Source of the DNA: Ponticaulis sp.
Lineage (GTDB): Bacteria; Pseudomonadota; Alphaproteobacteria; Caulobacterales; Hyphomonadaceae
Assembly (NCBI GenBank): GCA_002723155.1
Contig: PBNO01000016.1
Span: 1-51,531, forward strand
Reading direction: 5' to 3'
Length of the DNA: 51,531 nt
Below are positions 1 to 51,531 of the stretch, piece by piece. The notes beneath the pieces were generated by a model. It was not told where the DNA came from. It did no database searches and was given only the letters and a program-made list of their open reading frames with translations. Every line of letters starts with the position of its first letter. Within the stretch, counting starts at the first letter, position 1. Made by a program: the position numbers and the translations under genes.

Positions 1-16
1 CACCGGCCACTCACGA

Positions 17-52
17 GGCCCGTCCGCGCGACCCCCGCGGGCGGGCCTTTTT
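17..52 (+). terminator. Rho-independent terminator at left edge
   Basis: A 12-bp stem (17-28 with 36-47, one G-T pair) around a 7-nt loop is followed by five T (48-52). It probably ends a plus-strand gene whose coding part lies left of the window. Confidence 0.75.
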
Positions 53-135
53 ACTGCCGTCTGCTCCTGCGCCCCGAAACCGCCAGCGAAGGAAAAGGGG
101 GTGGGGTTGCCGCAGACCAGTGGAGGAGCCAGACC

Positions 136-411
136 ATGCCCCAGCAACCCAGGACGCAGCGCCTGCCGAACTTCATCATCATCGGGCGAATCCGCGACGG
201 CGAACTCGATTGCATCTCCGCGATCAACGGGGCGCCGATCGCCGACCCCCAAATATGGAACACGCTGCTGGTCGAGACCCATCGCTGCCTCTCGATCGCC
301 GTTGGCGAAGAGCTGACGGTGTGGAGCGTGCACGATATCAACGCCGTGCTGCTGCCTGACGCCAACGCCATCGGCTTTGCCGCACGTATCGATCTTGCCG
401 AGATTGCTTGA
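136..411 (+). CDS. Small unrecognised protein (91 aa)
   Basis: I do not recognise this protein. The ATG at 136 is chosen because a GGAGGA ribosome site lies at about 122-127. The product is soluble-looking, with no signal peptide or membrane segment. It has a beta-rich feel (FIIIGRIRDGELDCISAING) and ends in an alanine-rich helix. It sits just after a terminator and upstream of a toxin-antitoxin pair, so it is probably its own transcription unit. Codon use matches the GC-rich neighbours. It is likely a conserved hypothetical plasmid protein; no function can be inferred. Confidence 0.6.
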   Translation: MPQQPRTQRLPNFIIIGRIRDGELDCISAINGAPIADPQIWNTLLVETHRCLSIAVGEELTVWSVHDINAVLLPDANAIGFAARIDLAEIA

Positions 412-448
412 AAATCCGGACAATCCGGATTATACGGATTGTTATCCG
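408..448 (+). promoter_or_regulatory. Promoter and operator of the Phd/PemK operon
   Basis: A TTGAAA box (408-413) and a TATACG box (431-436) are separated by 17 nt. The -10 box is overlapped by a perfect inverted repeat, CAATCCG (421-427) and CGGATTG (435-441). Further TCCG half-sites lie at 415-418 and 445-448. This fits autorepression by the antitoxin encoded 75 nt downstream. The boxes are seen; the control is inferred. Confidence 0.55.
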
Positions 449-522
449 CACGACGGTAATGACGACGACGATGACGGGCGTGACCCGCTGGTAACTTGGC
501 GATGATGATGGCGGAGACGAAC

Positions 523-858
523 ATGAAACAAGCTTACGGAGAAACCGTCACCACGACCGCTTTCTCGAAGAAGGTCGGCTACTATTACGACGAGGCGATC
601 CGCAGATCCATCGGTCTCGAGCGCCACGGAGAGGTCCGCGTCGTCATGGTGCCGGTCGACGAGTACAATTCGCTTCGAAAGCTGTTCGCGCGTGCCCTGC
701 AATCGGAGCAGCTGAAGGATGTCATCGGAGAAATCACCACCGCGCCGCCGGCGTTCCACCCTGACGCCCCGGACAGCTACGAAGACGAACCCCACGCCGG
801 CGCCGAGCGCCCCCGCCAATCCCGCAAGCGGGCAGAACGCGAGACCGCGACCGCCTGA
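523..858 (+). CDS. Phd/YefM-like antitoxin
   Basis: A 111-residue protein. Its N-terminal part (about residues 8-50) has the Phd/YefM pattern: FSKKVGYYYDEA, then ERHGEVRVVMVPVDEY. That fold dimerises and binds operator DNA, while the C-terminal tail (here charged and rich in Pro, Glu and Arg) neutralises the toxin. The ATG at 523 is preferred over in-frame ATGs at 502-508 because GGAG lies 6 nt upstream. The next gene encodes a PemK-like toxin and overlaps its 3' end. A palindromic operator-like site lies upstream. Pairing Phd-type antitoxins with PemK/MazF-fold toxins is known, though Phd more classically pairs with Doc. Confidence 0.75.
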   Translation: MKQAYGETVTTTAFSKKVGYYYDEAIRRSIGLERHGEVRVVMVPVDEYNSLRKLFARALQSEQLKDVIGEITTAPPAFHPDAPDSYEDEPHAGAERPRQSRKRAERETATA

Positions 859-1243
859 ACCCGGCGCCATCATCGATTACGGCTATCTCTGGGCCCGCGA
901 AGACGCGAAGGGGCAGGAGAACGCCACGAAGACGCGCCCGTGCTACATCTACGGCGTCAAGCCCATCGACGGGCTCTACATCGTCTCCGTCATGGCCATA
1001 TCGAGCTCGTCGACCGGCGCACGCGTGCCCGTTCATCCACGCGAACGAGCAGCGCTGGGGCTTCCGGACGACTGCGACGTCGTGATCGAGGAAATGAACG
1101 TGTTCCAGTGGTCGGGTCCCGACATCGTCCCACAATCGGACGGATCCCTGATGCGGGCAAACCCCGCATCGAGGAAGCTGACCACGGCAATCGGCGCCGC
1201 CATGGTCGGCCGAACCCCGACTATCGTTTTCCGGTCTCCCTGA
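719..1243 (+). CDS. PemK-like toxin
   Basis: The conserved part begins near nt 866. It carries PGAIIDYGYLW, then TKTRPCYIYG, a SVMAISSS strand and IEEMNVFQWSGPD, the pattern of PemK-like plasmid maintenance toxins. These are related to MazF-type endoribonucleases that cleave mRNA. The start is a problem. The only ATG or GTG in frame is at 719, which overlaps the antitoxin gene by 140 nt and adds about 48 low-complexity Pro/Arg residues. A rarer start (CTG or ATC nearer 866) would give a normal-sized toxin of about 125 residues. The frame is otherwise open and ends at 1243. The function is fairly sure, the start is not. Confidence 0.7.
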   Translation: MSSEKSPPRRRRSTLTPRTATKTNPTPAPSAPANPASGQNARPRPPEPGAIIDYGYLWAREDAKGQENATKTRPCYIYGVKPIDGLYIVSVMAISSSSTGARVPVHPRERAALGLPDDCDVVIEEMNVFQWSGPDIVPQSDGSLMRANPASRKLTTAIGAAMVGRTPTIVFRSP

Positions 1244-1701
1244 CACGCGCAGCGGGGAGCACGCCAACGGCGTGAATCGTCCGGTTGCGCGGGACGCCCG
1301 CCTGCCCGGGCGGAAATGCCTCGCGACGAACGTGGAAGGCGAGGGATCGTAGCGGCAGGAATCTTGCCACCGGCCACTCCCGAAAACAGAGTCCGCACTA
1401 CGCAGCGCGACCGATCCAGCTTCCGCAGGCAATCGCTACGGCGTCACCTCCGGGACAGTGTTCAGCACTTCAGGGCCCCTCAACGCCAAGTGCATGTCCG
1501 CCGTCCAGTGCCCCTGCCCCTCCGGTCGGGCTTAGGGCCAACCTGCGAAAATACGAGCCGTGTTGCTCGCTTCGCGAGCTGCCCGCTCCACCTCGATTTT
1601 CGAGGTTTCCCGCGCACGAATGCGCGGTGTCCCATCCCTCCCTCCAGGGCTCGATAAGGGCACCGGCGGACAAGCCGTCGGCTCAGAAGGAGGCTTTTGA
1701 A
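1244..1701 (+). other. 458-nt non-coding leader with four hairpins before ssb
   Basis: I see no convincing gene here. The last 140 nt hold four consecutive perfect or near-perfect hairpins: 1565-1579 (GCTCGC/GCGAGC), 1591-1605 (CCTCG/CGAGG), 1611-1626 (CGCGCA, CGAA loop, TGCGCG) and 1663-1681 (7 bp with one G-T). A strong AAGGAGG lies at 1687-1693. This looks like a structured 5' untranslated region of the ssb gene. Confidence 0.5.
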
Positions 1702-2037
1702 ATGAACATCGTCAACCTCGTCGGCCGACTGGCCAAGGACCCGATCGCCCGCGACGGCAGCAAGACCAAGGTCACCGAGCTGCTCCTGGTCACCGAACGC
1801 CCCGTCATCCGCGACGGCCGCGTCCAGAAGGATCCGGAAACCGGCTACACGAAAACCGACGCCGAGTTCCACAAGATCATCGTCTTCAACGGCATGGGTC
1901 TTCCGCTCCGCGACCACAAGGCGAAGGGCGACCAGCTCGCGGTCACCGGACGCATTCACTACACCCGCTGGCAGGATGCCGACGGCAACGACCGCTACGG
2001 CTGCGAGATCATCGCCGAGAACGTCGAGTTCCTCTGA
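1702..2037 (+). CDS. ssb: Single-strand DNA-binding protein, short plasmid type
   Basis: A 111-residue OB-fold protein starting MNIVNLVGRLAKDP, with ELLLVTERPV, FHKIIVFNGMG and KGDQLAVTGRIHYTRWQ in the SSB order. It lacks the long acidic C-terminal tail of chromosomal SSB, which recruits partner proteins, and ends at ENVEFL. Plasmid SSBs coat single-stranded DNA that enters during conjugation. The start is set by AAGGAGG 8 nt upstream; an open frame extends to 1285 but is mostly the leader. A GCAA-loop hairpin follows the stop. Good match to the family. Confidence 0.85.
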   Translation: MNIVNLVGRLAKDPIARDGSKTKVTELLLVTERPVIRDGRVQKDPETGYTKTDAEFHKIIVFNGMGLPLRDHKAKGDQLAVTGRIHYTRWQDADGNDRYGCEIIAENVEFL

Positions 2038-2049
2038 CCGACCCCGATC

Positions 2050-2074
2050 GGGCGGCGCGCAAGCGCCGCCCTTT
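2050..2074 (+). terminator. Hairpin terminator after ssb
   Basis: A 9-bp stem GGGCGGCGC/GCGCCGCCC with a GCAA tetraloop (2050-2071) is followed by TTTC. The T tract is short, so it may be leaky toward the next gene at 2100. Confidence 0.55.
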
Positions 2075-2099
2075 CACCATCTCACCCAGGAGAATTGCC

Positions 2100-2366
2100 A
2101 TGAAGGACTTCGGCCTCTTCGCCGAGCGAGACGCCGCACGCGCGGAACGCAAGCTCAGCGAACTCAACCGCTTCGCTGCCCGGCGCGAAATCATGCTCGA
2201 GACCATCGACCTCGACGCCCTCGACCGGAACGCCGCATTTGAGATCCTCGAAGCAGATGAAGACCTGGCAGAGACGCTCGCCTTCGGGCCAATCTACGTC
2301 CATCATCTCGCGACGCTCGAGGCACAACGCGTCGAGATCGCGGCGACGCTAGCGCGGGCTGCTTGA
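2100..2366 (+). CDS. Small helical unrecognised protein (88 aa)
   Basis: I do not recognise this protein. It begins MKDFGLFAERDAARAERK and is almost all predicted helix, rich in Ala, Glu, Leu and Arg. It has no Cys cluster, signal peptide or membrane segment. The start follows an AGGAG site 7 nt upstream. It is 62 nt after ssb with only a weak terminator between, so the two may be cotranscribed. Codon use matches ssb, unlike the next gene on the other strand. Probably a conserved small plasmid protein. Confidence 0.6.
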   Translation: MKDFGLFAERDAARAERKLSELNRFAARREIMLETIDLDALDRNAAFEILEADEDLAETLAFGPIYVHHLATLEAQRVEIAATLARAA

Positions 2367-2409
2367 GAGGAGGAAATATCCTCAGCCATTCTCTTGGCTC
2401 ATCCGCGGA

Positions 2410-3141
2410 TTACCGGCGACGGCCACTGAGCCAGAACCTACGCCAGCGAGCGTCATCCGAACTCGACTTGAGCAAGGACAACTCCTGACGGGACTTCCGT
2501 GCTCTTATCGGCCAACGCCACGCCCGGAAACCATCACGACAAACAGCATCAACCAGTATATCGTCGGGAACAGAAAAATACTGCCGCAGATCTACTTCGA
2601 TAGCTCTCTGCTCCTGTTGTGCCCAGTCAGGCTCAGCGCATCCATCCGTCCACGGAAGACGAAGTAGAACGGCAATCGGCGCACGTCTGAATTCCGAAGT
2701 AGACCCCGGACGCGCACGCTGAAACGACATGTCGAATGCCAAGCTTAAAGGCAAATACGATGGACACCTGACGAAACGCTCGACCCTCACCAATTGCCCG
2801 CTGACACGATGATCGACAACGTGAGGAAGCAGCAACTCTTTGCTGGGCAAGATCCGCTTAAAGAATTCCGCTGCTTGCAAAGAGAGCCATTGCCGCTTCG
2901 AACAATGGACGGGCCCTGGACGATGCGCGAAATGCCACTCTCGCTCTTCTCCTTGCTTCGCCGAGAGGTTCTCTTCGCAACAGGCGCAAACGCAGTTACA
3001 ATCGAAACCCCTGCGTACATTTTCGATACTCACGATCTGACGCTCTGCATTCAACGCAACTCGCATCAGCGGCGACCCATCCGACCAGCGGCGCTGACCA
3101 ATCGCAAAGCCCAATGAGTTTGTTTCGCGGGTCCTCATCAT
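2410..3141 (-). CDS. CoiA-like zinc-binding protein
   Basis: A 243-residue protein. Around residues 47-90 it has a cysteine cluster (CNCVCACCEENL), then AKQGEEREWHFAHRPG and another Cys-containing stretch. This matches the N-terminal zinc-ribbon part of CoiA-like proteins, a family named for a competence protein and associated with a nuclease-like domain. The rest of this copy is Arg/Trp-rich and unrecognised, so I cannot confirm a nuclease active site. It runs opposite to the flanking genes and is more A+T-rich, suggesting separate acquisition. Two adjacent ATG codons (3141 and 3138) are possible starts, both with a weak ribosome site. A role in handling incoming single-stranded DNA would be speculation. 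Confidence 0.6.
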   Translation of the reverse strand: MMRTRETNSLGFAIGQRRWSDGSPLMRVALNAERQIVSIENVRRGFDCNCVCACCEENLSAKQGEEREWHFAHRPGPVHCSKRQWLSLQAAEFFKRILPSKELLLPHVVDHRVSGQLVRVERFVRCPSYLPLSLAFDMSFQRARPGSTSEFRRAPIAVLLRLPWTDGCAEPDWAQQEQRAIEVDLRQYFSVPDDILVDAVCRDGFRAWRWPIRARKSRQELSLLKSSSDDARWRRFWLSGRRR

Positions 3142-3216
3142 GCATGAATATGCCCGCTGACATAAGCCAACAAGCGTTGTGAGAAAAAGGGAAATCGAGG
3201 AATATTGTTACCGCCT

Positions 3217-3380
3217 CCCGGCCTTTTGCCGGGACCGCGCTCTACTACGCTAGGCTCCTGCCAGCTCCTCGCCTTCGCTCGATCGCTGTCTGCGTCGCCA
3301 AGCTACGCCGAACCCGGCAAGCCGGTTTCGGCCCATCCGGGTGACGATCGCGTGGCGGGATAGCCGCGCACCGCGCTATC
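3217..3380 (+). ncRNA. Structured RNA candidate, family R1, copy 1
   Basis: This segment is homologous to 8100-8256. The copies share GGACCGCGCTCTA, CGCTAGG and GGGTGACGATCG. Seen in order here: hairpin CCCGGC/GCCGGG (3217-3233); the conserved block 3232-3259; a stem CGTCGCC (3293-3299) with GGTGACG (3340-3346) enclosing a hairpin CCGAA (3308-3312)/TTCGG (3327-3331); and hairpin GATAGC/GCTATC (3359-3380). The other copy keeps the first, enclosed and last hairpins with different bases, which supports RNA structure. The G-U pair in the enclosing stem works only for plus-strand RNA. Not matched to a known family. Confidence 0.55.
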
Positions 3381-3737
3381 GCGCTGCGGCCTGAAGAGCG
3401 GGGCTGACTGCATCGGCTCGACCTCCGGCCGACAAGGTCTTGGCTGACGCATGGCTGGCAGATTCACCGCATCCCTTCAGCGGAGCGCCAGCCTTCGGTC
3501 GGGCCTCCGCCTTTTTCATTGGCCCCGCGGGCTCTCGGTCCCGCCGCTCGCGTCCGGGCGGCCGCGCGAGGGCAACGACCCTTGGCGTTGCCGCGCGCGC
3601 GAGACGCACCGGCCTGTCTAGCCGCGGCTCCTGCGGGAGCCCGATGGGTGTGAAGAAAAGAAGAGGGGAGAGGGGAGGGTGGGTTTGATTGCATCCTCGT
3701 GTGATGGGGTCCGAAGGATACTTGCGGCAAAGATCCG
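3381..3737 (+). other. Hairpin-rich non-coding stretch with a G-quadruplex motif
   Basis: No gene is seen. Strong hairpins occur at 3563-3599 (CGCGCG plus GGCAACG pairing with CGTTGCC plus CGCGCG) and at 3626-3641 (GGCTCC, TGCG loop, GGAGCC). At 3665-3683 four G runs (4, 4, 3, 3) with loops AGA, A and T make a classic quadruplex motif. With the elements on either side, about 810 nt (3142-3950) carry no protein. Confidence 0.45.
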
Positions 3738-3900
3738 GTCAAGGATCTGCGGTCCCCCCAATTTTTTCCCGGCTTTTGTCTGCTTGCAGCAGACGGGAAA
3801 AAATCGGCTCCCCCGCAGCCCGTAGGCGTTAACCGGGGTCCGGCCCTGACGTGCCGGCTTCCCGGTTAACGTCCCTGACCTCGTTTGCCCGCTGCGCACC
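3738..3900 (+). ncRNA. Structured leader RNA, family R2, copy 1
   Basis: Homologous to 5107-5211. Conserved blocks are GTCAAGGATC, GCGGTCCCCCCAATTT, AAATCGGCTCCCCCGC, GCCCG and CGTCCCTGACC. Between them sit two hairpins that differ completely between the copies. Here the first is ATTTTTTCCCG/CGGGAAAAAAT with an inner GTCTGC/GCAGAC. The second is GTTAACCGGG/CCCGGTTAAC with an inner CCGGC/GCCGG. It lies 50 nt upstream of the DUF2493 gene, so a cis-acting leader is likely. CTCCCCC could pair with the GGAG of the ribosome site at 3940-3943, which is an inference. Confidence 0.6.
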
Positions 3901-3950
3901 ATTGGACCCGTCATCACGAGATGACGCGATCAAACCAATGGAGGCTTCCA

Positions 3951-4949
3951 ATGCAGACTTTCAACTCTTTCGCCGATCTCGCCAACGCCCGGATCGAGCT
4001 GGCCGACAGCCGCGGCCCGGTGACCGAAGCATACGACGGCGCGTTCCTCGAGCACAGCGACATGGCGAAGCTCAGCGTGGTCGACGAACCGATCACCGCC
4101 GACATGCCCGACGCCGACATGGCGAGGCGCGCCGTGGAGATGGCGATCGGAACGATCTTCGACGTCCTGAAGGACACCCGCATGGAGGAATTCGCCCAGC
4201 AGCTCGCCTGGGGGATGGTCAACTCCTTCCACATGACCGCCCGCCTGGTCGAAGGACGCGAGGACGATGCGGCGAAGAAGCTCGGAGAACTTGCCCGTCA
4301 CTTCGATCCTTCCGAAATCTACGCCGTCGAACTCGAAGAGACCCAGCTTCTCGTCCAGACGCTGCAGGGGTGCCGCGAAGCGCTGGAAGCGATGCGCGAC
4401 CATGCCTCGGACGTCTACCGGGTCGAGACCGGGCGACCGTTCACTGCCACACGCGGATCGCAGGTCAGCAAGAACGGCGTCACCGCCTCGCAGATCCAGG
4501 CACGCGACTTCCTCGCAGCCCGGGCGAAGGATCGCAGGGCCCAGTTCCAGCCCGAAGGGCCGCTTGTGGTGGTCTCGGGCGGCATGAAGGACTGGCACGA
4601 CTTCGAGATGATCTGGGACATCCTCGACGACATCAAGGAGCGCGTCCCCAACATGGTCCTCGGCACGACCGGAATGCGCAAGGGTGTCGACGCGATGGCG
4701 AACGCATGGGCCCAGAAGAACGGCGTGCAGACGATCCTCTTCATGCCCGACCGGCGGCACGGCAACCGCGCACCGTTCCTGCGCAACGAGAACATGGTCA
4801 AGCTCGGGCCGGTGGAAGCGATCATCGGCGAAGGTTCGGGCATCCAGTCGAACCTCGCACAACGGCTGCGGCAGGCAGGCGTGCCGGTTCACATCCGCCG
4901 GATCGCCGATCAGCGGCAGCAGAAGGTCGGCGCGTCCACCTTCGGGTGA
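3951..4949 (+). CDS. DUF2493 (YspA / cpYpsA-like SLOG) protein
   Basis: A 332-residue protein. The N-terminal 170 residues are helical and typical of the plasmid-borne version. The C-terminal domain (about 203-325) begins PLVVVSGGMKDWHDFEMIW and continues with GTTGMRKGVDAMANAWA and GEGSGIQSNLAQRLRQAG. This is the DUF2493 pattern, placed in the Rossmann-like SLOG superfamily thought to bind nucleotide-derived ligands. The biochemical role is unknown. The ATG at 3951 is chosen because TGGAGG lies 6 nt upstream; the open frame extends to 3885. It is preceded by a structured leader and followed by a terminator, so it appears to be a single-gene unit. Confidence 0.75.
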   Translation: MQTFNSFADLANARIELADSRGPVTEAYDGAFLEHSDMAKLSVVDEPITADMPDADMARRAVEMAIGTIFDVLKDTRMEEFAQQLAWGMVNSFHMTARLVEGREDDAAKKLGELARHFDPSEIYAVELEETQLLVQTLQGCREALEAMRDHASDVYRVETGRPFTATRGSQVSKNGVTASQIQARDFLAARAKDRRAQFQPEGPLVVVSGGMKDWHDFEMIWDILDDIKERVPNMVLGTTGMRKGVDAMANAWAQKNGVQTILFMPDRRHGNRAPFLRNENMVKLGPVEAIIGEGSGIQSNLAQRLRQAGVPVHIRRIADQRQQKVGASTFG

Positions 4950-4958
4950 GCGCCTCTC

Positions 4959-4998
4959 GGGAGGCTCCGGCATACGCCGGGGCCTCCCTTTCCTTTTC
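4959..4998 (+). terminator. Terminator after the DUF2493 gene
   Basis: A 12-bp stem (GGGAGGC and CCGGC paired with GCCGG and GCCTCCC, each side bulged by one base) with an ATAC loop spans 4959-4988. TTTCCTTTTC follows. Confidence 0.75.
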
Positions 4999-5106
4999 GT
5001 CTCGGCAAGACGGGCTCGGGGGGCATCGAGCCCCCGTCGCCCGTACCGGGAACATGGAGTGGTCGTCTCTCGTGTCGTCCCAGTCTGGTGCGGCATTCCT
5101 GCGCCC
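4999..5106 (+). other. Short non-coding gap
   Basis: No gene or clear structure is seen here. It must carry the promoter for the structured leader that starts at 5107. I could not pick convincing -35 and -10 boxes. Confidence 0.3.
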
Positions 5107-5211
5107 GTCAAGGATCGGCGGTCCCCCCAATTTGCTGCGCAAATCGGCTCCCCCGCCGCCCGCTGGCGCGGCGTTGCTGCGCAACGTCCCTGACCGGCTT
5201 GACCCGCGCAC
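5107..5211 (+). ncRNA. Structured leader RNA, family R2, copy 2
   Basis: Same conserved blocks as 3738-3900, in the same order, but with short hairpins: ATTTGC/GCAAAT (5130-5144) in place of the first long stem and CGTTGC/GCAACG (5172-5186) in place of the second. The bases differ wholly from copy 1, yet the pairing is kept, which is strong evidence for RNA structure. It ends 35 nt before a small membrane protein gene whose ribosome site (AATGGAGGT) resembles the one after copy 1. Confidence 0.6.
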
Positions 5212-5246
5212 CCGATGGGAACTCCCACCGAACAATGGAGGTTATC

Positions 5247-5477
5247 ATGGGTGTCCAAGTCGAATTGTTCAAAGCGCTCCGGTCTGTTAAGATCGGCAAT
5301 GACGAAGCATCAAAAGTCGTCGAAGAACTGGAAGGTCACATCGCCGTGAAGATCACCGAAGCCAATAAGGAACTCGTCGGCGAGCTCAAAAGCCAGCGTT
5401 GGGTTCTCGGTTTCCTGCTCATCGTCACAACGATCTCCGCGGGCCTTGGCGGCTACGTCGCCTTCATCCTGAAATAG
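5247..5477 (+). CDS. Small coiled-coil membrane protein (76 aa)
   Basis: Residues 1-50 are a charged amphipathic helix (KIGNDEASKVVEELEGHIAV and onward), likely a coiled coil. Residues 52-74 form one membrane segment (WVLGFLLIVTTISAGLGGY). The layout resembles small DUF1640-type proteins, which are coiled coil plus C-terminal anchor, but I cannot confirm membership. The start is set by TGGAGG 5 nt upstream. It stands alone between an R2-type leader and a strong terminator. The function is unknown; a scaffold anchored by its C-terminus in the inner membrane fits the topology. Confidence 0.65.
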   Translation: MGVQVELFKALRSVKIGNDEASKVVEELEGHIAVKITEANKELVGELKSQRWVLGFLLIVTTISAGLGGYVAFILK

Positions 5478-5480
5478 AGC

Positions 5481-5502
5481 AAGGGGCTTCGGCCCCTTTT
5501 TT
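5481..5502 (+). terminator. Strong UUCG terminator
   Basis: GGGGC, TTCG tetraloop, GCCCC and six T (5483-5502) directly follow the stop codon at 5477. Confidence 0.9.
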
Positions 5503-5546
5503 GCTCGCCTCCCACTTCTGCACCGGCGTGCCTCCGCTCGACCTGG

Positions 5547-5989
5547 CATTGGCGACTTCGCGCCTCGCCGGTCTCGCAGGGCACGCCTCCGATACCGAAT
5601 GAGGCAATGCCGGGAGCGGCCGTCGTCGGCCGCAGCGATCCGCACGACCTGCGCCCGGGGCGCCGGCAGTCCCTTGCTCGCCTGGCGGACATGCGTCCGC
5701 CTCGGCATCGACGGTCTGCCATGCGCCCTGCCCGGTGCAGGATTGCTCGCCCTTGCATCGGCGCCTTCGCGCCTCGCGGTCATCGCCCCTGCACCTGCTG
5801 CAGAGAGGATCGAGACCCCGAAGCGGCCGTCGTCGGCCGCGGTCTGACCGAACCGTGGGGCGCGGGCCGCGGCGGTCCCTTGCTTGCTGGCGAACATCCG
5901 TTCGCCGGCGCATCGCGCGGTCCGCCTTGGCCACACCGTGAAACGTGACCGTCACGGCGACAAGGCTCGCTGGCGAACATCCGTTCGCC
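5547..5989 (+). repeat. Tandem structured unit, family R3 (two copies and a partial third)
   Basis: Three blocks recur with a period of about 206-209 nt. Block a is a TTCGCGCCTCGC-containing hairpin (5547-5573 and 5756-5781). Block b is the identical hairpin GCGGCCG, TCGT, CGGCCGC (5616-5633 and 5823-5840). Block c begins GTCCCTTGCT and ends in a 7-bp hairpin (5669-5701 and 5875-5906). The block c hairpin occurs a third time at 5972-5989. The stem is GGCGGAC/GTCCGCC in copy 1 and GGCGAAC/GTTCGCC in copies 2 and 3, a compensatory change. No open frame is conserved between units, so this looks like a structured RNA or a repeat array. Confidence 0.55.
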
Positions 5990-6154
5990 CGCGCATCGCC
6001 GGCTTTCCTTCTCGGAACGCGGCCCCTTGCCGGAGCGGGCCTGCGCCCGCTGAATGCCGAGGGCAGTGCCAGACCGCCGCCCTTTCGCCGCGAGGCACCG
6101 TCGCGCATCAAAGGGGAGGGGGAGGGGAGTGACGAGCCATCATAGGAGGCAAAG
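5990..6154 (+). other. Non-coding stretch ending in a purine-rich tract
   Basis: No gene is seen between the R3 unit and the ATG at 6155. A GGGG, A, GGGGG, A, GGGG run (6113-6127) resembles the G-rich run at 3665-3683. Only three G tracts are present here, so a quadruplex is less certain. An AGGAGG ribosome site lies at 6144-6149. Confidence 0.4.
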
Positions 6155-6721
6155 ATGCTCGTCACCTTCCGCGTCAAGGACACGCACACCACGCTGCAAT
6201 CGCGGCCTGCCGAAATCACCGCGCTCGAGCTCGCCGCGCTGACGCGCCGGCTCCACTCTAGCAACGCCACGCTGGACGTGGACGAGGGCGAATTCGGGGT
6301 GGCACCGCTGAACTTCGAGATCAACGCCAACGCCATGTCGATGGCCTCCTTCACCGCCTGCTTCGACCACCGTGCGGACATCATCGAGATCGTCGAGGAA
6401 GCCCAGTTCCTCGGGCGCACGCTGCGCGTGACACACCTCGGCAGGCTGTCCCCGATCACGATCGAGGTCTCCGAGCATATCGCGCTTGCGCGTGACCTCA
6501 TGATGGGGCCCGACCTTGCCGCCAAGCTGCTCTTTGCGCTTGGACGCGACAATGCTGAGAACGGAGAGATTGCACTCGAAAGCTTGCGCGAACTGCTGCA
6601 GGAGCCGCGCATCTACGATGCCTTCGCCGCGGCGAAGATCGCACCGCTGTACGACTCCCTTACCTACCTCGCGTTCACCGATTGCGGCGAGCAGGCACCG
6701 GTGCTGGAATGGGCACAGTGA
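6155..6721 (+). CDS. Unrecognised plasmid protein (188 aa)
   Basis: I do not recognise this protein. It starts MLVTFRVKDTHTTLQSRPAE and is acidic and soluble-looking, with no signal peptide or membrane segment. It mixes beta strands (residues 1-70 and 85-110) with helices in the last 80 residues. AGGAGG 5 nt upstream fixes the start. It follows nearly 680 nt of structured non-coding DNA. The next gene overlaps its last codons, so the two are translationally coupled and probably work together. Confidence 0.65.
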   Translation: MLVTFRVKDTHTTLQSRPAEITALELAALTRRLHSSNATLDVDEGEFGVAPLNFEINANAMSMASFTACFDHRADIIEIVEEAQFLGRTLRVTHLGRLSPITIEVSEHIALARDLMMGPDLAAKLLFALGRDNAENGEIALESLRELLQEPRIYDAFAAAKIAPLYDSLTYLAFTDCGEQAPVLEWAQ

Positions 6722-7098
6722 AAGCGCCCACGACACCGGCGGCGACACCGCGTCCACGGATCCGGATGCGCTGCCCGCATTGCGGTTCGGAAGCCATCTG
6801 CAAGGACGCCTGGGCAGCATGGGACGAGACGAACCAGCGCTGGGAGCTGGGCGGCGTCTACGACAGCGAGACCTGCATCGGATGCGAGCGTGATGGCGAT
6901 GAAATGTTCGAGCGCACCGACATCGCCACCGGCCTAAAGGTCGGGTCCGCGATCGATCAAGGGATGCCCGTCAACTGCGCAAGCGGACAAGGTCACACCA
7001 TGCAGCCGCACCCTGTCACCGGTGCGCCATATTGCACCGCCTGTTGCCCTTTACAGGACGACAGGGTCCCAACCAAGATCGCATCGACCGGCGACTAG
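6709..7098 (+). CDS. Cysteine-rich zinc-ribbon-like protein
   Basis: A protein of about 129 residues. It has three CxxC-type clusters: CPHCGS near residue 24, CIGCERDG near 60 and CTACCP near 113. This suggests one or two bound zinc ions. A Pro/Thr/Arg-rich N-terminus precedes them. The ATG at 6709 overlaps the previous gene by 13 nt. A GTG at 6718 would give a GTGA overlap and is equally possible. No family is recognised. Coupling to the upstream gene and the following terminator suggest a two-gene unit. DNA or RNA binding is plausible but unproven. Confidence 0.6.
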   Translation: MGTVKAPTTPAATPRPRIRMRCPHCGSEAICKDAWAAWDETNQRWELGGVYDSETCIGCERDGDEMFERTDIATGLKVGSAIDQGMPVNCASGQGHTMQPHPVTGAPYCTACCPLQDDRVPTKIASTGD

Positions 7099-7126
7099 CC
7101 TCCCGCCGGATCGGTGACACGGGGAA

Positions 7127-7159
7127 GGGTGCCCGGCCACGTGCCGCGGCACCCTTTTT
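7127..7159 (+). terminator. Terminator after the zinc-ribbon-like gene
   Basis: GGGTGCC (7127-7133) pairs with GGCACCC (7148-7154), followed by five T (7155-7159). Confidence 0.8.
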
Positions 7160-7441
7160 CGTGCAGGGAATCGCGTGGGCCTGGCGGACAATGGCAAAGC
7201 CTCGACCATGCGGTGCAGACTGGACTTCCGCCTCCCGCCGATGGCCCGTCCGCCACCATCGCCATGAGCACTCCGGCCATGCACGGGTCAATGAAAAATG
7301 GACCGACCGTGAAGCCGCAAGCGGCTTCCGCACCACTCCATCAATTTTTCATCAAGCCTCCGCTTCGCTCCGGTGACCCGCGCAGCTCCGGAGCGCTGGT
7401 TCATGGCATGGCGGACGAGCCGCCAACGACAGGAGGCTACC
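7160..7441 (+). other. Non-coding leader with nested hairpins
   Basis: No gene is seen. A 9-bp stem ATGAAAAAT (7291-7299)/ATTTTTCAT (7344-7352) encloses an 8-bp hairpin GAAGCCGC/GCGGCTTC (7311-7328). It is followed by an 8-bp hairpin CGCTCCGG (7366-7373)/CCGGAGCG (7388-7395) whose loop holds TGACCCGCGCA. The same 11 bases close the R2 leader at 5200-5210. A distant third member of that leader type is possible. Confidence 0.4.
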
Positions 7442-7693
7442 ATGTGCTACACCACGGAAACGATCGAAGCTGACACCACTGTCATCCGCGAGATCAACAG
7501 CGACACGATCGCGCTCGACGAAAAGACGCTCGAAGCGGAACGCCGTTCCTACCACACATTCTTCGACGTCCACGTGGTCCAGACCGAAGACGGCTACATC
7601 CTCATCGAGGAAGGCGATTACGGCGAGATTCCGATGCACCTCATCGACGACATCGTCTACACCGCTACCGGCAAAATGGACGACGAATACTGA
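7442..7693 (+). CDS. Small acidic unrecognised protein (83 aa)
   Basis: I do not recognise this protein. It starts MCYTTETIEADTTVIREI, is strongly acidic, and has an EDGYILIEEGDYGEIP stretch that reads as beta strands. It has no signal peptide or membrane segment. AGGAGG 6 nt upstream fixes the start. It lies between a structured leader and a terminator, so it is a single-gene unit. Acidic proteins of this size on plasmids are sometimes DNA mimics or inhibitors, but nothing in the sequence proves that here. Confidence 0.6.
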   Translation: MCYTTETIEADTTVIREINSDTIALDEKTLEAERRSYHTFFDVHVVQTEDGYILIEEGDYGEIPMHLIDDIVYTATGKMDDEY

Positions 7694-7702
7694 CCCGGCT
7701 TC

Positions 7703-7723
7703 GGGCGGCGCAGCGCGCCGCCC
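7703..7723. terminator. Hairpin between convergent genes
   Basis: A 9-bp stem GGGCGGCGC/GCGCCGCCC with an AGC loop. It lies between the stop codons of the convergent genes 7442-7693 and 7724-7969 and may serve both. There is no T tract. The stem is identical to that of the hairpin at 2050-2071. Confidence 0.5.
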
Positions 7724-7969
7724 TCAGGCACCCTGGCCAGGTGCCTTCGGCGCGATCTTTTCGAGCGCTTCGATGGCGCCCTTCGGCTTCACCTTTACCG
7801 CTAGGTCGAGCAGCCTGATCGCACGCTCGTAGCCAACTTTTTTCACGAGCCTTGCGACCTCCTTTTCAGCCTCTTCCTTCTCCATCTCGGCAAGCCTCTT
7901 CCGGCGATCAGCCAGATCCTGTTCGGCTGCTTCGAGGGCCGCGCGTTCGCGCTCCACTTTCGACACCAT
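7724..7969 (-). CDS. Small coiled-coil protein (81 aa)
   Basis: Residues 2-45 are a long charged helix (ERERAALEAAEQDLADRRKR and onward), a likely coiled coil. A second helical part (KVGYERAIRLLDLAVKVKP) follows. There is no membrane segment. The minus-strand start is preceded by AAGGAGCG about 6 nt away, and upstream of that by a 53-nt hairpin. I recognise it only as the kind of short accessory protein common on alphaproteobacterial plasmids. The R1 RNA candidate lies 131 nt further upstream, the same relation as for the CoiA-like gene at 3141. Confidence 0.6.
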   Translation of the reverse strand: MVSKVERERAALEAAEQDLADRRKRLAEMEKEEAEKEVARLVKKVGYERAIRLLDLAVKVKPKGAIEALEKIAPKAPGQGA

Positions 7970-7983
7970 TTTATCGCTCCTTG

Positions 7984-8043
7984 CGTCTCGTTCCGATCGC
8001 CGTTTGATGGACCAAACGGCGATCGGATTCGAGACGTTTTTTT
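7984..8043 (+). terminator. Long perfect hairpin followed by T7
   Basis: An outer stem CGTCTCG (7984-7990)/CGAGACG (8030-8036) encloses a perfect 14-bp stem, 7993-8006 with 8013-8026, with a 6-nt loop. Seven T follow on the plus strand (8037-8043), as in a terminator. On the minus strand the same hairpin lies directly before the ribosome site of the gene at 7969 and could also control that gene. Confidence 0.55.
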
Positions 8044-8099
8044 GCCTGATGCTTTTGCGTCTTCTGTTGATGGTGACGGAAAGGTCTGGGCCATCCTTC

Positions 8100-8256
8100 G
8101 CGGCCTTCAGCCGCTCAGGACCGCGCTCTATTTCGCTAGGTTCCTCGCTGCCCTGGCTACGCTAGGGCAGCTTCGTCACCAAGCTCCACCGAGCCGGCCT
8201 TGCAGTCCGTCTCGGCCCTGCGGGTGACGATCGACGTGGCGCGCTTCACGCGCCAC
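8100..8256 (+). ncRNA. Structured RNA candidate, family R1, copy 2
   Basis: Homologous to 3217-3380. The 28-nt block at 8118-8145 matches the other copy at 25 positions. Hairpins seen: GCGGC/GCCGC (8100-8114); GCTGCCCT/AGGGCAGC (8147-8171); stem CGTCACC (8174-8180)/GGTGACG (8223-8229) enclosing CCGAG/CTCGG (8189-8215); and GTGGCGCG/CGCGCCAC (8236-8256). Three of these have different bases but conserved pairing in copy 1. It lies between the divergent gene at 7969 and the transfer operon at 8666. Confidence 0.55.
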
Positions 8257-8381
8257 TCTTGTCCGCCCGAGGATCAGCAGCTCCGCATCGTGGAGCACAG
8301 TCTGCTTGACGCTTGCGGCCGTTCGGCCGCCGCTCACCGCTGGAAATCCAGCTCCTCTACGAATCCCCAAGAAGGGACAGG

Positions 8382-8405
8382 CAGGGACAGGACCACCAGT
8401 CCCTG
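8382..8405 (+). terminator. Weak terminator-like hairpin
   Basis: CAGGGAC (8382-8388) pairs with GTCCCTG (8399-8405), followed by ATTTTAG. It could end a short RNA that starts upstream of the R1 element. Confidence 0.35.
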
Positions 8406-8665
8406 ATTTTAGCACACCGAATGCGGCTGCGCCGCGGCCTTCTGCATCGAAGATGTGTCGTCAATTCAGTAGCTTAGAGCCAACCTGCCCGCTTTCTACG
8501 GAACTGCAGCCCGGTGCATCCATCTGCGGCTTGATACGAACGCAAGAGATATCAGCAAGTTAGAACTGCAGCGCGCTGCATCCGTAAAAAGCCTTTCTTT
8601 TCCGCTGCAGCCGGATATACTGGCGGTCGCGATAACCGGACCATGCATAACTCAGGTGAGTTTGC
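8406..8665. promoter_or_regulatory. oriT: Candidate origin of transfer and operator region
   Basis: This non-coding, more A+T-rich stretch lies directly before the trwA/trwB/trwC-like genes, where oriT lies in R388-type systems. It holds a 21-bp direct repeat, GAACTGCAGC at 8501 and at 8563, 62 bp apart with 19 of 21 positions identical. A third partial copy, CGCTGCAGCCGGAT, starts at 8603. The second repeat contains the perfect palindrome TGCAGCGCGCTGCA. I could not identify a nick site. The position and repeats are seen; the oriT role is inferred. Confidence 0.4.
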
Positions 8666-8956
8666 ATGGAACGAAAACTACAAAGCGTCGGCGTGACGCT
8701 CAGTCCTCAAATGGTCGACAAACTCGACCATTTGGCTTCGAGCAGGGGAGTATCCCGCTCCGAGGCTATTCGGGTTTCGCTGGAACTTGGTGTTCCTCTC
8801 CTACACCTTGGCATTGCGATCAACGGCCAACGCGCGCTGACGATCCTCGAGCATACTCAGCTCGCGCTCTCACTACTCGTCCAAAAACAATACCCCGAAG
8901 ACAGCGACGAACTCATCGAGATCGCCATGCGCAACGTGCGAGAGCACCATGCGTGA
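8666..8956 (+). CDS. Ribbon-helix-helix DNA-binding protein, TrwA-like position
   Basis: A 96-residue protein. The N-terminal 45 residues (VGVTLSPQMVDKLDHLASSR, then GVSRSEAIRVSLELG) show the strand-helix-helix pattern of CopG/Arc-type regulators. The rest is helical. In R388-type conjugation systems a ribbon-helix-helix protein (TrwA) is encoded immediately before the coupling protein; it binds oriT, helps relaxosome assembly and represses the operon. This gene overlaps traD by 8 nt, the same place and size. The repeats at 8501-8583 are likely binding sites. The ribosome site is modest (AGGTGAG). The fold is quite sure; the TrwA role is inferred from context. Confidence 0.7.
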   Translation: MERKLQSVGVTLSPQMVDKLDHLASSRGVSRSEAIRVSLELGVPLLHLGIAINGQRALTILEHTQLALSLLVQKQYPEDSDELIEIAMRNVREHHA

Positions 8957-11345
8957 GGACATCCGCTTCAGCAAGCGAGCGGCGACGCTGACGCACGACT
9001 CTGCACGTGGAAAGGTGAAGCGAAACGCGGGCAACTTCACCCGTGGATCGCAGCTCTTCCACCACGAGGTTTTGATGACCTGGGCGGGCGTCAAGCTGCC
9101 GCTCTATACGTGGCTCGCAACCACTATCGTACTGCTGTTCGCGCTCGGGTTCTTCACCTTCGAAAACCACGAGGTTCATCTCGTCATTATGCGGGGTCTG
9201 GCAACCCTATGGAACTGGGTCTCGCTTAACCCTGAAAAGGCCGTCAATCTCACGCTTCCAAATGGCCAGATCGTGCAGGGACACATGGCCATGGTGCCCT
9301 ATCATCCTGCCGTCCAGGCAGCATGGGCAACGGCCGTCCGCGTCACCGTTTCCTCGATGCTAGGAGCAGCATTCATCTGCGTCCCGCTTACGGTATGGTT
9401 CGTCGACTTTTCGCGCCGCCGCGGATCCGCAATCCTGACCGAAAGACATGAGCGAGGCGCGGTCATGGTCGACCGGCAAACCCTCGCCGACGCGATCCGT
9501 GCCCACAACTGGCGCGAGCATGAGAAAGAATGCCTTTCGCGCAAGCCCGCCGAAGATCCGAGAGCCGTCCTCAAAGAGAACCTAAAGAGCCGCGTCCGGC
9601 GCGGAATTCATCACCCCTACATGCTTGCCGGACTGCCCGTCCCATGGCGCCTCGAACAGAGCCACGCGATGTTCATCGGCACGACCGGCGCAGGTAAGAC
9701 GACAGAGCTCAAGAAGCTCGTCACGCAGGCCCGCGCTCGGGGCCATCGCTGTGTCATTTTCGACCTCACCGGGACCTTCGTCGAGAACTTCTTCAACGCG
9801 GAAACCGACGTCATCCTGAACCCGATGGATCGCCGCTGCGAACCGTGGTCGATCTTCAACGATTGCGACAACTACGCGGAGTTCATGAGCGCGGCCACCG
9901 CTCTCGTGCCGAGCGGCCAGAATGTCGAGGACGATTTCTGGCAAAAGTCAGCCCGTACTCTGATGGTCGAAATGTGCGTCAAGCTGGTCCAGATGGGTGT
10001 GCGCACCAATGGTGGGCTCGCCTATTATCTGATGCAATCCGACCTCAAGACGATCCACGCGCAGCTCGAGGGAACGGTTGCGGGCCCGATGATGTCACCG
10101 TCGGCTGCGAAGATGGCGGAATCGATCCGCACCACCTTTATCGCGAATGCGAACGCGTTCCGCTTTCTGCCAGACCCGAAGCCCGCAGAGGAAGGCTTCT
10201 CGATCAAGCGCTGGATGACCACTGACGTGAAGGAGGGGTCGATCCTGTTCATCACCTCCACACATCCCGATCTCACCCTCAATCGACCGCTGCTGACGCT
10301 CTGGATGGACCTCGCGGTCAACGCTTTGCTCCAGATGGGCCGGAGCCGGTCGCTGCGTACCTGGTTCCTAATCGACGAAGTCCATGCGCTCCATCGGCTG
10401 CCGGCGATCGATCACGGTCTCCAGACCGCGCGAGCGTTCGGCGGTGCTTTCGTTCTGGGGATGCACTCCTTCGACAAGCTCGAGGAGACCTACGGGGAGC
10501 ACGGGGCGACCAATCTCGCCTCTCTGGCGGGGACCAAGCTAATCCTCAAGACGGCCGACCCGGAGACCTCGCGCCGCTGCTCCGAATTCATCGGCAACCG
10601 GCAGGTCCGGCAGATGGATGAGGCCTACTCCTATGGCTACAACAACAGACGCGACGCCTCGACCATCACGCCGCGCACCAATGTCGAAGAGCTGGTGATG
10701 CCGGACGACATCGGAAACCTGCCGAGTATGCACGGCTTCATCAAGTTTCCGGACGGGTTTCCCGCCGCGCGAATCCGCTTGTCGTGGAAGGACTATCCCG
10801 TCTGCGCCGAAGGTTTCCAGCGCGTCACCGACATGCGCGCGGCCGAATATATCCCGAGCAACGAGGAAACCGCGGAAATGGGTGTCGAGGGGCGCGAGGG
10901 GGATGGGCCGCTCTTCCAGCCTACCGAGAGCCGCGAAGAAGCCAATCTCGAGCTGAGCGAGGCGGAGCGTGAAGCCGAGAGGTTGCGCGAACAGGTGGAG
11001 GGATCACTCGCTCGCCAGACGGAGGAGGCGCGTTCCCAGATCGACAAGACGAATATCATGAAAGAGGCAGAGGAAGCTGCCAGTGAACAGCGAGATCCGA
11101 AAGAGACTCTCACTTGGAAACCTTCGGGTCAGCGGGATCAGCGAGAGCGTCAACGCTATGCGCAACGCGATGTCGAGGAACGCGCTGCGCACGGGAAGCA
11201 CGGACAAGATGCCCTTCGCGACCAGCGCGCACGAGCGGACAATCAGGAGAGCGAGCTGGCCCGCGAGAACATGCGCGGCTTCGGCGCCGAAAAAGTGCAG
11301 CGCGACGATCACGGGATCGACGACGACCAGGAGATGAGCCGGTGA
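8949..11345 (+). CDS. traD: Type IV coupling protein TraD/TrwB
   Basis: A 798-residue inner-membrane ATPase that links the relaxosome to the transfer channel. There are two membrane segments (about 52-70 and 135-153) with a periplasmic loop between. A Walker A motif GTTGAGKTT lies at 244-252. A Walker B-type strand ending LIDEVH is near 474. The late motif FGGAFVLGMHSFDKL also fits. After about 640 the protein is a charged, Glu/Arg-rich coiled-coil tail, as in long TraD proteins, where the tail aids relaxosome recognition. The start overlaps the ribbon-helix-helix gene by 8 nt, and the stop overlaps the XRE gene by GTGA, so the four transfer genes form one coupled operon. Confidence 0.9.
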   Translation: MREDIRFSKRAATLTHDSARGKVKRNAGNFTRGSQLFHHEVLMTWAGVKLPLYTWLATTIVLLFALGFFTFENHEVHLVIMRGLATLWNWVSLNPEKAVNLTLPNGQIVQGHMAMVPYHPAVQAAWATAVRVTVSSMLGAAFICVPLTVWFVDFSRRRGSAILTERHERGAVMVDRQTLADAIRAHNWREHEKECLSRKPAEDPRAVLKENLKSRVRRGIHHPYMLAGLPVPWRLEQSHAMFIGTTGAGKTTELKKLVTQARARGHRCVIFDLTGTFVENFFNAETDVILNPMDRRCEPWSIFNDCDNYAEFMSAATALVPSGQNVEDDFWQKSARTLMVEMCVKLVQMGVRTNGGLAYYLMQSDLKTIHAQLEGTVAGPMMSPSAAKMAESIRTTFIANANAFRFLPDPKPAEEGFSIKRWMTTDVKEGSILFITSTHPDLTLNRPLLTLWMDLAVNALLQMGRSRSLRTWFLIDEVHALHRLPAIDHGLQTARAFGGAFVLGMHSFDKLEETYGEHGATNLASLAGTKLILKTADPETSRRCSEFIGNRQVRQMDEAYSYGYNNRRDASTITPRTNVEELVMPDDIGNLPSMHGFIKFPDGFPAARIRLSWKDYPVCAEGFQRVTDMRAAEYIPSNEETAEMGVEGREGDGPLFQPTESREEANLELSEAEREAERLREQVEGSLARQTEEARSQIDKTNIMKEAEEAASEQRDPKETLTWKPSGQRDQRERQRYAQRDVEERAAHGKHGQDALRDQRARADNQESELARENMRGFGAEKVQRDDHGIDDDQEMSR

Positions 11346-11623
11346 GCCGCCTGTTTACGATCAGCCATATCGACCCGAAGAACAAAGCCGAGATCGGCCG
11401 ACGGCTGAAGGCTGTCAGGAAAACCGTCGGCGAGGTCGGTGAAACCTTTGCCCAGGCGATCGGGACCTTTCAGGCATCATTGTCGGGATACGAGAATGGC
11501 AAGAACGCCGTTCCGATCCGGATCGTCCTGTGCCTGTGCGAAACGTATCGCGTCGACGCGAACTGGTTGCTGCTCGGCAGGGGTCAAATGTTCCGCGTTG
11601 TGCGGCAGGCGGAGGCGGCCTGA
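11342..11623 (+). CDS. XRE-family regulator between traD and traI
   Basis: A 93-residue protein beginning at a GTG that shares GTGA with the traD stop. The helix-turn-helix part (about 18-70) has IGRRLKAVRKTVGEVGETFA, then FQASLSGYENGKNAVPIRIV and ANWLLLG, the pattern of Cro/C1-type regulators such as those with DANWLL[LT]G near the end. It is not part of the classic trwB-trwC pair. It is a plausible operon autoregulator or copy/transfer switch. The relaxase start follows its stop by 1 nt, so translation is coupled. Confidence 0.75.
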   Translation: MSRLFTISHIDPKNKAEIGRRLKAVRKTVGEVGETFAQAIGTFQASLSGYENGKNAVPIRIVLCLCETYRVDANWLLLGRGQMFRVVRQAEAA

Positions 11624-11624
11624 T

Positions 11625-14600
11625 ATGCTCTCGGTCGCATCGGTTTCCTCGGCAGGGGGCGCGGCGAACTACTTCGCGAAAGACGACTACTATGTCGGCG
11701 ATGGTCCCGCGGAACTGAGCGAATGGGGCGGGAAGGGGGCCGAAGTCCTCGGTCTGAGCGGGCCCGTCAGCAAGGAGGACTTCGAAAAGGTCCTCGACGG
11801 CAAACTGCCCGATGGCACGGTCGTCAACGGTCACGAGAAGCGGCAAAGCGGGACCGATCTCACCTTCTCAATGCCGAAATCGGCCAGCCTCCTCGCCCAG
11901 CTCGGAGGGGACCAGCGCATCCTCGCGGCGCAGCACGACGCCGTCAAAGCGACGATGGCGTATCTGGAAAAGCGTTTCGCGGAGACGCGCGACTATTCGC
12001 GCAATTCGAAGGGTGAGCCGGTCATCACAGGCAAACTCGTCTATGCCCTCTTCCAGCACGATACGAGTCGCAAGCTCGATCCCCAGAACCATACACACGC
12101 CGTCATCGCGGCACTCACCCAGACCAAGGACGGCAAGTGGCAGGCGCTCCACAATGTGGAGATCTGGAAGAACAACTCGGTTCTGGGCTCGATCTACAAC
12201 GCCGCCCTGCGCACTGGCCTCGAAAAGCTCGGCTACCAGACGGAGCTCACCGGCAAGCACGGGCAGTTCGAGATCAAGGGCGTCTCTCGCGAGGTCATCG
12301 AAGCATTCAGCCAGCGCCGTCAGGACATCTTGGCCGAAGCAAATCGACGCGGTACCGGCATAAACGAGACCGAAGAACTCCGGAAGATCACTAAGACAAC
12401 GCGCGACCCAAAGCTGAACGCCGACGACAAGCAGGCGCTCCGCGCCGAATGGGCAGAGCGCGCAAGGGGCCTGGGTTTCGATGCCAAGGCGATCGTCGAC
12501 CAGGCGCGGGCCCGGGCCAATGATGGACGGGAAACGCCGCTGGGCACGCCAGAGCGGGTTCAGACAGCGCTTGGGGAGCTCCGGGAAACGGCGAAGGTCT
12601 ACACGCGCCCTGCAGATGAACTGACCACCAACGGCCTCAGGCGGGTAACGCTGACCCCGACCCAATTGCGGACCGAGATGGCCACCGCGTCCGCCGTTCG
12701 CGTCATAGGCGAGCGCGAGACGTCATGGACCCGGGGCGAACTGGTCAAGACGGCACTCGATCTCGGCCTCAAGGGCGTAACCGCTGAAGGCGTCGAAGCC
12801 CGGATGGATGCCCTCATCGCAAGCGGTCGTATGCTCGAAGGCGAAAGCACGCGTCTCGACAAGGCGGTCGACAAGTACACAACCCCCGAACACGCCGCGA
12901 TCGAGCGGGCCGCCCTCGCCAACGTGGCTTCCGGTAAGGGGCAAAGCCCCGGCATGATAGACGCCGGAGAGGCACCGGCTCGGCTACGAGAGGTCGCAGG
13001 TCCGCATGAGCTCAATGCCGAGCAAATCGCGGCCGGAGTCCTCGCGCTGTCGAGCGACGATCGCACCGTCGTCATCCAGGGCGTCGCCGGCGCGGGCAAG
13101 ACCACGCTCATCTCCGCGATCGCCAGCGTCGCCCACCAGGAGGGCCGCGAAGTCATCGGTCTCGCTTTCGCGAACAAGATGGTCAACGACCTCCGGAACG
13201 ACACCGAACTCCGCAAGCCCGGGGGCGAGCTCGTCCAGGGCGGCATCGAGGCGAAGACGGTCTCATCCTTCGTCAACCAGCACCTGCGCGCAGCGCTTCA
13301 TGGCTCAGGACCTGCATTCGAAGCATCGCGCGCGGCGCTGCAGGGCAGGGTCCTCGTGCTCGACGAAGCCTCGCTGGTTGCGAACAAGCCGATGAACGAT
13401 GTCCTGACGATCGCGAACCGGCTCGGCGTCGAAAAACTCGTCATGATCGGCGATAAGGCACAGCTGCAGCCGATCGAGGCGGGCAAGAGCTTCTCGCTGA
13501 TTCAGTCCGATGGACCAGCCATGGCGCGTCTCGACACCAGCCTCCGCCAGCGCACCGACCATATGAAGGAGGCGGCGGGGCTCGCCCGGGCAGGCAAGTT
13601 CCGCGAAAGCTTCGCCTCGCTGGGCGACAAGGTGGCCGAGGCGGGCAAGGATCATCTCGCGGTCACAGCCAAAACCTGGCTCGATCTTTCGCCGGAGGAT
13701 CGCGAGCGCACCGCGATCTACTCCTCCGGTCGCGATGCACGGATGTCGCTCAACCGGATGGTCCAGGACGGGCTGCGCGCCGAGGGTGTGTTGAAGGGTG
13801 AGGGGATCGAGCTGACCACGCTGCGGCCGGCTCACGCGACCCGTGAGGAGCTCCGGTACACTGCGACCTATGCGAAGGGCCAGATGCTCGAGGTTACGCG
13901 CCACAACGCCCCTGGCGGGCTTCCGAGGGGCCGCTACGACGTCGAGGGTCTCGACGACAAGGGCAGGGTGCTGCTGCGCGACGAGAACGGCAAGCTGAAG
14001 CGCTTCGATCCGACCCGGATCGATCCCGCCGACAAGCGCGATGCCTTGCGTCTTTCGGAGAAGACCAAGGAAACCATTCACGAAGGCGACAAGATCCGCT
14101 GGACCGAGAAGGACGACGCCCGGAAACTGATGAAATCCGAGGAGGCGAAGATCCTCGCCATCAAGGACGGCACGGTCACGGTCGAAAACCGGCACGGCGA
14201 GACGGTCGAGCTCAAGCAGAACGACAAGATGCTCGAACGCATGGGGCTCGCCTACGCGATCAACATGCACCAGGCGCAGGGCGACACACGCGACATGGCG
14301 ATCGGCGAGATGCACTCATCCGCGCGTCATCTCTCGAACCAGCGTCTCGCGCTCGTGATGATGACCCGCGTGCGCGACGACATCACGATCGTCACCAATG
14401 ACAAGGACCGCCTGCTTTCCCAGATCGACCGGAACCCGGGCGACAAGAGCAGCGCGCTCGAGACCTTGGGCGAGAAGCGTCTCGACGGCCCCGTCCAGGA
14501 GCGCAGCCAGACCGACTTCAACCCGCGCATCCCAGAGCACCTGCTTCCTGCAGGCGCGAAGGAAGAGCCGCTTCCCGCGGTCGACAAGGACAGCTTGCGC

Positions 14601-14651
14601 GCCGTCCCGCAGATCGACCTCCCCGAACGAACCATCGAACGCAGCCGATAG
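11625..14651 (+). CDS. traI: MobF relaxase-helicase (TrwC/TraI type)
   Basis: A 1008-residue protein that nicks and unwinds plasmid DNA for transfer. Relaxase domain (about 1-300): N-terminal tyrosines Y16, Y22 and Y23 (NYFAKDDYYVG) and the three-histidine metal site H145, H156, H158 (DPQNHTHAVI). Helicase domain (about 440-930), RecD-like SF1: Walker A GVAGAGKTT at 486-494, LDEASLV near 578, GDKAQLQPIE near 608 and INMHQAQGDT near 878. The ATG at 11625 is chosen because the TrwC family starts MLSVASVSS or similar; GGAGG lies at 11611. It is shorter than F TraI and close to R388 TrwC. All key residues are present. Confidence 0.92.
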   Translation: MLSVASVSSAGGAANYFAKDDYYVGDGPAELSEWGGKGAEVLGLSGPVSKEDFEKVLDGKLPDGTVVNGHEKRQSGTDLTFSMPKSASLLAQLGGDQRILAAQHDAVKATMAYLEKRFAETRDYSRNSKGEPVITGKLVYALFQHDTSRKLDPQNHTHAVIAALTQTKDGKWQALHNVEIWKNNSVLGSIYNAALRTGLEKLGYQTELTGKHGQFEIKGVSREVIEAFSQRRQDILAEANRRGTGINETEELRKITKTTRDPKLNADDKQALRAEWAERARGLGFDAKAIVDQARARANDGRETPLGTPERVQTALGELRETAKVYTRPADELTTNGLRRVTLTPTQLRTEMATASAVRVIGERETSWTRGELVKTALDLGLKGVTAEGVEARMDALIASGRMLEGESTRLDKAVDKYTTPEHAAIERAALANVASGKGQSPGMIDAGEAPARLREVAGPHELNAEQIAAGVLALSSDDRTVVIQGVAGAGKTTLISAIASVAHQEGREVIGLAFANKMVNDLRNDTELRKPGGELVQGGIEAKTVSSFVNQHLRAALHGSGPAFEASRAALQGRVLVLDEASLVANKPMNDVLTIANRLGVEKLVMIGDKAQLQPIEAGKSFSLIQSDGPAMARLDTSLRQRTDHMKEAAGLARAGKFRESFASLGDKVAEAGKDHLAVTAKTWLDLSPEDRERTAIYSSGRDARMSLNRMVQDGLRAEGVLKGEGIELTTLRPAHATREELRYTATYAKGQMLEVTRHNAPGGLPRGRYDVEGLDDKGRVLLRDENGKLKRFDPTRIDPADKRDALRLSEKTKETIHEGDKIRWTEKDDARKLMKSEEAKILAIKDGTVTVENRHGETVELKQNDKMLERMGLAYAINMHQAQGDTRDMAIGEMHSSARHLSNQRLALVMMTRVRDDITIVTNDKDRLLSQIDRNPGDKSSALETLGEKRLDGPVQERSQTDFNPRIPEHLLPAGAKEEPLPAVDKDSLRAVPQIDLPERTIERSR

Positions 14652-14661
14652 GAGGAACGCC

Positions 14662-15054
14662 ATGTACGCCAAGGAAAATTACATCGGGAAAGCAGAGCCG
14701 GGCGACAGCCTGGCCCAGATCCTCGCCCACCGGCCGACCATGCACAATTTCTCGGTCGCCACCGGCCTCGAGCCGGTGGCGAAGAAGCTGGAGGGGGACA
14801 CGTATTTTGTGTGCGACCTCCAGGTTCACGGGGTCCAGGGCTGCGCGGACCTGCGCAACGACATCGCCCGGGAGCATTTTGCGGCCGAGGTGATCGCGCT
14901 CGGCCTCGCCCTGTTCGTCGCCGTCATCGTCGGCTCCATCGCGGTGGGTTTCGTCAGCCTGGTGACGAAGCTCGCAAAGCCGGTCGGCGAGCACCGCGTC
15001 TACGCGCTGTTCCCCCGGCGGGTGAGCCAATTCTGGAAAGGCAGGACCACATGA
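14662..15054 (+). CDS. Small membrane protein downstream of the relaxase
   Basis: A 130-residue protein that I do not recognise. Residues 1-70 are soluble, with FVCDLQVHGVQGCADLRNDI and two cysteines. One strong membrane segment lies at about 76-101 (VIALGLALFVAVIVGSIAVG), followed by a basic tail. A GGAGG site precedes the ATG by 6 nt. It is 10 nt after traI and overlaps the next gene by ATGA, so it belongs to the transfer operon. A role in anchoring the relaxosome or in entry control is possible, but nothing specific supports it. Confidence 0.65.
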   Translation: MYAKENYIGKAEPGDSLAQILAHRPTMHNFSVATGLEPVAKKLEGDTYFVCDLQVHGVQGCADLRNDIAREHFAAEVIALGLALFVAVIVGSIAVGFVSLVTKLAKPVGEHRVYALFPRRVSQFWKGRTT

Positions 15055-15194
15055 ACAACGTTTTCACGGGCCCGTGGGGCCTGTTCAACGCGACACAGCA
15101 GGAACTGGTCGAGATTGCCGTAATGATCGGGGTCTCGATCGCCCTCACGATCTTCATCCACTGGCGCACGCCCTTCTCGGCAGGGGAGGCCTAA
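15051..15194 (+). CDS. 47-residue membrane protein
   Basis: A very short protein with one membrane segment (about 19-37, EIAVMIGVSIALTIFIHW). It starts at an ATG sharing ATGA with the previous stop. The next gene starts 3 nt after its stop. This packing on both sides, with an open frame and typical codon use, argues that it is real. No family is recognised. It may partner the two neighbouring membrane proteins. Confidence 0.6.
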   Translation: MNNVFTGPWGLFNATQQELVEIAVMIGVSIALTIFIHWRTPFSAGEA

Positions 15195-15197
15195 GGG

Positions 15198-15725
15198 ATG
15201 GACGGACAATATCTGGTTTATGCCATTGTCGCCGGCGCGCTGCTCGCCGCGATCGCGCTCCTGCAGACAATCTCGCGCGGCGAGCTCTCGCGCCTCAAGG
15301 TCCAGCCCAAGCCGCTCATGACGCCGCCGGAACGGCGCGTCTGCCTGATGATCGAGCGCGCGCTGCCCGGTGCCCGCATTCATGCGCAGGTTTCGATGGG
15401 GGCCATCATGAACCCGGCCAAGGGCCTGTCGAAATCGGAGTGGTGGACCACCTTCAACAAGTTCAGCTCAAAGCGCGTCGACTTCGTGGCCGAGGATCCG
15501 GAGACCGGACAGATCATCCTCCTCGTCGAGCTCGACGACAGAAGCCACAAGGCGCTGCGCGACAAGGATCGCGACGAACTCACGCGCCACGCCGGTTACA
15601 CCACTGTGCGCCTGCCTGCGGGCGAGCGACCCACCCAGCAGAGCGTCACCGCCCGGATCGAGGCGGCGCTCGGCCTTCCCGCACCCCTGCCCGGACAGCG
15701 TTTGTCCGCGCCCATCAGAGCCTGA
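15198..15725 (+). CDS. Membrane-anchored DUF2726 protein
   Basis: A 175-residue protein. An N-terminal membrane segment (about 5-24, LVYAIVAGALLAAIALLQTI) is followed by a DUF2726 domain (about 40-155): MTPPERRVCLMIERALPG, then KRVDFVAEDPETGQI, LLVELDDRSHKALRDKDRD, and HAGYTTVRLP. DUF2726 is related to the restriction-endonuclease-like (PD-(D/E)xK) fold. The D of VDFV and the E and D of VELDD fit that catalytic pattern, so a nuclease is plausible but unproven. It is packed 3 nt after the previous small gene. A membrane-tethered nuclease in a transfer operon could act on entering or leaving DNA; that is speculation. Confidence 0.7.
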   Translation: MDGQYLVYAIVAGALLAAIALLQTISRGELSRLKVQPKPLMTPPERRVCLMIERALPGARIHAQVSMGAIMNPAKGLSKSEWWTTFNKFSSKRVDFVAEDPETGQIILLVELDDRSHKALRDKDRDELTRHAGYTTVRLPAGERPTQQSVTARIEAALGLPAPLPGQRLSAPIRA

Positions 15726-15738
15726 AGGAGGATACGTC

Positions 15739-15948
15739 ATGGCTTACGATTACGAAGACGTCGGTACATTCGGCAGCAAGCGTGCCGCCGAGGACTGGGC
15801 CCACCGCAACAAGGTAGACCTGCGCGATCTCCATATCCGCAACCTGGGCGGAGAACGCGTCGAGGTCGGTGTCCGCAAGAGCGGATACGACCCCCGGGAA
15901 AACTACGACAACAGAACTGGCGAGAGGCGAGACGGCTTCTGGCGCTGA
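15739..15948 (+). CDS. Small charged protein (69 aa)
   Basis: I do not recognise this protein. It starts MAYDYEDVGTFGSKRAAEDW after an AGGAGG site, 13 nt downstream of the DUF2726 gene. The product is polar, with alternating acidic and basic residues and a C-terminal RRDGFWR. It has no signal peptide or membrane segment. The close spacing makes it part of the same operon. An inverted repeat near 15957-15964 (CCCGCGGG) follows the stop but has no T tract. Confidence 0.55.
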   Translation: MAYDYEDVGTFGSKRAAEDWAHRNKVDLRDLHIRNLGGERVEVGVRKSGYDPRENYDNRTGERRDGFWR

Positions 15949-16034
15949 CCGAATTCCCGCGGGAGCGGGGATGGCACCCACAAGGTGTCCCAACCCACGC
16001 CGGATGAACCGGCAATCGAAGAAGGATGACCATC

Positions 16035-16385
16035 ATGAAGTATCTGTTCTCGACCCTGGCGCTCGCTTGCGCGCTCGCCGCGAGCCCCGCCGCAGCCCAG
16101 GAGGCTGCTCCAGAAGTGGCCGCCGCGCCCATTCACAAGGAAGTGAATGCCGGCATGGCCGCAGCGATCACGAAGCTCGCCAATGGCACGAGCCCCGCGA
16201 CGGACGAACGCGCGGCAAAGCTGAAACTCCTCGCCTACCTCGAAAAGCACAAGGTCGAGCGCAATCATGCAGCGCATCAGCATGGTACCGCCGAATGCGC
16301 CAAGTGCGAGAAGACCGAATGCGAGAGTGACGATTGCGATCGGCCGAAGCCTCGGCCGAAGTGCGACGCCGGGCAGAAGTGCTGA
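16035..16385 (+). CDS. Secreted Cys/His-rich small protein
   Basis: A 116-residue protein. A signal peptide covers about residues 1-21 (MKYLFSTLALACALAASPAA), with likely cleavage after AAAQ. An Ala-rich helical part follows. The last 36 residues hold HQHG, six cysteines in CxxC-like spacing (CAKCEKTEC, then ESDDC), a DRPKPRPK stretch and CDAGQKC. Such a tail would bind metal or form disulfides in the periplasm. The start at 16035 is chosen over ATG 16026 because GAAGG lies 9 nt upstream. The function is unknown. It continues the plus-strand series after the relaxase. Confidence 0.6.
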   Translation: MKYLFSTLALACALAASPAAAQEAAPEVAAAPIHKEVNAGMAAAITKLANGTSPATDERAAKLKLLAYLEKHKVERNHAAHQHGTAECAKCEKTECESDDCDRPKPRPKCDAGQKC

Positions 16386-16447
16386 GAACGACGAACTCAA
16401 ACCCGTCTGACAGCCGACTGCGGCACGCAACCGGGAGAGGGGACGAT

Positions 16448-16888
16448 ATGATCGAGGAACAGCCACAGTGCCCGTTCTGCAGGCGCTTCATGCCGGAGTG
16501 GGGCACCCCGCTCCCGGTGAAGGCTTGCGACATATGCGATCGCCCCCTCTTCCTTTTCCCCTCGCTCCTGCGGAAGCGGAGGCTTAACATTCTGTCGGCC
16601 ATCGACGTCGCCAAGGTGACGATGCTCCCAATCGTCGGCGGCGCTACAGTCTCGTTTGGCATGGGCGGACTCGATCCGGAGCAGTTCGCTGCAGTCGTGG
16701 CCGGCGCACTGCTCGCATGGGGCATGATCGACGTCTGGGACGGAACGGCAGGGATCAAGACCGAATTCGACCGCGTGAAGAAACAGGTCAAGCGCGGGAG
16801 CGCGGCACGCAAGATGTCGATCGCCAAGACCATCTTCGGACTTTCCTCAATCATCCTCGGGTCGATCGGCTTGTTGATGGTGAACTGA
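16448..16888 (+). CDS. Zinc-ribbon membrane protein
   Basis: A 146-residue protein. The N-terminal 30 residues have two CxxC pairs (CPFCRRF and CDICDRP) that would form a zinc ribbon. Three hydrophobic stretches follow: about 54-70 (VTMLPIVGGATVSFGMG), 78-95 and 126-144 (IFGLSSIILGSIGLLMV). The start is set by GGAGAGGGG about 6-13 nt upstream. The next gene begins 2 nt after the stop. I recognise no family. It belongs to a run of membrane and secreted proteins that may form an envelope module of the transfer element. Confidence 0.6.
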   Translation: MIEEQPQCPFCRRFMPEWGTPLPVKACDICDRPLFLFPSLLRKRRLNILSAIDVAKVTMLPIVGGATVSFGMGGLDPEQFAAVVAGALLAWGMIDVWDGTAGIKTEFDRVKKQVKRGSAARKMSIAKTIFGLSSIILGSIGLLMVN

Positions 16889-16890
16889 CC

Positions 16891-17511
16891 ATGGGCATGG
16901 ACGACCGCGAATACATGCACGAGCGATACCGCGAACGCGGCGGCGCGCGGTCGCTCCCGATCTGGCGCGAACGCCATGCCCGCCTGGAGTTCGACGACGC
17001 CGACATGGTCCCGGAGAGATACGCACGGCGGCGGTTCTCCGGCGACGGCAGCAATCCGGGAAAGACCTACGCCAGACCCAAAAAGAATATCGTGGCGGCG
17101 GCGGGCCTCGCGGCGATTGCGCTGGTCTATACGATCATTGCTGCACCCTTTGGTGCATTCTTCAGCGGGCTCCCGAAAAACGGCGAGTTCCGCGTCCGCG
17201 CGGAGCTGCAGGACGCCGAGACCGCTACCCTCACATTTACGGCAGATACCGAGCCGGTGGCGCTTCATCTTCTCGACACTAACGATCGTGAAGTATTCGT
17301 TGGATTTATCCGAGCCGAGAAAACGGCAAAGCTCAAAGTCCCGGCAGGGACATGGCATACGATCGTCACTTCGGGAACGAGGGAGAGCCTGACCTCAGCC
17401 AGCGATCTGGACCACGGCAGACCTCTCGGGATCATCAAGCTGGCAGCTGGCTCGGCTTTGAAGATCTCCCCATCACCCAGTACAGAGGCAGCAAAGGGAC
17501 GCGAAAAATGA
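16891..17511 (+). CDS. Single-pass membrane protein (206 aa)
   Basis: The N-terminal 65 residues are Arg-rich and cytoplasmic-looking (REYMHERYRERGGARSLPIW). One membrane segment lies at about 67-92 (NIVAAAGLAAIALVYTIIAA). The C-terminal 110 residues read as beta strands in the periplasm (TATLTFTADTEPVALHLLD, KLKVPAGTWHTIVTSGT). The Arg-rich part suggests contact with nucleic acid or the inner side of the positive-inside rule. The start is 2 nt after the previous gene, and its stop overlaps the next start by ATGA. A second ATG at 16897 is possible. No family is recognised. Confidence 0.6.
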   Translation: MGMDDREYMHERYRERGGARSLPIWRERHARLEFDDADMVPERYARRRFSGDGSNPGKTYARPKKNIVAAAGLAAIALVYTIIAAPFGAFFSGLPKNGEFRVRAELQDAETATLTFTADTEPVALHLLDTNDREVFVGFIRAEKTAKLKVPAGTWHTIVTSGTRESLTSASDLDHGRPLGIIKLAAGSALKISPSPSTEAAKGREK

Positions 17512-17903
17512 GCAAGATTACATCAATTCGAGCTAAAGCTGTGTTGGGAATGAGTGCTGCGCTGTGCATTGCATATCCCGCGATGGCGCAACGCGCTGAC
17601 CGTTCGATCGAAATCTATCACATCTTCGATCTGCAGACCTCCGCGTCACGAGCGGAGGTAACCCGGGCAATCACCGATTCCCTCAACGCCAACGTCACCG
17701 ACAGCGATACGGCCATGCCGCTGGTGCGGGGAGAGCCGCCCGAAAAGCCCGGAACCTTCGAGCTCGTCGACGCGCTCGAGAATTCGCGCATGGGTGGCCT
17801 CGCCGCGCTCATCCCGGCTGCACAGCGGGCGCAATTCAAGCAGGTCAAGTGCGACGGCGCCGTCTGGATCGCGAACGCGGTGCGCCGCATCCGCGGTTCA
17901 TAG
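17508..17903 (+). CDS. Exported protein of unknown function
   Basis: A 131-residue protein with a signal peptide (about 1-28, ending AYPAMAQ) and a mature part starting RADRSIEIYHIFDLQTS. The mature part looks alpha/beta, with ENSRMGGLAALIPAAQRAQF and one Cys (VKCDGAVW). It overlaps the previous gene by ATGA, so the membrane protein upstream and this exported protein are made together and may interact in the periplasm. No family is recognised. Confidence 0.6.
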   Translation: MSKITSIRAKAVLGMSAALCIAYPAMAQRADRSIEIYHIFDLQTSASRAEVTRAITDSLNANVTDSDTAMPLVRGEPPEKPGTFELVDALENSRMGGLAALIPAAQRAQFKQVKCDGAVWIANAVRRIRGS

Positions 17904-17918
17904 AACCTCCGGCTCACG

Positions 17919-18206
17919 ATGTGTCTGTTTCCCTACACCGAGGGCTACCACCTCGACGTCTACGCGGTCGATACCGAAGAGAAGGGAGGCGGGATTGCAG
18001 CCAAACTGGGGCGCGCAATCGCTGGCGCCGTGGTCAAGGATCCCCGTGACTGGACCAACAAGACCATCGTCGGCACCGTCCGGTCGGTATCGAAAGCCAC
18101 CGGCGCCACCGTAACCTACGTCGAAGGTCAGCCCGCTTTTGAAGGTACTCCCTGGAACGACGAGAACACGCTCCTTCCTCAAGATTCGGAGAAAACGCCC
18201 GAATAA
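17919..18206 (+). CDS. Small unrecognised protein (95 aa)
   Basis: It starts MCLFPYTEGYHLDVYAVDTE. The middle contains GGGIAAKLGRAIAGAVV, which may be a glycine-rich loop and short helix, and the C-terminus is acidic. It has no clear signal peptide or membrane anchor. The ribosome site is weak, which lowers confidence in the exact start. It is 15 nt after the previous gene. It is the last gene of the plasmid-like run before sequence character changes at about 18.2 kb. Confidence 0.45.
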   Translation: MCLFPYTEGYHLDVYAVDTEEKGGGIAAKLGRAIAGAVVKDPRDWTNKTIVGTVRSVSKATGATVTYVEGQPAFEGTPWNDENTLLPQDSEKTPE

Positions 18207-18301
18207 CCCAAAGAAACCGGTGCATCAGTAATTGTCGTGCTGGGCCCGTCACGGTAGGCCCAACCAATGCACGGCGCGACTACATCAACGCTGGACAGAG
18301 C
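18207..18301 (+). terminator. Nested inverted repeat at end of the transfer region
   Basis: GTGCAT (18220-18225) and ATGCAC (18267-18272) enclose TGGGCC (18241-18246) and GGCCCA (18257-18262). There is no T tract, so a terminator role is uncertain. The transposon-like end begins at 18302. Confidence 0.35.
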
Positions 18302-18440
18302 TGACAAAAGTCAGGAAAAACGAGATTCCTTGCCAAAAACGGTGAGATTCTCATTGTTCATGGCAAACGATTCAGGCAATTTAGTAGTTTTCTAAATGAC
18401 TTATATCAACTTTCGATAGCACGCCCCATTTTTTTACCAA
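18302..18440 (+). repeat. Transposon-like end, copy 1
   Basis: Aligns without gaps to 42802-42940, exactly 24,500 bp away in the same orientation. It starts TGACAAAAG, has GATTC motifs 22 bp apart (around 18324 and 18346, the second in GAGATTCTCATT), and ends with ATTTTTTTACCAA. About 44 of the first 60 positions match the other copy, then a poorly matching stretch, then 9 of 10 again. Repeated sub-sites behind a TG end resemble IS21-family termini, but no istA/istB genes are present. Confidence 0.5.
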
Positions 18441-18754
18441 AGACAAACTCTGGGCCGGGAGTAGACGGTCGGCTTTTGGTAGCCCCGGCGCGAATGACTG
18501 ACTTTCGGTAAACGTGCCCGATCGAGACGTTCGAAATCCACCCGAACAGATTTTACTTCCAGTGGCCGCGCCTGTCGCTATCTCCTCGGCATGATCACTA
18601 TGGTAACGGACAAAGACGATGCGAATAAAGGCTATTTTCGGTCTTATTCGCATGCACTCTGTCGAAGCCGAATGCGAAACTCTCTCACAATATCAGTATC
18701 TTGCTTTTTCACAGGCTGGAATCGAAAATTTTCGTTTGCCAAGCGGCTTTTGAG
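18441..18754. promoter_or_regulatory. Non-coding, A+T-richer stretch with 10-bp inverted repeat
   Basis: A perfect inverted repeat ATGCGAATAA (18619-18628)/TTATTCGCAT (18644-18653) lies about 100 bp before the ComM-like gene, with a third related AATGCGAA at 18669-18676. A repressor site is plausible. An open minus-strand frame at 18381-18653 lies over the transposon-like end and is not supported as a gene. Confidence 0.35.
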
Positions 18755-19405
18755 ATGACGGCGAACGCGGCCTCTGTCGGGTTCCAAGGGTTCAGAGCTC
18801 GTCATGTGGATGTCGAGTGTTCGCTCCGTCCAGGCCTGTCATCTTTTGAAATCAAGGGCCTGCCAGGTTCATTGGCCACTGGCGCGAAGGCCCGGATTTT
18901 GTCCGCGTTCAACGCTGTCGGCCTCGCGCTACCCGCGCAGCGAATAGTGGTGGACATGGTTTGCGCAAAAACTGTGATTTTAGGCCCACATTGTGACCTT
19001 GCAATCGCCACAGCTCTTCTTTGCGAACTCGAGCTTGTCGACCGAGAGACAGCCTCTGAATTCCTGTTTGTCGGACAATTTAGCAACGATGGAGGAGTTA
19101 AACCTGTTGTTGGTACGGTGTTGGCGGCATTGCATGCGGAAGAGCGGGAACTCTCCTTAGTAGTGGCATCAGAGCAGATGGGAGTGCTGCAACATGTCCC
19201 AAACGTTCGGATAATCCCGGTGCATTCGTGCCACGAGCTAATCAGCTTCCTGAAAACCGGGCGATCTAGTGAATTCGAGACAAATCACGCTGACGTGCGA
19301 CCTTTGCCCCAACTCACAGAGACGAGCTATGACCCGCCTTGGAACGGCATCAATTTGCTGGAAACCGAGATCATCGCGCATCTCAAAGAGCGAAGAGAGC
19401 GCTAG
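18755..19405 (+). CDS. ChlI-domain protein, short ComM/YifB relative
   Basis: About 216 residues from the ATG at 18755 (an upstream ATG at 18701 is also open). It matches only the N-terminal ChlI domain of ComM (YifB): VGFQGFRARHVDVECSLRPG, then FEIKGLPGSLATGAKARILS, the PAQRIVVDMVCA stretch, DLAIATALLCELE and FVGQFSNDGGVKPVVGTV. ComM is a hexameric branch-migration helicase of about 500 residues used in natural transformation. The AAA+ ATPase part and C-terminal domain are absent, and here only about 40 unrecognised residues follow. It is intact as an open frame, so it may be a stand-alone accessory protein rather than a fragment. Base composition differs from the transfer region. Confidence 0.65.
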   Translation: MTANAASVGFQGFRARHVDVECSLRPGLSSFEIKGLPGSLATGAKARILSAFNAVGLALPAQRIVVDMVCAKTVILGPHCDLAIATALLCELELVDRETASEFLFVGQFSNDGGVKPVVGTVLAALHAEERELSLVVASEQMGVLQHVPNVRIIPVHSCHELISFLKTGRSSEFETNHADVRPLPQLTETSYDPPWNGINLLETEIIAHLKERRER

Positions 19406-19428
19406 TTGCACCAGAGAAGCATGGAAAC

Positions 19429-19713
19429 ATGATGCAAACGTGCCATCGCAACGATCATAAAAAAGTAGGCAGCAACTCCATCAACAGCCAACTCGAAAAC
19501 GAACACAGCAACATTGGCAATAGCGACATCGAATGCTACATTGAAAACATGTCAAGAAACGCAACCAATGGACGCTTCGTCACGACAATGAGAGATCCCT
19601 CGTCGCAGGAAGCTGCGTCGAAATTCGCGGAAGGCGCCAAGGCGTTTTCGGCGAAGCACACCACATCGAAGGAATCTGCCCGCGCAGTTCTTTCTGAGGT
19701 GCTGTCAGTCTAA
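19429..19713 (+). pseudogene. Small gene cut by an IS6 insertion
   Basis: The open frame starts at ATG 19429 or, more likely, ATG 19549 (MSRNATNGRFVTTMRDPSSQ). It reads through KFAEGAKAFSAKHTTSKESA to a stop at 19713. The IS end starts at 19698, so the last five residues and the stop come from the IS. The native C-terminus is lost or displaced. The Ser/Lys-rich short protein is of a kind common next to antitoxins and IS in these genomes, but I recognise no family. Confidence 0.4.
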
Positions 19714-20538
19714 CGCGAACTCGTCTCCGTTGGGCAGAGAGCACCCTGCCCTCGCCAATATCTCAAGCCATGAGGTTTTACCACTCAGCCAGGGCGGCTG
19801 AGCGGTTGGTCTTGTAGGTTCGTCTGTCAGTGAGATAGCGGTCTTGGTTGAAATGGTTGTGGACGTTGGCGTGAACTGAAGCGAATTTCTGAAGTGACTT
19901 CATTCGCCGAAATCGCTGCATGACACGCTCTCGTCTTCGTAGCGGCAAGTGAGAATTCTCGGCTCTGTTGTTCTTCCACCGCCCCATGCTTCGACGATCC
20001 TCAATACCGAGATCATCGAAAGCAGCAGGGTAAGAGCGAAGCCCATCGGTAACGACTTCAACCGGGCTGCCGTTGCTCTTCAGTGCTTTCTTCAAGAAGC
20101 GAAGTGCAGCTTTCTTGTCGCGTTTCTTGGTGACGTAGCTCTCCAGAACCTCACCCTCGTGATCGACTGCACGCCAGAGGTAGTGGGTTTCGCCGTTGAT
20201 CTTCACGAAGATCTCATCGAGGTGCCAACGCCAGTGACAGAAACCGCGCATCCTGCTGATGCGCTGGCGCTTGATGTCCGCTGCAAACATTGGACCGAAC
20301 CGGTTCCACCAGAACCGCACCGTTTCGTGGCAAATGTCGATGCCACGCTCAAACAGCAGGTCTTCGACGTTCCGCAAACTCAGGGGAAAACGGACATACA
20401 TCATCACAACCAACCGAATGACCTCGGGCGATGAGTTGAAGCGTTTGAACGGGCTATCCGGATTGCGACGTCTGGGCATCCAATCGCCCTACCCTCGCCA
20501 CCTTAATCCGCAACAGGTGCAGTTTGTCTGACAACACC
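19698..20538 (-). mobile_element. IS6-family insertion sequence, copy A (841 bp)
   Basis: The ends are GGTGCTGTCAG (19698) and CTGACAACACC (20538), an 11-bp inverted repeat with one mismatch. They enclose one transposase gene with about 65 bp on each side. The flanking 8 bp (CTTTCTGA on the left, CTTGGCAC on the right) do not match, so the usual target duplication is missing. This fits IS6-mediated deletion or recombination. Confidence 0.85.
19778..20479 (-). CDS. IS6-family transposase (copy A)
   Basis: A 233-residue DDE transposase. Likely catalytic residues are D88 in WHLDE, D145 in VVTDGLRSY and E174 in NNRAENSH. The N-terminal zinc/HTH-type part (FKRFNSSPEVIRLVVMMYVR) is typical of the family. 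It is about 88% identical by eye to the copy at 21243. A C-to-T change turns the CAA that follows AEW in the other copy into TAA, removing five C-terminal residues. The core is complete, so it may still be active. Confidence 0.9.
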   Translation of the reverse strand: MPRRRNPDSPFKRFNSSPEVIRLVVMMYVRFPLSLRNVEDLLFERGIDICHETVRFWWNRFGPMFAADIKRQRISRMRGFCHWRWHLDEIFVKINGETHYLWRAVDHEGEVLESYVTKKRDKKAALRFLKKALKSNGSPVEVVTDGLRSYPAAFDDLGIEDRRSMGRWKNNRAENSHLPLRRRERVMQRFRRMKSLQKFASVHANVHNHFNQDRYLTDRRTYKTNRSAALAEW

Positions 20539-20570
20539 CTTGGCACGGATCACCGAGCCTCGCCGATGTA

Positions 20571-20792
20571 ATGATTGCGAACAATCATCTACACTCTGGT
20601 CATTCGGAACCAGAACGAGGAACGGGAACGACCGCTGCCTGGGATCACCAATCGCTCTATGAAAAGGCCTCGGCCGGTGAATTCAATCCCAAAGGAGCGC
20701 TTGGTGCAAATCTAGCTCCTCCTGTACTGAAGTTCGACATGAATGGGATTGCACGAGCGCATATGGATGCGAAAGGCGCCGTTGCGTTATGA
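20571..20792 (+). CDS. Doubtful small open frame (73 aa)
   Basis: It starts MIANNHLHSGHSEPERGTG and ends AHMDAKGAVAL, 5 bp before the IS6 remnant. No family, signal peptide or membrane segment is seen, and the ribosome site is poor. It could be the C-terminal part of a gene disrupted by the insertion to its left. Low confidence. Confidence 0.25.
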   Translation: MIANNHLHSGHSEPERGTGTTAAWDHQSLYEKASAGEFNPKGALGANLAPPVLKFDMNGIARAHMDAKGAVAL

Positions 20793-20797
20793 TACCG

Positions 20798-20878
20798 GGT
20801 GCCGCCGGTCTAACGACAACTTGTCTCCACTTGGCAGAGGTGGCCCTCCCCGATCAGCCAGTTTGCTTTGACAGTGCC
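20798..20878. mobile_element. 81-bp IS6 remnant made of two ends
   Basis: It starts GGTGCCGCCGGTCTAACGAC, like the left ends at 19698 and 21180 (both followed by an ACTCGTCTCC-like stretch; here ACTTGTCTCC). It ends TTTGACAGTGCC, like the right end at 22019. The transposase gene between them is gone. It could be an internally deleted copy or a minimal non-autonomous element that a neighbouring transposase might still move. Confidence 0.6.
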
Positions 20879-20950
20879 GTATTGGTTGCAAGGGTATCAC
20901 GGTTCCAAGTTGGCTAGCGCAAATCAAAAGTGCTCGATAGCATGTGACCT

Positions 20951-21179
20951 ATGTCAGAAACCCGCGTCGATCAAATTCTTGCCAGACTGAAGAACAATCG
21001 TGTCTTAGCCATCGTCGTCGTCTTGGGCATCATTATCACGACAGTTTCAGCGGTAGTCGGTAGCATCTTCAATCTCACAGACCGTTTCTCGAGCCTCAAA
21101 GCTAGCGAGGAACCATATACCGGCCATGCTGGAGCCTTTGCCGTCCAACTTCACGTGGAGGGGCCCAACAATGCTGAAT
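20951..21179 (+). pseudogene. Membrane protein fragment cut by IS6 copy B
   Basis: The open frame MSETRVDQILARLKNNRVLA continues into a membrane segment (about 19-39, AIVVVLGIIITTVSAVVGSI). It runs on to GPNNAEW, where the IS begins at 21180; translation then continues through IS sequence to 21331. The native protein was longer. This type of short N-terminal anchor is seen in several unrelated membrane sensor proteins, so I assign no function. Confidence 0.5.
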
Positions 21180-22019
21180 GGTGCTGTCGTCTAACGGCAA
21201 CTCGTCTCCCATTGGCAGAACTCTCCCAACCCAAGGCTCCGTTTATGCAGCGAGGTTTTGCCACTCAGCCAGGGCGGCTGAGCGGGATGCTCTGTAAGTT
21301 TGACGATCTACGAGATGGCGATCCTGGTTGAAGTGGTTGCGGACATTGGCGTGGACGGAGACGAATTTCTGCAGACTCTTCATCTGTCGAAATCTGAGCA
21401 TCACGCGCTCTCGCCTTCGGATGGGCAAGTGTGAGTTCTCGGCGCGATTGTTCTCCCATCGCCCCATTTCGCGACGATCTTCAATGCCAAGATCCTTCAT
21501 CGCCGCAGGGTAAGATCTCAACCCATCGGTGACTATCGTTTCGGGACTTCCATGCCGTTTCAACGCCTTCTTGAAGAACCGCAACGCCGCAGCTTTATCC
21601 CGTTTCTTGGTAACGTAGCTCTCGAGCACTTCGCCTTCGTGATCCACTGCACGCCAAAGATAATGCGTCTCGCCATTGATCTTTACGAACACCTCGTCGA
21701 CGTGCCAGCGCCAATGGCGAAAGCCCCTCATTCTCGAAATGCGCTGCCGCTTGATATTAGCTGCGAACATTGGTCCAAACCGGTTCCACCAGAAGCGAAC
21801 TGTTTCGTGGCAGATATCGATGCCTCGCTCGAAGAGTAGATCTTCGACATTTCGCAACGACAGCGGAAACCGAACGTACATCATCACGACCAGGCGAATA
21901 ACTTCCGGCGAAGAGTTGAAGCGCTTGAATGGACTGGCAGGTTTTCGAGGTCTGGGCATCGCGTGGCCCTACCCCAACCCGCTCAATATTCAATCAGGTG
22001 CAGTCAATCTGACAGTGCC
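21180..22019 (-). mobile_element. IS6-family insertion sequence, copy B (840 bp)
   Basis: The ends are GGTGCTGTCG (21180) and CTGACAGTGCC (22019). The flanking octamers TGCTGAAT and GTTTGAAC do not match, so no target duplication is visible. It is related to copy A along its whole length. Its right end lies 103 bp from the stop codon of the giant RTX gene, which is intact. Confidence 0.85.
21243..21959 (-). CDS. IS6-family transposase (copy B)
   Basis: A 238-residue DDE transposase, full length, ending AEWQNLAA. Residues equivalent to D88 (WHVDE), D145 (VTDGLRSY) and E174 (NNRAENSH) are present. About 29 of 233 positions differ from copy A, so the two did not arise by a very recent duplication. 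It could supply transposase for both IS copies and the 81-bp remnant. Confidence 0.9.
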   Translation of the reverse strand: MPRPRKPASPFKRFNSSPEVIRLVVMMYVRFPLSLRNVEDLLFERGIDICHETVRFWWNRFGPMFAANIKRQRISRMRGFRHWRWHVDEVFVKINGETHYLWRAVDHEGEVLESYVTKKRDKAAALRFFKKALKRHGSPETIVTDGLRSYPAAMKDLGIEDRREMGRWENNRAENSHLPIRRRERVMLRFRQMKSLQKFVSVHANVRNHFNQDRHLVDRQTYRASRSAALAEWQNLAA

Positions 22020-22122
22020 GTTTGAACGGGCTGTCTGTTTTGGCTCTCGACTTACAGCTCATAAGTTGCCGTTAGCCGCGGACGCCCTTGCCTGCCTAGT
22101 TAAACTGATAATACCGTTCTCT

Positions 22123-25100
22123 TTATGCGAACCAATCGCTTTGTCCGGTCTGAAATTCCCGATCGGCAGTATTTCCAACACCCCGCTTATCTCCAAAAGC
22201 GGCCATATCTTGGACCATCAACTGGAGTTTTCGTTCGATTGGATTCAGCGTCGCAGCCAAAGGCGGCTGCTCGAGCGCCGCAAGGGTCTCGCGTTCCGGA
22301 GGCAGGTCTTGGGTAGACCTATTTGCCACAGCAAAGCCATTATTGGTTGGTTCATACTCGCCACTCTCTAAAAGCGCTCCTGTGGATACAGGTTGGCGCC
22401 GCAGTGGCCTTTCATCACCCCAACCGCTCGCGAACGGCGATTTGTTTGATGACAGACCGAGCACATCGCGCAAATGGATCATTCTTCCGGCATGCTCATT
22501 TCTGCCGCCAGATGGCGATCGCTTGGAGCGGGTATGCTGGAAATCACCATTGGAGTTCGAGCCAACCGAGTGCATTACGGCAGATAGATTTGGGAATGCC
22601 TGCCTAACAGGTTGAGAAGCCTCAGGCGAAGCAAAGTAGGTTAGCGCCGCATCAAAATATTCCCGAGTTTGCCCGTCTCTCAATGTGTACTGGCCGACAT
22701 TAAGGACCGCGACATCACCAAACTCAAATTCGCCCTGATGAGACGTTGCCGACAGGTTCAATGACTGGAAACCAATGTTAGTCAGGCTGGCAACCTCGTT
22801 GTTGCTCACGAACCCATTGCCGTCCAAGTCTTGCCACACCCCAAAGTCAGCAAAACGCTCGTCAGCAGCGGACAGGGTGCCGTCTTCGTTGCTATCAAAG
22901 GCTCTCAGACCATCAAGGTCGGACATGGCATCCGGCACGTCCCCTATGAATGACAATTCGCTAGCGGAGCTTACGGTGCCATTGCCGTCACGATCAAGGA
23001 AGAGGAAGCCTTCGGTAGACCCGATCCAACTCGTATCGTCGGCTATGCCGTCTCCATTAAGATCAAAAATAGCTGAACTCTCAGCGCTGTTCAGCGTTTC
23101 GATTCCATTCCCATCAAGATCGAGCACGATGGGTGCTGCCACCGATACGGTTTCGCCATTCTTGAAGGAAAGGACCTCGACTCCAGCAATTGTGTCCGTG
23201 CCATCATCTCCATCGTTGATGGCATCATTGTCAGTAACGGTGAGTGTGCCTGCATTAGTCACGACTGAGTAGGTCGACATTTCGCCGGCGAAAAACGCGG
23301 TGTCAGAACCTGCTCCGCCCATCAGGACGTCGTTGCCTGCGCCCCCTGTCAGACTATCATTACCATCCTGCCCGAACAGTTGATCATTGCCGACTTTACC
23401 CTCCAGCAGATCATGATGCTCGGAGCCGGTCAGGTTGTCATTTCCACCTGCTCCAACAACCCGCAGCCTCCAAGAATTTCCAGACCATGTATTTAGGGAA
23501 GGGCCAACGATGGTTGTGTCCGCATCAAGCCCCGCAACAATATCCAGGTTTCTTTGCAGGCTTGATCCTGAGAGATCAAAATAGTCGAACTCAATGGTAA
23601 ATGTCGCGGAGTTATCTGGCGTATTTCCGGCTACAATGGTCTCAACGTCTGCGAATGACTGCAAAGTAATATCATCGCCGCCATACATATAGATCGCGTC
23701 GTTTCCGGCACCACCATCGATATTAAGACCGAGCAGCCCGTTCGAGACTGAGAACCTGTCGTCTCCCTCGTCGCCAAGAACGGTCGCAAAGTTGCCAAAA
23801 ATGCGCAGGTCATCATCACCAGCACCACCTTCAACATAGTCGTCCAAACCAGCGAAGACGGCATCGTTCCCGTTCCCGGCGAACACGAAGTCTCCGGTAT
23901 CATCATTCTTTACGTGCCAGAAATTGTCGTCTCCGGCTCCACCATACAGTGTGTCGACACCAGCGTCGCCGAGAATACTATCATTGCCATCTCCGGCATA
24001 GATAACATCATCTCCGCCGAAACCCCTGAGGAAATTGTTTCCGTCGTCCCCTTCGATCCAGTCATCAAAATCAGTGCCTTCAACGCCTTCGATATCGATG
24101 TAGATATCGCCACTTGCACTACCGGCGGTGCCTCCCGTCAGCAATGAAGCGGCGATGCCAGTTGTCGCATACCAGCGATAGGTAACGATATCGTAGCCTG
24201 CCTGAGAGCCTCCGTCGACTAGATCTGCTCCATCACCAGGCGCAAGACGATCATCTCCTCCCAGGCCTTCGAAATGGTCGGCACCAATTGTGCCCGCAAG
24301 AGACTCATTCCCTTCTGTTCCGACGATATGGTTGTACTGAGGGGCAGCAAGGCTCAAGACAAAGTTCGTACTTGCCTGCAATTCCCCATCTGACGCGGAC
24401 AGAGCGATCGAATAGTCGCCCGTTTCGGAACCAGGCACCGTTCCAAAAAACTGTTCGCCGTCATATGCAAGCCAACTTGGAAGTGAGTTGCCATCAGAAA
24501 GCGAAGCCGAAACAACCAGACTATCGCCGTCGGGATCGGTGAACTCCAAGTCTCCAACACCAAAGGCAAACGTCTGATACGGAACAAGCTCAATGTCCGA
24601 AACGCTGCCAGAAAAAACCGGCGCATCATTTACTGGTGAGACGTTCAGATCCAGTTGGATCGATGCCGTACCGGTGCTGGTGGTCGATACCAATTGCAAC
24701 GTGATTTGACCATTGAAGTCCTGTGGTGGTGTGCCGACAATTTCATTGTCAACTATCGAGATCCAATCAGGAGCTGGTTCGCCGTCTGGACCTTCCAGAG
24801 TTAGATCTATCGGATCTTCATTCGGATCTGTGAACCAACCAGCATCGATTTGGAGACCAAAAAAGTCATCCTCGACCAGATCGAAGGTGACATTGCTGAC
24901 GGTCGCGGATGGGCCAGCCAAGGAATAGGTTTCAGTGGACCCATCGTCAGAAAGGAAGATAAGTTCACCGATCCGTACAATATGATCAATGTCTTGTCCG
25001 GAACTATGAAGATCTTCAACGCGGAACCAGCCATTTCCAGCTGCAGTAATTGTATACTGGTCTCTAGAGCCAGTGTAGTGAACTCGATCAGTGTTTCCGC

Positions 25101-28100
25101 TGATGGCGCTCCATCCCTCAGCTTCAACAAACGTTCCAACATCATCAAGAGTAGCAACACCTTCGCCGATAATCAGGTCGCTGCCGGAACTGCTGAAAAA
25201 TTCATCGAGACCTTGACCACCGAGCAGGGTGTCGTCTCCCATGCCGCCACTTATTTTATCTGAACCGCCGTCACCTGACAGTAGGTCGTCCCCGGATCCG
25301 CCATTTATTTCGTCATCACCCTCCCCACCTTCAATTGTGTCTTGGCCAATTGGCGCTCCCATACCTGGACGTCCAATCGAAAAGCCAAACAATACATCGT
25401 TGCCGTGACCGCCGGTAATGAAGTCACTTCCATCACCACCAAAAATCAGGTTGTCCAGATCGTTACCAACAATTTCCGTACCGTTTGAATGCCCAAAAAC
25501 CGTTTGTGCGCCGGCAAGCAAGACGTAGCGTTCAATAAATTGTCCGCCCCCATAAGACGCGGCAGAAACATAGACTGTATCAAACCCAGAATCGGCTTGC
25601 TCAAACACAAAGTCCTCGGCGTCATTCACAAAATAGATGTCGTCACCGACGCCACCCATCATGTCATCGGCACCTAGACCGCCATCCAAGGTGTCGTTTC
25701 CAGAGCCACCATTCAGTTCATCATTATTCTCGCCGCCATAGATCTCATCATTTCCGTCGCCACCTTCTAGCGTGTCGTTGCCACCACTTCCCGCAAGGTA
25801 ATCGTTGCCGCTTCCTCCAATGAGAGTTTCACCGCTTGAAGTTAGAGGGTTGTTATCGTCCACCAGCAAGGCGTCATTGCCGCTGGTGTTAAGACCGTTT
25901 GCATACAAACGATCATCGCCATCACCGCCATGCAGCGTATCTCTTCCTGATCCGCCTTGCAGCACATCATTTCCAGAACCGCCGTTCAGATTGTCGTCGC
26001 CAGCCCCTCCGGTGAGAGCGTCGTTCCCGCTCAGACCAAATATGTCATTGTCTGCGCTGTTGCCGGTGATGCTGTTGTCCGAACTATTACCAGTGCCCGA
26101 AACTGCATCGTCCAGTAGATCGAGATCTTCAACGTTCGAACCAAGTGTGTAATCGAACGCCGCTCGAACACGATCACGACCTTCGTCGGCCTGCTCCACA
26201 ATTGAATCGCCTACGTCGTCAATAACATAGGTGTCATCGCCTCGTCCTCCGGATAGCGCGTCTGCACCGCTACCGCCATCAAGAGTGTCATTACCATCGC
26301 CGCCTACAAGAACATCACTTCCGGACCCTCCGTAAAGCCCGTCGTCACCATCACCGCCATCTAAGTGGTCATTGTCACTACCGCCAAAAAGGTAGTCGTC
26401 GCCTTGCAGGCCACTAATCTGGTCGTTGCCAGCTTCACCAAAAATCAGGTCTCGCAGTTCTGTGCCGTCGATGACGTCATCATCTTCAGTTCCGTACACA
26501 TCTCCGCTGGACGCCAGACTGGCAATAAGATCTACAAAGTCTTGCGGAGTGTAGGTAATGCCTTCCGAGACGACATAGATTTCCTCAAAGTCGCTTACGA
26601 CGGTGGTGCCAAGTGTGCCCCATTTGTCGGTTACAGAAAGGTCAGTCCCATCGAGGGACGCGACAATCGTATCCAGCGACCAAGTCACCAACAATCTGTC
26701 GGTTCCCAAACCACCCGCAAAAACATGATCGCCGCGCGCAAGTAACACATCCTGATCATCAGAGGTGCTAGTTGTTGACGTGGCTACCGTAGGAGTAGGA
26801 GCCGTCATCGCCGCAGCAAAACCACTTGTGCTAATACTGGACTGCGATGGCGCCGCAAAGTTAGACGGCCCTTGGAGCGTAGGTTCGTCGACGGCCACAT
26901 CGATAGAACCTACACCATCAGAAGTCGTAAAGCTTGCCTCAAGACGAATATGGCCCGGAGGCACATCGTTCGGTTGGGCACCGGTAAACCCGTACACGCC
27001 TTCAACCAAGATCGAACCACCATCTGCAAACTGCACTTCCAAATCGCCTTGCAGCAAATGTACCGGTGGGGAATCCAGATTGGGAAGCAAAAGCCAAATG
27101 AGCTCCTTGCTGGTCTCATGATACGTGAAGCTGACTTCTGATGTTGAGTATTCTGAAAAATCGAATGTTAGTGTCGGCTGCCGGAAATAACCTTCTGGTG
27201 GCGTATTCATATCACCAGAATATTCAAACGAGGCCGTACTTCCCAAAGTGACATGATCAGACCCATCGCCAGCTTGGTAGCGATAGAACACTTCGCCAGT
27301 GTTGAATTCCAGAGTGACCGTGTCGTCACCGGCCCCTGGGTCCAGAAGGTAAATAGGGCGGCCTACCCCATCGAATCCCGGAAGGGTTGGGTTCCCGTTC
27401 TCATTATCAACCGGGTTTCCTTCCCCAATCTGGGGAGTTGATTCAACAACGGAGACAACGATCTGATCATCGCCTGCCCCTGCATCGATTGCGCCGATCC
27501 CATTTCGTTTGTTGCCACGCCCCCAATCAAACAGCAGTTCACCGGCAATGACGGCATCCTCGTCAAGTTCCAGGAAACTTCCGGTTAATTCCGAGTAATA
27601 GACCGGCAGAACAATGCCTTCGAGAGCGGACGAATTATGGTCGATTATAACGTCATCACCATCCCCGCCCAGAATACGATCAGAGCCATCATCGCCAAAA
27701 AGGACTGAACCCGCAGTGGTACCGGCAATTGAGATAATGTCATTGCCGCTACCGCCAGAAATGAACTTCTCCTCATCACTGAAGTCGATAAGTTCATCAT
27801 CAAAGTCGGTTGCAATAATCTGCGTGTTGAAATTTTCGAGCAGGATGTTGCCGCCGGTTTCGCCGTTACCGATGCGGTTCACTCCGCTATTCAACCTGAT
27901 ATCCACACCGTGACGAAGGTTGTTTGCAGAGATTACCTGACTCAGCGCGGGGCTGACTTGCCCTCCTTTAACCGCTGCAATCGTGACGTTTGCATCGCTG
28001 CCTATTGTGCCAATTACATTAAAAATTGTCCGCGCAGCAGTGACCTTGACCATTTCAATCTGGTGCAGTTCATCGGCGCCAAGATCGCCATTTGTCCGAA

Positions 28101-30123
28101 TGACGCCGGTATCTCCCAAGCCATCATATGTAACAAACAAGGTGTCGAGATCATCATAAACGACCGTATCGTATCCGGTGCCCGATCCGTCTGCGGCGTC
28201 ACCATAGATTTCGTCTGCCCCTTCTCCGGCAAAGAACCAGTCATTGCCCTCGCCGCCGACAAGGGTGTCGTTGCCTGACCCGCCAATCAGTGCATCATCC
28301 CCAACCGAACCGAAGACCGTATCGTTACCCTCAGCTGTGATGACGATTGCCGGAGTTCCATCGATAAGGAAGTTCTCGCTTCCATCCGAGCCAACGATCA
28401 GCTGCCGATTCTGGGACTCTGGATGTTGATAGAGCCTGCCCGGTTCTAGCGAAAAGCTGATGAAGTCTATTTCTTCAAATGCTGAAGTTTGAGTGTCTGA
28501 GCCGTTGGCCAGCAACCAGCCCTTTAGTTCAGACAAAAGGTCGCTTGCCCTCTCTTCACCAAGAGTTCCTTCCAAGGAACCAGTAATTATGGACTCTACC
28601 AGAGATGCCGCACTGATATTTTCATATACTTCTGGGAGTCCTCCATCCAAACTCCATGTTGAGTCGGAAAGATCGACACTGAGACTAGACTCGGCTCCGT
28701 CATCATCAAAATCAAGGACACCATGAACAGCACTGTTCCAGTCAGTTTGCAGAAGGCCTGAAGAAGCAAGCAGCCCTGCGAATTCAACAACAAGTTCTCC
28801 AATTTCAAAATGGATATCGTCATCGACGAAGGCCGGTAATGAAACAAGCGCGTTACCAAGATCTTCCATGTCGCCGAACATCGCCCGGATCCCCGTATCA
28901 CCAAATGGACGTTCGCCCTCATCCAATAGGCTGTAAGCGATCATCGCGGCCATTTGTGATCCCGATGTAGCCACACCAGAATCGACACCTATTTCGAGGT
29001 TCTGGGCGATCGATTCAGAATTGATTGCCGGCAACACGAATCTGGCGCTAAGTTCCCACTCGTTCGAGCCTCCCTCGTCTACATCTACCCACTGCAGCTG
29101 GCCAAACAGCAACGTGGTAAGCAAAGCCATCGAGTGCGCGTTCACTGGATCACGAAGAGGGCCTCCTCCCAAATCGGTTCCGCGAAGGCCAATTTCCTCC
29201 TTTGCGACCTCTTCTTCCAGGATTGCTGTGGTTACACCAATACTCGCAATGTACCCGCCAAGTGCGGCACCGATGATCGGAAGTCCCAAAACGTTCAGGA
29301 CTCCAGCTAAAACATCTCCGCCTGCGACTTGGAATTCGCCCGATCGGACACGTTCAAGCACTTCATCTTCTGCGTAATAGCCTCGGAGCGCACCATATGA
29401 CGGAGCGATCGCATCAAAGTGGAAGAATAGCGCTTCAACGAATTCCTGAAGCGTAAAGTCACCGTTTTGAATTCCAGGGAACAGAGCGTTTTCAATTTGC
29501 TCCAGAACTTCCAGGGGATCCAGATCAGATAGGCCAAATTGGTCCAATGTCCGCTTTAGAGCTTCTGAAAAAACTTGGCCCTGCGCAGCCAAACCATAAG
29601 GCATATGGTCAAAGCCAACCACAGGCTTTTTAGCCAGGGAGCCGACAAACCCTGCCAAGCCTCCGCCAAGAGAATGGCCAGTCAAACTGACAAATTCATC
29701 GTTCACATAAAAGACGTCTAGGCCGGCAGGATTGTTTCCATAAACTACGGATTCGTAAAACTCGATGGCAAGTCCAGCCTGCGCGCTAGATTCGAACCCG
29801 CCGCCGACAGTCCATCCATTCCAGACATCCAAAACAATTGGGCTGTTGAGCGCATCTTCAACCGATTCTGCGAATTCGAAATTTGTTCCTCGAATGGAAA
29901 TAACTGTCTCGCCATTCCACTCATAAGCAATCGCGTAAAAGCCGGCGGACTGCCAAGCTTGGTATACTTGATCGGTATTTGGCCCAAAGATCGCGTCTCG
30001 GCTGACAATGGACGCGGTACCGACACCGTCGCTTTCGGATAGCCCCCCGACATTAGAGCCATAACCCCTATTGTAAGAATCAAGCGCAAGGAGCGACAGA
30101 AAGACAGTGCGATCCATACTCAT
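22123..30123 (-). CDS. Giant RTX protein with N-terminal lipase-like domain (2666 aa)
   Basis: A secreted calcium-binding protein of the type I pathway. Residues about 60-200 match class-3 lipases, with nucleophile Ser151 in GHSLGGG. RTX nonapeptides (GGxGxDxLx) occur from about 600 (GSGNDTLVGGEGND), in a long block at about 1205-1620, and again at about 1945-2290. Between them (about 1740-1940) lie Ig/cadherin-like repeats (NDAPVF, FTDPDGDSL, LPSWL). Near 2325-2440 are EF-hand-like loops (DLDGNGIETL, FDLNGDGIADD). The last 100 residues should hold the secretion signal. The start overlaps the upstream lipoprotein gene by ATGA. The gene is more A+T-rich than the transfer region. A lipase or esterase activity is likely but untested. 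Confidence 0.85.
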   Translation of the reverse strand: MSMDRTVFLSLLALDSYNRGYGSNVGGLSESDGVGTASIVSRDAIFGPNTDQVYQAWQSAGFYAIAYEWNGETVISIRGTNFEFAESVEDALNSPIVLDVWNGWTVGGGFESSAQAGLAIEFYESVVYGNNPAGLDVFYVNDEFVSLTGHSLGGGLAGFVGSLAKKPVVGFDHMPYGLAAQGQVFSEALKRTLDQFGLSDLDPLEVLEQIENALFPGIQNGDFTLQEFVEALFFHFDAIAPSYGALRGYYAEDEVLERVRSGEFQVAGGDVLAGVLNVLGLPIIGAALGGYIASIGVTTAILEEEVAKEEIGLRGTDLGGGPLRDPVNAHSMALLTTLLFGQLQWVDVDEGGSNEWELSARFVLPAINSESIAQNLEIGVDSGVATSGSQMAAMIAYSLLDEGERPFGDTGIRAMFGDMEDLGNALVSLPAFVDDDIHFEIGELVVEFAGLLASSGLLQTDWNSAVHGVLDFDDDGAESSLSVDLSDSTWSLDGGLPEVYENISAASLVESIITGSLEGTLGEERASDLLSELKGWLLANGSDTQTSAFEEIDFISFSLEPGRLYQHPESQNRQLIVGSDGSENFLIDGTPAIVITAEGNDTVFGSVGDDALIGGSGNDTLVGGEGNDWFFAGEGADEIYGDAADGSGTGYDTVVYDDLDTLFVTYDGLGDTGVIRTNGDLGADELHQIEMVKVTAARTIFNVIGTIGSDANVTIAAVKGGQVSPALSQVISANNLRHGVDIRLNSGVNRIGNGETGGNILLENFNTQIIATDFDDELIDFSDEEKFISGGSGNDIISIAGTTAGSVLFGDDGSDRILGGDGDDVIIDHNSSALEGIVLPVYYSELTGSFLELDEDAVIAGELLFDWGRGNKRNGIGAIDAGAGDDQIVVSVVESTPQIGEGNPVDNENGNPTLPGFDGVGRPIYLLDPGAGDDTVTLEFNTGEVFYRYQAGDGSDHVTLGSTASFEYSGDMNTPPEGYFRQPTLTFDFSEYSTSEVSFTYHETSKELIWLLLPNLDSPPVHLLQGDLEVQFADGGSILVEGVYGFTGAQPNDVPPGHIRLEASFTTSDGVGSIDVAVDEPTLQGPSNFAAPSQSSISTSGFAAAMTAPTPTVATSTTSTSDDQDVLLARGDHVFAGGLGTDRLLVTWSLDTIVASLDGTDLSVTDKWGTLGTTVVSDFEEIYVVSEGITYTPQDFVDLIASLASSGDVYGTEDDDVIDGTELRDLIFGEAGNDQISGLQGDDYLFGGSDNDHLDGGDGDDGLYGGSGSDVLVGGDGNDTLDGGSGADALSGGRGDDTYVIDDVGDSIVEQADEGRDRVRAAFDYTLGSNVEDLDLLDDAVSGTGNSSDNSITGNSADNDIFGLSGNDALTGGAGDDNLNGGSGNDVLQGGSGRDTLHGGDGDDRLYANGLNTSGNDALLVDDNNPLTSSGETLIGGSGNDYLAGSGGNDTLEGGDGNDEIYGGENNDELNGGSGNDTLDGGLGADDMMGGVGDDIYFVNDAEDFVFEQADSGFDTVYVSAASYGGGQFIERYVLLAGAQTVFGHSNGTEIVGNDLDNLIFGGDGSDFITGGHGNDVLFGFSIGRPGMGAPIGQDTIEGGEGDDEINGGSGDDLLSGDGGSDKISGGMGDDTLLGGQGLDEFFSSSGSDLIIGEGVATLDDVGTFVEAEGWSAISGNTDRVHYTGSRDQYTITAAGNGWFRVEDLHSSGQDIDHIVRIGELIFLSDDGSTETYSLAGPSATVSNVTFDLVEDDFFGLQIDAGWFTDPNEDPIDLTLEGPDGEPAPDWISIVDNEIVGTPPQDFNGQITLQLVSTTSTGTASIQLDLNVSPVNDAPVFSGSVSDIELVPYQTFAFGVGDLEFTDPDGDSLVVSASLSDGNSLPSWLAYDGEQFFGTVPGSETGDYSIALSASDGELQASTNFVLSLAAPQYNHIVGTEGNESLAGTIGADHFEGLGGDDRLAPGDGADLVDGGSQAGYDIVTYRWYATTGIAASLLTGGTAGSASGDIYIDIEGVEGTDFDDWIEGDDGNNFLRGFGGDDVIYAGDGNDSILGDAGVDTLYGGAGDDNFWHVKNDDTGDFVFAGNGNDAVFAGLDDYVEGGAGDDDLRIFGNFATVLGDEGDDRFSVSNGLLGLNIDGGAGNDAIYMYGGDDITLQSFADVETIVAGNTPDNSATFTIEFDYFDLSGSSLQRNLDIVAGLDADTTIVGPSLNTWSGNSWRLRVVGAGGNDNLTGSEHHDLLEGKVGNDQLFGQDGNDSLTGGAGNDVLMGGAGSDTAFFAGEMSTYSVVTNAGTLTVTDNDAINDGDDGTDTIAGVEVLSFKNGETVSVAAPIVLDLDGNGIETLNSAESSAIFDLNGDGIADDTSWIGSTEGFLFLDRDGNGTVSSASELSFIGDVPDAMSDLDGLRAFDSNEDGTLSAADERFADFGVWQDLDGNGFVSNNEVASLTNIGFQSLNLSATSHQGEFEFGDVAVLNVGQYTLRDGQTREYFDAALTYFASPEASQPVRQAFPNLSAVMHSVGSNSNGDFQHTRSKRSPSGGRNEHAGRMIHLRDVLGLSSNKSPFASGWGDERPLRRQPVSTGALLESGEYEPTNNGFAVANRSTQDLPPERETLAALEQPPLAATLNPIERKLQLMVQDMAAFGDKRGVGNTADREFQTGQSDWFA

Positions 30124-30887
30124 TGTTCGTACGCCTCTGTCGAAAAACTACTAACACCGACTTGGATTAACGCCTCGTCATAACCTGGTGCGACCTCATA
30201 TCTTCCACGCGCATTGCTTACCATGGGAATGAGATTTCCCCCCTTTGCCGCTTGATCTCTGAACCACCCCAGGCTCTCATCAATGCCCGTCGTCACATAA
30301 TCATCGGTCATTTCCACGGTGATGCGGCTGAGGCTCACGCCTTCGCCAAAGGTCGCTGCAAGATCATCGGGATCAACCCGCTCAACGCTGGTCGGATCAT
30401 CCAGATCGCCGAAGGTCACCAGCATTGGATAGGCAGAAATCTCGGGCAGTCTCCGGGTTGCAGGCCACATTCTGGGGATGGGGATTTCGCCCTCTAATTG
30501 GAGCATATCGTCAAATTGCTCAGCCCAGGATTCGCCGGGGGTGTCTGGCGAGAGCCGCTGCACCACGCTTAAGGCCCAGTCCGTATCGGTTTCCGATCGC
30601 AGCAGCGCGAACAGCATTCTGCCATCGCCCAGATCAACCGAAACCGCTTCCCCTCGCAATCGGCGGGAAATCCGCATGCCAGCCGGATCCATCGCCGACC
30701 GACCCATGCTCTGCTTCACTTCGAGTACGCTTGAGCCGCTGCGCAAACCCTCCGGTGTTTCCACCTCCACCGACAGGCGATAGCGATAGTCCGGAGTATC
30801 ATCAGATGCGCTGCATGCGGTTGTTGTGAATGCCATCCCCGCGCACAGGACAGTGGCACAGGCATTCAGGAAATGTCGTCGCATCAT
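30120..30887 (-). CDS. Lipoprotein in the type I secretion operon
   Basis: A 255-residue protein. The start at 30887 (MMRRHFLNACATVLC) is chosen over the longer frame because it gives a clean signal peptide ending FTTTAC, a lipobox with Cys25, and because GGGAGGG lies 9 nt upstream. The mature part is beta-rich (YRYRLSVEVETPEGLRSGSS, then MLVTFGDLDDPTSVERVDPD). I recognise no family. It lies between the adaptor gene and the RTX gene and overlaps the latter by 4 nt, so it is made with the substrate. It could be a foldase, an immunity-type protein or a surface-retention factor. The sequence alone does not decide. Confidence 0.65.
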   Translation of the reverse strand: MMRRHFLNACATVLCAGMAFTTTACSASDDTPDYRYRLSVEVETPEGLRSGSSVLEVKQSMGRSAMDPAGMRISRRLRGEAVSVDLGDGRMLFALLRSETDTDWALSVVQRLSPDTPGESWAEQFDDMLQLEGEIPIPRMWPATRRLPEISAYPMLVTFGDLDDPTSVERVDPDDLAATFGEGVSLSRITVEMTDDYVTTGIDESLGWFRDQAAKGGNLIPMVSNARGRYEVAPGYDEALIQVGVSSFSTEAYEQ

Positions 30888-31009
30888 GGCCGTATCCCCC
30901 TCCCAGATATTTAAAGGTATCGATGCAAAGCCAAAGAGCAAGTAGGAATTTTCCTGCAACCCCATAATATTTCTGGGTTTTATTACTTGCCCTTACTTTG
31001 TGCGTGAAA

Positions 31010-32509
31010 TTATCTCTCCCGCCCCGCTTCATCCAGCGCCTGGCTGATCGGTGAAAGCAGGTACTGGATAATCCGGCGCGTGCCCGTCTTGATCTCTGCC
31101 TGAACAGACATACCCGGTTGCACACGGTTACACAGGGAGTGGCGGTCTGCCACTTCCGGGCCACAAGGCAGGGATATGCTGGCGGCGTAGACCAATCGGT
31201 TCTGGACCGGGCGACCGTTCTCATCCCGCTCGGAACCGGCGGGTTGCTGGTTCTGGTCAATGGCATCGCGGCTGATATTGGTGACGGTGCCTTCCAGCAT
31301 GCCGTAATCGGTGAAATTGAACGCTTCCAGTTTCACTGCCACACGCTGCCCCTGCTCAACAAAGCCGATATCCTTGTTCTGCACGAAGGCTTCAACAGTG
31401 ATGCTGCCATTGCAGCTGGCCGGGCTTTCTGCATCGGCGGAAGAGCATGGAACGATCACCATCAGCGTTTGTGCGGGTTGCACAACACCGCCGACCGTTG
31501 TCACCGAAAGCTGTTGCACCACGCCATCCACCGGCGCACGCAAATCCTGGAACTGCCGCCGCCGCTCTGCCGCCCGCAATTCCTCGCTGGCCAGGCCAGC
31601 CTGGTCGTTCGCTTCGGCCATGTCGGTTACTGCGGTTCGTCCAAAATTGGCACGCAGCGCTCGCAGTTCTGCATCCAGCGTTCCTATCGCTGCCTGCGCG
31701 CGGTTGGCATTGGCCTGCTGAATTTCGATATTGCGCAAGTGCTCGGCGCGCAGCTGCTCATATTCCAGCAAGCGCAAGCGGGAATAGAAACCGCGCTCTG
31801 CCAATTCCGCCCGGGCTGAAAGCTGCTGCTCAATATATGGCAAGGCCTCCTCCAGCTTGGCGATTTCCGCATTCGCACCCTGCAGTTCGGCGGCACGCTC
31901 GGCCCGTTGTTGGGACAGGCTTGCCCGTTGTGCCTCGAACTCGGCAATCGCGCTGCTGATCAGCGCCCGTTCGGTAGCCACAACATCTGTTGGCGTTCCC
32001 TGAGGCGCTGCGAAACGCGGTTCGCGCCCGTCAAGATATGCCAGCAGGGCATTGTTCCGCGCCTGCACGACATTGGCGGTTAGCAGGTTTTGCTCGCTCT
32101 GCGCTTCGTCCGCGCTGGCCAGCGTGGGATCGAGCTCGATCAGCAGCTCACCCTCCCGCACGAATTGACCATTACTCACATGGATCGCACGGACAGCGCC
32201 GATCTCTATAGGCTGGACGATCTTCACATTGCCACCGGGAACCACGCGGCCAGAGGCGACGGCAACCACGTCAACCTTGCCAATGACAGACCAAACGAGC
32301 GCGATTACGACCAGTGCGCAGGTCAGCCACAGCAGCCAGCGCATGCCCGGGCTTGGCGGCTTCTCCATGATTTCCAGCGCAGCTGGCAGAAACTCATGCT
32401 CCTCGCGCGGGCGAAAGGCGGCATCGGCCTCGTTCTGGTTGCGCCAGCTTTCGCGCAAGACGCCCAGATGTTTGGAAAGCGCCGGAAAACGGTCAGCAAG
32501 CCAACTCAT
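31010..32509 (-). CDS. Type I secretion membrane fusion protein (HlyD family)
   Basis: A 499-residue periplasmic adaptor. It has a short cytoplasmic part, a membrane segment at about 57-76, a biotinyl-lipoyl half-motif (VKIVQPIEIGAVRAIHVSNG), a long coiled coil (about 150-320) and the second half (FQDLRAPVDGVVQQLSV). The C-terminal beta part follows (VEAFVQNKDIGFVEQGQRVA and VQAEIKTGTRRIIQYLLSPI), as in HlyD/LapC. It overlaps the ABC transporter gene by ATGA. It would join that transporter to a TolC-type outer-membrane protein, which this operon lacks. Confidence 0.88.
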   Translation of the reverse strand: MSWLADRFPALSKHLGVLRESWRNQNEADAAFRPREEHEFLPAALEIMEKPPSPGMRWLLWLTCALVVIALVWSVIGKVDVVAVASGRVVPGGNVKIVQPIEIGAVRAIHVSNGQFVREGELLIELDPTLASADEAQSEQNLLTANVVQARNNALLAYLDGREPRFAAPQGTPTDVVATERALISSAIAEFEAQRASLSQQRAERAAELQGANAEIAKLEEALPYIEQQLSARAELAERGFYSRLRLLEYEQLRAEHLRNIEIQQANANRAQAAIGTLDAELRALRANFGRTAVTDMAEANDQAGLASEELRAAERRRQFQDLRAPVDGVVQQLSVTTVGGVVQPAQTLMVIVPCSSADAESPASCNGSITVEAFVQNKDIGFVEQGQRVAVKLEAFNFTDYGMLEGTVTNISRDAIDQNQQPAGSERDENGRPVQNRLVYAASISLPCGPEVADRHSLCNRVQPGMSVQAEIKTGTRRIIQYLLSPISQALDEAGRER

Positions 32510-34692
32510 GCCTGCGCTCCGGACAGGCCCGTCTGCTTCGCATGCAGCTGGGCATAGCGCCCGCCCGCCTTCAGCAGCTCGTCATGACTGCCCATCTCGG
32601 TGACCTCGCCATTCTCCACCGTGATGATGCGGTTGCACGGCCGGACCGCCGAAAGACGGTGCGCGATGATCATCACCGTGCGCCCCTCGGCAATACGCGC
32701 GAGATTGTTCTGGATGATTTCTTCGCTCTCTGCATCGAGCGCGCTTGTGGCTTCATCGAGGATAAGGATGCGCGGATCGGTCAGCAGGGCGCGGGCAATG
32801 GCGAGGCGCTGACGCTGCCCGCCAGACAGGTTGCTGCCGCGCTCCTCAATCATCGTGTCATAACCGTGCGGCAGGGTAAGGATAAACTCATGCGCTCCGG
32901 CAAGTTCCGCCGCCGCAATCACGCGCTCCATTGACTCTGTCGGGTTGCTGAGAGCGATATTCTCACGCACCGAGCGGTTGAACAGGATGTTTTCCTGCAG
33001 CACCACGCCGACCTGCCGTCGCAACCAGGCCGGATCGACCAGGGCCAAATCCGTGCCATCCACCAGCACCCGGCCTTGTTCGGGAACATAGAGCCGTTGC
33101 ACCAGCTTGGTCAGCGTTGACTTGCCGCTGCCAGAAGGCCCGACAATGCCAAGCATCTCACCCGCTTTCACATCCAACGAGACGCCGCGCAGAGCCTCAG
33201 GCGCATCGGGGCGATAGCGAAAGCGAACCTGGTCAAACTCCACCCGCCCCTCAATCGGCGGCAGGCTTGCACGATTGGGATTGTGCTCCGGCTCGGCAGG
33301 CGCATTGAGGATATCGCCCAGCCGGTCGACCGAAATACGCACCTGCTGGAAGTCTTGCCAAAGCTGCGACAGGCGCAAGATCGGTTGCGCCACGCGCCCA
33401 GCCAGCATGTTGAAGGCGACGAGGCTGCCAACGGACAGCTCGCCTGCAATCACCGCGCGCGCGCCGAAAAAGAGGATCGCCACCGTTGTCAACTTGGAGA
33501 CAAGCTGGATCAAATGGCTGCCCCAGGTGGAAAGCACCGTCACGTCCCAACCTGTCTTGATATAGCCGGCAAACTGCTTTTCCCAGCGATCACGCATGCG
33601 CGGCTCAACCGCCATGCTTTTGAGAGTGCCGATGCCGGTAACTGTCTCCACCAGGAAGGCCTGGTTCTCCGCCCCGCGCTTGAACTTCTCATCCAGGCGA
33701 GCCCGCAGAGGCGGTGTGATGAAGACGGAGATCGCCACGTAAATCGGAATCGTCAGCGCCACGATCAATGTCAGCATTGGCGAATAGATGTACATCACCA
33801 CAAAGAATACGATGGTGAAGAAAAGGTCGATCACCACCGTCACCGCATTACTGGTGAGGAAGTTGCGGATATTCTCCAGCTCGCGCACACGCGCCACGCT
33901 GTCACCCACGCGCCGCGCCTCGAAATAGGAGAGCGGCAAGGCGACCAGATGCCGGAACAAGGCCGCCGAAAGCTCCGCATCCACGCGGTTGGTGGTATGC
34001 GCGAAGAGCCAGTTCCTCAGGCCCGAAAGCATGGTCTCAAATACCAGTACAGTCGCAAGGCCAAACGCCAGCACTTCCAGCGTCGTCATCGACTGGTGAA
34101 CCAGCACCTTGTCGATCACCAGCTGGAAAAAGATCGGCGATGCAAGCCCCATCAGCTGCAGGAAGAAACTGCCCAGCAGGACGTCGCGCATCGGTTTGCG
34201 GTATTTGACAATCGCAGGAATGAACCAGCTGACATCAAACGCCCGTTTTTGTCCGGCGATATGTTCACGGCTGGTCATGAGCAGTAGGTCGACCTTGCCA
34301 CCATCGACCAGGAAACGGGCCTCGACTTCGTCCTCAGTCCAGATTTCAGGGCGCTCGCTGCCAGGCTGCATCACCATGAAACGCGTGCCAGTGTCGCTGT
34401 TCTCATCGATCTTGAGCAACATTGCCGTGCCGCCATCGGCAAGCGACACCAAAGCGGGCAGCGGCATTTTCGGCAGGTCTGCCAAAACAGCGGCGCGGCG
34501 ACGCGCCATGAGCCCCAACTTCTTCGCCACCCTGATCAGGTCATCGAAGTCATAAGGCTTGTCGCCTTGCCCGCGATCATGATGGATCTGCGAGGGGTCA
34601 GCGGGCACGCCAAGAAACTGCGCAAGTAGGACAAAGCTCGCCAGTGCTGCATCGGCGGGGCTCGCCGCCGTTTCTGTATTTGATTCTGACAT
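32506..34692 (-). CDS. Type I secretion ABC transporter with C39-like domain (HlyB type)
   Basis: A 728-residue transporter. Residues about 15-140 form a C39-peptidase-like domain without the catalytic Cys (the site reads FVLLAQFLGVP). It is the non-cleaving substrate-docking form seen in HlyB. A six-helix membrane domain follows (about 165-470). The ATPase domain has Walker [10 protein letters not shown] near 517, signature LSGGQRQRLA, Walker B ILILDEATSALD and the H-loop IIAHRL. It is the first gene of the operon with HlyD, the lipoprotein and the RTX protein. The missing Cys matches an RTX substrate, which is not cleaved at its N-terminus. Confidence 0.9.
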   Translation of the reverse strand: MSESNTETAASPADAALASFVLLAQFLGVPADPSQIHHDRGQGDKPYDFDDLIRVAKKLGLMARRRAAVLADLPKMPLPALVSLADGGTAMLLKIDENSDTGTRFMVMQPGSERPEIWTEDEVEARFLVDGGKVDLLLMTSREHIAGQKRAFDVSWFIPAIVKYRKPMRDVLLGSFFLQLMGLASPIFFQLVIDKVLVHQSMTTLEVLAFGLATVLVFETMLSGLRNWLFAHTTNRVDAELSAALFRHLVALPLSYFEARRVGDSVARVRELENIRNFLTSNAVTVVIDLFFTIVFFVVMYIYSPMLTLIVALTIPIYVAISVFITPPLRARLDEKFKRGAENQAFLVETVTGIGTLKSMAVEPRMRDRWEKQFAGYIKTGWDVTVLSTWGSHLIQLVSKLTTVAILFFGARAVIAGELSVGSLVAFNMLAGRVAQPILRLSQLWQDFQQVRISVDRLGDILNAPAEPEHNPNRASLPPIEGRVEFDQVRFRYRPDAPEALRGVSLDVKAGEMLGIVGPSGSGKSTLTKLVQRLYVPEQGRVLVDGTDLALVDPAWLRRQVGVVLQENILFNRSVRENIALSNPTESMERVIAAAELAGAHEFILTLPHGYDTMIEERGSNLSGGQRQRLAIARALLTDPRILILDEATSALDAESEEIIQNNLARIAEGRTVMIIAHRLSAVRPCNRIITVENGEVTEMGSHDELLKAGGRYAQLHAKQTGLSGAQA

Positions 34693-34892
34693 CCAAGCCC
34701 CCTGCCCGGTATCAGTACTAGTAAATTCTATTGGGGATACAAGCTTCTGAATTCAAAGCATGGCTATATCATGCAGCTTTGAATTGTGTCGGCAGACTAC
34801 GCTGGTATTGCATTCGATCAGGCAATGGAGATTCAGAGGAAATGACCTGCCTTAGTGTTGTTGATCCACTTCCATTGAACCACTCCCTGGCA
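34693..34892 (-). other. 200-bp gap upstream of the secretion operon
   Basis: It lies between the thermonuclease gene stop and the ABC transporter start, both on the minus strand. It should hold the operon promoter. It is A+T-rich near 34720-34760, but I could not select reliable boxes. Confidence 0.3.
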
Positions 34893-35597
34893 TTATGCCC
34901 TTGATCGCCGATAGCCTGCCGCGCGAGCTTCACGCTCGGTGCAGAACATTTCCTCCGCGCGTGTTTGGTCGTAATATGGCCGGCCAGGCAAGTGATAGAT
35001 CCACTCACCGCGCCTGTTGCGGTTTCCTTTGATCAAACAGCCGTTCTGGTTTTGATAGGAAGGCTCTCGCACAGGCTGCGCTCTCACTGTTGGCAGTGGC
35101 TCGCGGCTTGCCACTTCCGGGACAAGCTGCGGGTTTTCTGCGCGCCAGACCCAAGGCAACTCGAATGTCGATGCCCACAGGCCTGAATTCAGACGCTGCG
35201 CAACTTCCGTCGCCTCGTTATATTCAAATGGCGCAGTATCGAGCGCAATCGCAACGCCGCGCCTAACCATCTCATGCCCTACATCGAACACGCGTGTCCT
35301 GCATGTCGCGACCTGACGCCTGTAAACGTCTCTATCGATCACGGTGCACGATACCGACTGCCCTTCGATGATTGAAGCAAGCTCTGCCGTGGCGAAATCA
35401 CCGCAAGCCCAAGGCTCATTGTCTTTGTCACAGGTCTGAACTGCTTCGGGCGCATCGATGTAGGCAAGACGGATGCGCATCCCAGTCATGTCTATCGTGT
35501 CGCCATCGATAACCGTCGCCGTGCCTTCGATGACTTGCGCCTGGGCAGGGAAGGCAAAAACTAGAGCCCAAAATGCTATGATTACGCCCCTAAACAT
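34893..35597 (-). CDS. Secreted thermonuclease-family nuclease
   Basis: A 234-residue protein starting [20 protein letters not shown], a signal peptide with cleavage after AQA. The staphylococcal-nuclease-like domain (about 22-150) has [20 protein letters not shown], an [11 protein letters not shown] stretch and YRRQVATCR. Four or more cysteines suggest periplasmic or extracellular stability. The C-terminal 50 residues ([20 protein letters not shown], then [16 protein letters not shown]) form the small domain often found after such nucleases. The long frame to 35675 is not used, because the signal peptide starts at the chosen ATG. It is upstream of and codirectional with the secretion operon but separated by 200 bp. 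It likely degrades or salvages extracellular DNA. Confidence 0.8.
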
Positions 35598-35821
35598 GGG
35601 CACTTCTTGCAATGTAATTCTTAAATTACGGTCACCACTTTCTCGATTGCAATGTGAACCAACAATTGTGGCCAAGCCTCAATTTGTTTGGGTTAGGCTT
35701 CAATCAGCCTTGTAACCTCTTCTCGGTGTCGAAAATTGGGCCGTGAGCGGACTGGCAGCTTTCAGCCTTTCAACGGTCTAAGCGGCCCCCTCTAATAGCC
35801 AATCCTTCAACTTGGTTGAGA

Positions 35822-36454
35822 TTACTTCTTTGCAGGCAGAGCAAGCAGATCGCGGAAAAGGCCGAGGTGCTTGGTCGGCATAGCGCTTCGTTCCTCAGCC
35901 GTTAGCTCATCCCAATGAGTCACCATCCATCGGTCGAGAGATTCGAGCAGGCCCATGGTGGAATCCACCAGCAGGCTTTCAGGTAGATCGTTGCGCACTA
36001 TGCCGAGTGACTGCCCTTTGCGAATAATTGCCTCAACCCAAGAGCGCGCCGTTTGAAACAACCGGTTGGTCGCCGATCCTCGCTTTGGATCTCTGCGCAA
36101 AGCATAGAAGATTGCCCCAAACCGAATGACCCAGCCATTGTTGCTGATGAAAGCCATGGCCCGACCATAGCGTCCTTCAAAATAGGACCAGAAATTGTTG
36201 GCCGTCAGCTCATCGAGGTCGAAATGGCCGACATGTTTGAAGAGTATCGCGGCGGTCCGTTCTACCAAGGTCACAAAGAGATCGGCCTTGTCGTCGAAGT
36301 AATAATAGAGCGAGCTCTTGCTCATGCCGGATTGTTTGAGAATCTGGTTGAGAGATGCTCCATCAAAACCGTTTTTGGCAAATTCTTCGGTTGCCGCCTC
36401 AAACAGAATGCGCTGCTTTTCCGGGTCAAGATTGTCTAAACGATTGCGGCTCAT
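35822..36454 (-). CDS. TetR-family repressor
   Basis: A 210-residue regulator from the ATG at 36454 (MSRNRLDNLDPEKQRILFEA). The helix-turn-helix is at about 28-55 (FAKNGFDGASLNQILKQSGM, then SKSSLYYYFDDKADLF), typical of TetR. The C-terminal ligand domain is not assignable. It is divergent from the export operon at 36564, with a perfect palindrome between. By position it most likely represses both and is released by a substrate of the pump. Confidence 0.9.
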   Translation of the reverse strand: MSRNRLDNLDPEKQRILFEAATEEFAKNGFDGASLNQILKQSGMSKSSLYYYFDDKADLFVTLVERTAAILFKHVGHFDLDELTANNFWSYFEGRYGRAMAFISNNGWVIRFGAIFYALRRDPKRGSATNRLFQTARSWVEAIIRKGQSLGIVRNDLPESLLVDSTMGLLESLDRWMVTHWDELTAEERSAMPTKHLGLFRDLLALPAKK

Positions 36455-36496
36455 TGGGTGATTTCCAAGTTCTGACAGGCCATATGTACTAGCGTA

Positions 36497-36511
36497 TGGA
36501 CCAGTGGTCCA
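36497..36511. promoter_or_regulatory. TetR operator candidate
   Basis: A perfect 15-bp palindrome, TGGACCA, G, TGGTCCA, in the 109-bp gap between the divergent tetR-like gene and the export operon. Size, symmetry and position fit a TetR-family binding site. Confidence 0.7.
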
Positions 36512-36563
36512 CAAACTGTTAGTTTGCTATTCGACTCATCGCATCCTGGAAAACTCCATACCA

Positions 36564-37295
36564 ATGTCCGCCCGACCCGACATCGAAGCCAGCGTGACAG
36601 CCTATCGCACTCAGGGCCTGACCAAGGTCTATGGCGAGGGTTCGGCTGCCGTCCATGCGCTGCGCGGAGTAGATCTGGAGATTCCCGCTGGCGAGGTGGT
36701 GGTTTTGCTTGGGCCATCGGGCAGCGGCAAGTCGACCTTGCTCAATATTCTTGGCGGTCTTGATCGCCAGACCGATGGCCAGGCCTGGTTTGAGGAAAGT
36801 GAGCTAGGCGTGATGAGCGACAAGGAGCTCACTCGCTATCGCCGGGAAAATGTCGGCTTTGTCTTCCAGTTCTACAATCTGATGCCGAGCCTGACTGCCT
36901 ATGAGAATGTTGAGCTGGTCACAGAAATTGCCGATGATCCGATGGATCCGGCAGAGGCTTTGGCGCTGGTGGGCCTGAAGGAAAGAGTCGACCATTTTCC
37001 AACACAACTTTCAGGCGGCGAACAGCAACGTGTCGCCATTGCCCGTGCTGTCGCAAAAAAGCCTAAGGTTCTGTTTTGCGATGAACCGACCGGCGCGCTT
37101 GATTCTGCAACTGGGCGCTCGGTGTTGCGCGTGCTGCGCGATGTAAACCAGACGCTTGGTTCTACTGTCCTGATCGTCACTCATGCCGCAGCAACCGCCG
37201 CCATGGCGCACCGCGTAATCCATTTCGCCGATGGAGATATTCGCAAGGTTGAACTCAATGCGACCTTGCTCGATCCTGATGAGATCGAGTGGTGA
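36564..37295 (+). CDS. MacB-type ABC transporter ATPase (LolD-like)
   Basis: A 243-residue ATPase. Walker [10 protein letters not shown] lies at 50-58, the Q-loop at [11 protein letters not shown], signature [14 protein letters not shown] near 149, Walker [13 protein letters not shown] near 169 and the H-loop VTHAAATA. The spacing and [18 protein letters not shown] are typical of the MacB/LolD/FtsE group that works with FtsX-type permeases, like the one starting 7 nt downstream. Start at 36564 because the upstream part of the frame covers the operator. It belongs to a four-gene export operon. Confidence 0.9.
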
Positions 37296-37302
37296 TCGCC
37301 CG

Positions 37303-39666
37303 ATGAGCCCACTCGACAAGAAGCTGCTGCGCGATCTCTGGCGAATCAAGGGGCAAGCACTCGCCATCGGCGCTGTTATCGGTGTTGGCGTGCTGATGCT
37401 GGTGATGATGACTGGTCTTGTCACTTCGCTCGATGAAACGCGCCGCGCCTATTATGAACGGCACAGGCTGGCAGATGTGTTTGTGCCCCTCGTGCGGGCG
37501 CCTGAGCGCATGGAGGCCCGTCTGGCCGAAATCCCCGGCGTAGCGAGCGCTGAGGGGAGAATCTCAGGATCGGCCCAGATCGATCTTTCAGGTGAAGATC
37601 TTCCATTGCAGGCGCGTATCATTTCGCTTCCCGAGAATGGTGAGCCGCAGCTCAATGAGATCTATCTCACCGACGGGCGCCGGCTGGACGAAGCCAATCC
37701 CGATGAGATCATCCTTCTGAAGAGCTTTGCCGATGCGCGCGGTCTTCTGCCCGGGGATGCGCTGACCTTAACAATTCGCGGAGGCCAGAGAGAATTCCAG
37801 ATTGTCGGCCTCGCCCGATCACCGGAGTTTCTCTATGTCACCGCGCCCGGTGAGATTGCTCCTGATGATGCGCGCTACGCGGTTATCTGGATGGGGCAGG
37901 CAACGGCCGCTGCTGCATTCGATATGAGCGGCGCGTTTAACGAGGCGCTGGTTTCCCTGACACGCGATGCCCGTGAGCCCGCCGTGATCGAATCCATTGA
38001 CCAGCTTGTCCGACCCTATGGCGGCTTGGGTGCCTATGGGCTGGAAGATCATTTCTCGGATCGATATGTGAGTGAAGAAATCAGCGGCTTGCGGGGAACA
38101 AGCGCCGTGGTTCCGCCTGTATTTCTCGCCGTTGCCGCCTTCCTGCTCTACATTGTGATTTCCCGAATGGTGCAGGCAGAACGCAGTCAGATCGGGCTTA
38201 TCAAGGCCTTTGGCTATACCGATCTCGAGGTCGGCGCGCACTATTTCAAACTGATCCTTGTGATCGCGGTTTCAGGCGCGTTGCTAGGCTGCCTCGGGGG
38301 CATCGCCTCGGGGCGAAGTCTCGTCAATGTCTATGTCGATTACTTCAAGTTTCCTTTCCTCTTGTTCGAGGTGAAGCCGTCCAGCTTCATTCTGGGTATA
38401 TTGGTGAGTGTGCTTTCTGCATCGGCAGGCGGGCTGCTGGTGTTGCGGCAGGTTTTTGCGCTCACGCCCGCAGTGGCCATGCGCCCGGCTGCTCCTGCAG
38501 ATTACAGCGCATCGGGGCGCATCGGCCAGTCGATCTTTGGTCTGCTCGATCAGCCCAGCAGAATGGTTCTGCGGCGTATAACACGCCAACCTGGCAGAAT
38601 GGCTGGCGCGGCCTTGGGGGTTGCAGCAGGCATGGGGCTGGCAACGGCCATGACCGCCGTAATGGGAGGGTTTGACCGTTCTATGGACCTGACCTTCGGC
38701 GTGATCGACCGCAGCGATGTCACCGTCAGTTTTGTGAACCCGGTATCAAACAAGGTTGTTCTGGAACTTGGGCGAATGCCGGGCGTGATTGAGGTTGAGC
38801 CTGCTCGCAATGTCTCTGTCGTATTGCGGAATGGCACCAGAACCCATCGCGGCGCGCTGGAAGGGAGGGTGCGCAATCCACGCCTCAACCGCGCAATAAC
38901 CCCGCGCCTTGAGCCTATCGAAATGCGCCAAGAGGGGATCATTATCGCGACATCACTGGCTCAGAAACTTGCCATCACTCCGGGCGAGATTCTGACGGTT
39001 GAGGTGAAGGAAGGCCGCCAGCCGGTCTTGCAGATCCCGGTTGTCGGGACGACCCAGAGCCTGCTGGGTTCACCTGCCTATATTGAAATTGATGCGCTTA
39101 ACCGCGCCATGCGCGAACCGGGCCGTATCTCCGCAGCAAGCCTGCGCGTCGATTCCGCGCAAAGCGATGCGATCTATCGCAGGCTCAAGGGGATGCCCGC
39201 TGTTGTGGGCGTGAGCCTGAAAGAAAATGCGCGGGAATCGCTTCAGAGGATGATGGATACAGGTGCGGGAGCCATGCGCTTCATCATGGCGGGCATCGCC
39301 TTCGTCATCACCTTTGGCATCGTCTACAACTCCGCCCGCATCGCTCAGGCGGAGCGCGAGCGAGACCTTGCCAGCCTGCGGGTGCTGGGCTTCTCCAAGG
39401 GCGAGGCGGCCTTCGTTCTATTAGGCGAACTAGTCCTTGTCACCTTCATCGCTCTGCCAGTCGGCGCGCTGATCGGCTTTGGCCTTTCCTCTGTCATTGC
39501 CGAGGGCTTTAGCAGCGATCTCTACCAAATTCCTGCCGCTTATGGCCGCGCCGACATCGGCATTGGCGCATTGGCCGTGCTTGTGGCGACATTGGTTTCT
39601 GCATGGCTGGTGAAACGCGATGTCGATCGAACCGAACTTATCACAGCCCTGAAATCCAGAGAGTAA
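37303..39666 (+). CDS. FtsX-type ABC permease (fused two-domain form)
   Basis: A 787-residue permease from the ATG at 37303. The N-terminal membrane segment (about 22-42) is followed by a large periplasmic domain, three segments near 265-390 (VPPVFLAVAAFLLYIVISRM and onward), a second anchor near 430 and a second periplasmic domain. Three final segments (about 650-770) follow. This is two FtsX/MacB-like units in one chain. Together with the ATPase it would drive a tripartite pump by periplasmic conformational change. The stop is 2 nt before the adaptor gene start. Confidence 0.85.
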   Translation: MSPLDKKLLRDLWRIKGQALAIGAVIGVGVLMLVMMTGLVTSLDETRRAYYERHRLADVFVPLVRAPERMEARLAEIPGVASAEGRISGSAQIDLSGEDLPLQARIISLPENGEPQLNEIYLTDGRRLDEANPDEIILLKSFADARGLLPGDALTLTIRGGQREFQIVGLARSPEFLYVTAPGEIAPDDARYAVIWMGQATAAAAFDMSGAFNEALVSLTRDAREPAVIESIDQLVRPYGGLGAYGLEDHFSDRYVSEEISGLRGTSAVVPPVFLAVAAFLLYIVISRMVQAERSQIGLIKAFGYTDLEVGAHYFKLILVIAVSGALLGCLGGIASGRSLVNVYVDYFKFPFLLFEVKPSSFILGILVSVLSASAGGLLVLRQVFALTPAVAMRPAAPADYSASGRIGQSIFGLLDQPSRMVLRRITRQPGRMAGAALGVAAGMGLATAMTAVMGGFDRSMDLTFGVIDRSDVTVSFVNPVSNKVVLELGRMPGVIEVEPARNVSVVLRNGTRTHRGALEGRVRNPRLNRAITPRLEPIEMRQEGIIIATSLAQKLAITPGEILTVEVKEGRQPVLQIPVVGTTQSLLGSPAYIEIDALNRAMREPGRISAASLRVDSAQSDAIYRRLKGMPAVVGVSLKENARESLQRMMDTGAGAMRFIMAGIAFVITFGIVYNSARIAQAERERDLASLRVLGFSKGEAAFVLLGELVLVTFIALPVGALIGFGLSSVIAEGFSSDLYQIPAAYGRADIGIGALAVLVATLVSAWLVKRDVDRTELITALKSRE

Positions 39667-39668
39667 TC

Positions 39669-40844
39669 ATGGCGAATAGCAAAAAGAACTCCCGCAAATA
39701 TCTGACAATTGGCGCGATCATTTTCGGCCTTGCTATGCTCGCTCTCGCCTTCTGGCCCAGCGCGATTGCGGTCGATATGGACGAGGTCACCAGCGGGCCA
39801 ATGCGTGTGAGCATTGATGAAGAGGGCCGCACACAGGTGCATGATGCCTATCTCGTCTCAGCACCCTCCAACGGCCGGTTGCAGCGCATTGAAGTGGAGG
39901 CTGGAGACACAGTCACCGCCGGAAGCGTGATTGGCTGGATTAGCCCTCCGCCGCTGGATTCACGCTCCGACGCTCAGGCCCGCGCAAACATTGCCAGCGC
40001 GCAGGCGGCGCTCAGAGCGGCGCAAAGCGAGCGGGATAATGCAGCTGCGAACAGGCAATTGGCCGATGCCGATCTGGCTCGCGAGGAGCGTTTATGGGAG
40101 CTCGAATCCACCAGTCGCTCCGCCTTGGAACTGGCACAAAGAAATGCCCAGGGAGCGGCATCAGCGCTGGAGGCGAGCAATGCGACAATTGCCCTGCGAC
40201 AGGCCGATTTGGCGAGCGCCAGGGCGCAGATCAATGCAGGCAGTTCGGCCATTCCCATCCGAGCACCCGTTTCGGGACAGGTGCTTTCAGTCAGGCAGGA
40301 AAGCGAAGCGACAGTTGCTGTCGGCACGCCGATCGTCGAGATCGGCAATATTGCGGGTGACCTTGAAGTGGTTGTGGAGCTACTTTCCACTGATGCGGTG
40401 CAGGTCTCGATGGGCGATCCGGTGTTGATCGAGGATTGGGGCGGAGATGCGCCAATCACGGGCGAGGTTGCGCAGATCGAACCGCAGGGCTTCACCAAAG
40501 TCTCCGCGCTTGGCGTTGAAGAGCAGCGCGTAAATGCCCGAATCCGGATACACGATCCAGCGGACCGGTTGGGCAGCGGATTCCGTGTCGAGGCGCGCAT
40601 CATTGTCTGGCTGGATGACAACGCACTGATTGTGCCTTCTACAGCTCTTTTTCGCGAGCAGGGCGAATGGGCGGTCTTTGTGGTTTCCGGCGGAAAGGCC
40701 GAATTGCGTCAGCTGGAGATTGGGCGAAACAACGGCACTCAAGCGCAAGTGCTGAGCGGCCTGCAAGAAGGCGAAACGGTCATCCTTTATCCCGCTTCGG
40801 AGGTGGAAGATGGCAGCGCAGTCGAACAGCGTGAAGTGGGCTGA
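39669..40844 (+). CDS. Periplasmic adaptor of the export pump (HlyD/MacA-like)
   Basis: A 391-residue adaptor. The membrane anchor is at about 10-30 (YLTIGAIIFGLAMLALAFWP). A beta part (VSAPSNGRLQRIEVEAGDTV), a coiled coil (about 95-200), the closing lipoyl half (IPIRAPVSGQVLSVRQESEA) and a C-terminal barrel follow. The gene starts 2 nt after the permease stop. It should bridge the permease to the NodT-like channel encoded next. Substrate unknown; antimicrobial peptides, macrolides or lipids are known for related pumps. Confidence 0.87.
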   Translation: MANSKKNSRKYLTIGAIIFGLAMLALAFWPSAIAVDMDEVTSGPMRVSIDEEGRTQVHDAYLVSAPSNGRLQRIEVEAGDTVTAGSVIGWISPPPLDSRSDAQARANIASAQAALRAAQSERDNAAANRQLADADLAREERLWELESTSRSALELAQRNAQGAASALEASNATIALRQADLASARAQINAGSSAIPIRAPVSGQVLSVRQESEATVAVGTPIVEIGNIAGDLEVVVELLSTDAVQVSMGDPVLIEDWGGDAPITGEVAQIEPQGFTKVSALGVEEQRVNARIRIHDPADRLGSGFRVEARIIVWLDDNALIVPSTALFREQGEWAVFVVSGGKAELRQLEIGRNNGTQAQVLSGLQEGETVILYPASEVEDGSAVEQREVG

Positions 40845-40847
40845 GCG

Positions 40848-42284
40848 ATGAACCACAAACGCTCCAATCCCCTGCTTTCCCTTTCACTATCGGCCGTGCT
40901 GCTGTCTGGTTGTGCTCTTCCCGAACGCACGCCTCCACAGCTGGAAATCCCCGTCCCGGACCAGTTTGAGGCCGGGAGTTCGGCTCCGGGCGAAATTGGC
41001 GGCAAGTGGTGGGAAGAATTTGGCGACAGGCAACTCGATGCCCATGTTGAACGCGCACTGTCCGATAGTCCTGCCATCCTGCAGGCCATTGCCCGCACGC
41101 AGCAGGCTCGCGCGCTTGCCGATCTGGCCGGAGCCGATCAGTCCCCGCAAGTCTCTCTCGGTTTCGGTGCTGGGCGACAGAAGCTAACCTTGGAAAGCCT
41201 TGGTATCGTTGTCCCTGATGCAGGCGGCGGTGGGGCACAGTCTTCCTACCGGATCAATACGTTTGACCTGACTGGCAATGTCAGCTGGGAGGTCGATCTA
41301 TGGGGCAGGCTCTCCGCGCAATCGGCGGCCGCGCGAGCCGATTTTCTTGCCAACGAGGCCAATCTGCAATCTGTCCGCCAGTCTATCGCTGCGCAAACAG
41401 CACGCGCCTATTTCGCGATGATAGAGGGCGGCCGACAGGTCAACCTAGCGAGGCAGGTTGCCGAGAATGCCGCTCAAATGGAGCGGCAGATCAGCAATCG
41501 CGTGCGCCTGGGCGCAGCGCAGCCTGCCGATGGTCAGCTTGCAATCGCAAGCCTTGCATCCGCCAATGCCAATCTGGCGGCGCGCGAAGAGATCTTGGCG
41601 CGGACCACGCGTCAATTCGATGTGCTGCTTGGCGATTATCCCGATGGCGTGGTTGCCTTCGCTGACCAGTTGCCCGCTTTGCAGTCACAGCCGCCCGCCG
41701 GACTTCCGGCCGAACTGCTTTCGCGCAGGCCGGATATTCTGGCGGCGCAACTTAACCTTGAGGCAGCGGGATTCCGGCTCGATGCGGCGGAGCGATCCTT
41801 TTTGCCCAGCATTGAGCTGACGGGAAGGGCGGGTACTTCGAGCACGCAATTGAGCAATCTGCTCGATCCTGATTTCTTCATCTGGTCAATCGCCGGGCGT
41901 TTGCTCCAGCCAATCTTTCAGGGAGGCCGTCTTCGTGCGCAATTTGATCTGCGTGAAGGCGAACGGGACGAAGCGCTCCAACTATATGCAGACACTGTCT
42001 TGAACGCGCTGAGCGAGGTGGAGACTGCGCTGGCTGTTGAAGAGTTTCTGACGGAACAGGAGCAGGAATTGGCCACTGCCTTAGCTGCAGCAAGCGAAGC
42101 ACACAGGATTGCGCGCAATCGCTATGACGTAGGCAGCGACCCATTGCTTAACGTGCTTGATGCTCAGAGCCGTATGATCGAGGCACAGTCCGCCTTGCTG
42201 GTGGTCAGACAGGCCCGGATCGATAACCGGATCAACCTGCACCTTGCATTGGGTGGCGGTTTTGAAACTGGTGCCCAAAAATGA
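40848..42284 (+). CDS. Outer-membrane efflux lipoprotein (NodT/TolC family)
   Basis: A 478-residue protein. It starts MNHKRSNPLLSLSLSAVLLS and has a lipobox LSGC (Cys22). The mature chain has the two long helical repeats of TolC-type channels (WEVDLWGRLSAQSAAARADF, then RPDILAAQLNLEAAGFRLDA). It is the last gene of the pump operon, 3 nt after the adaptor. It could also serve the type I secretion system to the left, which lacks its own channel, though the families that serve RTX secretion are usually non-lipidated. Confidence 0.9.
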   Translation: MNHKRSNPLLSLSLSAVLLSGCALPERTPPQLEIPVPDQFEAGSSAPGEIGGKWWEEFGDRQLDAHVERALSDSPAILQAIARTQQARALADLAGADQSPQVSLGFGAGRQKLTLESLGIVVPDAGGGGAQSSYRINTFDLTGNVSWEVDLWGRLSAQSAAARADFLANEANLQSVRQSIAAQTARAYFAMIEGGRQVNLARQVAENAAQMERQISNRVRLGAAQPADGQLAIASLASANANLAAREEILARTTRQFDVLLGDYPDGVVAFADQLPALQSQPPAGLPAELLSRRPDILAAQLNLEAAGFRLDAAERSFLPSIELTGRAGTSSTQLSNLLDPDFFIWSIAGRLLQPIFQGGRLRAQFDLREGERDEALQLYADTVLNALSEVETALAVEEFLTEQEQELATALAAASEAHRIARNRYDVGSDPLLNVLDAQSRMIEAQSALLVVRQARIDNRINLHLALGGGFETGAQK

Positions 42285-42386
42285 GAGGACGGTGGGTCGG
42301 TCTTTGGGCCGATTCCAGACTGTCCGGCTATGGTCTTCAAATTTCGAAAAGCGGACAATGGCTCGCGTATCCTAGATGAGGCGCCA

Positions 42387-42790
42387 TCAAGCGATTCTGC
42401 AGCCATTATCGTCGCATGCAGATTTAGGTCCACTTGAACTGTCCGCCACCTGATCTGGCAGGTCAACCGCGCTTTCGCTTACCAGCGCCATGATCTCGGC
42501 GCCGATCAGCATGTCATCATCGCGGCCGAATTTTTGTTTGCGGAGGTTGCCTGCCCTATCAATCAGGATGGTCGTTGGCGTACCCTGCATCTGGTAGGTT
42601 TGCATTGTGCGCGGAAGCCGCTGACCTTCATCTCGAACATCAATACCGACCGGAAACGTGATCCGATACTCATGGAGAAATGCCTCTAATGCCGCCCTCG
42701 TTCCTTGTGCTTCATGATGCTCGAACACGGTATGAAGGCCGATAACTGCGAGATCGCCCTCAGAGAAGATCTGGCGCGCCTTCTGGGCTT
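42387..42790 (-). pseudogene. Redoxin (TlpA/AhpC-like) fragment
   Basis: The open frame to GTG 42728 reads FEHHEAQGTRAALEAFLHEY, then TPTTILIDRAGNLRKQKFG, the C-terminal half of a thioredoxin-like redoxin. The same frame continues upstream without a stop through QKARQIFSEGDLAVIGLHTV to about 42790. It then meets a stop just before the transposon-like end at 42802. The N-terminal part with the CxxC site is missing. A DNA insertion or recombination at about 42790-42802 is the obvious cause. The fragment is probably non-functional. Confidence 0.65.
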
Positions 42791-42801
42791 GTGGAAGAGA
42801 A

Positions 42802-42940
42802 TGTCAAAAGCCTCGGAAAACGGGATTCCGCGCCACATAGAGCGAGATTCTCATTTCGTGTGACCGGCGGCAAGCTCAATAAGTTTCGTAAAGCAATAAC
42901 TTACCGAGCTTGCGCGCTCCGACCGACATTTTTTTGCCAA
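42802..42940 (+). repeat. Transposon-like end, copy 2
   Basis: A gapless homologue of 18302-18440 in the same orientation. It starts TGTCAAAAGCC, has GATTC sites 22 bp apart (in CGGGATTCC and GCGAGATTCTCAT), and ends CATTTTTTTGCCAA. It begins 11 bp from the broken edge of the redoxin gene, so the element it belongs to extended to the right. No matching opposite end was found in the window. Confidence 0.55.
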
Positions 42941-42972
42941 CCAAGCATACCGCGAATTTTCGGATAGCCACA

Positions 42973-43080
42973 GTGGATGAGCGGGAAAGGAGAAATCTGC
43001 ACAATTACTGGGTTGGCTGCCTGGTTCTGCCAGTGCTCGTTTATGCGATCGTGCGGCTACTAATTCACCTAGCAAGCTAG
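42973..43080 (+). CDS. Possible 35-residue membrane peptide
   Basis: From a GTG start the frame reads VDERERRNLHNYWVGCLVLP and continues VLVYAIVRLLIHLAS to a TAG. A charged head followed by one membrane segment is a sensible mini-protein layout. There is no clear ribosome site, and it lies in the shadow of a recombination point, so it may be chance. Confidence 0.25.
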   Translation: MDERERRNLHNYWVGCLVLPVLVYAIVRLLIHLAS

Positions 43081-43124
43081 CCGCAGGTCGCGACCGAGCG
43101 AGGCGATCAACAGACTGACCTCCA

Positions 43125-43844
43125 TCAAACCTCAGCTACAGCGAATTCGGGCGAGCCTGCCCAGGTAAGCTCCCAAGTCGCTCCTTGTCGGATGTTCTGG
43201 ACAAGTGTCGTGCGGAAAGCCGCCAGGCAGCTTCCACCGGCCCGGCGTGACGACGGATAGACAACACCACCGAGATCGGCGCCTCGCAGTTCCCGCGCCA
43301 GTTTCTGCCCCGCTGCATGGCCACTTTCCTCAACGGGATCGAGGTAGTCCGCTCCGTCCTGGTCTCGCAGATCCACGAAAGGTCCCAGAAACCCTGCGAT
43401 CAATTCGCGGTACCGCGTGACGTTCTCGTAGCGGCCGACGTTGTCCAGTTCGCGGGTCAGATGGTGACCGACTTCCGCCACCGCGGTCTCCTTCGGCGCA
43501 TCGCCGAACGCCGCGTACCATGCGCCGCGATTGCCGTCGTTGAAACGGCTGCCTTGAGGACGCGTGTAACAGAATGCCGCGTTCACATAGGTCCAGCCAT
43601 AACCGTAAGCGGATGTCAGCAATTCGTCCTGCCGCACATCGGATGGCAGCGGCATATCCTCGTTTTGCCTGAGTGAAGTCTTTCGCTCGATCTCCTCCAG
43701 AAAGGCGAGCGCGGCGTCCGTGTCCGCCAGCGGAGCCATCGCAGGCTCTTCGATATAGGCTGTGCTGATCAGCCGGATCGTCGCCGGTTCGACGATCTCG
43801 ACAAGCGGTAATCCCCGCGGAACTGTGTTTTCGACAAGCTGCAC
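43125..43844 (-). CDS. RES-domain toxin
   Basis: A 239-residue protein from a GTG at 43844. The RES domain (about 90-225) shows RFNDGNRGAWYAAFG, then ETAVAEVGHHLTREL, and late VVYPSSRRAGGSCLAAF, which supply the Arg, Glu and Ser that name the family. RES toxins of Xre/MbcA systems destroy or phosphorolyse NAD+. The start is 7 nt after the antitoxin stop. The N-terminal 80 residues are longer than in many RES proteins. The match and partner are convincing. Confidence 0.85.
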   Translation of the reverse strand: MQLVENTVPRGLPLVEIVEPATIRLISTAYIEEPAMAPLADTDAALAFLEEIERKTSLRQNEDMPLPSDVRQDELLTSAYGYGWTYVNAAFCYTRPQGSRFNDGNRGAWYAAFGDAPKETAVAEVGHHLTRELDNVGRYENVTRYRELIAGFLGPFVDLRDQDGADYLDPVEESGHAAGQKLARELRGADLGGVVYPSSRRAGGSCLAAFRTTLVQNIRQGATWELTWAGSPEFAVAEV

Positions 43845-43851
43845 GACCGCC

Positions 43852-44262
43852 TCACAGGCCGCCGCGCAGCGCGTCGATATGCTGGCGGACCGCCGCCATC
43901 GCAGGAATACCGCCGGCGATCATCATATCGACCGGCCGCCTGCCATTATAGGGCGCGCCTTTGTTGGCCAGCGTCGGCCACTCGGTGGTAAGCGGTCCGT
44001 TGAACAAGAGCCGCAACCCCTTGAAGATGCCGATGATGAGGCTTGCGCGCGTAACCTTGTCGCGATCGAGGCGACCCTTGAACGCATCCTGCTTCATCCG
44101 GTCCCAAGTTGCTTGGGGAACATCGAACAGCGCCGCACCTTCCTGACCGGACAGATCCCAGTGCTGGGCGGCACGAACCACAGCTTTCACGATTACCGAG
44201 ACCTGCTCGCGATCGGCGATCGGGGCGACCTGTGGACGCTCTAATTCCTGGACGCTTGTCAT
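43852..44262 (-). CDS. Xre/MbcA/ParS-type antitoxin
   Basis: A 136-residue protein. The N-terminal 75 residues are helical, with VVRAAQHWDLSGQEGAALFD and VPQATWDRMKQDA fitting a helix-turn-helix. The C-terminal part has TRASLIIGIFKGLRLLFN, then EWPTLANKGAPYNGRRPVDM, the toxin-binding pattern of the MbcA/ParS/Xre family. It precedes the RES toxin in the same operon, with AGAGGTG as ribosome site. The divergent promoter region shared with the DUF2235 gene holds an A+T-rich palindrome, a likely autorepression site. Confidence 0.85.
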   Translation of the reverse strand: MTSVQELERPQVAPIADREQVSVIVKAVVRAAQHWDLSGQEGAALFDVPQATWDRMKQDAFKGRLDRDKVTRASLIIGIFKGLRLLFNGPLTTEWPTLANKGAPYNGRRPVDMMIAGGIPAMAAVRQHIDALRGGL

Positions 44263-44274
44263 GTTTCACCTCTT

Positions 44275-44296
44275 ATGATAGAGATATTTATATCAT
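44275..44296. promoter_or_regulatory. A+T-rich palindrome in the divergent promoter
   Basis: ATGATA (44275-44280) and TATCAT (44291-44296) flank a GATATTTATATC core (44283-44294), between the divergent antitoxin and DUF2235 genes. An operator and overlapping promoter are likely. If so, the antitoxin may control both directions. Confidence 0.5.
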
Positions 44297-44346
44297 ATGA
44301 AGTCCGATTGCAAGCGCGGTCGGACGCGCAAGCGAGGCAGGCCACC

Positions 44347-45807
44347 GTGTCGAAGAACATTCTGATATTTTCCGATGGCACCGGTCAATATGGCGGGCTG
44401 AAACCCGACCAGCGCCTGTCGAACATTTACAAGCTCTACAGCACGGCGCGCCCTTCCATCGACAATTGCATCGACCCTGCCGACCAGATCGCATTCTACG
44501 ATCCGGGCCTCGGCACAGGAGAAGATGGGGGCGGATGGGGTCAGCGCCTTTCGCGTATATTCGGATTGGCCTTCGGAACCGGCATCAGCGACAATATCGC
44601 CGACTGCTACGAAGCTATCCTTAAGCACTACGAGCCGGGCGACCGCATCTATCTCTTCGGGTTCAGTCGCGGCGCCTACACCGCGCGGTGCGTGGCGAAC
44701 GTGCTAAACCTGTGCGGTGTCCCGCAAAGGCTTGAAAGCGGCCCTATTCCACGCGGCGGGAAAGCACTGCGCGACATCGCCGAGGAAGCCGTGTTCGACG
44801 TCTATGAGCACGGCGCCGGCAAGCCACGCGGCGACTACGAGGAAGAGCGCGAGGAGAAGGCCCGACGGTTTCGAGCGAAATACAATTGCTGCGGCGAGGG
44901 ACTGGATGGCGAGGAGCAGGGCAATGTCGCGCCGTACTTCATCGGCGTTTTCGATACGGTGGCATCGCTCGGGACGGCGCGGGCTCGAGCCTTCATCTTC
45001 ATCAGCTTCTTTCTCTCGCTCGGAGCCGCTTTGCTCGCATGGTTCTGGACCGAGTCTCCTTGGATTGCTGCTCTTCTGGCGATCCCCGCACTGTGGTTGC
45101 TCTACAAGGGCATCCGCATGGCAAAGCGGCAGTGGAAGACGATTACCGACTGGCCAAAGCCTGGTCAGAAGCGATCGCACAGCGCCAAGTGGAGCATGAA
45201 GAACGCCGACAGGTTCCTCGACACGAACGTGCGCTTTGCGCGCCATGCATGCTCGATCGACGAAGACCGCAAGCATTTCCCCATCGCAGGCTGGGGCTAT
45301 TCCTCCGACGTAAAGCGTATGGATCACCTCGACCCACCCTGGCTTCGCCAGGTCTGGTTTGCGGGCAACCACTCGGACATCGGAGGCAGCCATGCAGAAG
45401 ACGAATCACGGCTTTCCGATATTGCCTTGCAGTGGATGGTGGAACAACTCGACGAGACCGAGCACCCGATAGAACTGAACCGGGCGCGCCTCAATCTGTG
45501 GCCCGATGCGCTCGGGATCCAGCATGATGAGCGCCGTGCGCTGCTCGATGCCCCCTGGCAGGCCCTGCTACCCAGGAAGTGGCGGAAAACATGGCCGCGG
45601 GAGGCCAGGTCCATCAATCCGCAAGCGGAATTGCATCCGAGCGTTTTGGAGCGCTCCCGCGCAACGTCGGTCAGGAACTACGACCGGCACGAGCCTTACC
45701 GGCCGAACGCGCTTGAGAATCATGAGAAGCTATTGGCAACCTGGTCGATGCCAGAGCCTCAAGCGAAACCGACCAGTCCCGAAACGCCGGGCGCCGATGC
45801 CGCATAG
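44347..45807 (+). CDS. DUF2235 lipase-like membrane protein (Tle1-like fold)
   Basis: A 486-residue protein from GTG 44347 (SKNILIFSDGTGQYGGL); an upstream ATG at 44275 lies inside the palindrome. Alpha/beta-hydrolase signs: Ser107 in LFGFSRGAY, Asp203 in VFDTVASLG and a His in WFAGNHSDIGGSH (342-349). Two membrane segments (about 216-234 and 238-253) sit after the Asp. DUF2235 includes Tle1 phospholipase effectors of type VI secretion, but no VgrG, Hcp or obvious immunity gene is near, so a housekeeping or defence-type membrane hydrolase is also possible. It faces a toxin-antitoxin pair across a shared promoter. Confidence 0.75.
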   Translation: MSKNILIFSDGTGQYGGLKPDQRLSNIYKLYSTARPSIDNCIDPADQIAFYDPGLGTGEDGGGWGQRLSRIFGLAFGTGISDNIADCYEAILKHYEPGDRIYLFGFSRGAYTARCVANVLNLCGVPQRLESGPIPRGGKALRDIAEEAVFDVYEHGAGKPRGDYEEEREEKARRFRAKYNCCGEGLDGEEQGNVAPYFIGVFDTVASLGTARARAFIFISFFLSLGAALLAWFWTESPWIAALLAIPALWLLYKGIRMAKRQWKTITDWPKPGQKRSHSAKWSMKNADRFLDTNVRFARHACSIDEDRKHFPIAGWGYSSDVKRMDHLDPPWLRQVWFAGNHSDIGGSHAEDESRLSDIALQWMVEQLDETEHPIELNRARLNLWPDALGIQHDERRALLDAPWQALLPRKWRKTWPREARSINPQAELHPSVLERSRATSVRNYDRHEPYRPNALENHEKLLATWSMPEPQAKPTSPETPGADAA

Positions 45808-45913
45808 AATGATCCGCAACTGGTCCCGTCGTTCGCAAAAGACCGGCATGCAACCGAGACCTAGGCCAGCCCGATAGAATTGGCCTCCAACTTCGAAAGC
45901 TCCGTTTTCCACG

Positions 45914-46519
45914 ATGCCCTCCTCGACAATCATCAAGATACCATCGGACGACAAGGCCTTCGAAGAGAACTGCGTGCCGCTGTTCTGCGGCGTCCTGAAA
46001 GACCCGAACGTCAAGCTCGTCGGCACGCGGGGCAAAGCCCAATCGGGGATCGATCTGACCGGCAGGCGCGACCGCGATCCGACGCAGCTGGTCGGTATCC
46101 AGTGCAAGCTCATCACGCGTGGCGGAAAGCTTACCGAGGAGATCGTCCGCGCTGACTTCGACAAAGCCCTGCAGATCACTCCGGCGCTGACCGAATTCAT
46201 CGTCGCCACCACCGCAAACGACGATCTCGAATACGACCGCATTGCGAACACGCTGTCGCAGGAACAGGCGGCGCTCGGACGCCGGATCGACGTTCAGGTC
46301 TGGGGATGGGACACGCTCCAACCGAAAATTCGCGCGAATAAGGCGGCGCTCGATGCGTTCGATCCCGGTCACAGCGCATCGACCGATCGCATTGTGGCCC
46401 TGGGAGAGGAATCTCTCGAGCGCCATGGTGAAACGAAGGCAGCCGTCGATCGCGGGGGACAGGGCGAAGGGATCATATGCGTCGAACGGTGCGGAAACAT
46501 CGTCAATCCCCGCCGATGA
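45914..46519 (+). pseudogene. Mrr/restriction-endonuclease-like N-terminal fragment
   Basis: About 165 residues look like the nuclease-like N-terminal domain found in several large defence-associated proteins: KAFEENCVPLFCGVLKDPNV, then GRRDRDPTQLVGIQCKLITR (the QxK-type end of a PD-(D/E)xK site) and FIVATTANDDLEYDRI. The chain then turns into low-quality sequence (CVERCGNIVNPRR) and stops inside the 3' end of the convergent btuF gene. The missing C-terminal partner domain suggests truncation when the cobalamin cluster was joined here. As written it may still encode a small protein. Confidence 0.5.
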
Positions 46520-47432
46520 CCATCCAGTCCCGTCCCATTTCGAATGCGCGAATTGAGCTCGTCCCGAGCAGCTGCGCAATAAGCTCGGCAGATTCGACGA
46601 GCCGTGGGCCGGGCCGATTGAAATAATGATGGCCATCGACGGCGAAGACCTTTCCTTTGCGAACCGCGGTAAGGTCCTTCCAACCGGAGCGGTCGACGAG
46701 CGAACCGAGATCGGCGAGTGTCTTCGGCAATTGATATCCGCAGGGCATAGCGACGATCAGCTCGGGATCGGCGGCGATCAAGTCGTCCCATTCCAGCCAC
46801 GGGGAATGTTCACCGGCTCGCGCGAATAACGGACGACCGCCGGCCGCCTCGATCAGTTCGGGCACCCAGTTTCCTGCCGCCATCAGCGGATCGATCCATT
46901 CGATCGCGGCGACGCTTGGACGATCTATCCTCCGCCCTCGGTTTTCGGCCAGCCCTGCCATGCGCCGTCTCAAGCCGTCGACCACCGAAGATGTCCGCTC
47001 GGACAATCCCGCCGCTTCGGCGACCTTGGCGAAATCGCCCCACACATCCTCCAGCGTGTCGGGCGCCAGCGAGAGCAGGACCGGTGCGGTTCCGGTCCAC
47101 TCGCTCAGTGCCTCCTCCAGATCGGCAGGGGTAACCGCGCAGACCGCGCATTGCGACTGCGTCAGGATGAGGTCGGGCCGCAGGTCGCGCAGCAGCGCGG
47201 TGTCGACCTCGTATACCGACAGACCCTGCCGCACGATTCCCTGAACCCGGTCGTCGATCTGGCACGACGTCAATCCCTTCTCCAGCTTGGTGGACGTGAC
47301 GACCGGCAACCCCTTTACGAATGGCGGATAGTCGCATTCGTGAGAGCGACCTACGAGGTTCTGTCCCAACCCGAGCGCGACGGCGATCTCGGTCGCGCTC
47401 GGCAGGAGAGACACTATCCGCGGATGCGCCAT
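46503..47432 (-). CDS. btuF: Corrinoid-binding ABC substrate-binding protein (BtuF-like)
   Basis: A 309-residue periplasmic-binding-type protein. It has RIVSLLPSATEIAVALGLGQ, then GRSHECDYPP, DLILTQSQCAVCAV, AAIEWIDPLMAAGNWVPELI and KGKVFAVDGHHYFNRPGPRL. This is the BtuF/FepB fold used for cobalamin. The chosen start at 47432 gives no N-terminal signal peptide, which is common for this branch; an upstream part of the frame overlaps the membrane-protein gene. It starts 1 nt after that gene's stop. No BtuC or BtuD is present. Confidence 0.8.
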   Translation of the reverse strand: MAHPRIVSLLPSATEIAVALGLGQNLVGRSHECDYPPFVKGLPVVTSTKLEKGLTSCQIDDRVQGIVRQGLSVYEVDTALLRDLRPDLILTQSQCAVCAVTPADLEEALSEWTGTAPVLLSLAPDTLEDVWGDFAKVAEAAGLSERTSSVVDGLRRRMAGLAENRGRRIDRPSVAAIEWIDPLMAAGNWVPELIEAAGGRPLFARAGEHSPWLEWDDLIAADPELIVAMPCGYQLPKTLADLGSLVDRSGWKDLTAVRKGKVFAVDGHHYFNRPGPRLVESAELIAQLLGTSSIRAFEMGRDWMVIGGD

Positions 47433-47433
47433 G

Positions 47434-47988
47434 TCAGGCGAGCCGCAGCCGCGGCGTGGGTCCGAAGAGTTTTGGAGCGGTGCTGGTAAGGATCCAGTAG
47501 GCGCCCGAAAGTCCTGCGAACCACAGTGCATCGTTCGCGAAGATCTGCCCCACGATCGGCATCGCGAAGGTCTCGGTTCCGCCTACGACCAAAGCGAGCC
47601 CGAAGAGCGCAGCCTCGTAGACGAAGAATCCGATCAGAAAGGCACTCAGCGTCCGAAACGAACTCAGCTCGTCACGTTCGCCCATGACGGCGGCACCTGC
47701 AAGCATTGCCAGAACCGATGCGATGCCGAGCGCACCGCCCCAAGCGAACGCATAACCCGTATGCGGGTAGCCGAGAACGGTGAACCCCAGCACCTGGTTG
47801 GTCGCCCAGATCGCGAGGATCGTCGCCAGCGCGAGCGAGCGGTGCATGGTCGCGGCGGTCACGATCGCCAGAGCCACGAACGGCATCATGCAGGCGGCGG
47901 CCAGCGATCCGCCCACGGTCGCCAAGGCGAGTGTGACAGGCCATGCGAACCTAGCAGCCTCCGACTGCGCCGTGATTTCATCCGTCAT
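47434..47988 (-). CDS. Small membrane protein of the cobalamin cluster
   Basis: A 184-residue protein with about five or six membrane segments (first VTLALATVGGSLAAACMM; later TNQVLGFTVLGYPHTGYAFA and FLIGFFVYEAALFGLALV). It lies between btuB and btuF behind a B12 riboswitch, so it is probably the inner-membrane part of cobalamin uptake. It is of BtuM-like size. The only Cys is at about residue 33, unlike the conserved Cys described in BtuM, so I do not assign that name. It could be a partner of an ECF module or of a BtuCD encoded elsewhere. Confidence 0.6.
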   Translation of the reverse strand: MTDEITAQSEAARFAWPVTLALATVGGSLAAACMMPFVALAIVTAATMHRSLALATILAIWATNQVLGFTVLGYPHTGYAFAWGGALGIASVLAMLAGAAVMGERDELSSFRTLSAFLIGFFVYEAALFGLALVVGGTETFAMPIVGQIFANDALWFAGLSGAYWILTSTAPKLFGPTPRLRLA

Positions 47989-47999
47989 CGAAATTCTCC

Positions 48000-49931
48000 C
48001 TAGAAGCGTGCGCGCGCGCCGACGGCGAACGAGCGTCCCGGCGTCGCGAAGCTGAAGACATCCTCGTAGTCGGCGGCCGTCAGGTTCTCGACCCGGCCGA
48101 ACAGCTCGACATTATCCATGACCCTCACGTCGGCGGCGACGTTCAGCAGCAGGTAGTCGTCCAGTTGCACGCGAACCGGCACGAAGGAGGGATCGATGAA
48201 GGCGCTGTCGATCGTCTCGCCATTGTAGCGCGCGACGAGCGTGACCCCTCCCGCATCCCCGGGAACGCGCCAGTCGACGGCCAGACTGGCGGTATGCGAG
48301 GGCCGACGTACCTCGCGCGTGCCATTCTCGCGGGAACGCAGATAGGTGTAGGCTCCATTGACGCGCCAGGCCTCGCCCAAGCGCGCCTCGCCGGACACTT
48401 CGACACCGTTTCTTTCAGAGACGGTGTCGCGATTGCTGGGGCTGGCGACGAAGTTCGGGGGCGGAAAGGAAGTGAAGATCTCGTCGTCCAGTTCGCTTTC
48501 GAAATAGGTGACCCCAATCGAAGCGCGCTCACCGAACAGCGATTGGTCTATCCCGATCTCCCATCCGCTCGACTTCTCGGGCCTCAAGTCGGGATTGCCT
48601 ATAAAGCGACCGTCGACGAAACCGTAGAGTTCGTAGAACGAGGGGTTCTTCACCCCCGATCCTGCTGCCCCGCGCACCCGCGTAGCCGCAGCGATCCGAT
48701 AGCTCGCCTGAAGTCTGTAGGTCGTCGTATCGGCGAACTGGTCGTTCCAGTCCCTGCGAATCGAGGCGGACGCGCTCGCCCGGTCTCCCAGATCGATCGC
48801 ATACTGGCCGACGAGGCCGATATTGTCGATCTGCCGACGACCGGTAAATGCGAAGCCGGTCGGATCGGTGTTACGGAACCGTTCGCGTTCGACGTCGAGA
48901 GCCGCCGTGACCCGGTGTGTGAGACCGCCAGCTTCGATACGCAACGTCGTATCGTAGGACCCTTTCAGCCTCTGCCCTTCACTGCCGTAGCTGCGTCCAG
49001 TCGAAGCGAAACCGTCGCGCCGGGTGTCCGCGATCTGTGCCGACAGCGCATGGGTCCAACGATCGTCGAGCAGGTCCACCTCGCCCCGCACCAGCGCGTA
49101 GACAGCCTCGTTCTGGAAACGGTTGCCGGGGCTATCGACCTGGAATCCGAACGTCGGGCTTGCCGGATCGGAATCGCTGTCGTTGAATTCGGCATCGGTG
49201 CGTGCGTAGCGCAATACGCCGGTAAGGCGTGCATCGGACGTAGGCGCGAACGTCGTCTTGAGAGACACCGCACCGCTGTCGTTCGCAAGGTCGCGCGTGC
49301 CGCCGCGGGCGCCTGGCGTGCCATCGGTGGTGTTGAGCGTGGCGGACAGCGCATAGTCGAGATCGCCGCTATATCCGGCGATCCGGGCAGCGCCGTTCAG
49401 CGTGCCGAACGAACCGGCTTCGATACGCGCGGCCGCCCCGGGAGCATCGCGGCCGCCGAGCGTGATGTACTGGATGACGCCGCCGATCGCGTCCGATCCG
49501 TAGATCGCGCTCTGCTGCCCGCGCAGCACCTCGATCCGCGCCGCCTCGTCGGCGATGAGCGTTCCGAAATCGAATTCGCCAGCGTAGGGGTCGGACACCT
49601 CGATCCCATCGATCAGGACGAGCGTATGATTGGCTTCGGCCCCTCGCAGCCGGATCTGCGTCTGGCCGGGAACCCGCCCGACCGCGACACCCGGGACGTC
49701 GCGCAGCACGTCGGACACCTCGCGCACTTGCCGCCGATCGAGGACCTGCTGGTCGAGGATCGTGACCGATCCGCCAACCTGATCGATCGGCACGGGATCG
49801 GTCGCGCGGTTCCCGGTAACGACGATCGAGGTCGTGGAGGTTTCAGGATCGGCATCGGGATCGATCGTTTGCGCGAGCGCCGGACTTGTCAGGAATGCGG
49901 AAGACAGAAGCAATAAATGAACGTATTTCAT
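48000..49931 (-). CDS. btuB: TonB-dependent cobalamin receptor BtuB
   Basis: A 643-residue outer-membrane receptor. Signal peptide MKYVHLLLLSSAFLTSPALA. TonB box region TSIVVTGNRA, a plug domain (VSDVLRDVPGVAVGRVPGQT, then RIEVLRGQQSAIYGSDAIGG) and a 22-strand barrel ending in FAVGARARF with a terminal Phe. The start at 49931 is chosen for the signal peptide; the long frame to 50144 runs through the riboswitch leader. A B12 riboswitch 190 nt upstream confirms the substrate class. The gene begins a three-gene operon. Confidence 0.9.
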   Translation of the reverse strand: MKYVHLLLLSSAFLTSPALAQTIDPDADPETSTTSIVVTGNRATDPVPIDQVGGSVTILDQQVLDRRQVREVSDVLRDVPGVAVGRVPGQTQIRLRGAEANHTLVLIDGIEVSDPYAGEFDFGTLIADEAARIEVLRGQQSAIYGSDAIGGVIQYITLGGRDAPGAAARIEAGSFGTLNGAARIAGYSGDLDYALSATLNTTDGTPGARGGTRDLANDSGAVSLKTTFAPTSDARLTGVLRYARTDAEFNDSDSDPASPTFGFQVDSPGNRFQNEAVYALVRGEVDLLDDRWTHALSAQIADTRRDGFASTGRSYGSEGQRLKGSYDTTLRIEAGGLTHRVTAALDVERERFRNTDPTGFAFTGRRQIDNIGLVGQYAIDLGDRASASASIRRDWNDQFADTTTYRLQASYRIAAATRVRGAAGSGVKNPSFYELYGFVDGRFIGNPDLRPEKSSGWEIGIDQSLFGERASIGVTYFESELDDEIFTSFPPPNFVASPSNRDTVSERNGVEVSGEARLGEAWRVNGAYTYLRSRENGTREVRRPSHTASLAVDWRVPGDAGGVTLVARYNGETIDSAFIDPSFVPVRVQLDDYLLLNVAADVRVMDNVELFGRVENLTAADYEDVFSFATPGRSFAVGARARF

Positions 49932-50119
49932 AGACACGAATTTCCAGGGCGCCAGGCGACTTGGCCGGAGCGTCCGCGCAAACGCGGTCGACGAGACTGC
50001 CAGGGGACGGACGCGTGCATCCCCCGGCGGTCCTGCCGATGCGGCTCCAACCGCTACTCGTCGCCCAGACGAAATTCGTTTCGCGCCCGGCCAATCCCAT
50101 GAGCCCGGCAAGAGCGACA
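49932..50119 (-). other. Leader between riboswitch and btuB
   Basis: About 190 nt of transcribed leader with several GC-rich inverted repeats but no clear T-tract terminator. Control could act on translation. I see no ribosome site of unusual strength. Confidence 0.4.
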
Positions 50120-50305
50120 CGCACCGGTCGGTCTCCTGGCTCACGGGTCACTGCACGCGACATACCTTCCCAGACGGACATCGCCGCCCAGTGGTCGTGG
50201 AGCGAACCCCACTCATGTCACGCGCTCGCCGCTTACAGTTGCAGGGACAGCCGCAGAATTGGCCCGGCAAGACCTCACTGCGTTCCCGTTACCGGCACGC
50301 ACTAT
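50120..50305 (-). promoter_or_regulatory. Cobalamin (B12) riboswitch
   Basis: Read on the minus strand, it has the ordered signatures of the class: GTAACGGGAACGCAGTGAGG, CTGTCCCTGCAACTGTAAG, CCACTGGGC, GGGAAGGT and GTGAGCCAGGAGACCG. It lies upstream of btuB, as expected, and would lower expression when cobalamin is plentiful. Confidence 0.92.
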
Positions 50306-50468
50306 CGGCGAGCGATTTCGCCGACGCTGGACGCTCTAGACTTCACCCGAATGTTCGGCAAGCATGAGCTTGCATAGTCGAGCGACCAATCAGCGCGCTC
50401 ACTCGGGAGCTTGAAGAACGGATGGCTGGAAGAACTATCGGTGCTGTAACGGCGGACTTAAGTTGGTA
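50306..50468. other. Divergent gap before the riboswitch
   Basis: This should hold the btuB promoter (minus strand) and that of the gene at 50469 (plus strand). I see a small inverted repeat CAAGC/GCTTG near 50361-50374 and no clear boxes. Confidence 0.3.
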
Positions 50469-50981
50469 ATGTTGCCCGGACCAAAGTGGGAAACGCCATT
50501 GGAGGCCAGAACCTGGCTCATCGAACAGCGCCGCGTATTGAAGTGGTCCCATAAGGACGTGGAGAAAGCCTTTTTTTCATGCGCGGTCAAAAGTGATCTT
50601 TATATTGGACCCGGCGGAGGCAGCAGATTTGATCGGGCTACGGAAAAGCGCGTGGCTCGATTCGAACGGGAAGGCGACGCTATCCCGGATTGGATGTTCT
50701 GGATGCCTCTTGTCGTTCAGCACGCGCAGGTCGCGTATGAAGATCGCTGGGACTGGGAACGCGAGAACATCCCGCAACACAGCGATGTCAGGCGCGAGCG
50801 CGAAGAAGAGGAGTATTACGCTCGGCTGTTCGAGCTCAACGATCAGGAGATCGCTCTCTTGTCTCGCTTTCGAGAAATGGACCGCGACGAGCGCGAGGTT
50901 CTCGGGGCGATGCTTGAACCACAAACCTTTTGCAAAATCAGAGCTTCACTGGCGCGAAACTCCAACGGCTCGAAACTCTAA
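50469..50981 (+). CDS. Unrecognised regulator-like protein (170 aa)
   Basis: It starts MLPGPKWETPLEARTWLIEQ. Residues about 10-60 (RRVLKWSHKDVEKAFF and onward) resemble a distant helix-turn-helix of the XRE kind. Then come SRFDRATEKRVARFEREG, IPDWMFWMPLVVQHA and a strongly charged helix DVRREREEEEYYARLFEL. Two alternative starts (TTG 50463, ATG 50469) exist and no strong ribosome site is seen. It is transcribed away from btuB. I recognise no family with confidence. Confidence 0.5.
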   Translation: MLPGPKWETPLEARTWLIEQRRVLKWSHKDVEKAFFSCAVKSDLYIGPGGGSRFDRATEKRVARFEREGDAIPDWMFWMPLVVQHAQVAYEDRWDWERENIPQHSDVRREREEEEYYARLFELNDQEIALLSRFREMDRDEREVLGAMLEPQTFCKIRASLARNSNGSKL

Positions 50982-51028
50982 GCGGGCCATTCGCTTCAAG
51001 GTAGTTTCGAGCAGCCGGCGCACGGCGA

Positions 51029-51313
51029 TCAGTCTGTGTCATCCGGCCAATCGTCATAGCTGTCCGGCAGATGGCTCAGATCCTCAGGCGGGGTCATGAA
51101 CTCTTCTCGCTCCATCTTCGTCATCATGTCGGTCCGGATGCTCTTCTGCAACTGCTCGTCCCAATCGGGAATTGCAGAAATGCGCACCAGCATCACTTCG
51201 ACTTCACCGTTATCATAAATCTCGAACGTCCGCGTCTTCGCAAGTTCGACATAATTGCCGAGATCCTGCGCGAGCTCGTCGACCGAGATGCGAAAACATG
51301 CATGTGGTTTCAT
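51029..51313 (-). CDS. Phd/YefM-like antitoxin without visible partner
   Basis: A 94-residue protein from the ATG at 51313 (MKPHACFRISVDELAQDLGN). The N-terminal half reads YVELAKTRTFEIYDNGEVEV and MLVRIS, the Phd/YefM order of helix then strands. The C-terminus is acidic (DLSHLPDSYDDWPDDTD), as antitoxin tails often are. No toxin follows in the 48 bp to the convergent gene's stop, so the partner may be absent, or upstream past the window edge. The longer frame to 51415 has an unlikely Cys-rich start. Confidence 0.5.
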   Translation of the reverse strand: MKPHACFRISVDELAQDLGNYVELAKTRTFEIYDNGEVEVMLVRISAIPDWDEQLQKSIRTDMMTKMEREEFMTPPEDLSHLPDSYDDWPDDTD

Positions 51314-51467
51314 GGGATCAGAACCTTTCGATTGCTTACAACAATCCCGCCGACCGCTGAGCCGTGTGGGCGATGCGGTCGGGCAGGCAAAAAGGTTCGT
51401 GAGCGTGATAGCCAATCGGGCGCGGAATGGAAGCCCCGCTCGCAGCTTTCGATGAAAGCGCGCTCTT

Positions 51468-51531
51468 CTAGCGTTCGAGCTGACGCATCAGATACCCCGC
51501 GCCTGCCGGCGTGACATTCACAGCGATCGCG
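51468..51531 (-). CDS. C-terminal 20 codons of a gene running off the edge
   Basis: On the minus strand the frame ends AIAVNVTPAGAGYLMRQLER with a TAG at 51470-51468. The amino-acid make-up is protein-like and codon use is GC-rich. The product cannot be named from this piece. It would be upstream of and codirectional with the Phd-like gene. Confidence 0.35.
   Translation of the reverse strand, partial: AIAVNVTPAGAGYLMRQLER

Follow-up and report, generated by a model that had tools for sequence, protein, structure and literature searches.

Promoters that work on single-stranded DNA have to date been described, in the sources consulted here, from enterobacterial plasmids (PMC11541004, PMC9849209, PMC12826799). 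As presented in PMC9849209, Frpo1 and Frpo2 of the F plasmid are active in vivo, and it was there that their switch-off with second-strand synthesis was shown. The accounts in PMC9849209 and PMC11541004 indicate that the Frpo/ssi elements of F and ColIb-P9 resemble the locus analysed here in that i) they lie in the leading region, with genes facing the transfer genes, ii) the transferred strand forms a long imperfect hairpin bearing a -35 and a -10 element, and iii) they occur in more than one copy per plasmid, with a single-strand-binding gene nearby. The EGeRS1 regions of pLS20-family plasmids are likewise repeated structured regions directly before establishment genes, and the authors of that work argue against a single-strand promoter, in part because it is the non-template strand that is nicked there (PMC8708921). 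In a NAR 2026 survey, as described in PMC12826799, single-stranded promoters were sought by Frpo sequence similarity, and in a Nature 2024 survey by Frpo similarity together with a consensus-and-fold search in four islands (PMC11541004); the main text of the latter contains no mention of Alphaproteobacteria, Rhizobi- or Sphingo-. A search of the openly licensed literature returned no ssDNA promoter of this kind for Alphaproteobacteria, and for the conserved block described below it returned unrelated matches only.

The DNA analysed here, called the window, is a stretch of 51,531 nt from Ponticaulis sp. (positions 1 to 51,531 of contig PBNO01000016.1, labelled C16 in an assembly of 18 contigs). 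The original prediction had pointed to four sequence blocks recurring in the same order at 3738–3900 and 5107–5211; their recurrence at both places was confirmed from the sequence, but the ends given for it were not, the elements proper being 3738–3879 and 5107–5194. The repeated hairpins are probably a DNA switch rather than an RNA switch, and we consider it highly likely that each copy is a Frpo-like single-stranded-DNA promoter for leading-region genes of a conjugative plasmid, of which we infer both the transcription and its timing. The parts of the two copies are given below, with bit scores from a covariance model of the family (R1); A1 is an alignment of 49 elements in minus-strand reading.

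3738..3879, minus (folded) strand: structured core of copy 1 (R1 79.8 bits; DNA fold; family covariation)
3738-3745/3872-3879, minus strand: stem P1 of copy 1 (DNA fold)
3747-3752/3813-3818, minus strand: stem P2 of copy 1 (DNA fold)
3758-3771/3794-3807, minus strand: stem P3 of copy 1, with an upper stem at 3779-3784/3788-3793
3819-3826, minus strand: P4 of copy 1, weak
3827-3871, minus strand: P5 of copy 1, long
3753..3812, minus strand: purine-rich internal loop of copy 1, kept across the family (A1 consensus and invariant columns)
3682..3936, minus strand: outer stem P0 of copy 1 (DNA fold)
5107..5194, minus strand: structured core of copy 2 (R1 88.9 bits; DNA fold)
5107-5114/5187-5194, minus strand: stem P1 of copy 2 (DNA fold)
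5116-5121/5153-5158, minus strand: stem P2 of copy 2
5127-5135/5139-5147, minus strand: stem P3 of copy 2
5160-5171, minus strand: P4 of copy 2 (DNA fold)
5172-5186, minus strand: P5 of copy 2 (DNA fold)
5078..5220, minus strand: outer stem P0 of copy 2 (DNA fold; family spacer complementarity test)

In the DNA fold of copy 1, 3682–3733 pairs with 3881–3936, with interruptions, and so encloses the core, while the outer stem of copy 2 consists of 5087–5092/5207–5212, 5103–5105/5196–5198 and a weaker 5078–5085/5214–5220. The C-runs of both copies lie opposite each other inside the internal loop; in copy 1 these are plus-strand TCCCC (3753–3757) and CTCCC (3808–3812), so that the minus strand is G/A-rich there. 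Fold energies of copies 1 and 2 were -75.0 and -46.6 for the minus strand and -70.5 and -39.0 for the plus strand. Scanning the window with R1 at E up to 10 gave no copies beyond these two. The blocks had been read as single strands separated by two hairpins that differ in every base. However, GTCAAGGA and TCCCTGAC pair mutually to form stem P1, and stem P2 forms between GCGG in the second block and CCGC after the third. Besides the two hairpins described, the fold contains a short one, P4, which is weak in copy 1. Of the two, P5 does differ between the copies, whereas in P3 CCAATTT/AAATCGG is common to both. The P5 hairpin of copy 1 (3827–3871), of the form GT(T/C)AACC...GGTTAAC, has similar counterparts in six other loci (L012, L034, L035, L045, L049 and L050) and is unlike P5 elsewhere; several copies with this hairpin, copy 1 included, stand before DUF2493-like genes.

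A search with the pattern CAAGGATCNGCGGTCCCCC yielded 53 genome-contig stretches, and 80 placements were left after removal of chance matches, representing 52 distinct elements, or 50 once the 3' end had been re-judged. A match in Gemmatimonadetes (L047), in which the second block is absent, was among the chance matches removed, as were those in L022 and L041, in which the second C-run is absent; L019, whose end had been misjudged, lies outside the seed and was scored among the held-out copies. Near-identical copies (more than 80% identity over 50 nt of the left flank) were removed before counting, and the copies that remain are related, so that the counts given here lack independence. BLAST at an E limit of 1, which lets chance matches in, matched copy 2 to 153 plasmid records and copy 1 to 91, and the 60 listed matches to copy 2 all bear alphaproteobacterial names except one uncultured bacterium. 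In genome scans with R1, each of which included the genome of origin and used stricter filters at which weak matches are lost, the family was present in 10 of 385 genomes at class level, 5 of 299 at order level and 11 of 299 at phylum level, all 11 within the same class. A pattern scan of viral contigs gave no match. The elements are present on alphaproteobacterial plasmids with MOBF, MOBP and MOBQ relaxases, in agreement with the link to conjugative elements drawn originally, and the covariance-model search proposed at that time did find further relatives standing before genes. Rfam had no match at the copies at the gathering score, and only sub-threshold matches in 3600–5300 at E up to 10, which fits the statement of the original prediction that no family with such a pattern was known. 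The only gathering-score match in the window was a cobalamin riboswitch at 50109–50340 (minus strand, 84.6 bits).

RNAalifold applied to A1 recovered P1, P2, P3 and a P4 shrunk to one pair, 21 pairs in total, 10 of which (45 cells) show double, i.e. compensatory, changes. The covariation score was 0.190 against 0.091 for shuffled alignments; on none of five measures did any of 500 shuffles come as high, and sliding the structure along gave far lower scores. A3, an alignment of 31 non-seed copies that was fitted to R1 and hence leans towards it, had double changes in 9 of the 21 pairs and 63 cells and 96.4% of cells paired, with four measures reached by none of 500 shuffles and the fifth by one. 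In a plain alignment of 35 divergent copies (A2), RNAalifold returned P4, P5 and a minor helix, and the absence of P1–P3 there is taken as misalignment. Pair cells form in 99.1% of cases on the minus strand and 88.7% on the plus strand. The minus-strand exceptions are G.T in 109 cells (8 pairs), A.C in 2 cells (2 pairs) and 7 others, and on the plus strand 109 of 1028 cells (10.6%) turn into A.C mismatches. Since the G.T wobbles of the minus strand become A.C on the plus strand, and the fold energies agree, the folded strand is the minus strand, antisense to the adjoining genes. The wobbles of the outer stem (49 G.T, 21 A.C) do not go beyond what composition gives (p 0.18). Conserved blocks with freely changing stems had been taken as the signature of structured RNA; the structured single strand and the strong covariation are borne out, but the pairs fit single-stranded DNA, namely the minus strand, and do not support an RNA reading.

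In both copies, promoter-like elements lie on the left-flank minus strand, with the first part of each -35 inside P1.

3737..3742, minus strand: -35-like TTGACC of copy 1, TTGAC within P1 (sequence and family pattern)
3715..3720, minus strand: -10-like TATCCT of copy 1, 16 nt from the -35 hexamer (near-identical copy L045)
5106..5111, minus strand: -35-like TTGACG of copy 2, TTGAC within P1 (sequence and family pattern)
5082..5087, minus strand: -10-like CAGACT of copy 2, 18 nt from the -35 hexamer

Across the family, the spacer after the TTGACN hexamer is 15–20 nt in 48 of 51 copies. A-11 and T-7, the positions read by sigma-70 on the non-template strand, occur together in 25 of 27 non-redundant copies in the left flank and in 0 of 27 in register in the right flank; since the -10 was placed by optimising the left flank (or, for held-out copies, at the best-scoring site), raw counts of this type are partly circular, and the right flank, shuffles and permutations serve as the controls. 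TTGA is present in 23 of the 27 on the non-template arm of P1 and in 9 on the right arm. For the left-flank motif the likelihood was 156, compared with at most 87 across ten shuffles; a motif above its shuffles (118, compared with at most 91), C/G-rich and located in the spacer arm, was present in the right flank as well. Information content over 51 non-redundant copies was highest at T-7 (0.96), A-11 (0.90), G-4 (0.82) and G-5 (0.73), the discriminator after the -10 being G-rich. For 24 held-out copies, the -10 score from a position weight matrix exceeded the shuffled 95th percentile in 17 left and 3 right flanks, 7 of the 24 thus falling below the threshold on the left. In ten more copies, the left score was above the right in all ten, L127/L128 being close pairs and L128 and L132 weak; poorly fitting copies overall include L005, L019, L075, L083, L128 and L132. 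Downstream of the -10 on the non-template strand, which in the left flank is the minus strand, a run of GAGAGA-like purines at about +5 to +10 is also weakly conserved.

The right flank of each copy is complementary to its own spacer. In 27 copies, pairing with the own flank was 7.78 of 9, compared with 6.44 for the flanks of other copies (0 of 2000 permutations), and in held-out copies 7.42 against 6.23 (0 of 5000 permutations); these values come from an ungapped test, a gapped flank comparison having been discarded as too permissive, with its control nearly as high. Flank identity is about 0.8 from -20 to -13, 0.74 at -12 and 0.07 at -11, and about random thereafter, with 0.62 at -12 and 0.12 at -11 in the held-out copies. 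Partition functions (DNA, 51 copies) gave a mean unpaired probability of 0.24 at -12 and 0.74 at -11, as against 0.35 and 0.56 in a control with mismatched flanks, and family-wide the bases past -11 were no more open than in that control. Because the unpaired probability beyond -11 resembles the control, the special feature predicted by these models is a paired spacer with a sharp end, and not an unusually open -10. The point between -12 and -11 at which pairing stops corresponds to the upstream boundary of the RNA polymerase bubble in an open promoter complex. Individual copies vary: in the best fold of copy 1 the unpaired positions within the -10 element are -12 to -10 only, and in that of copy 2 A-11 is unpaired with the rest of the -10 partly paired. 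As modelled, the fold would present -35 and -10 elements with a paired spacer, as expected of a promoter of the Frpo type.

In double-stranded DNA, the same TTGAC/-10 pair would make a leftward promoter, and an ordinary promoter of this kind, giving an antisense or regulatory RNA with the hairpins incidental or controlling, would also suit the discriminator, read leftwards with the -10, and the weakly conserved purines after it. We regard this as improbable, as it leaves unexplained the pairing of right flank and spacer with its stop at -11, the nearby start of a right-hand gene (48 of 52 copies) and the polarity towards the relaxase gene described below, and as its RNA would not contain the structure. 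With the -35 inside P1, stems P1–P5 are left untranscribed from this predicted promoter in either direction; being upstream of the -35 and untranscribed, their conserved form must act as DNA. On the arm facing the gene, TTGA occurs in only 9 of 27 copies and an in-register -10 is lacking, so that the predicted promoter should vanish with second-strand synthesis.

If the copies act as single-stranded promoters, their orientation relative to the transferred strand matters, and this was approached through the position of the relaxase gene in 40 genomes reached via the loci, with at least 150 copies. Among the copies listed (at least 150), 120 have TrwC (PF08751) or an over-cut-off PF03432 match on the same contig (74 contigs), and 30 of 150 listed have no relaxase gene on the contig. 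Within 20 kb, all 106 listed copies face the relaxase gene (TrwC 86/86, PF03432 20/20; 67 contigs), or 107 of 107 listed copies if five below-cut-off PF03432 matches are allowed; beyond 20 kb, the nearest relaxase is faced by only 8 of 14 listed copies. Of eight annotated plasmids (MOBF, MOBP, MOBQ or Ti-type traA), seven have copies that face the nearest relaxase gene. Among these seven, the copies of the Ti-type pAtS4b and of Roseibium are on the traCDG side of traA, with a second relaxase-type gene, MobA/MobL, 8 kb behind the copy of pAtS4b; that of M. indicum pVL1_3 faces away from the nearer traA side (32 kb), and traA lies ahead of it only by the longer path around the plasmid. Both window copies face the TrwC/TraI-type relaxase gene at 11439..14651. 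Samuel et al. 2024 (PMC11541004) describe the lagging region as the typical place of the relaxase. Most leading genes of the F plasmid likewise face the transfer genes. Since the copies face the relaxase gene, which is typically lagging, and the layout of F is alike, we expect the minus strand to be the one that is transferred and that serves as template for these genes. This indirect evidence places the copies, like Frpo, in a leading region before genes templated by the transferred strand.

The genes around the copies are consistent with such a region: a leading-region-like row of plus-strand genes, which also includes further small genes and one whose antitoxin match is weak and below the cut-off, is followed downstream by relaxosome and relaxase genes.

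1702..2037, plus strand: ssb, single-strand-binding protein (Pfam PF00436), with no R1 copy in front
3951..4949, plus strand: DUF2493/YspA-type SLOG protein, 332 aa, after copy 1 (PF10686, E 6.3e-21)
5247..5477, plus strand: 76-aa protein with a hydrophobic C-terminus, after copy 2 (read from the sequence)
8666..8956, plus strand: ribbon-helix-helix protein (PF01402), a likely relaxosome accessory
8949..11345, plus strand: TraD/TrwB-type coupling protein (PF10412)
11439..14651, plus strand: TrwC/TraI-type (MOBF) relaxase (PF08751, E 4.1e-83)

A near-identical stretch is present on the Porphyrobacter plasmid pYT40, typed MOBF, and the counterpart of the copy 1 gene on a near-identical plasmid is annotated as DUF2493. 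The 76-aa protein had no Pfam match; small proteins with LFKALK-like N-termini that follow several other copies, on several plasmids, resemble it, and proteins of this type are candidates for establishment functions. A start codon was found to the right of 48 of 52 copies, at a median of 58 nt from P1 and mostly at 50–70 nt, and 45 of these 48 have a Shine-Dalgarno-like site, such starts having been favoured by the script. The distances from element end to start codon are 71 nt for copy 1 and 52 nt for copy 2, instead of the 35–50 nt first reported.

The copies might instead be sites for initiation of the second strand in the recipient (primer RNA or primase) and not gene promoters. Folded T-strand hairpins would suit such a role, and Frpo is described in both roles, going by the title of Masai and Arai 1997; the presence of several copies in many genomes, mostly 50–70 nt before a start codon, fits expression better, and we consider initiation alone very improbable, although it may be an added role of the copies. 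The weakest reading is that of the original prediction, a plus-strand cis-regulatory RNA leader whose C-rich blocks mask the ribosome site: the fairly steady distance to start codons, the (script-favoured) Shine-Dalgarno-like sites of 45 of 48 copies and the covarying structure speak for it, but it is scarcely credible given that the plus strand turns 10.6% of pair cells into A.C, that the folded strand is antisense to the supposed leader (G.T 109 against A.C 2 cells) and the structure thus not in the sense transcript of the gene, that an in-register rightward -10 occurs in 0 of 27 copies, that Rfam has no match and that RNA is predicted to start only to the right of the structure, so that CTCCCCC is unlikely to mask GGAG in the mRNA.

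For the single-stranded promoter that we favour, the following course may be proposed. In the double-stranded plasmid there would be no matching promoter facing the gene. During conjugation, the minus strand would arrive first in the recipient, single-stranded, and fold so that the core P1–P5 caps the long imperfect outer stem P0. The template would come from the 5' arm of P0 and the non-template strand, with TTGAC as -35, a -10 with A-11 and T-7 and a discriminator rich in G, from its 3' arm; with the spacer paired to -12, the -10 would begin where the fork is already open. RNA polymerase carrying the housekeeping sigma factor could then bind and transcribe rightwards, out of the hairpin and into the gene, until second-strand synthesis destroys the hairpin and turns the promoter off.

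Other features of the region may be recorded here. On the plus strand to the right of several copies (among them 3909–3926 and the right flanks of L006 and L061), a small hairpin just before or over the Shine-Dalgarno site was noted by eye, for example CTCCTGTC...GACAGGAG; in the mRNA it would lie close to the 5' end. A second plus-strand repeat, GGACCGCGCTCTA.T.CGCTAGG ... GGGTGACGATCG, is present at about 3239–3364 and at 8118–8241, without an R1 match and about 73% alike as judged from the pYT40 match of the second place; it could belong to the leading region or to oriT as a further structured element. A perfect inverted repeat of 15 nt with a 6-nt loop (7992–8027), near the relaxosome genes, is a possible oriT hairpin; at the nucleotide level oriT was not found, the inverted repeat and uneven conservation being the only signs. 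Further along the window, 36504–42284 and 44275–45807 encode ABC/MacB-type exporter, HlyD and outer-membrane efflux proteins and a Tle1-like phospholipase-domain protein.

Taken together, the copies are likely to represent a separate family of ssDNA promoters, built independently of Frpo and controlling leading-region genes, on alphaproteobacterial MOBF/MOBP/MOBQ conjugative elements, with a multi-branched cap, an open-complex-like fork (paired to -12, open from -11) and a gene-facing promoter only while single-stranded. If this is true, early expression from transferred DNA is a device that either evolved independently or is very ancient, and the genes behind the elements, many without known function, become candidates for a part in anti-defence and in establishment. 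Such promoters can be sought elsewhere directly by means of the covariation model and the fork at -11, and the elements are a clean test object for RNA polymerase on pre-opened DNA. The Frpo-like principle is known from E. coli F and is, as far as found, apparently new in these bacteria; surveys based on Frpo similarity would probably miss this alphaproteobacterial family.

Compared with known systems, the elements share conserved blocks and covarying stems with the structured RNA families of Rfam, but differ from these in that the strand that covaries is antisense to the supposed leader, with no match at the copies. Unlike EGeRS1, as that system is presented in its source, they have promoter elements, and the polarity that we infer is permissive for a single-strand promoter. 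R1 detected no homologous sequence in F 45001–70000, two similar regions of which were taken as Frpo1/2. The elements also differ from Frpo/ssi in having a conserved branched cap, a purine internal loop and a TTGAC built into P1, and in belonging to Alphaproteobacteria, on plasmids with MOBF, MOBP and MOBQ relaxases.
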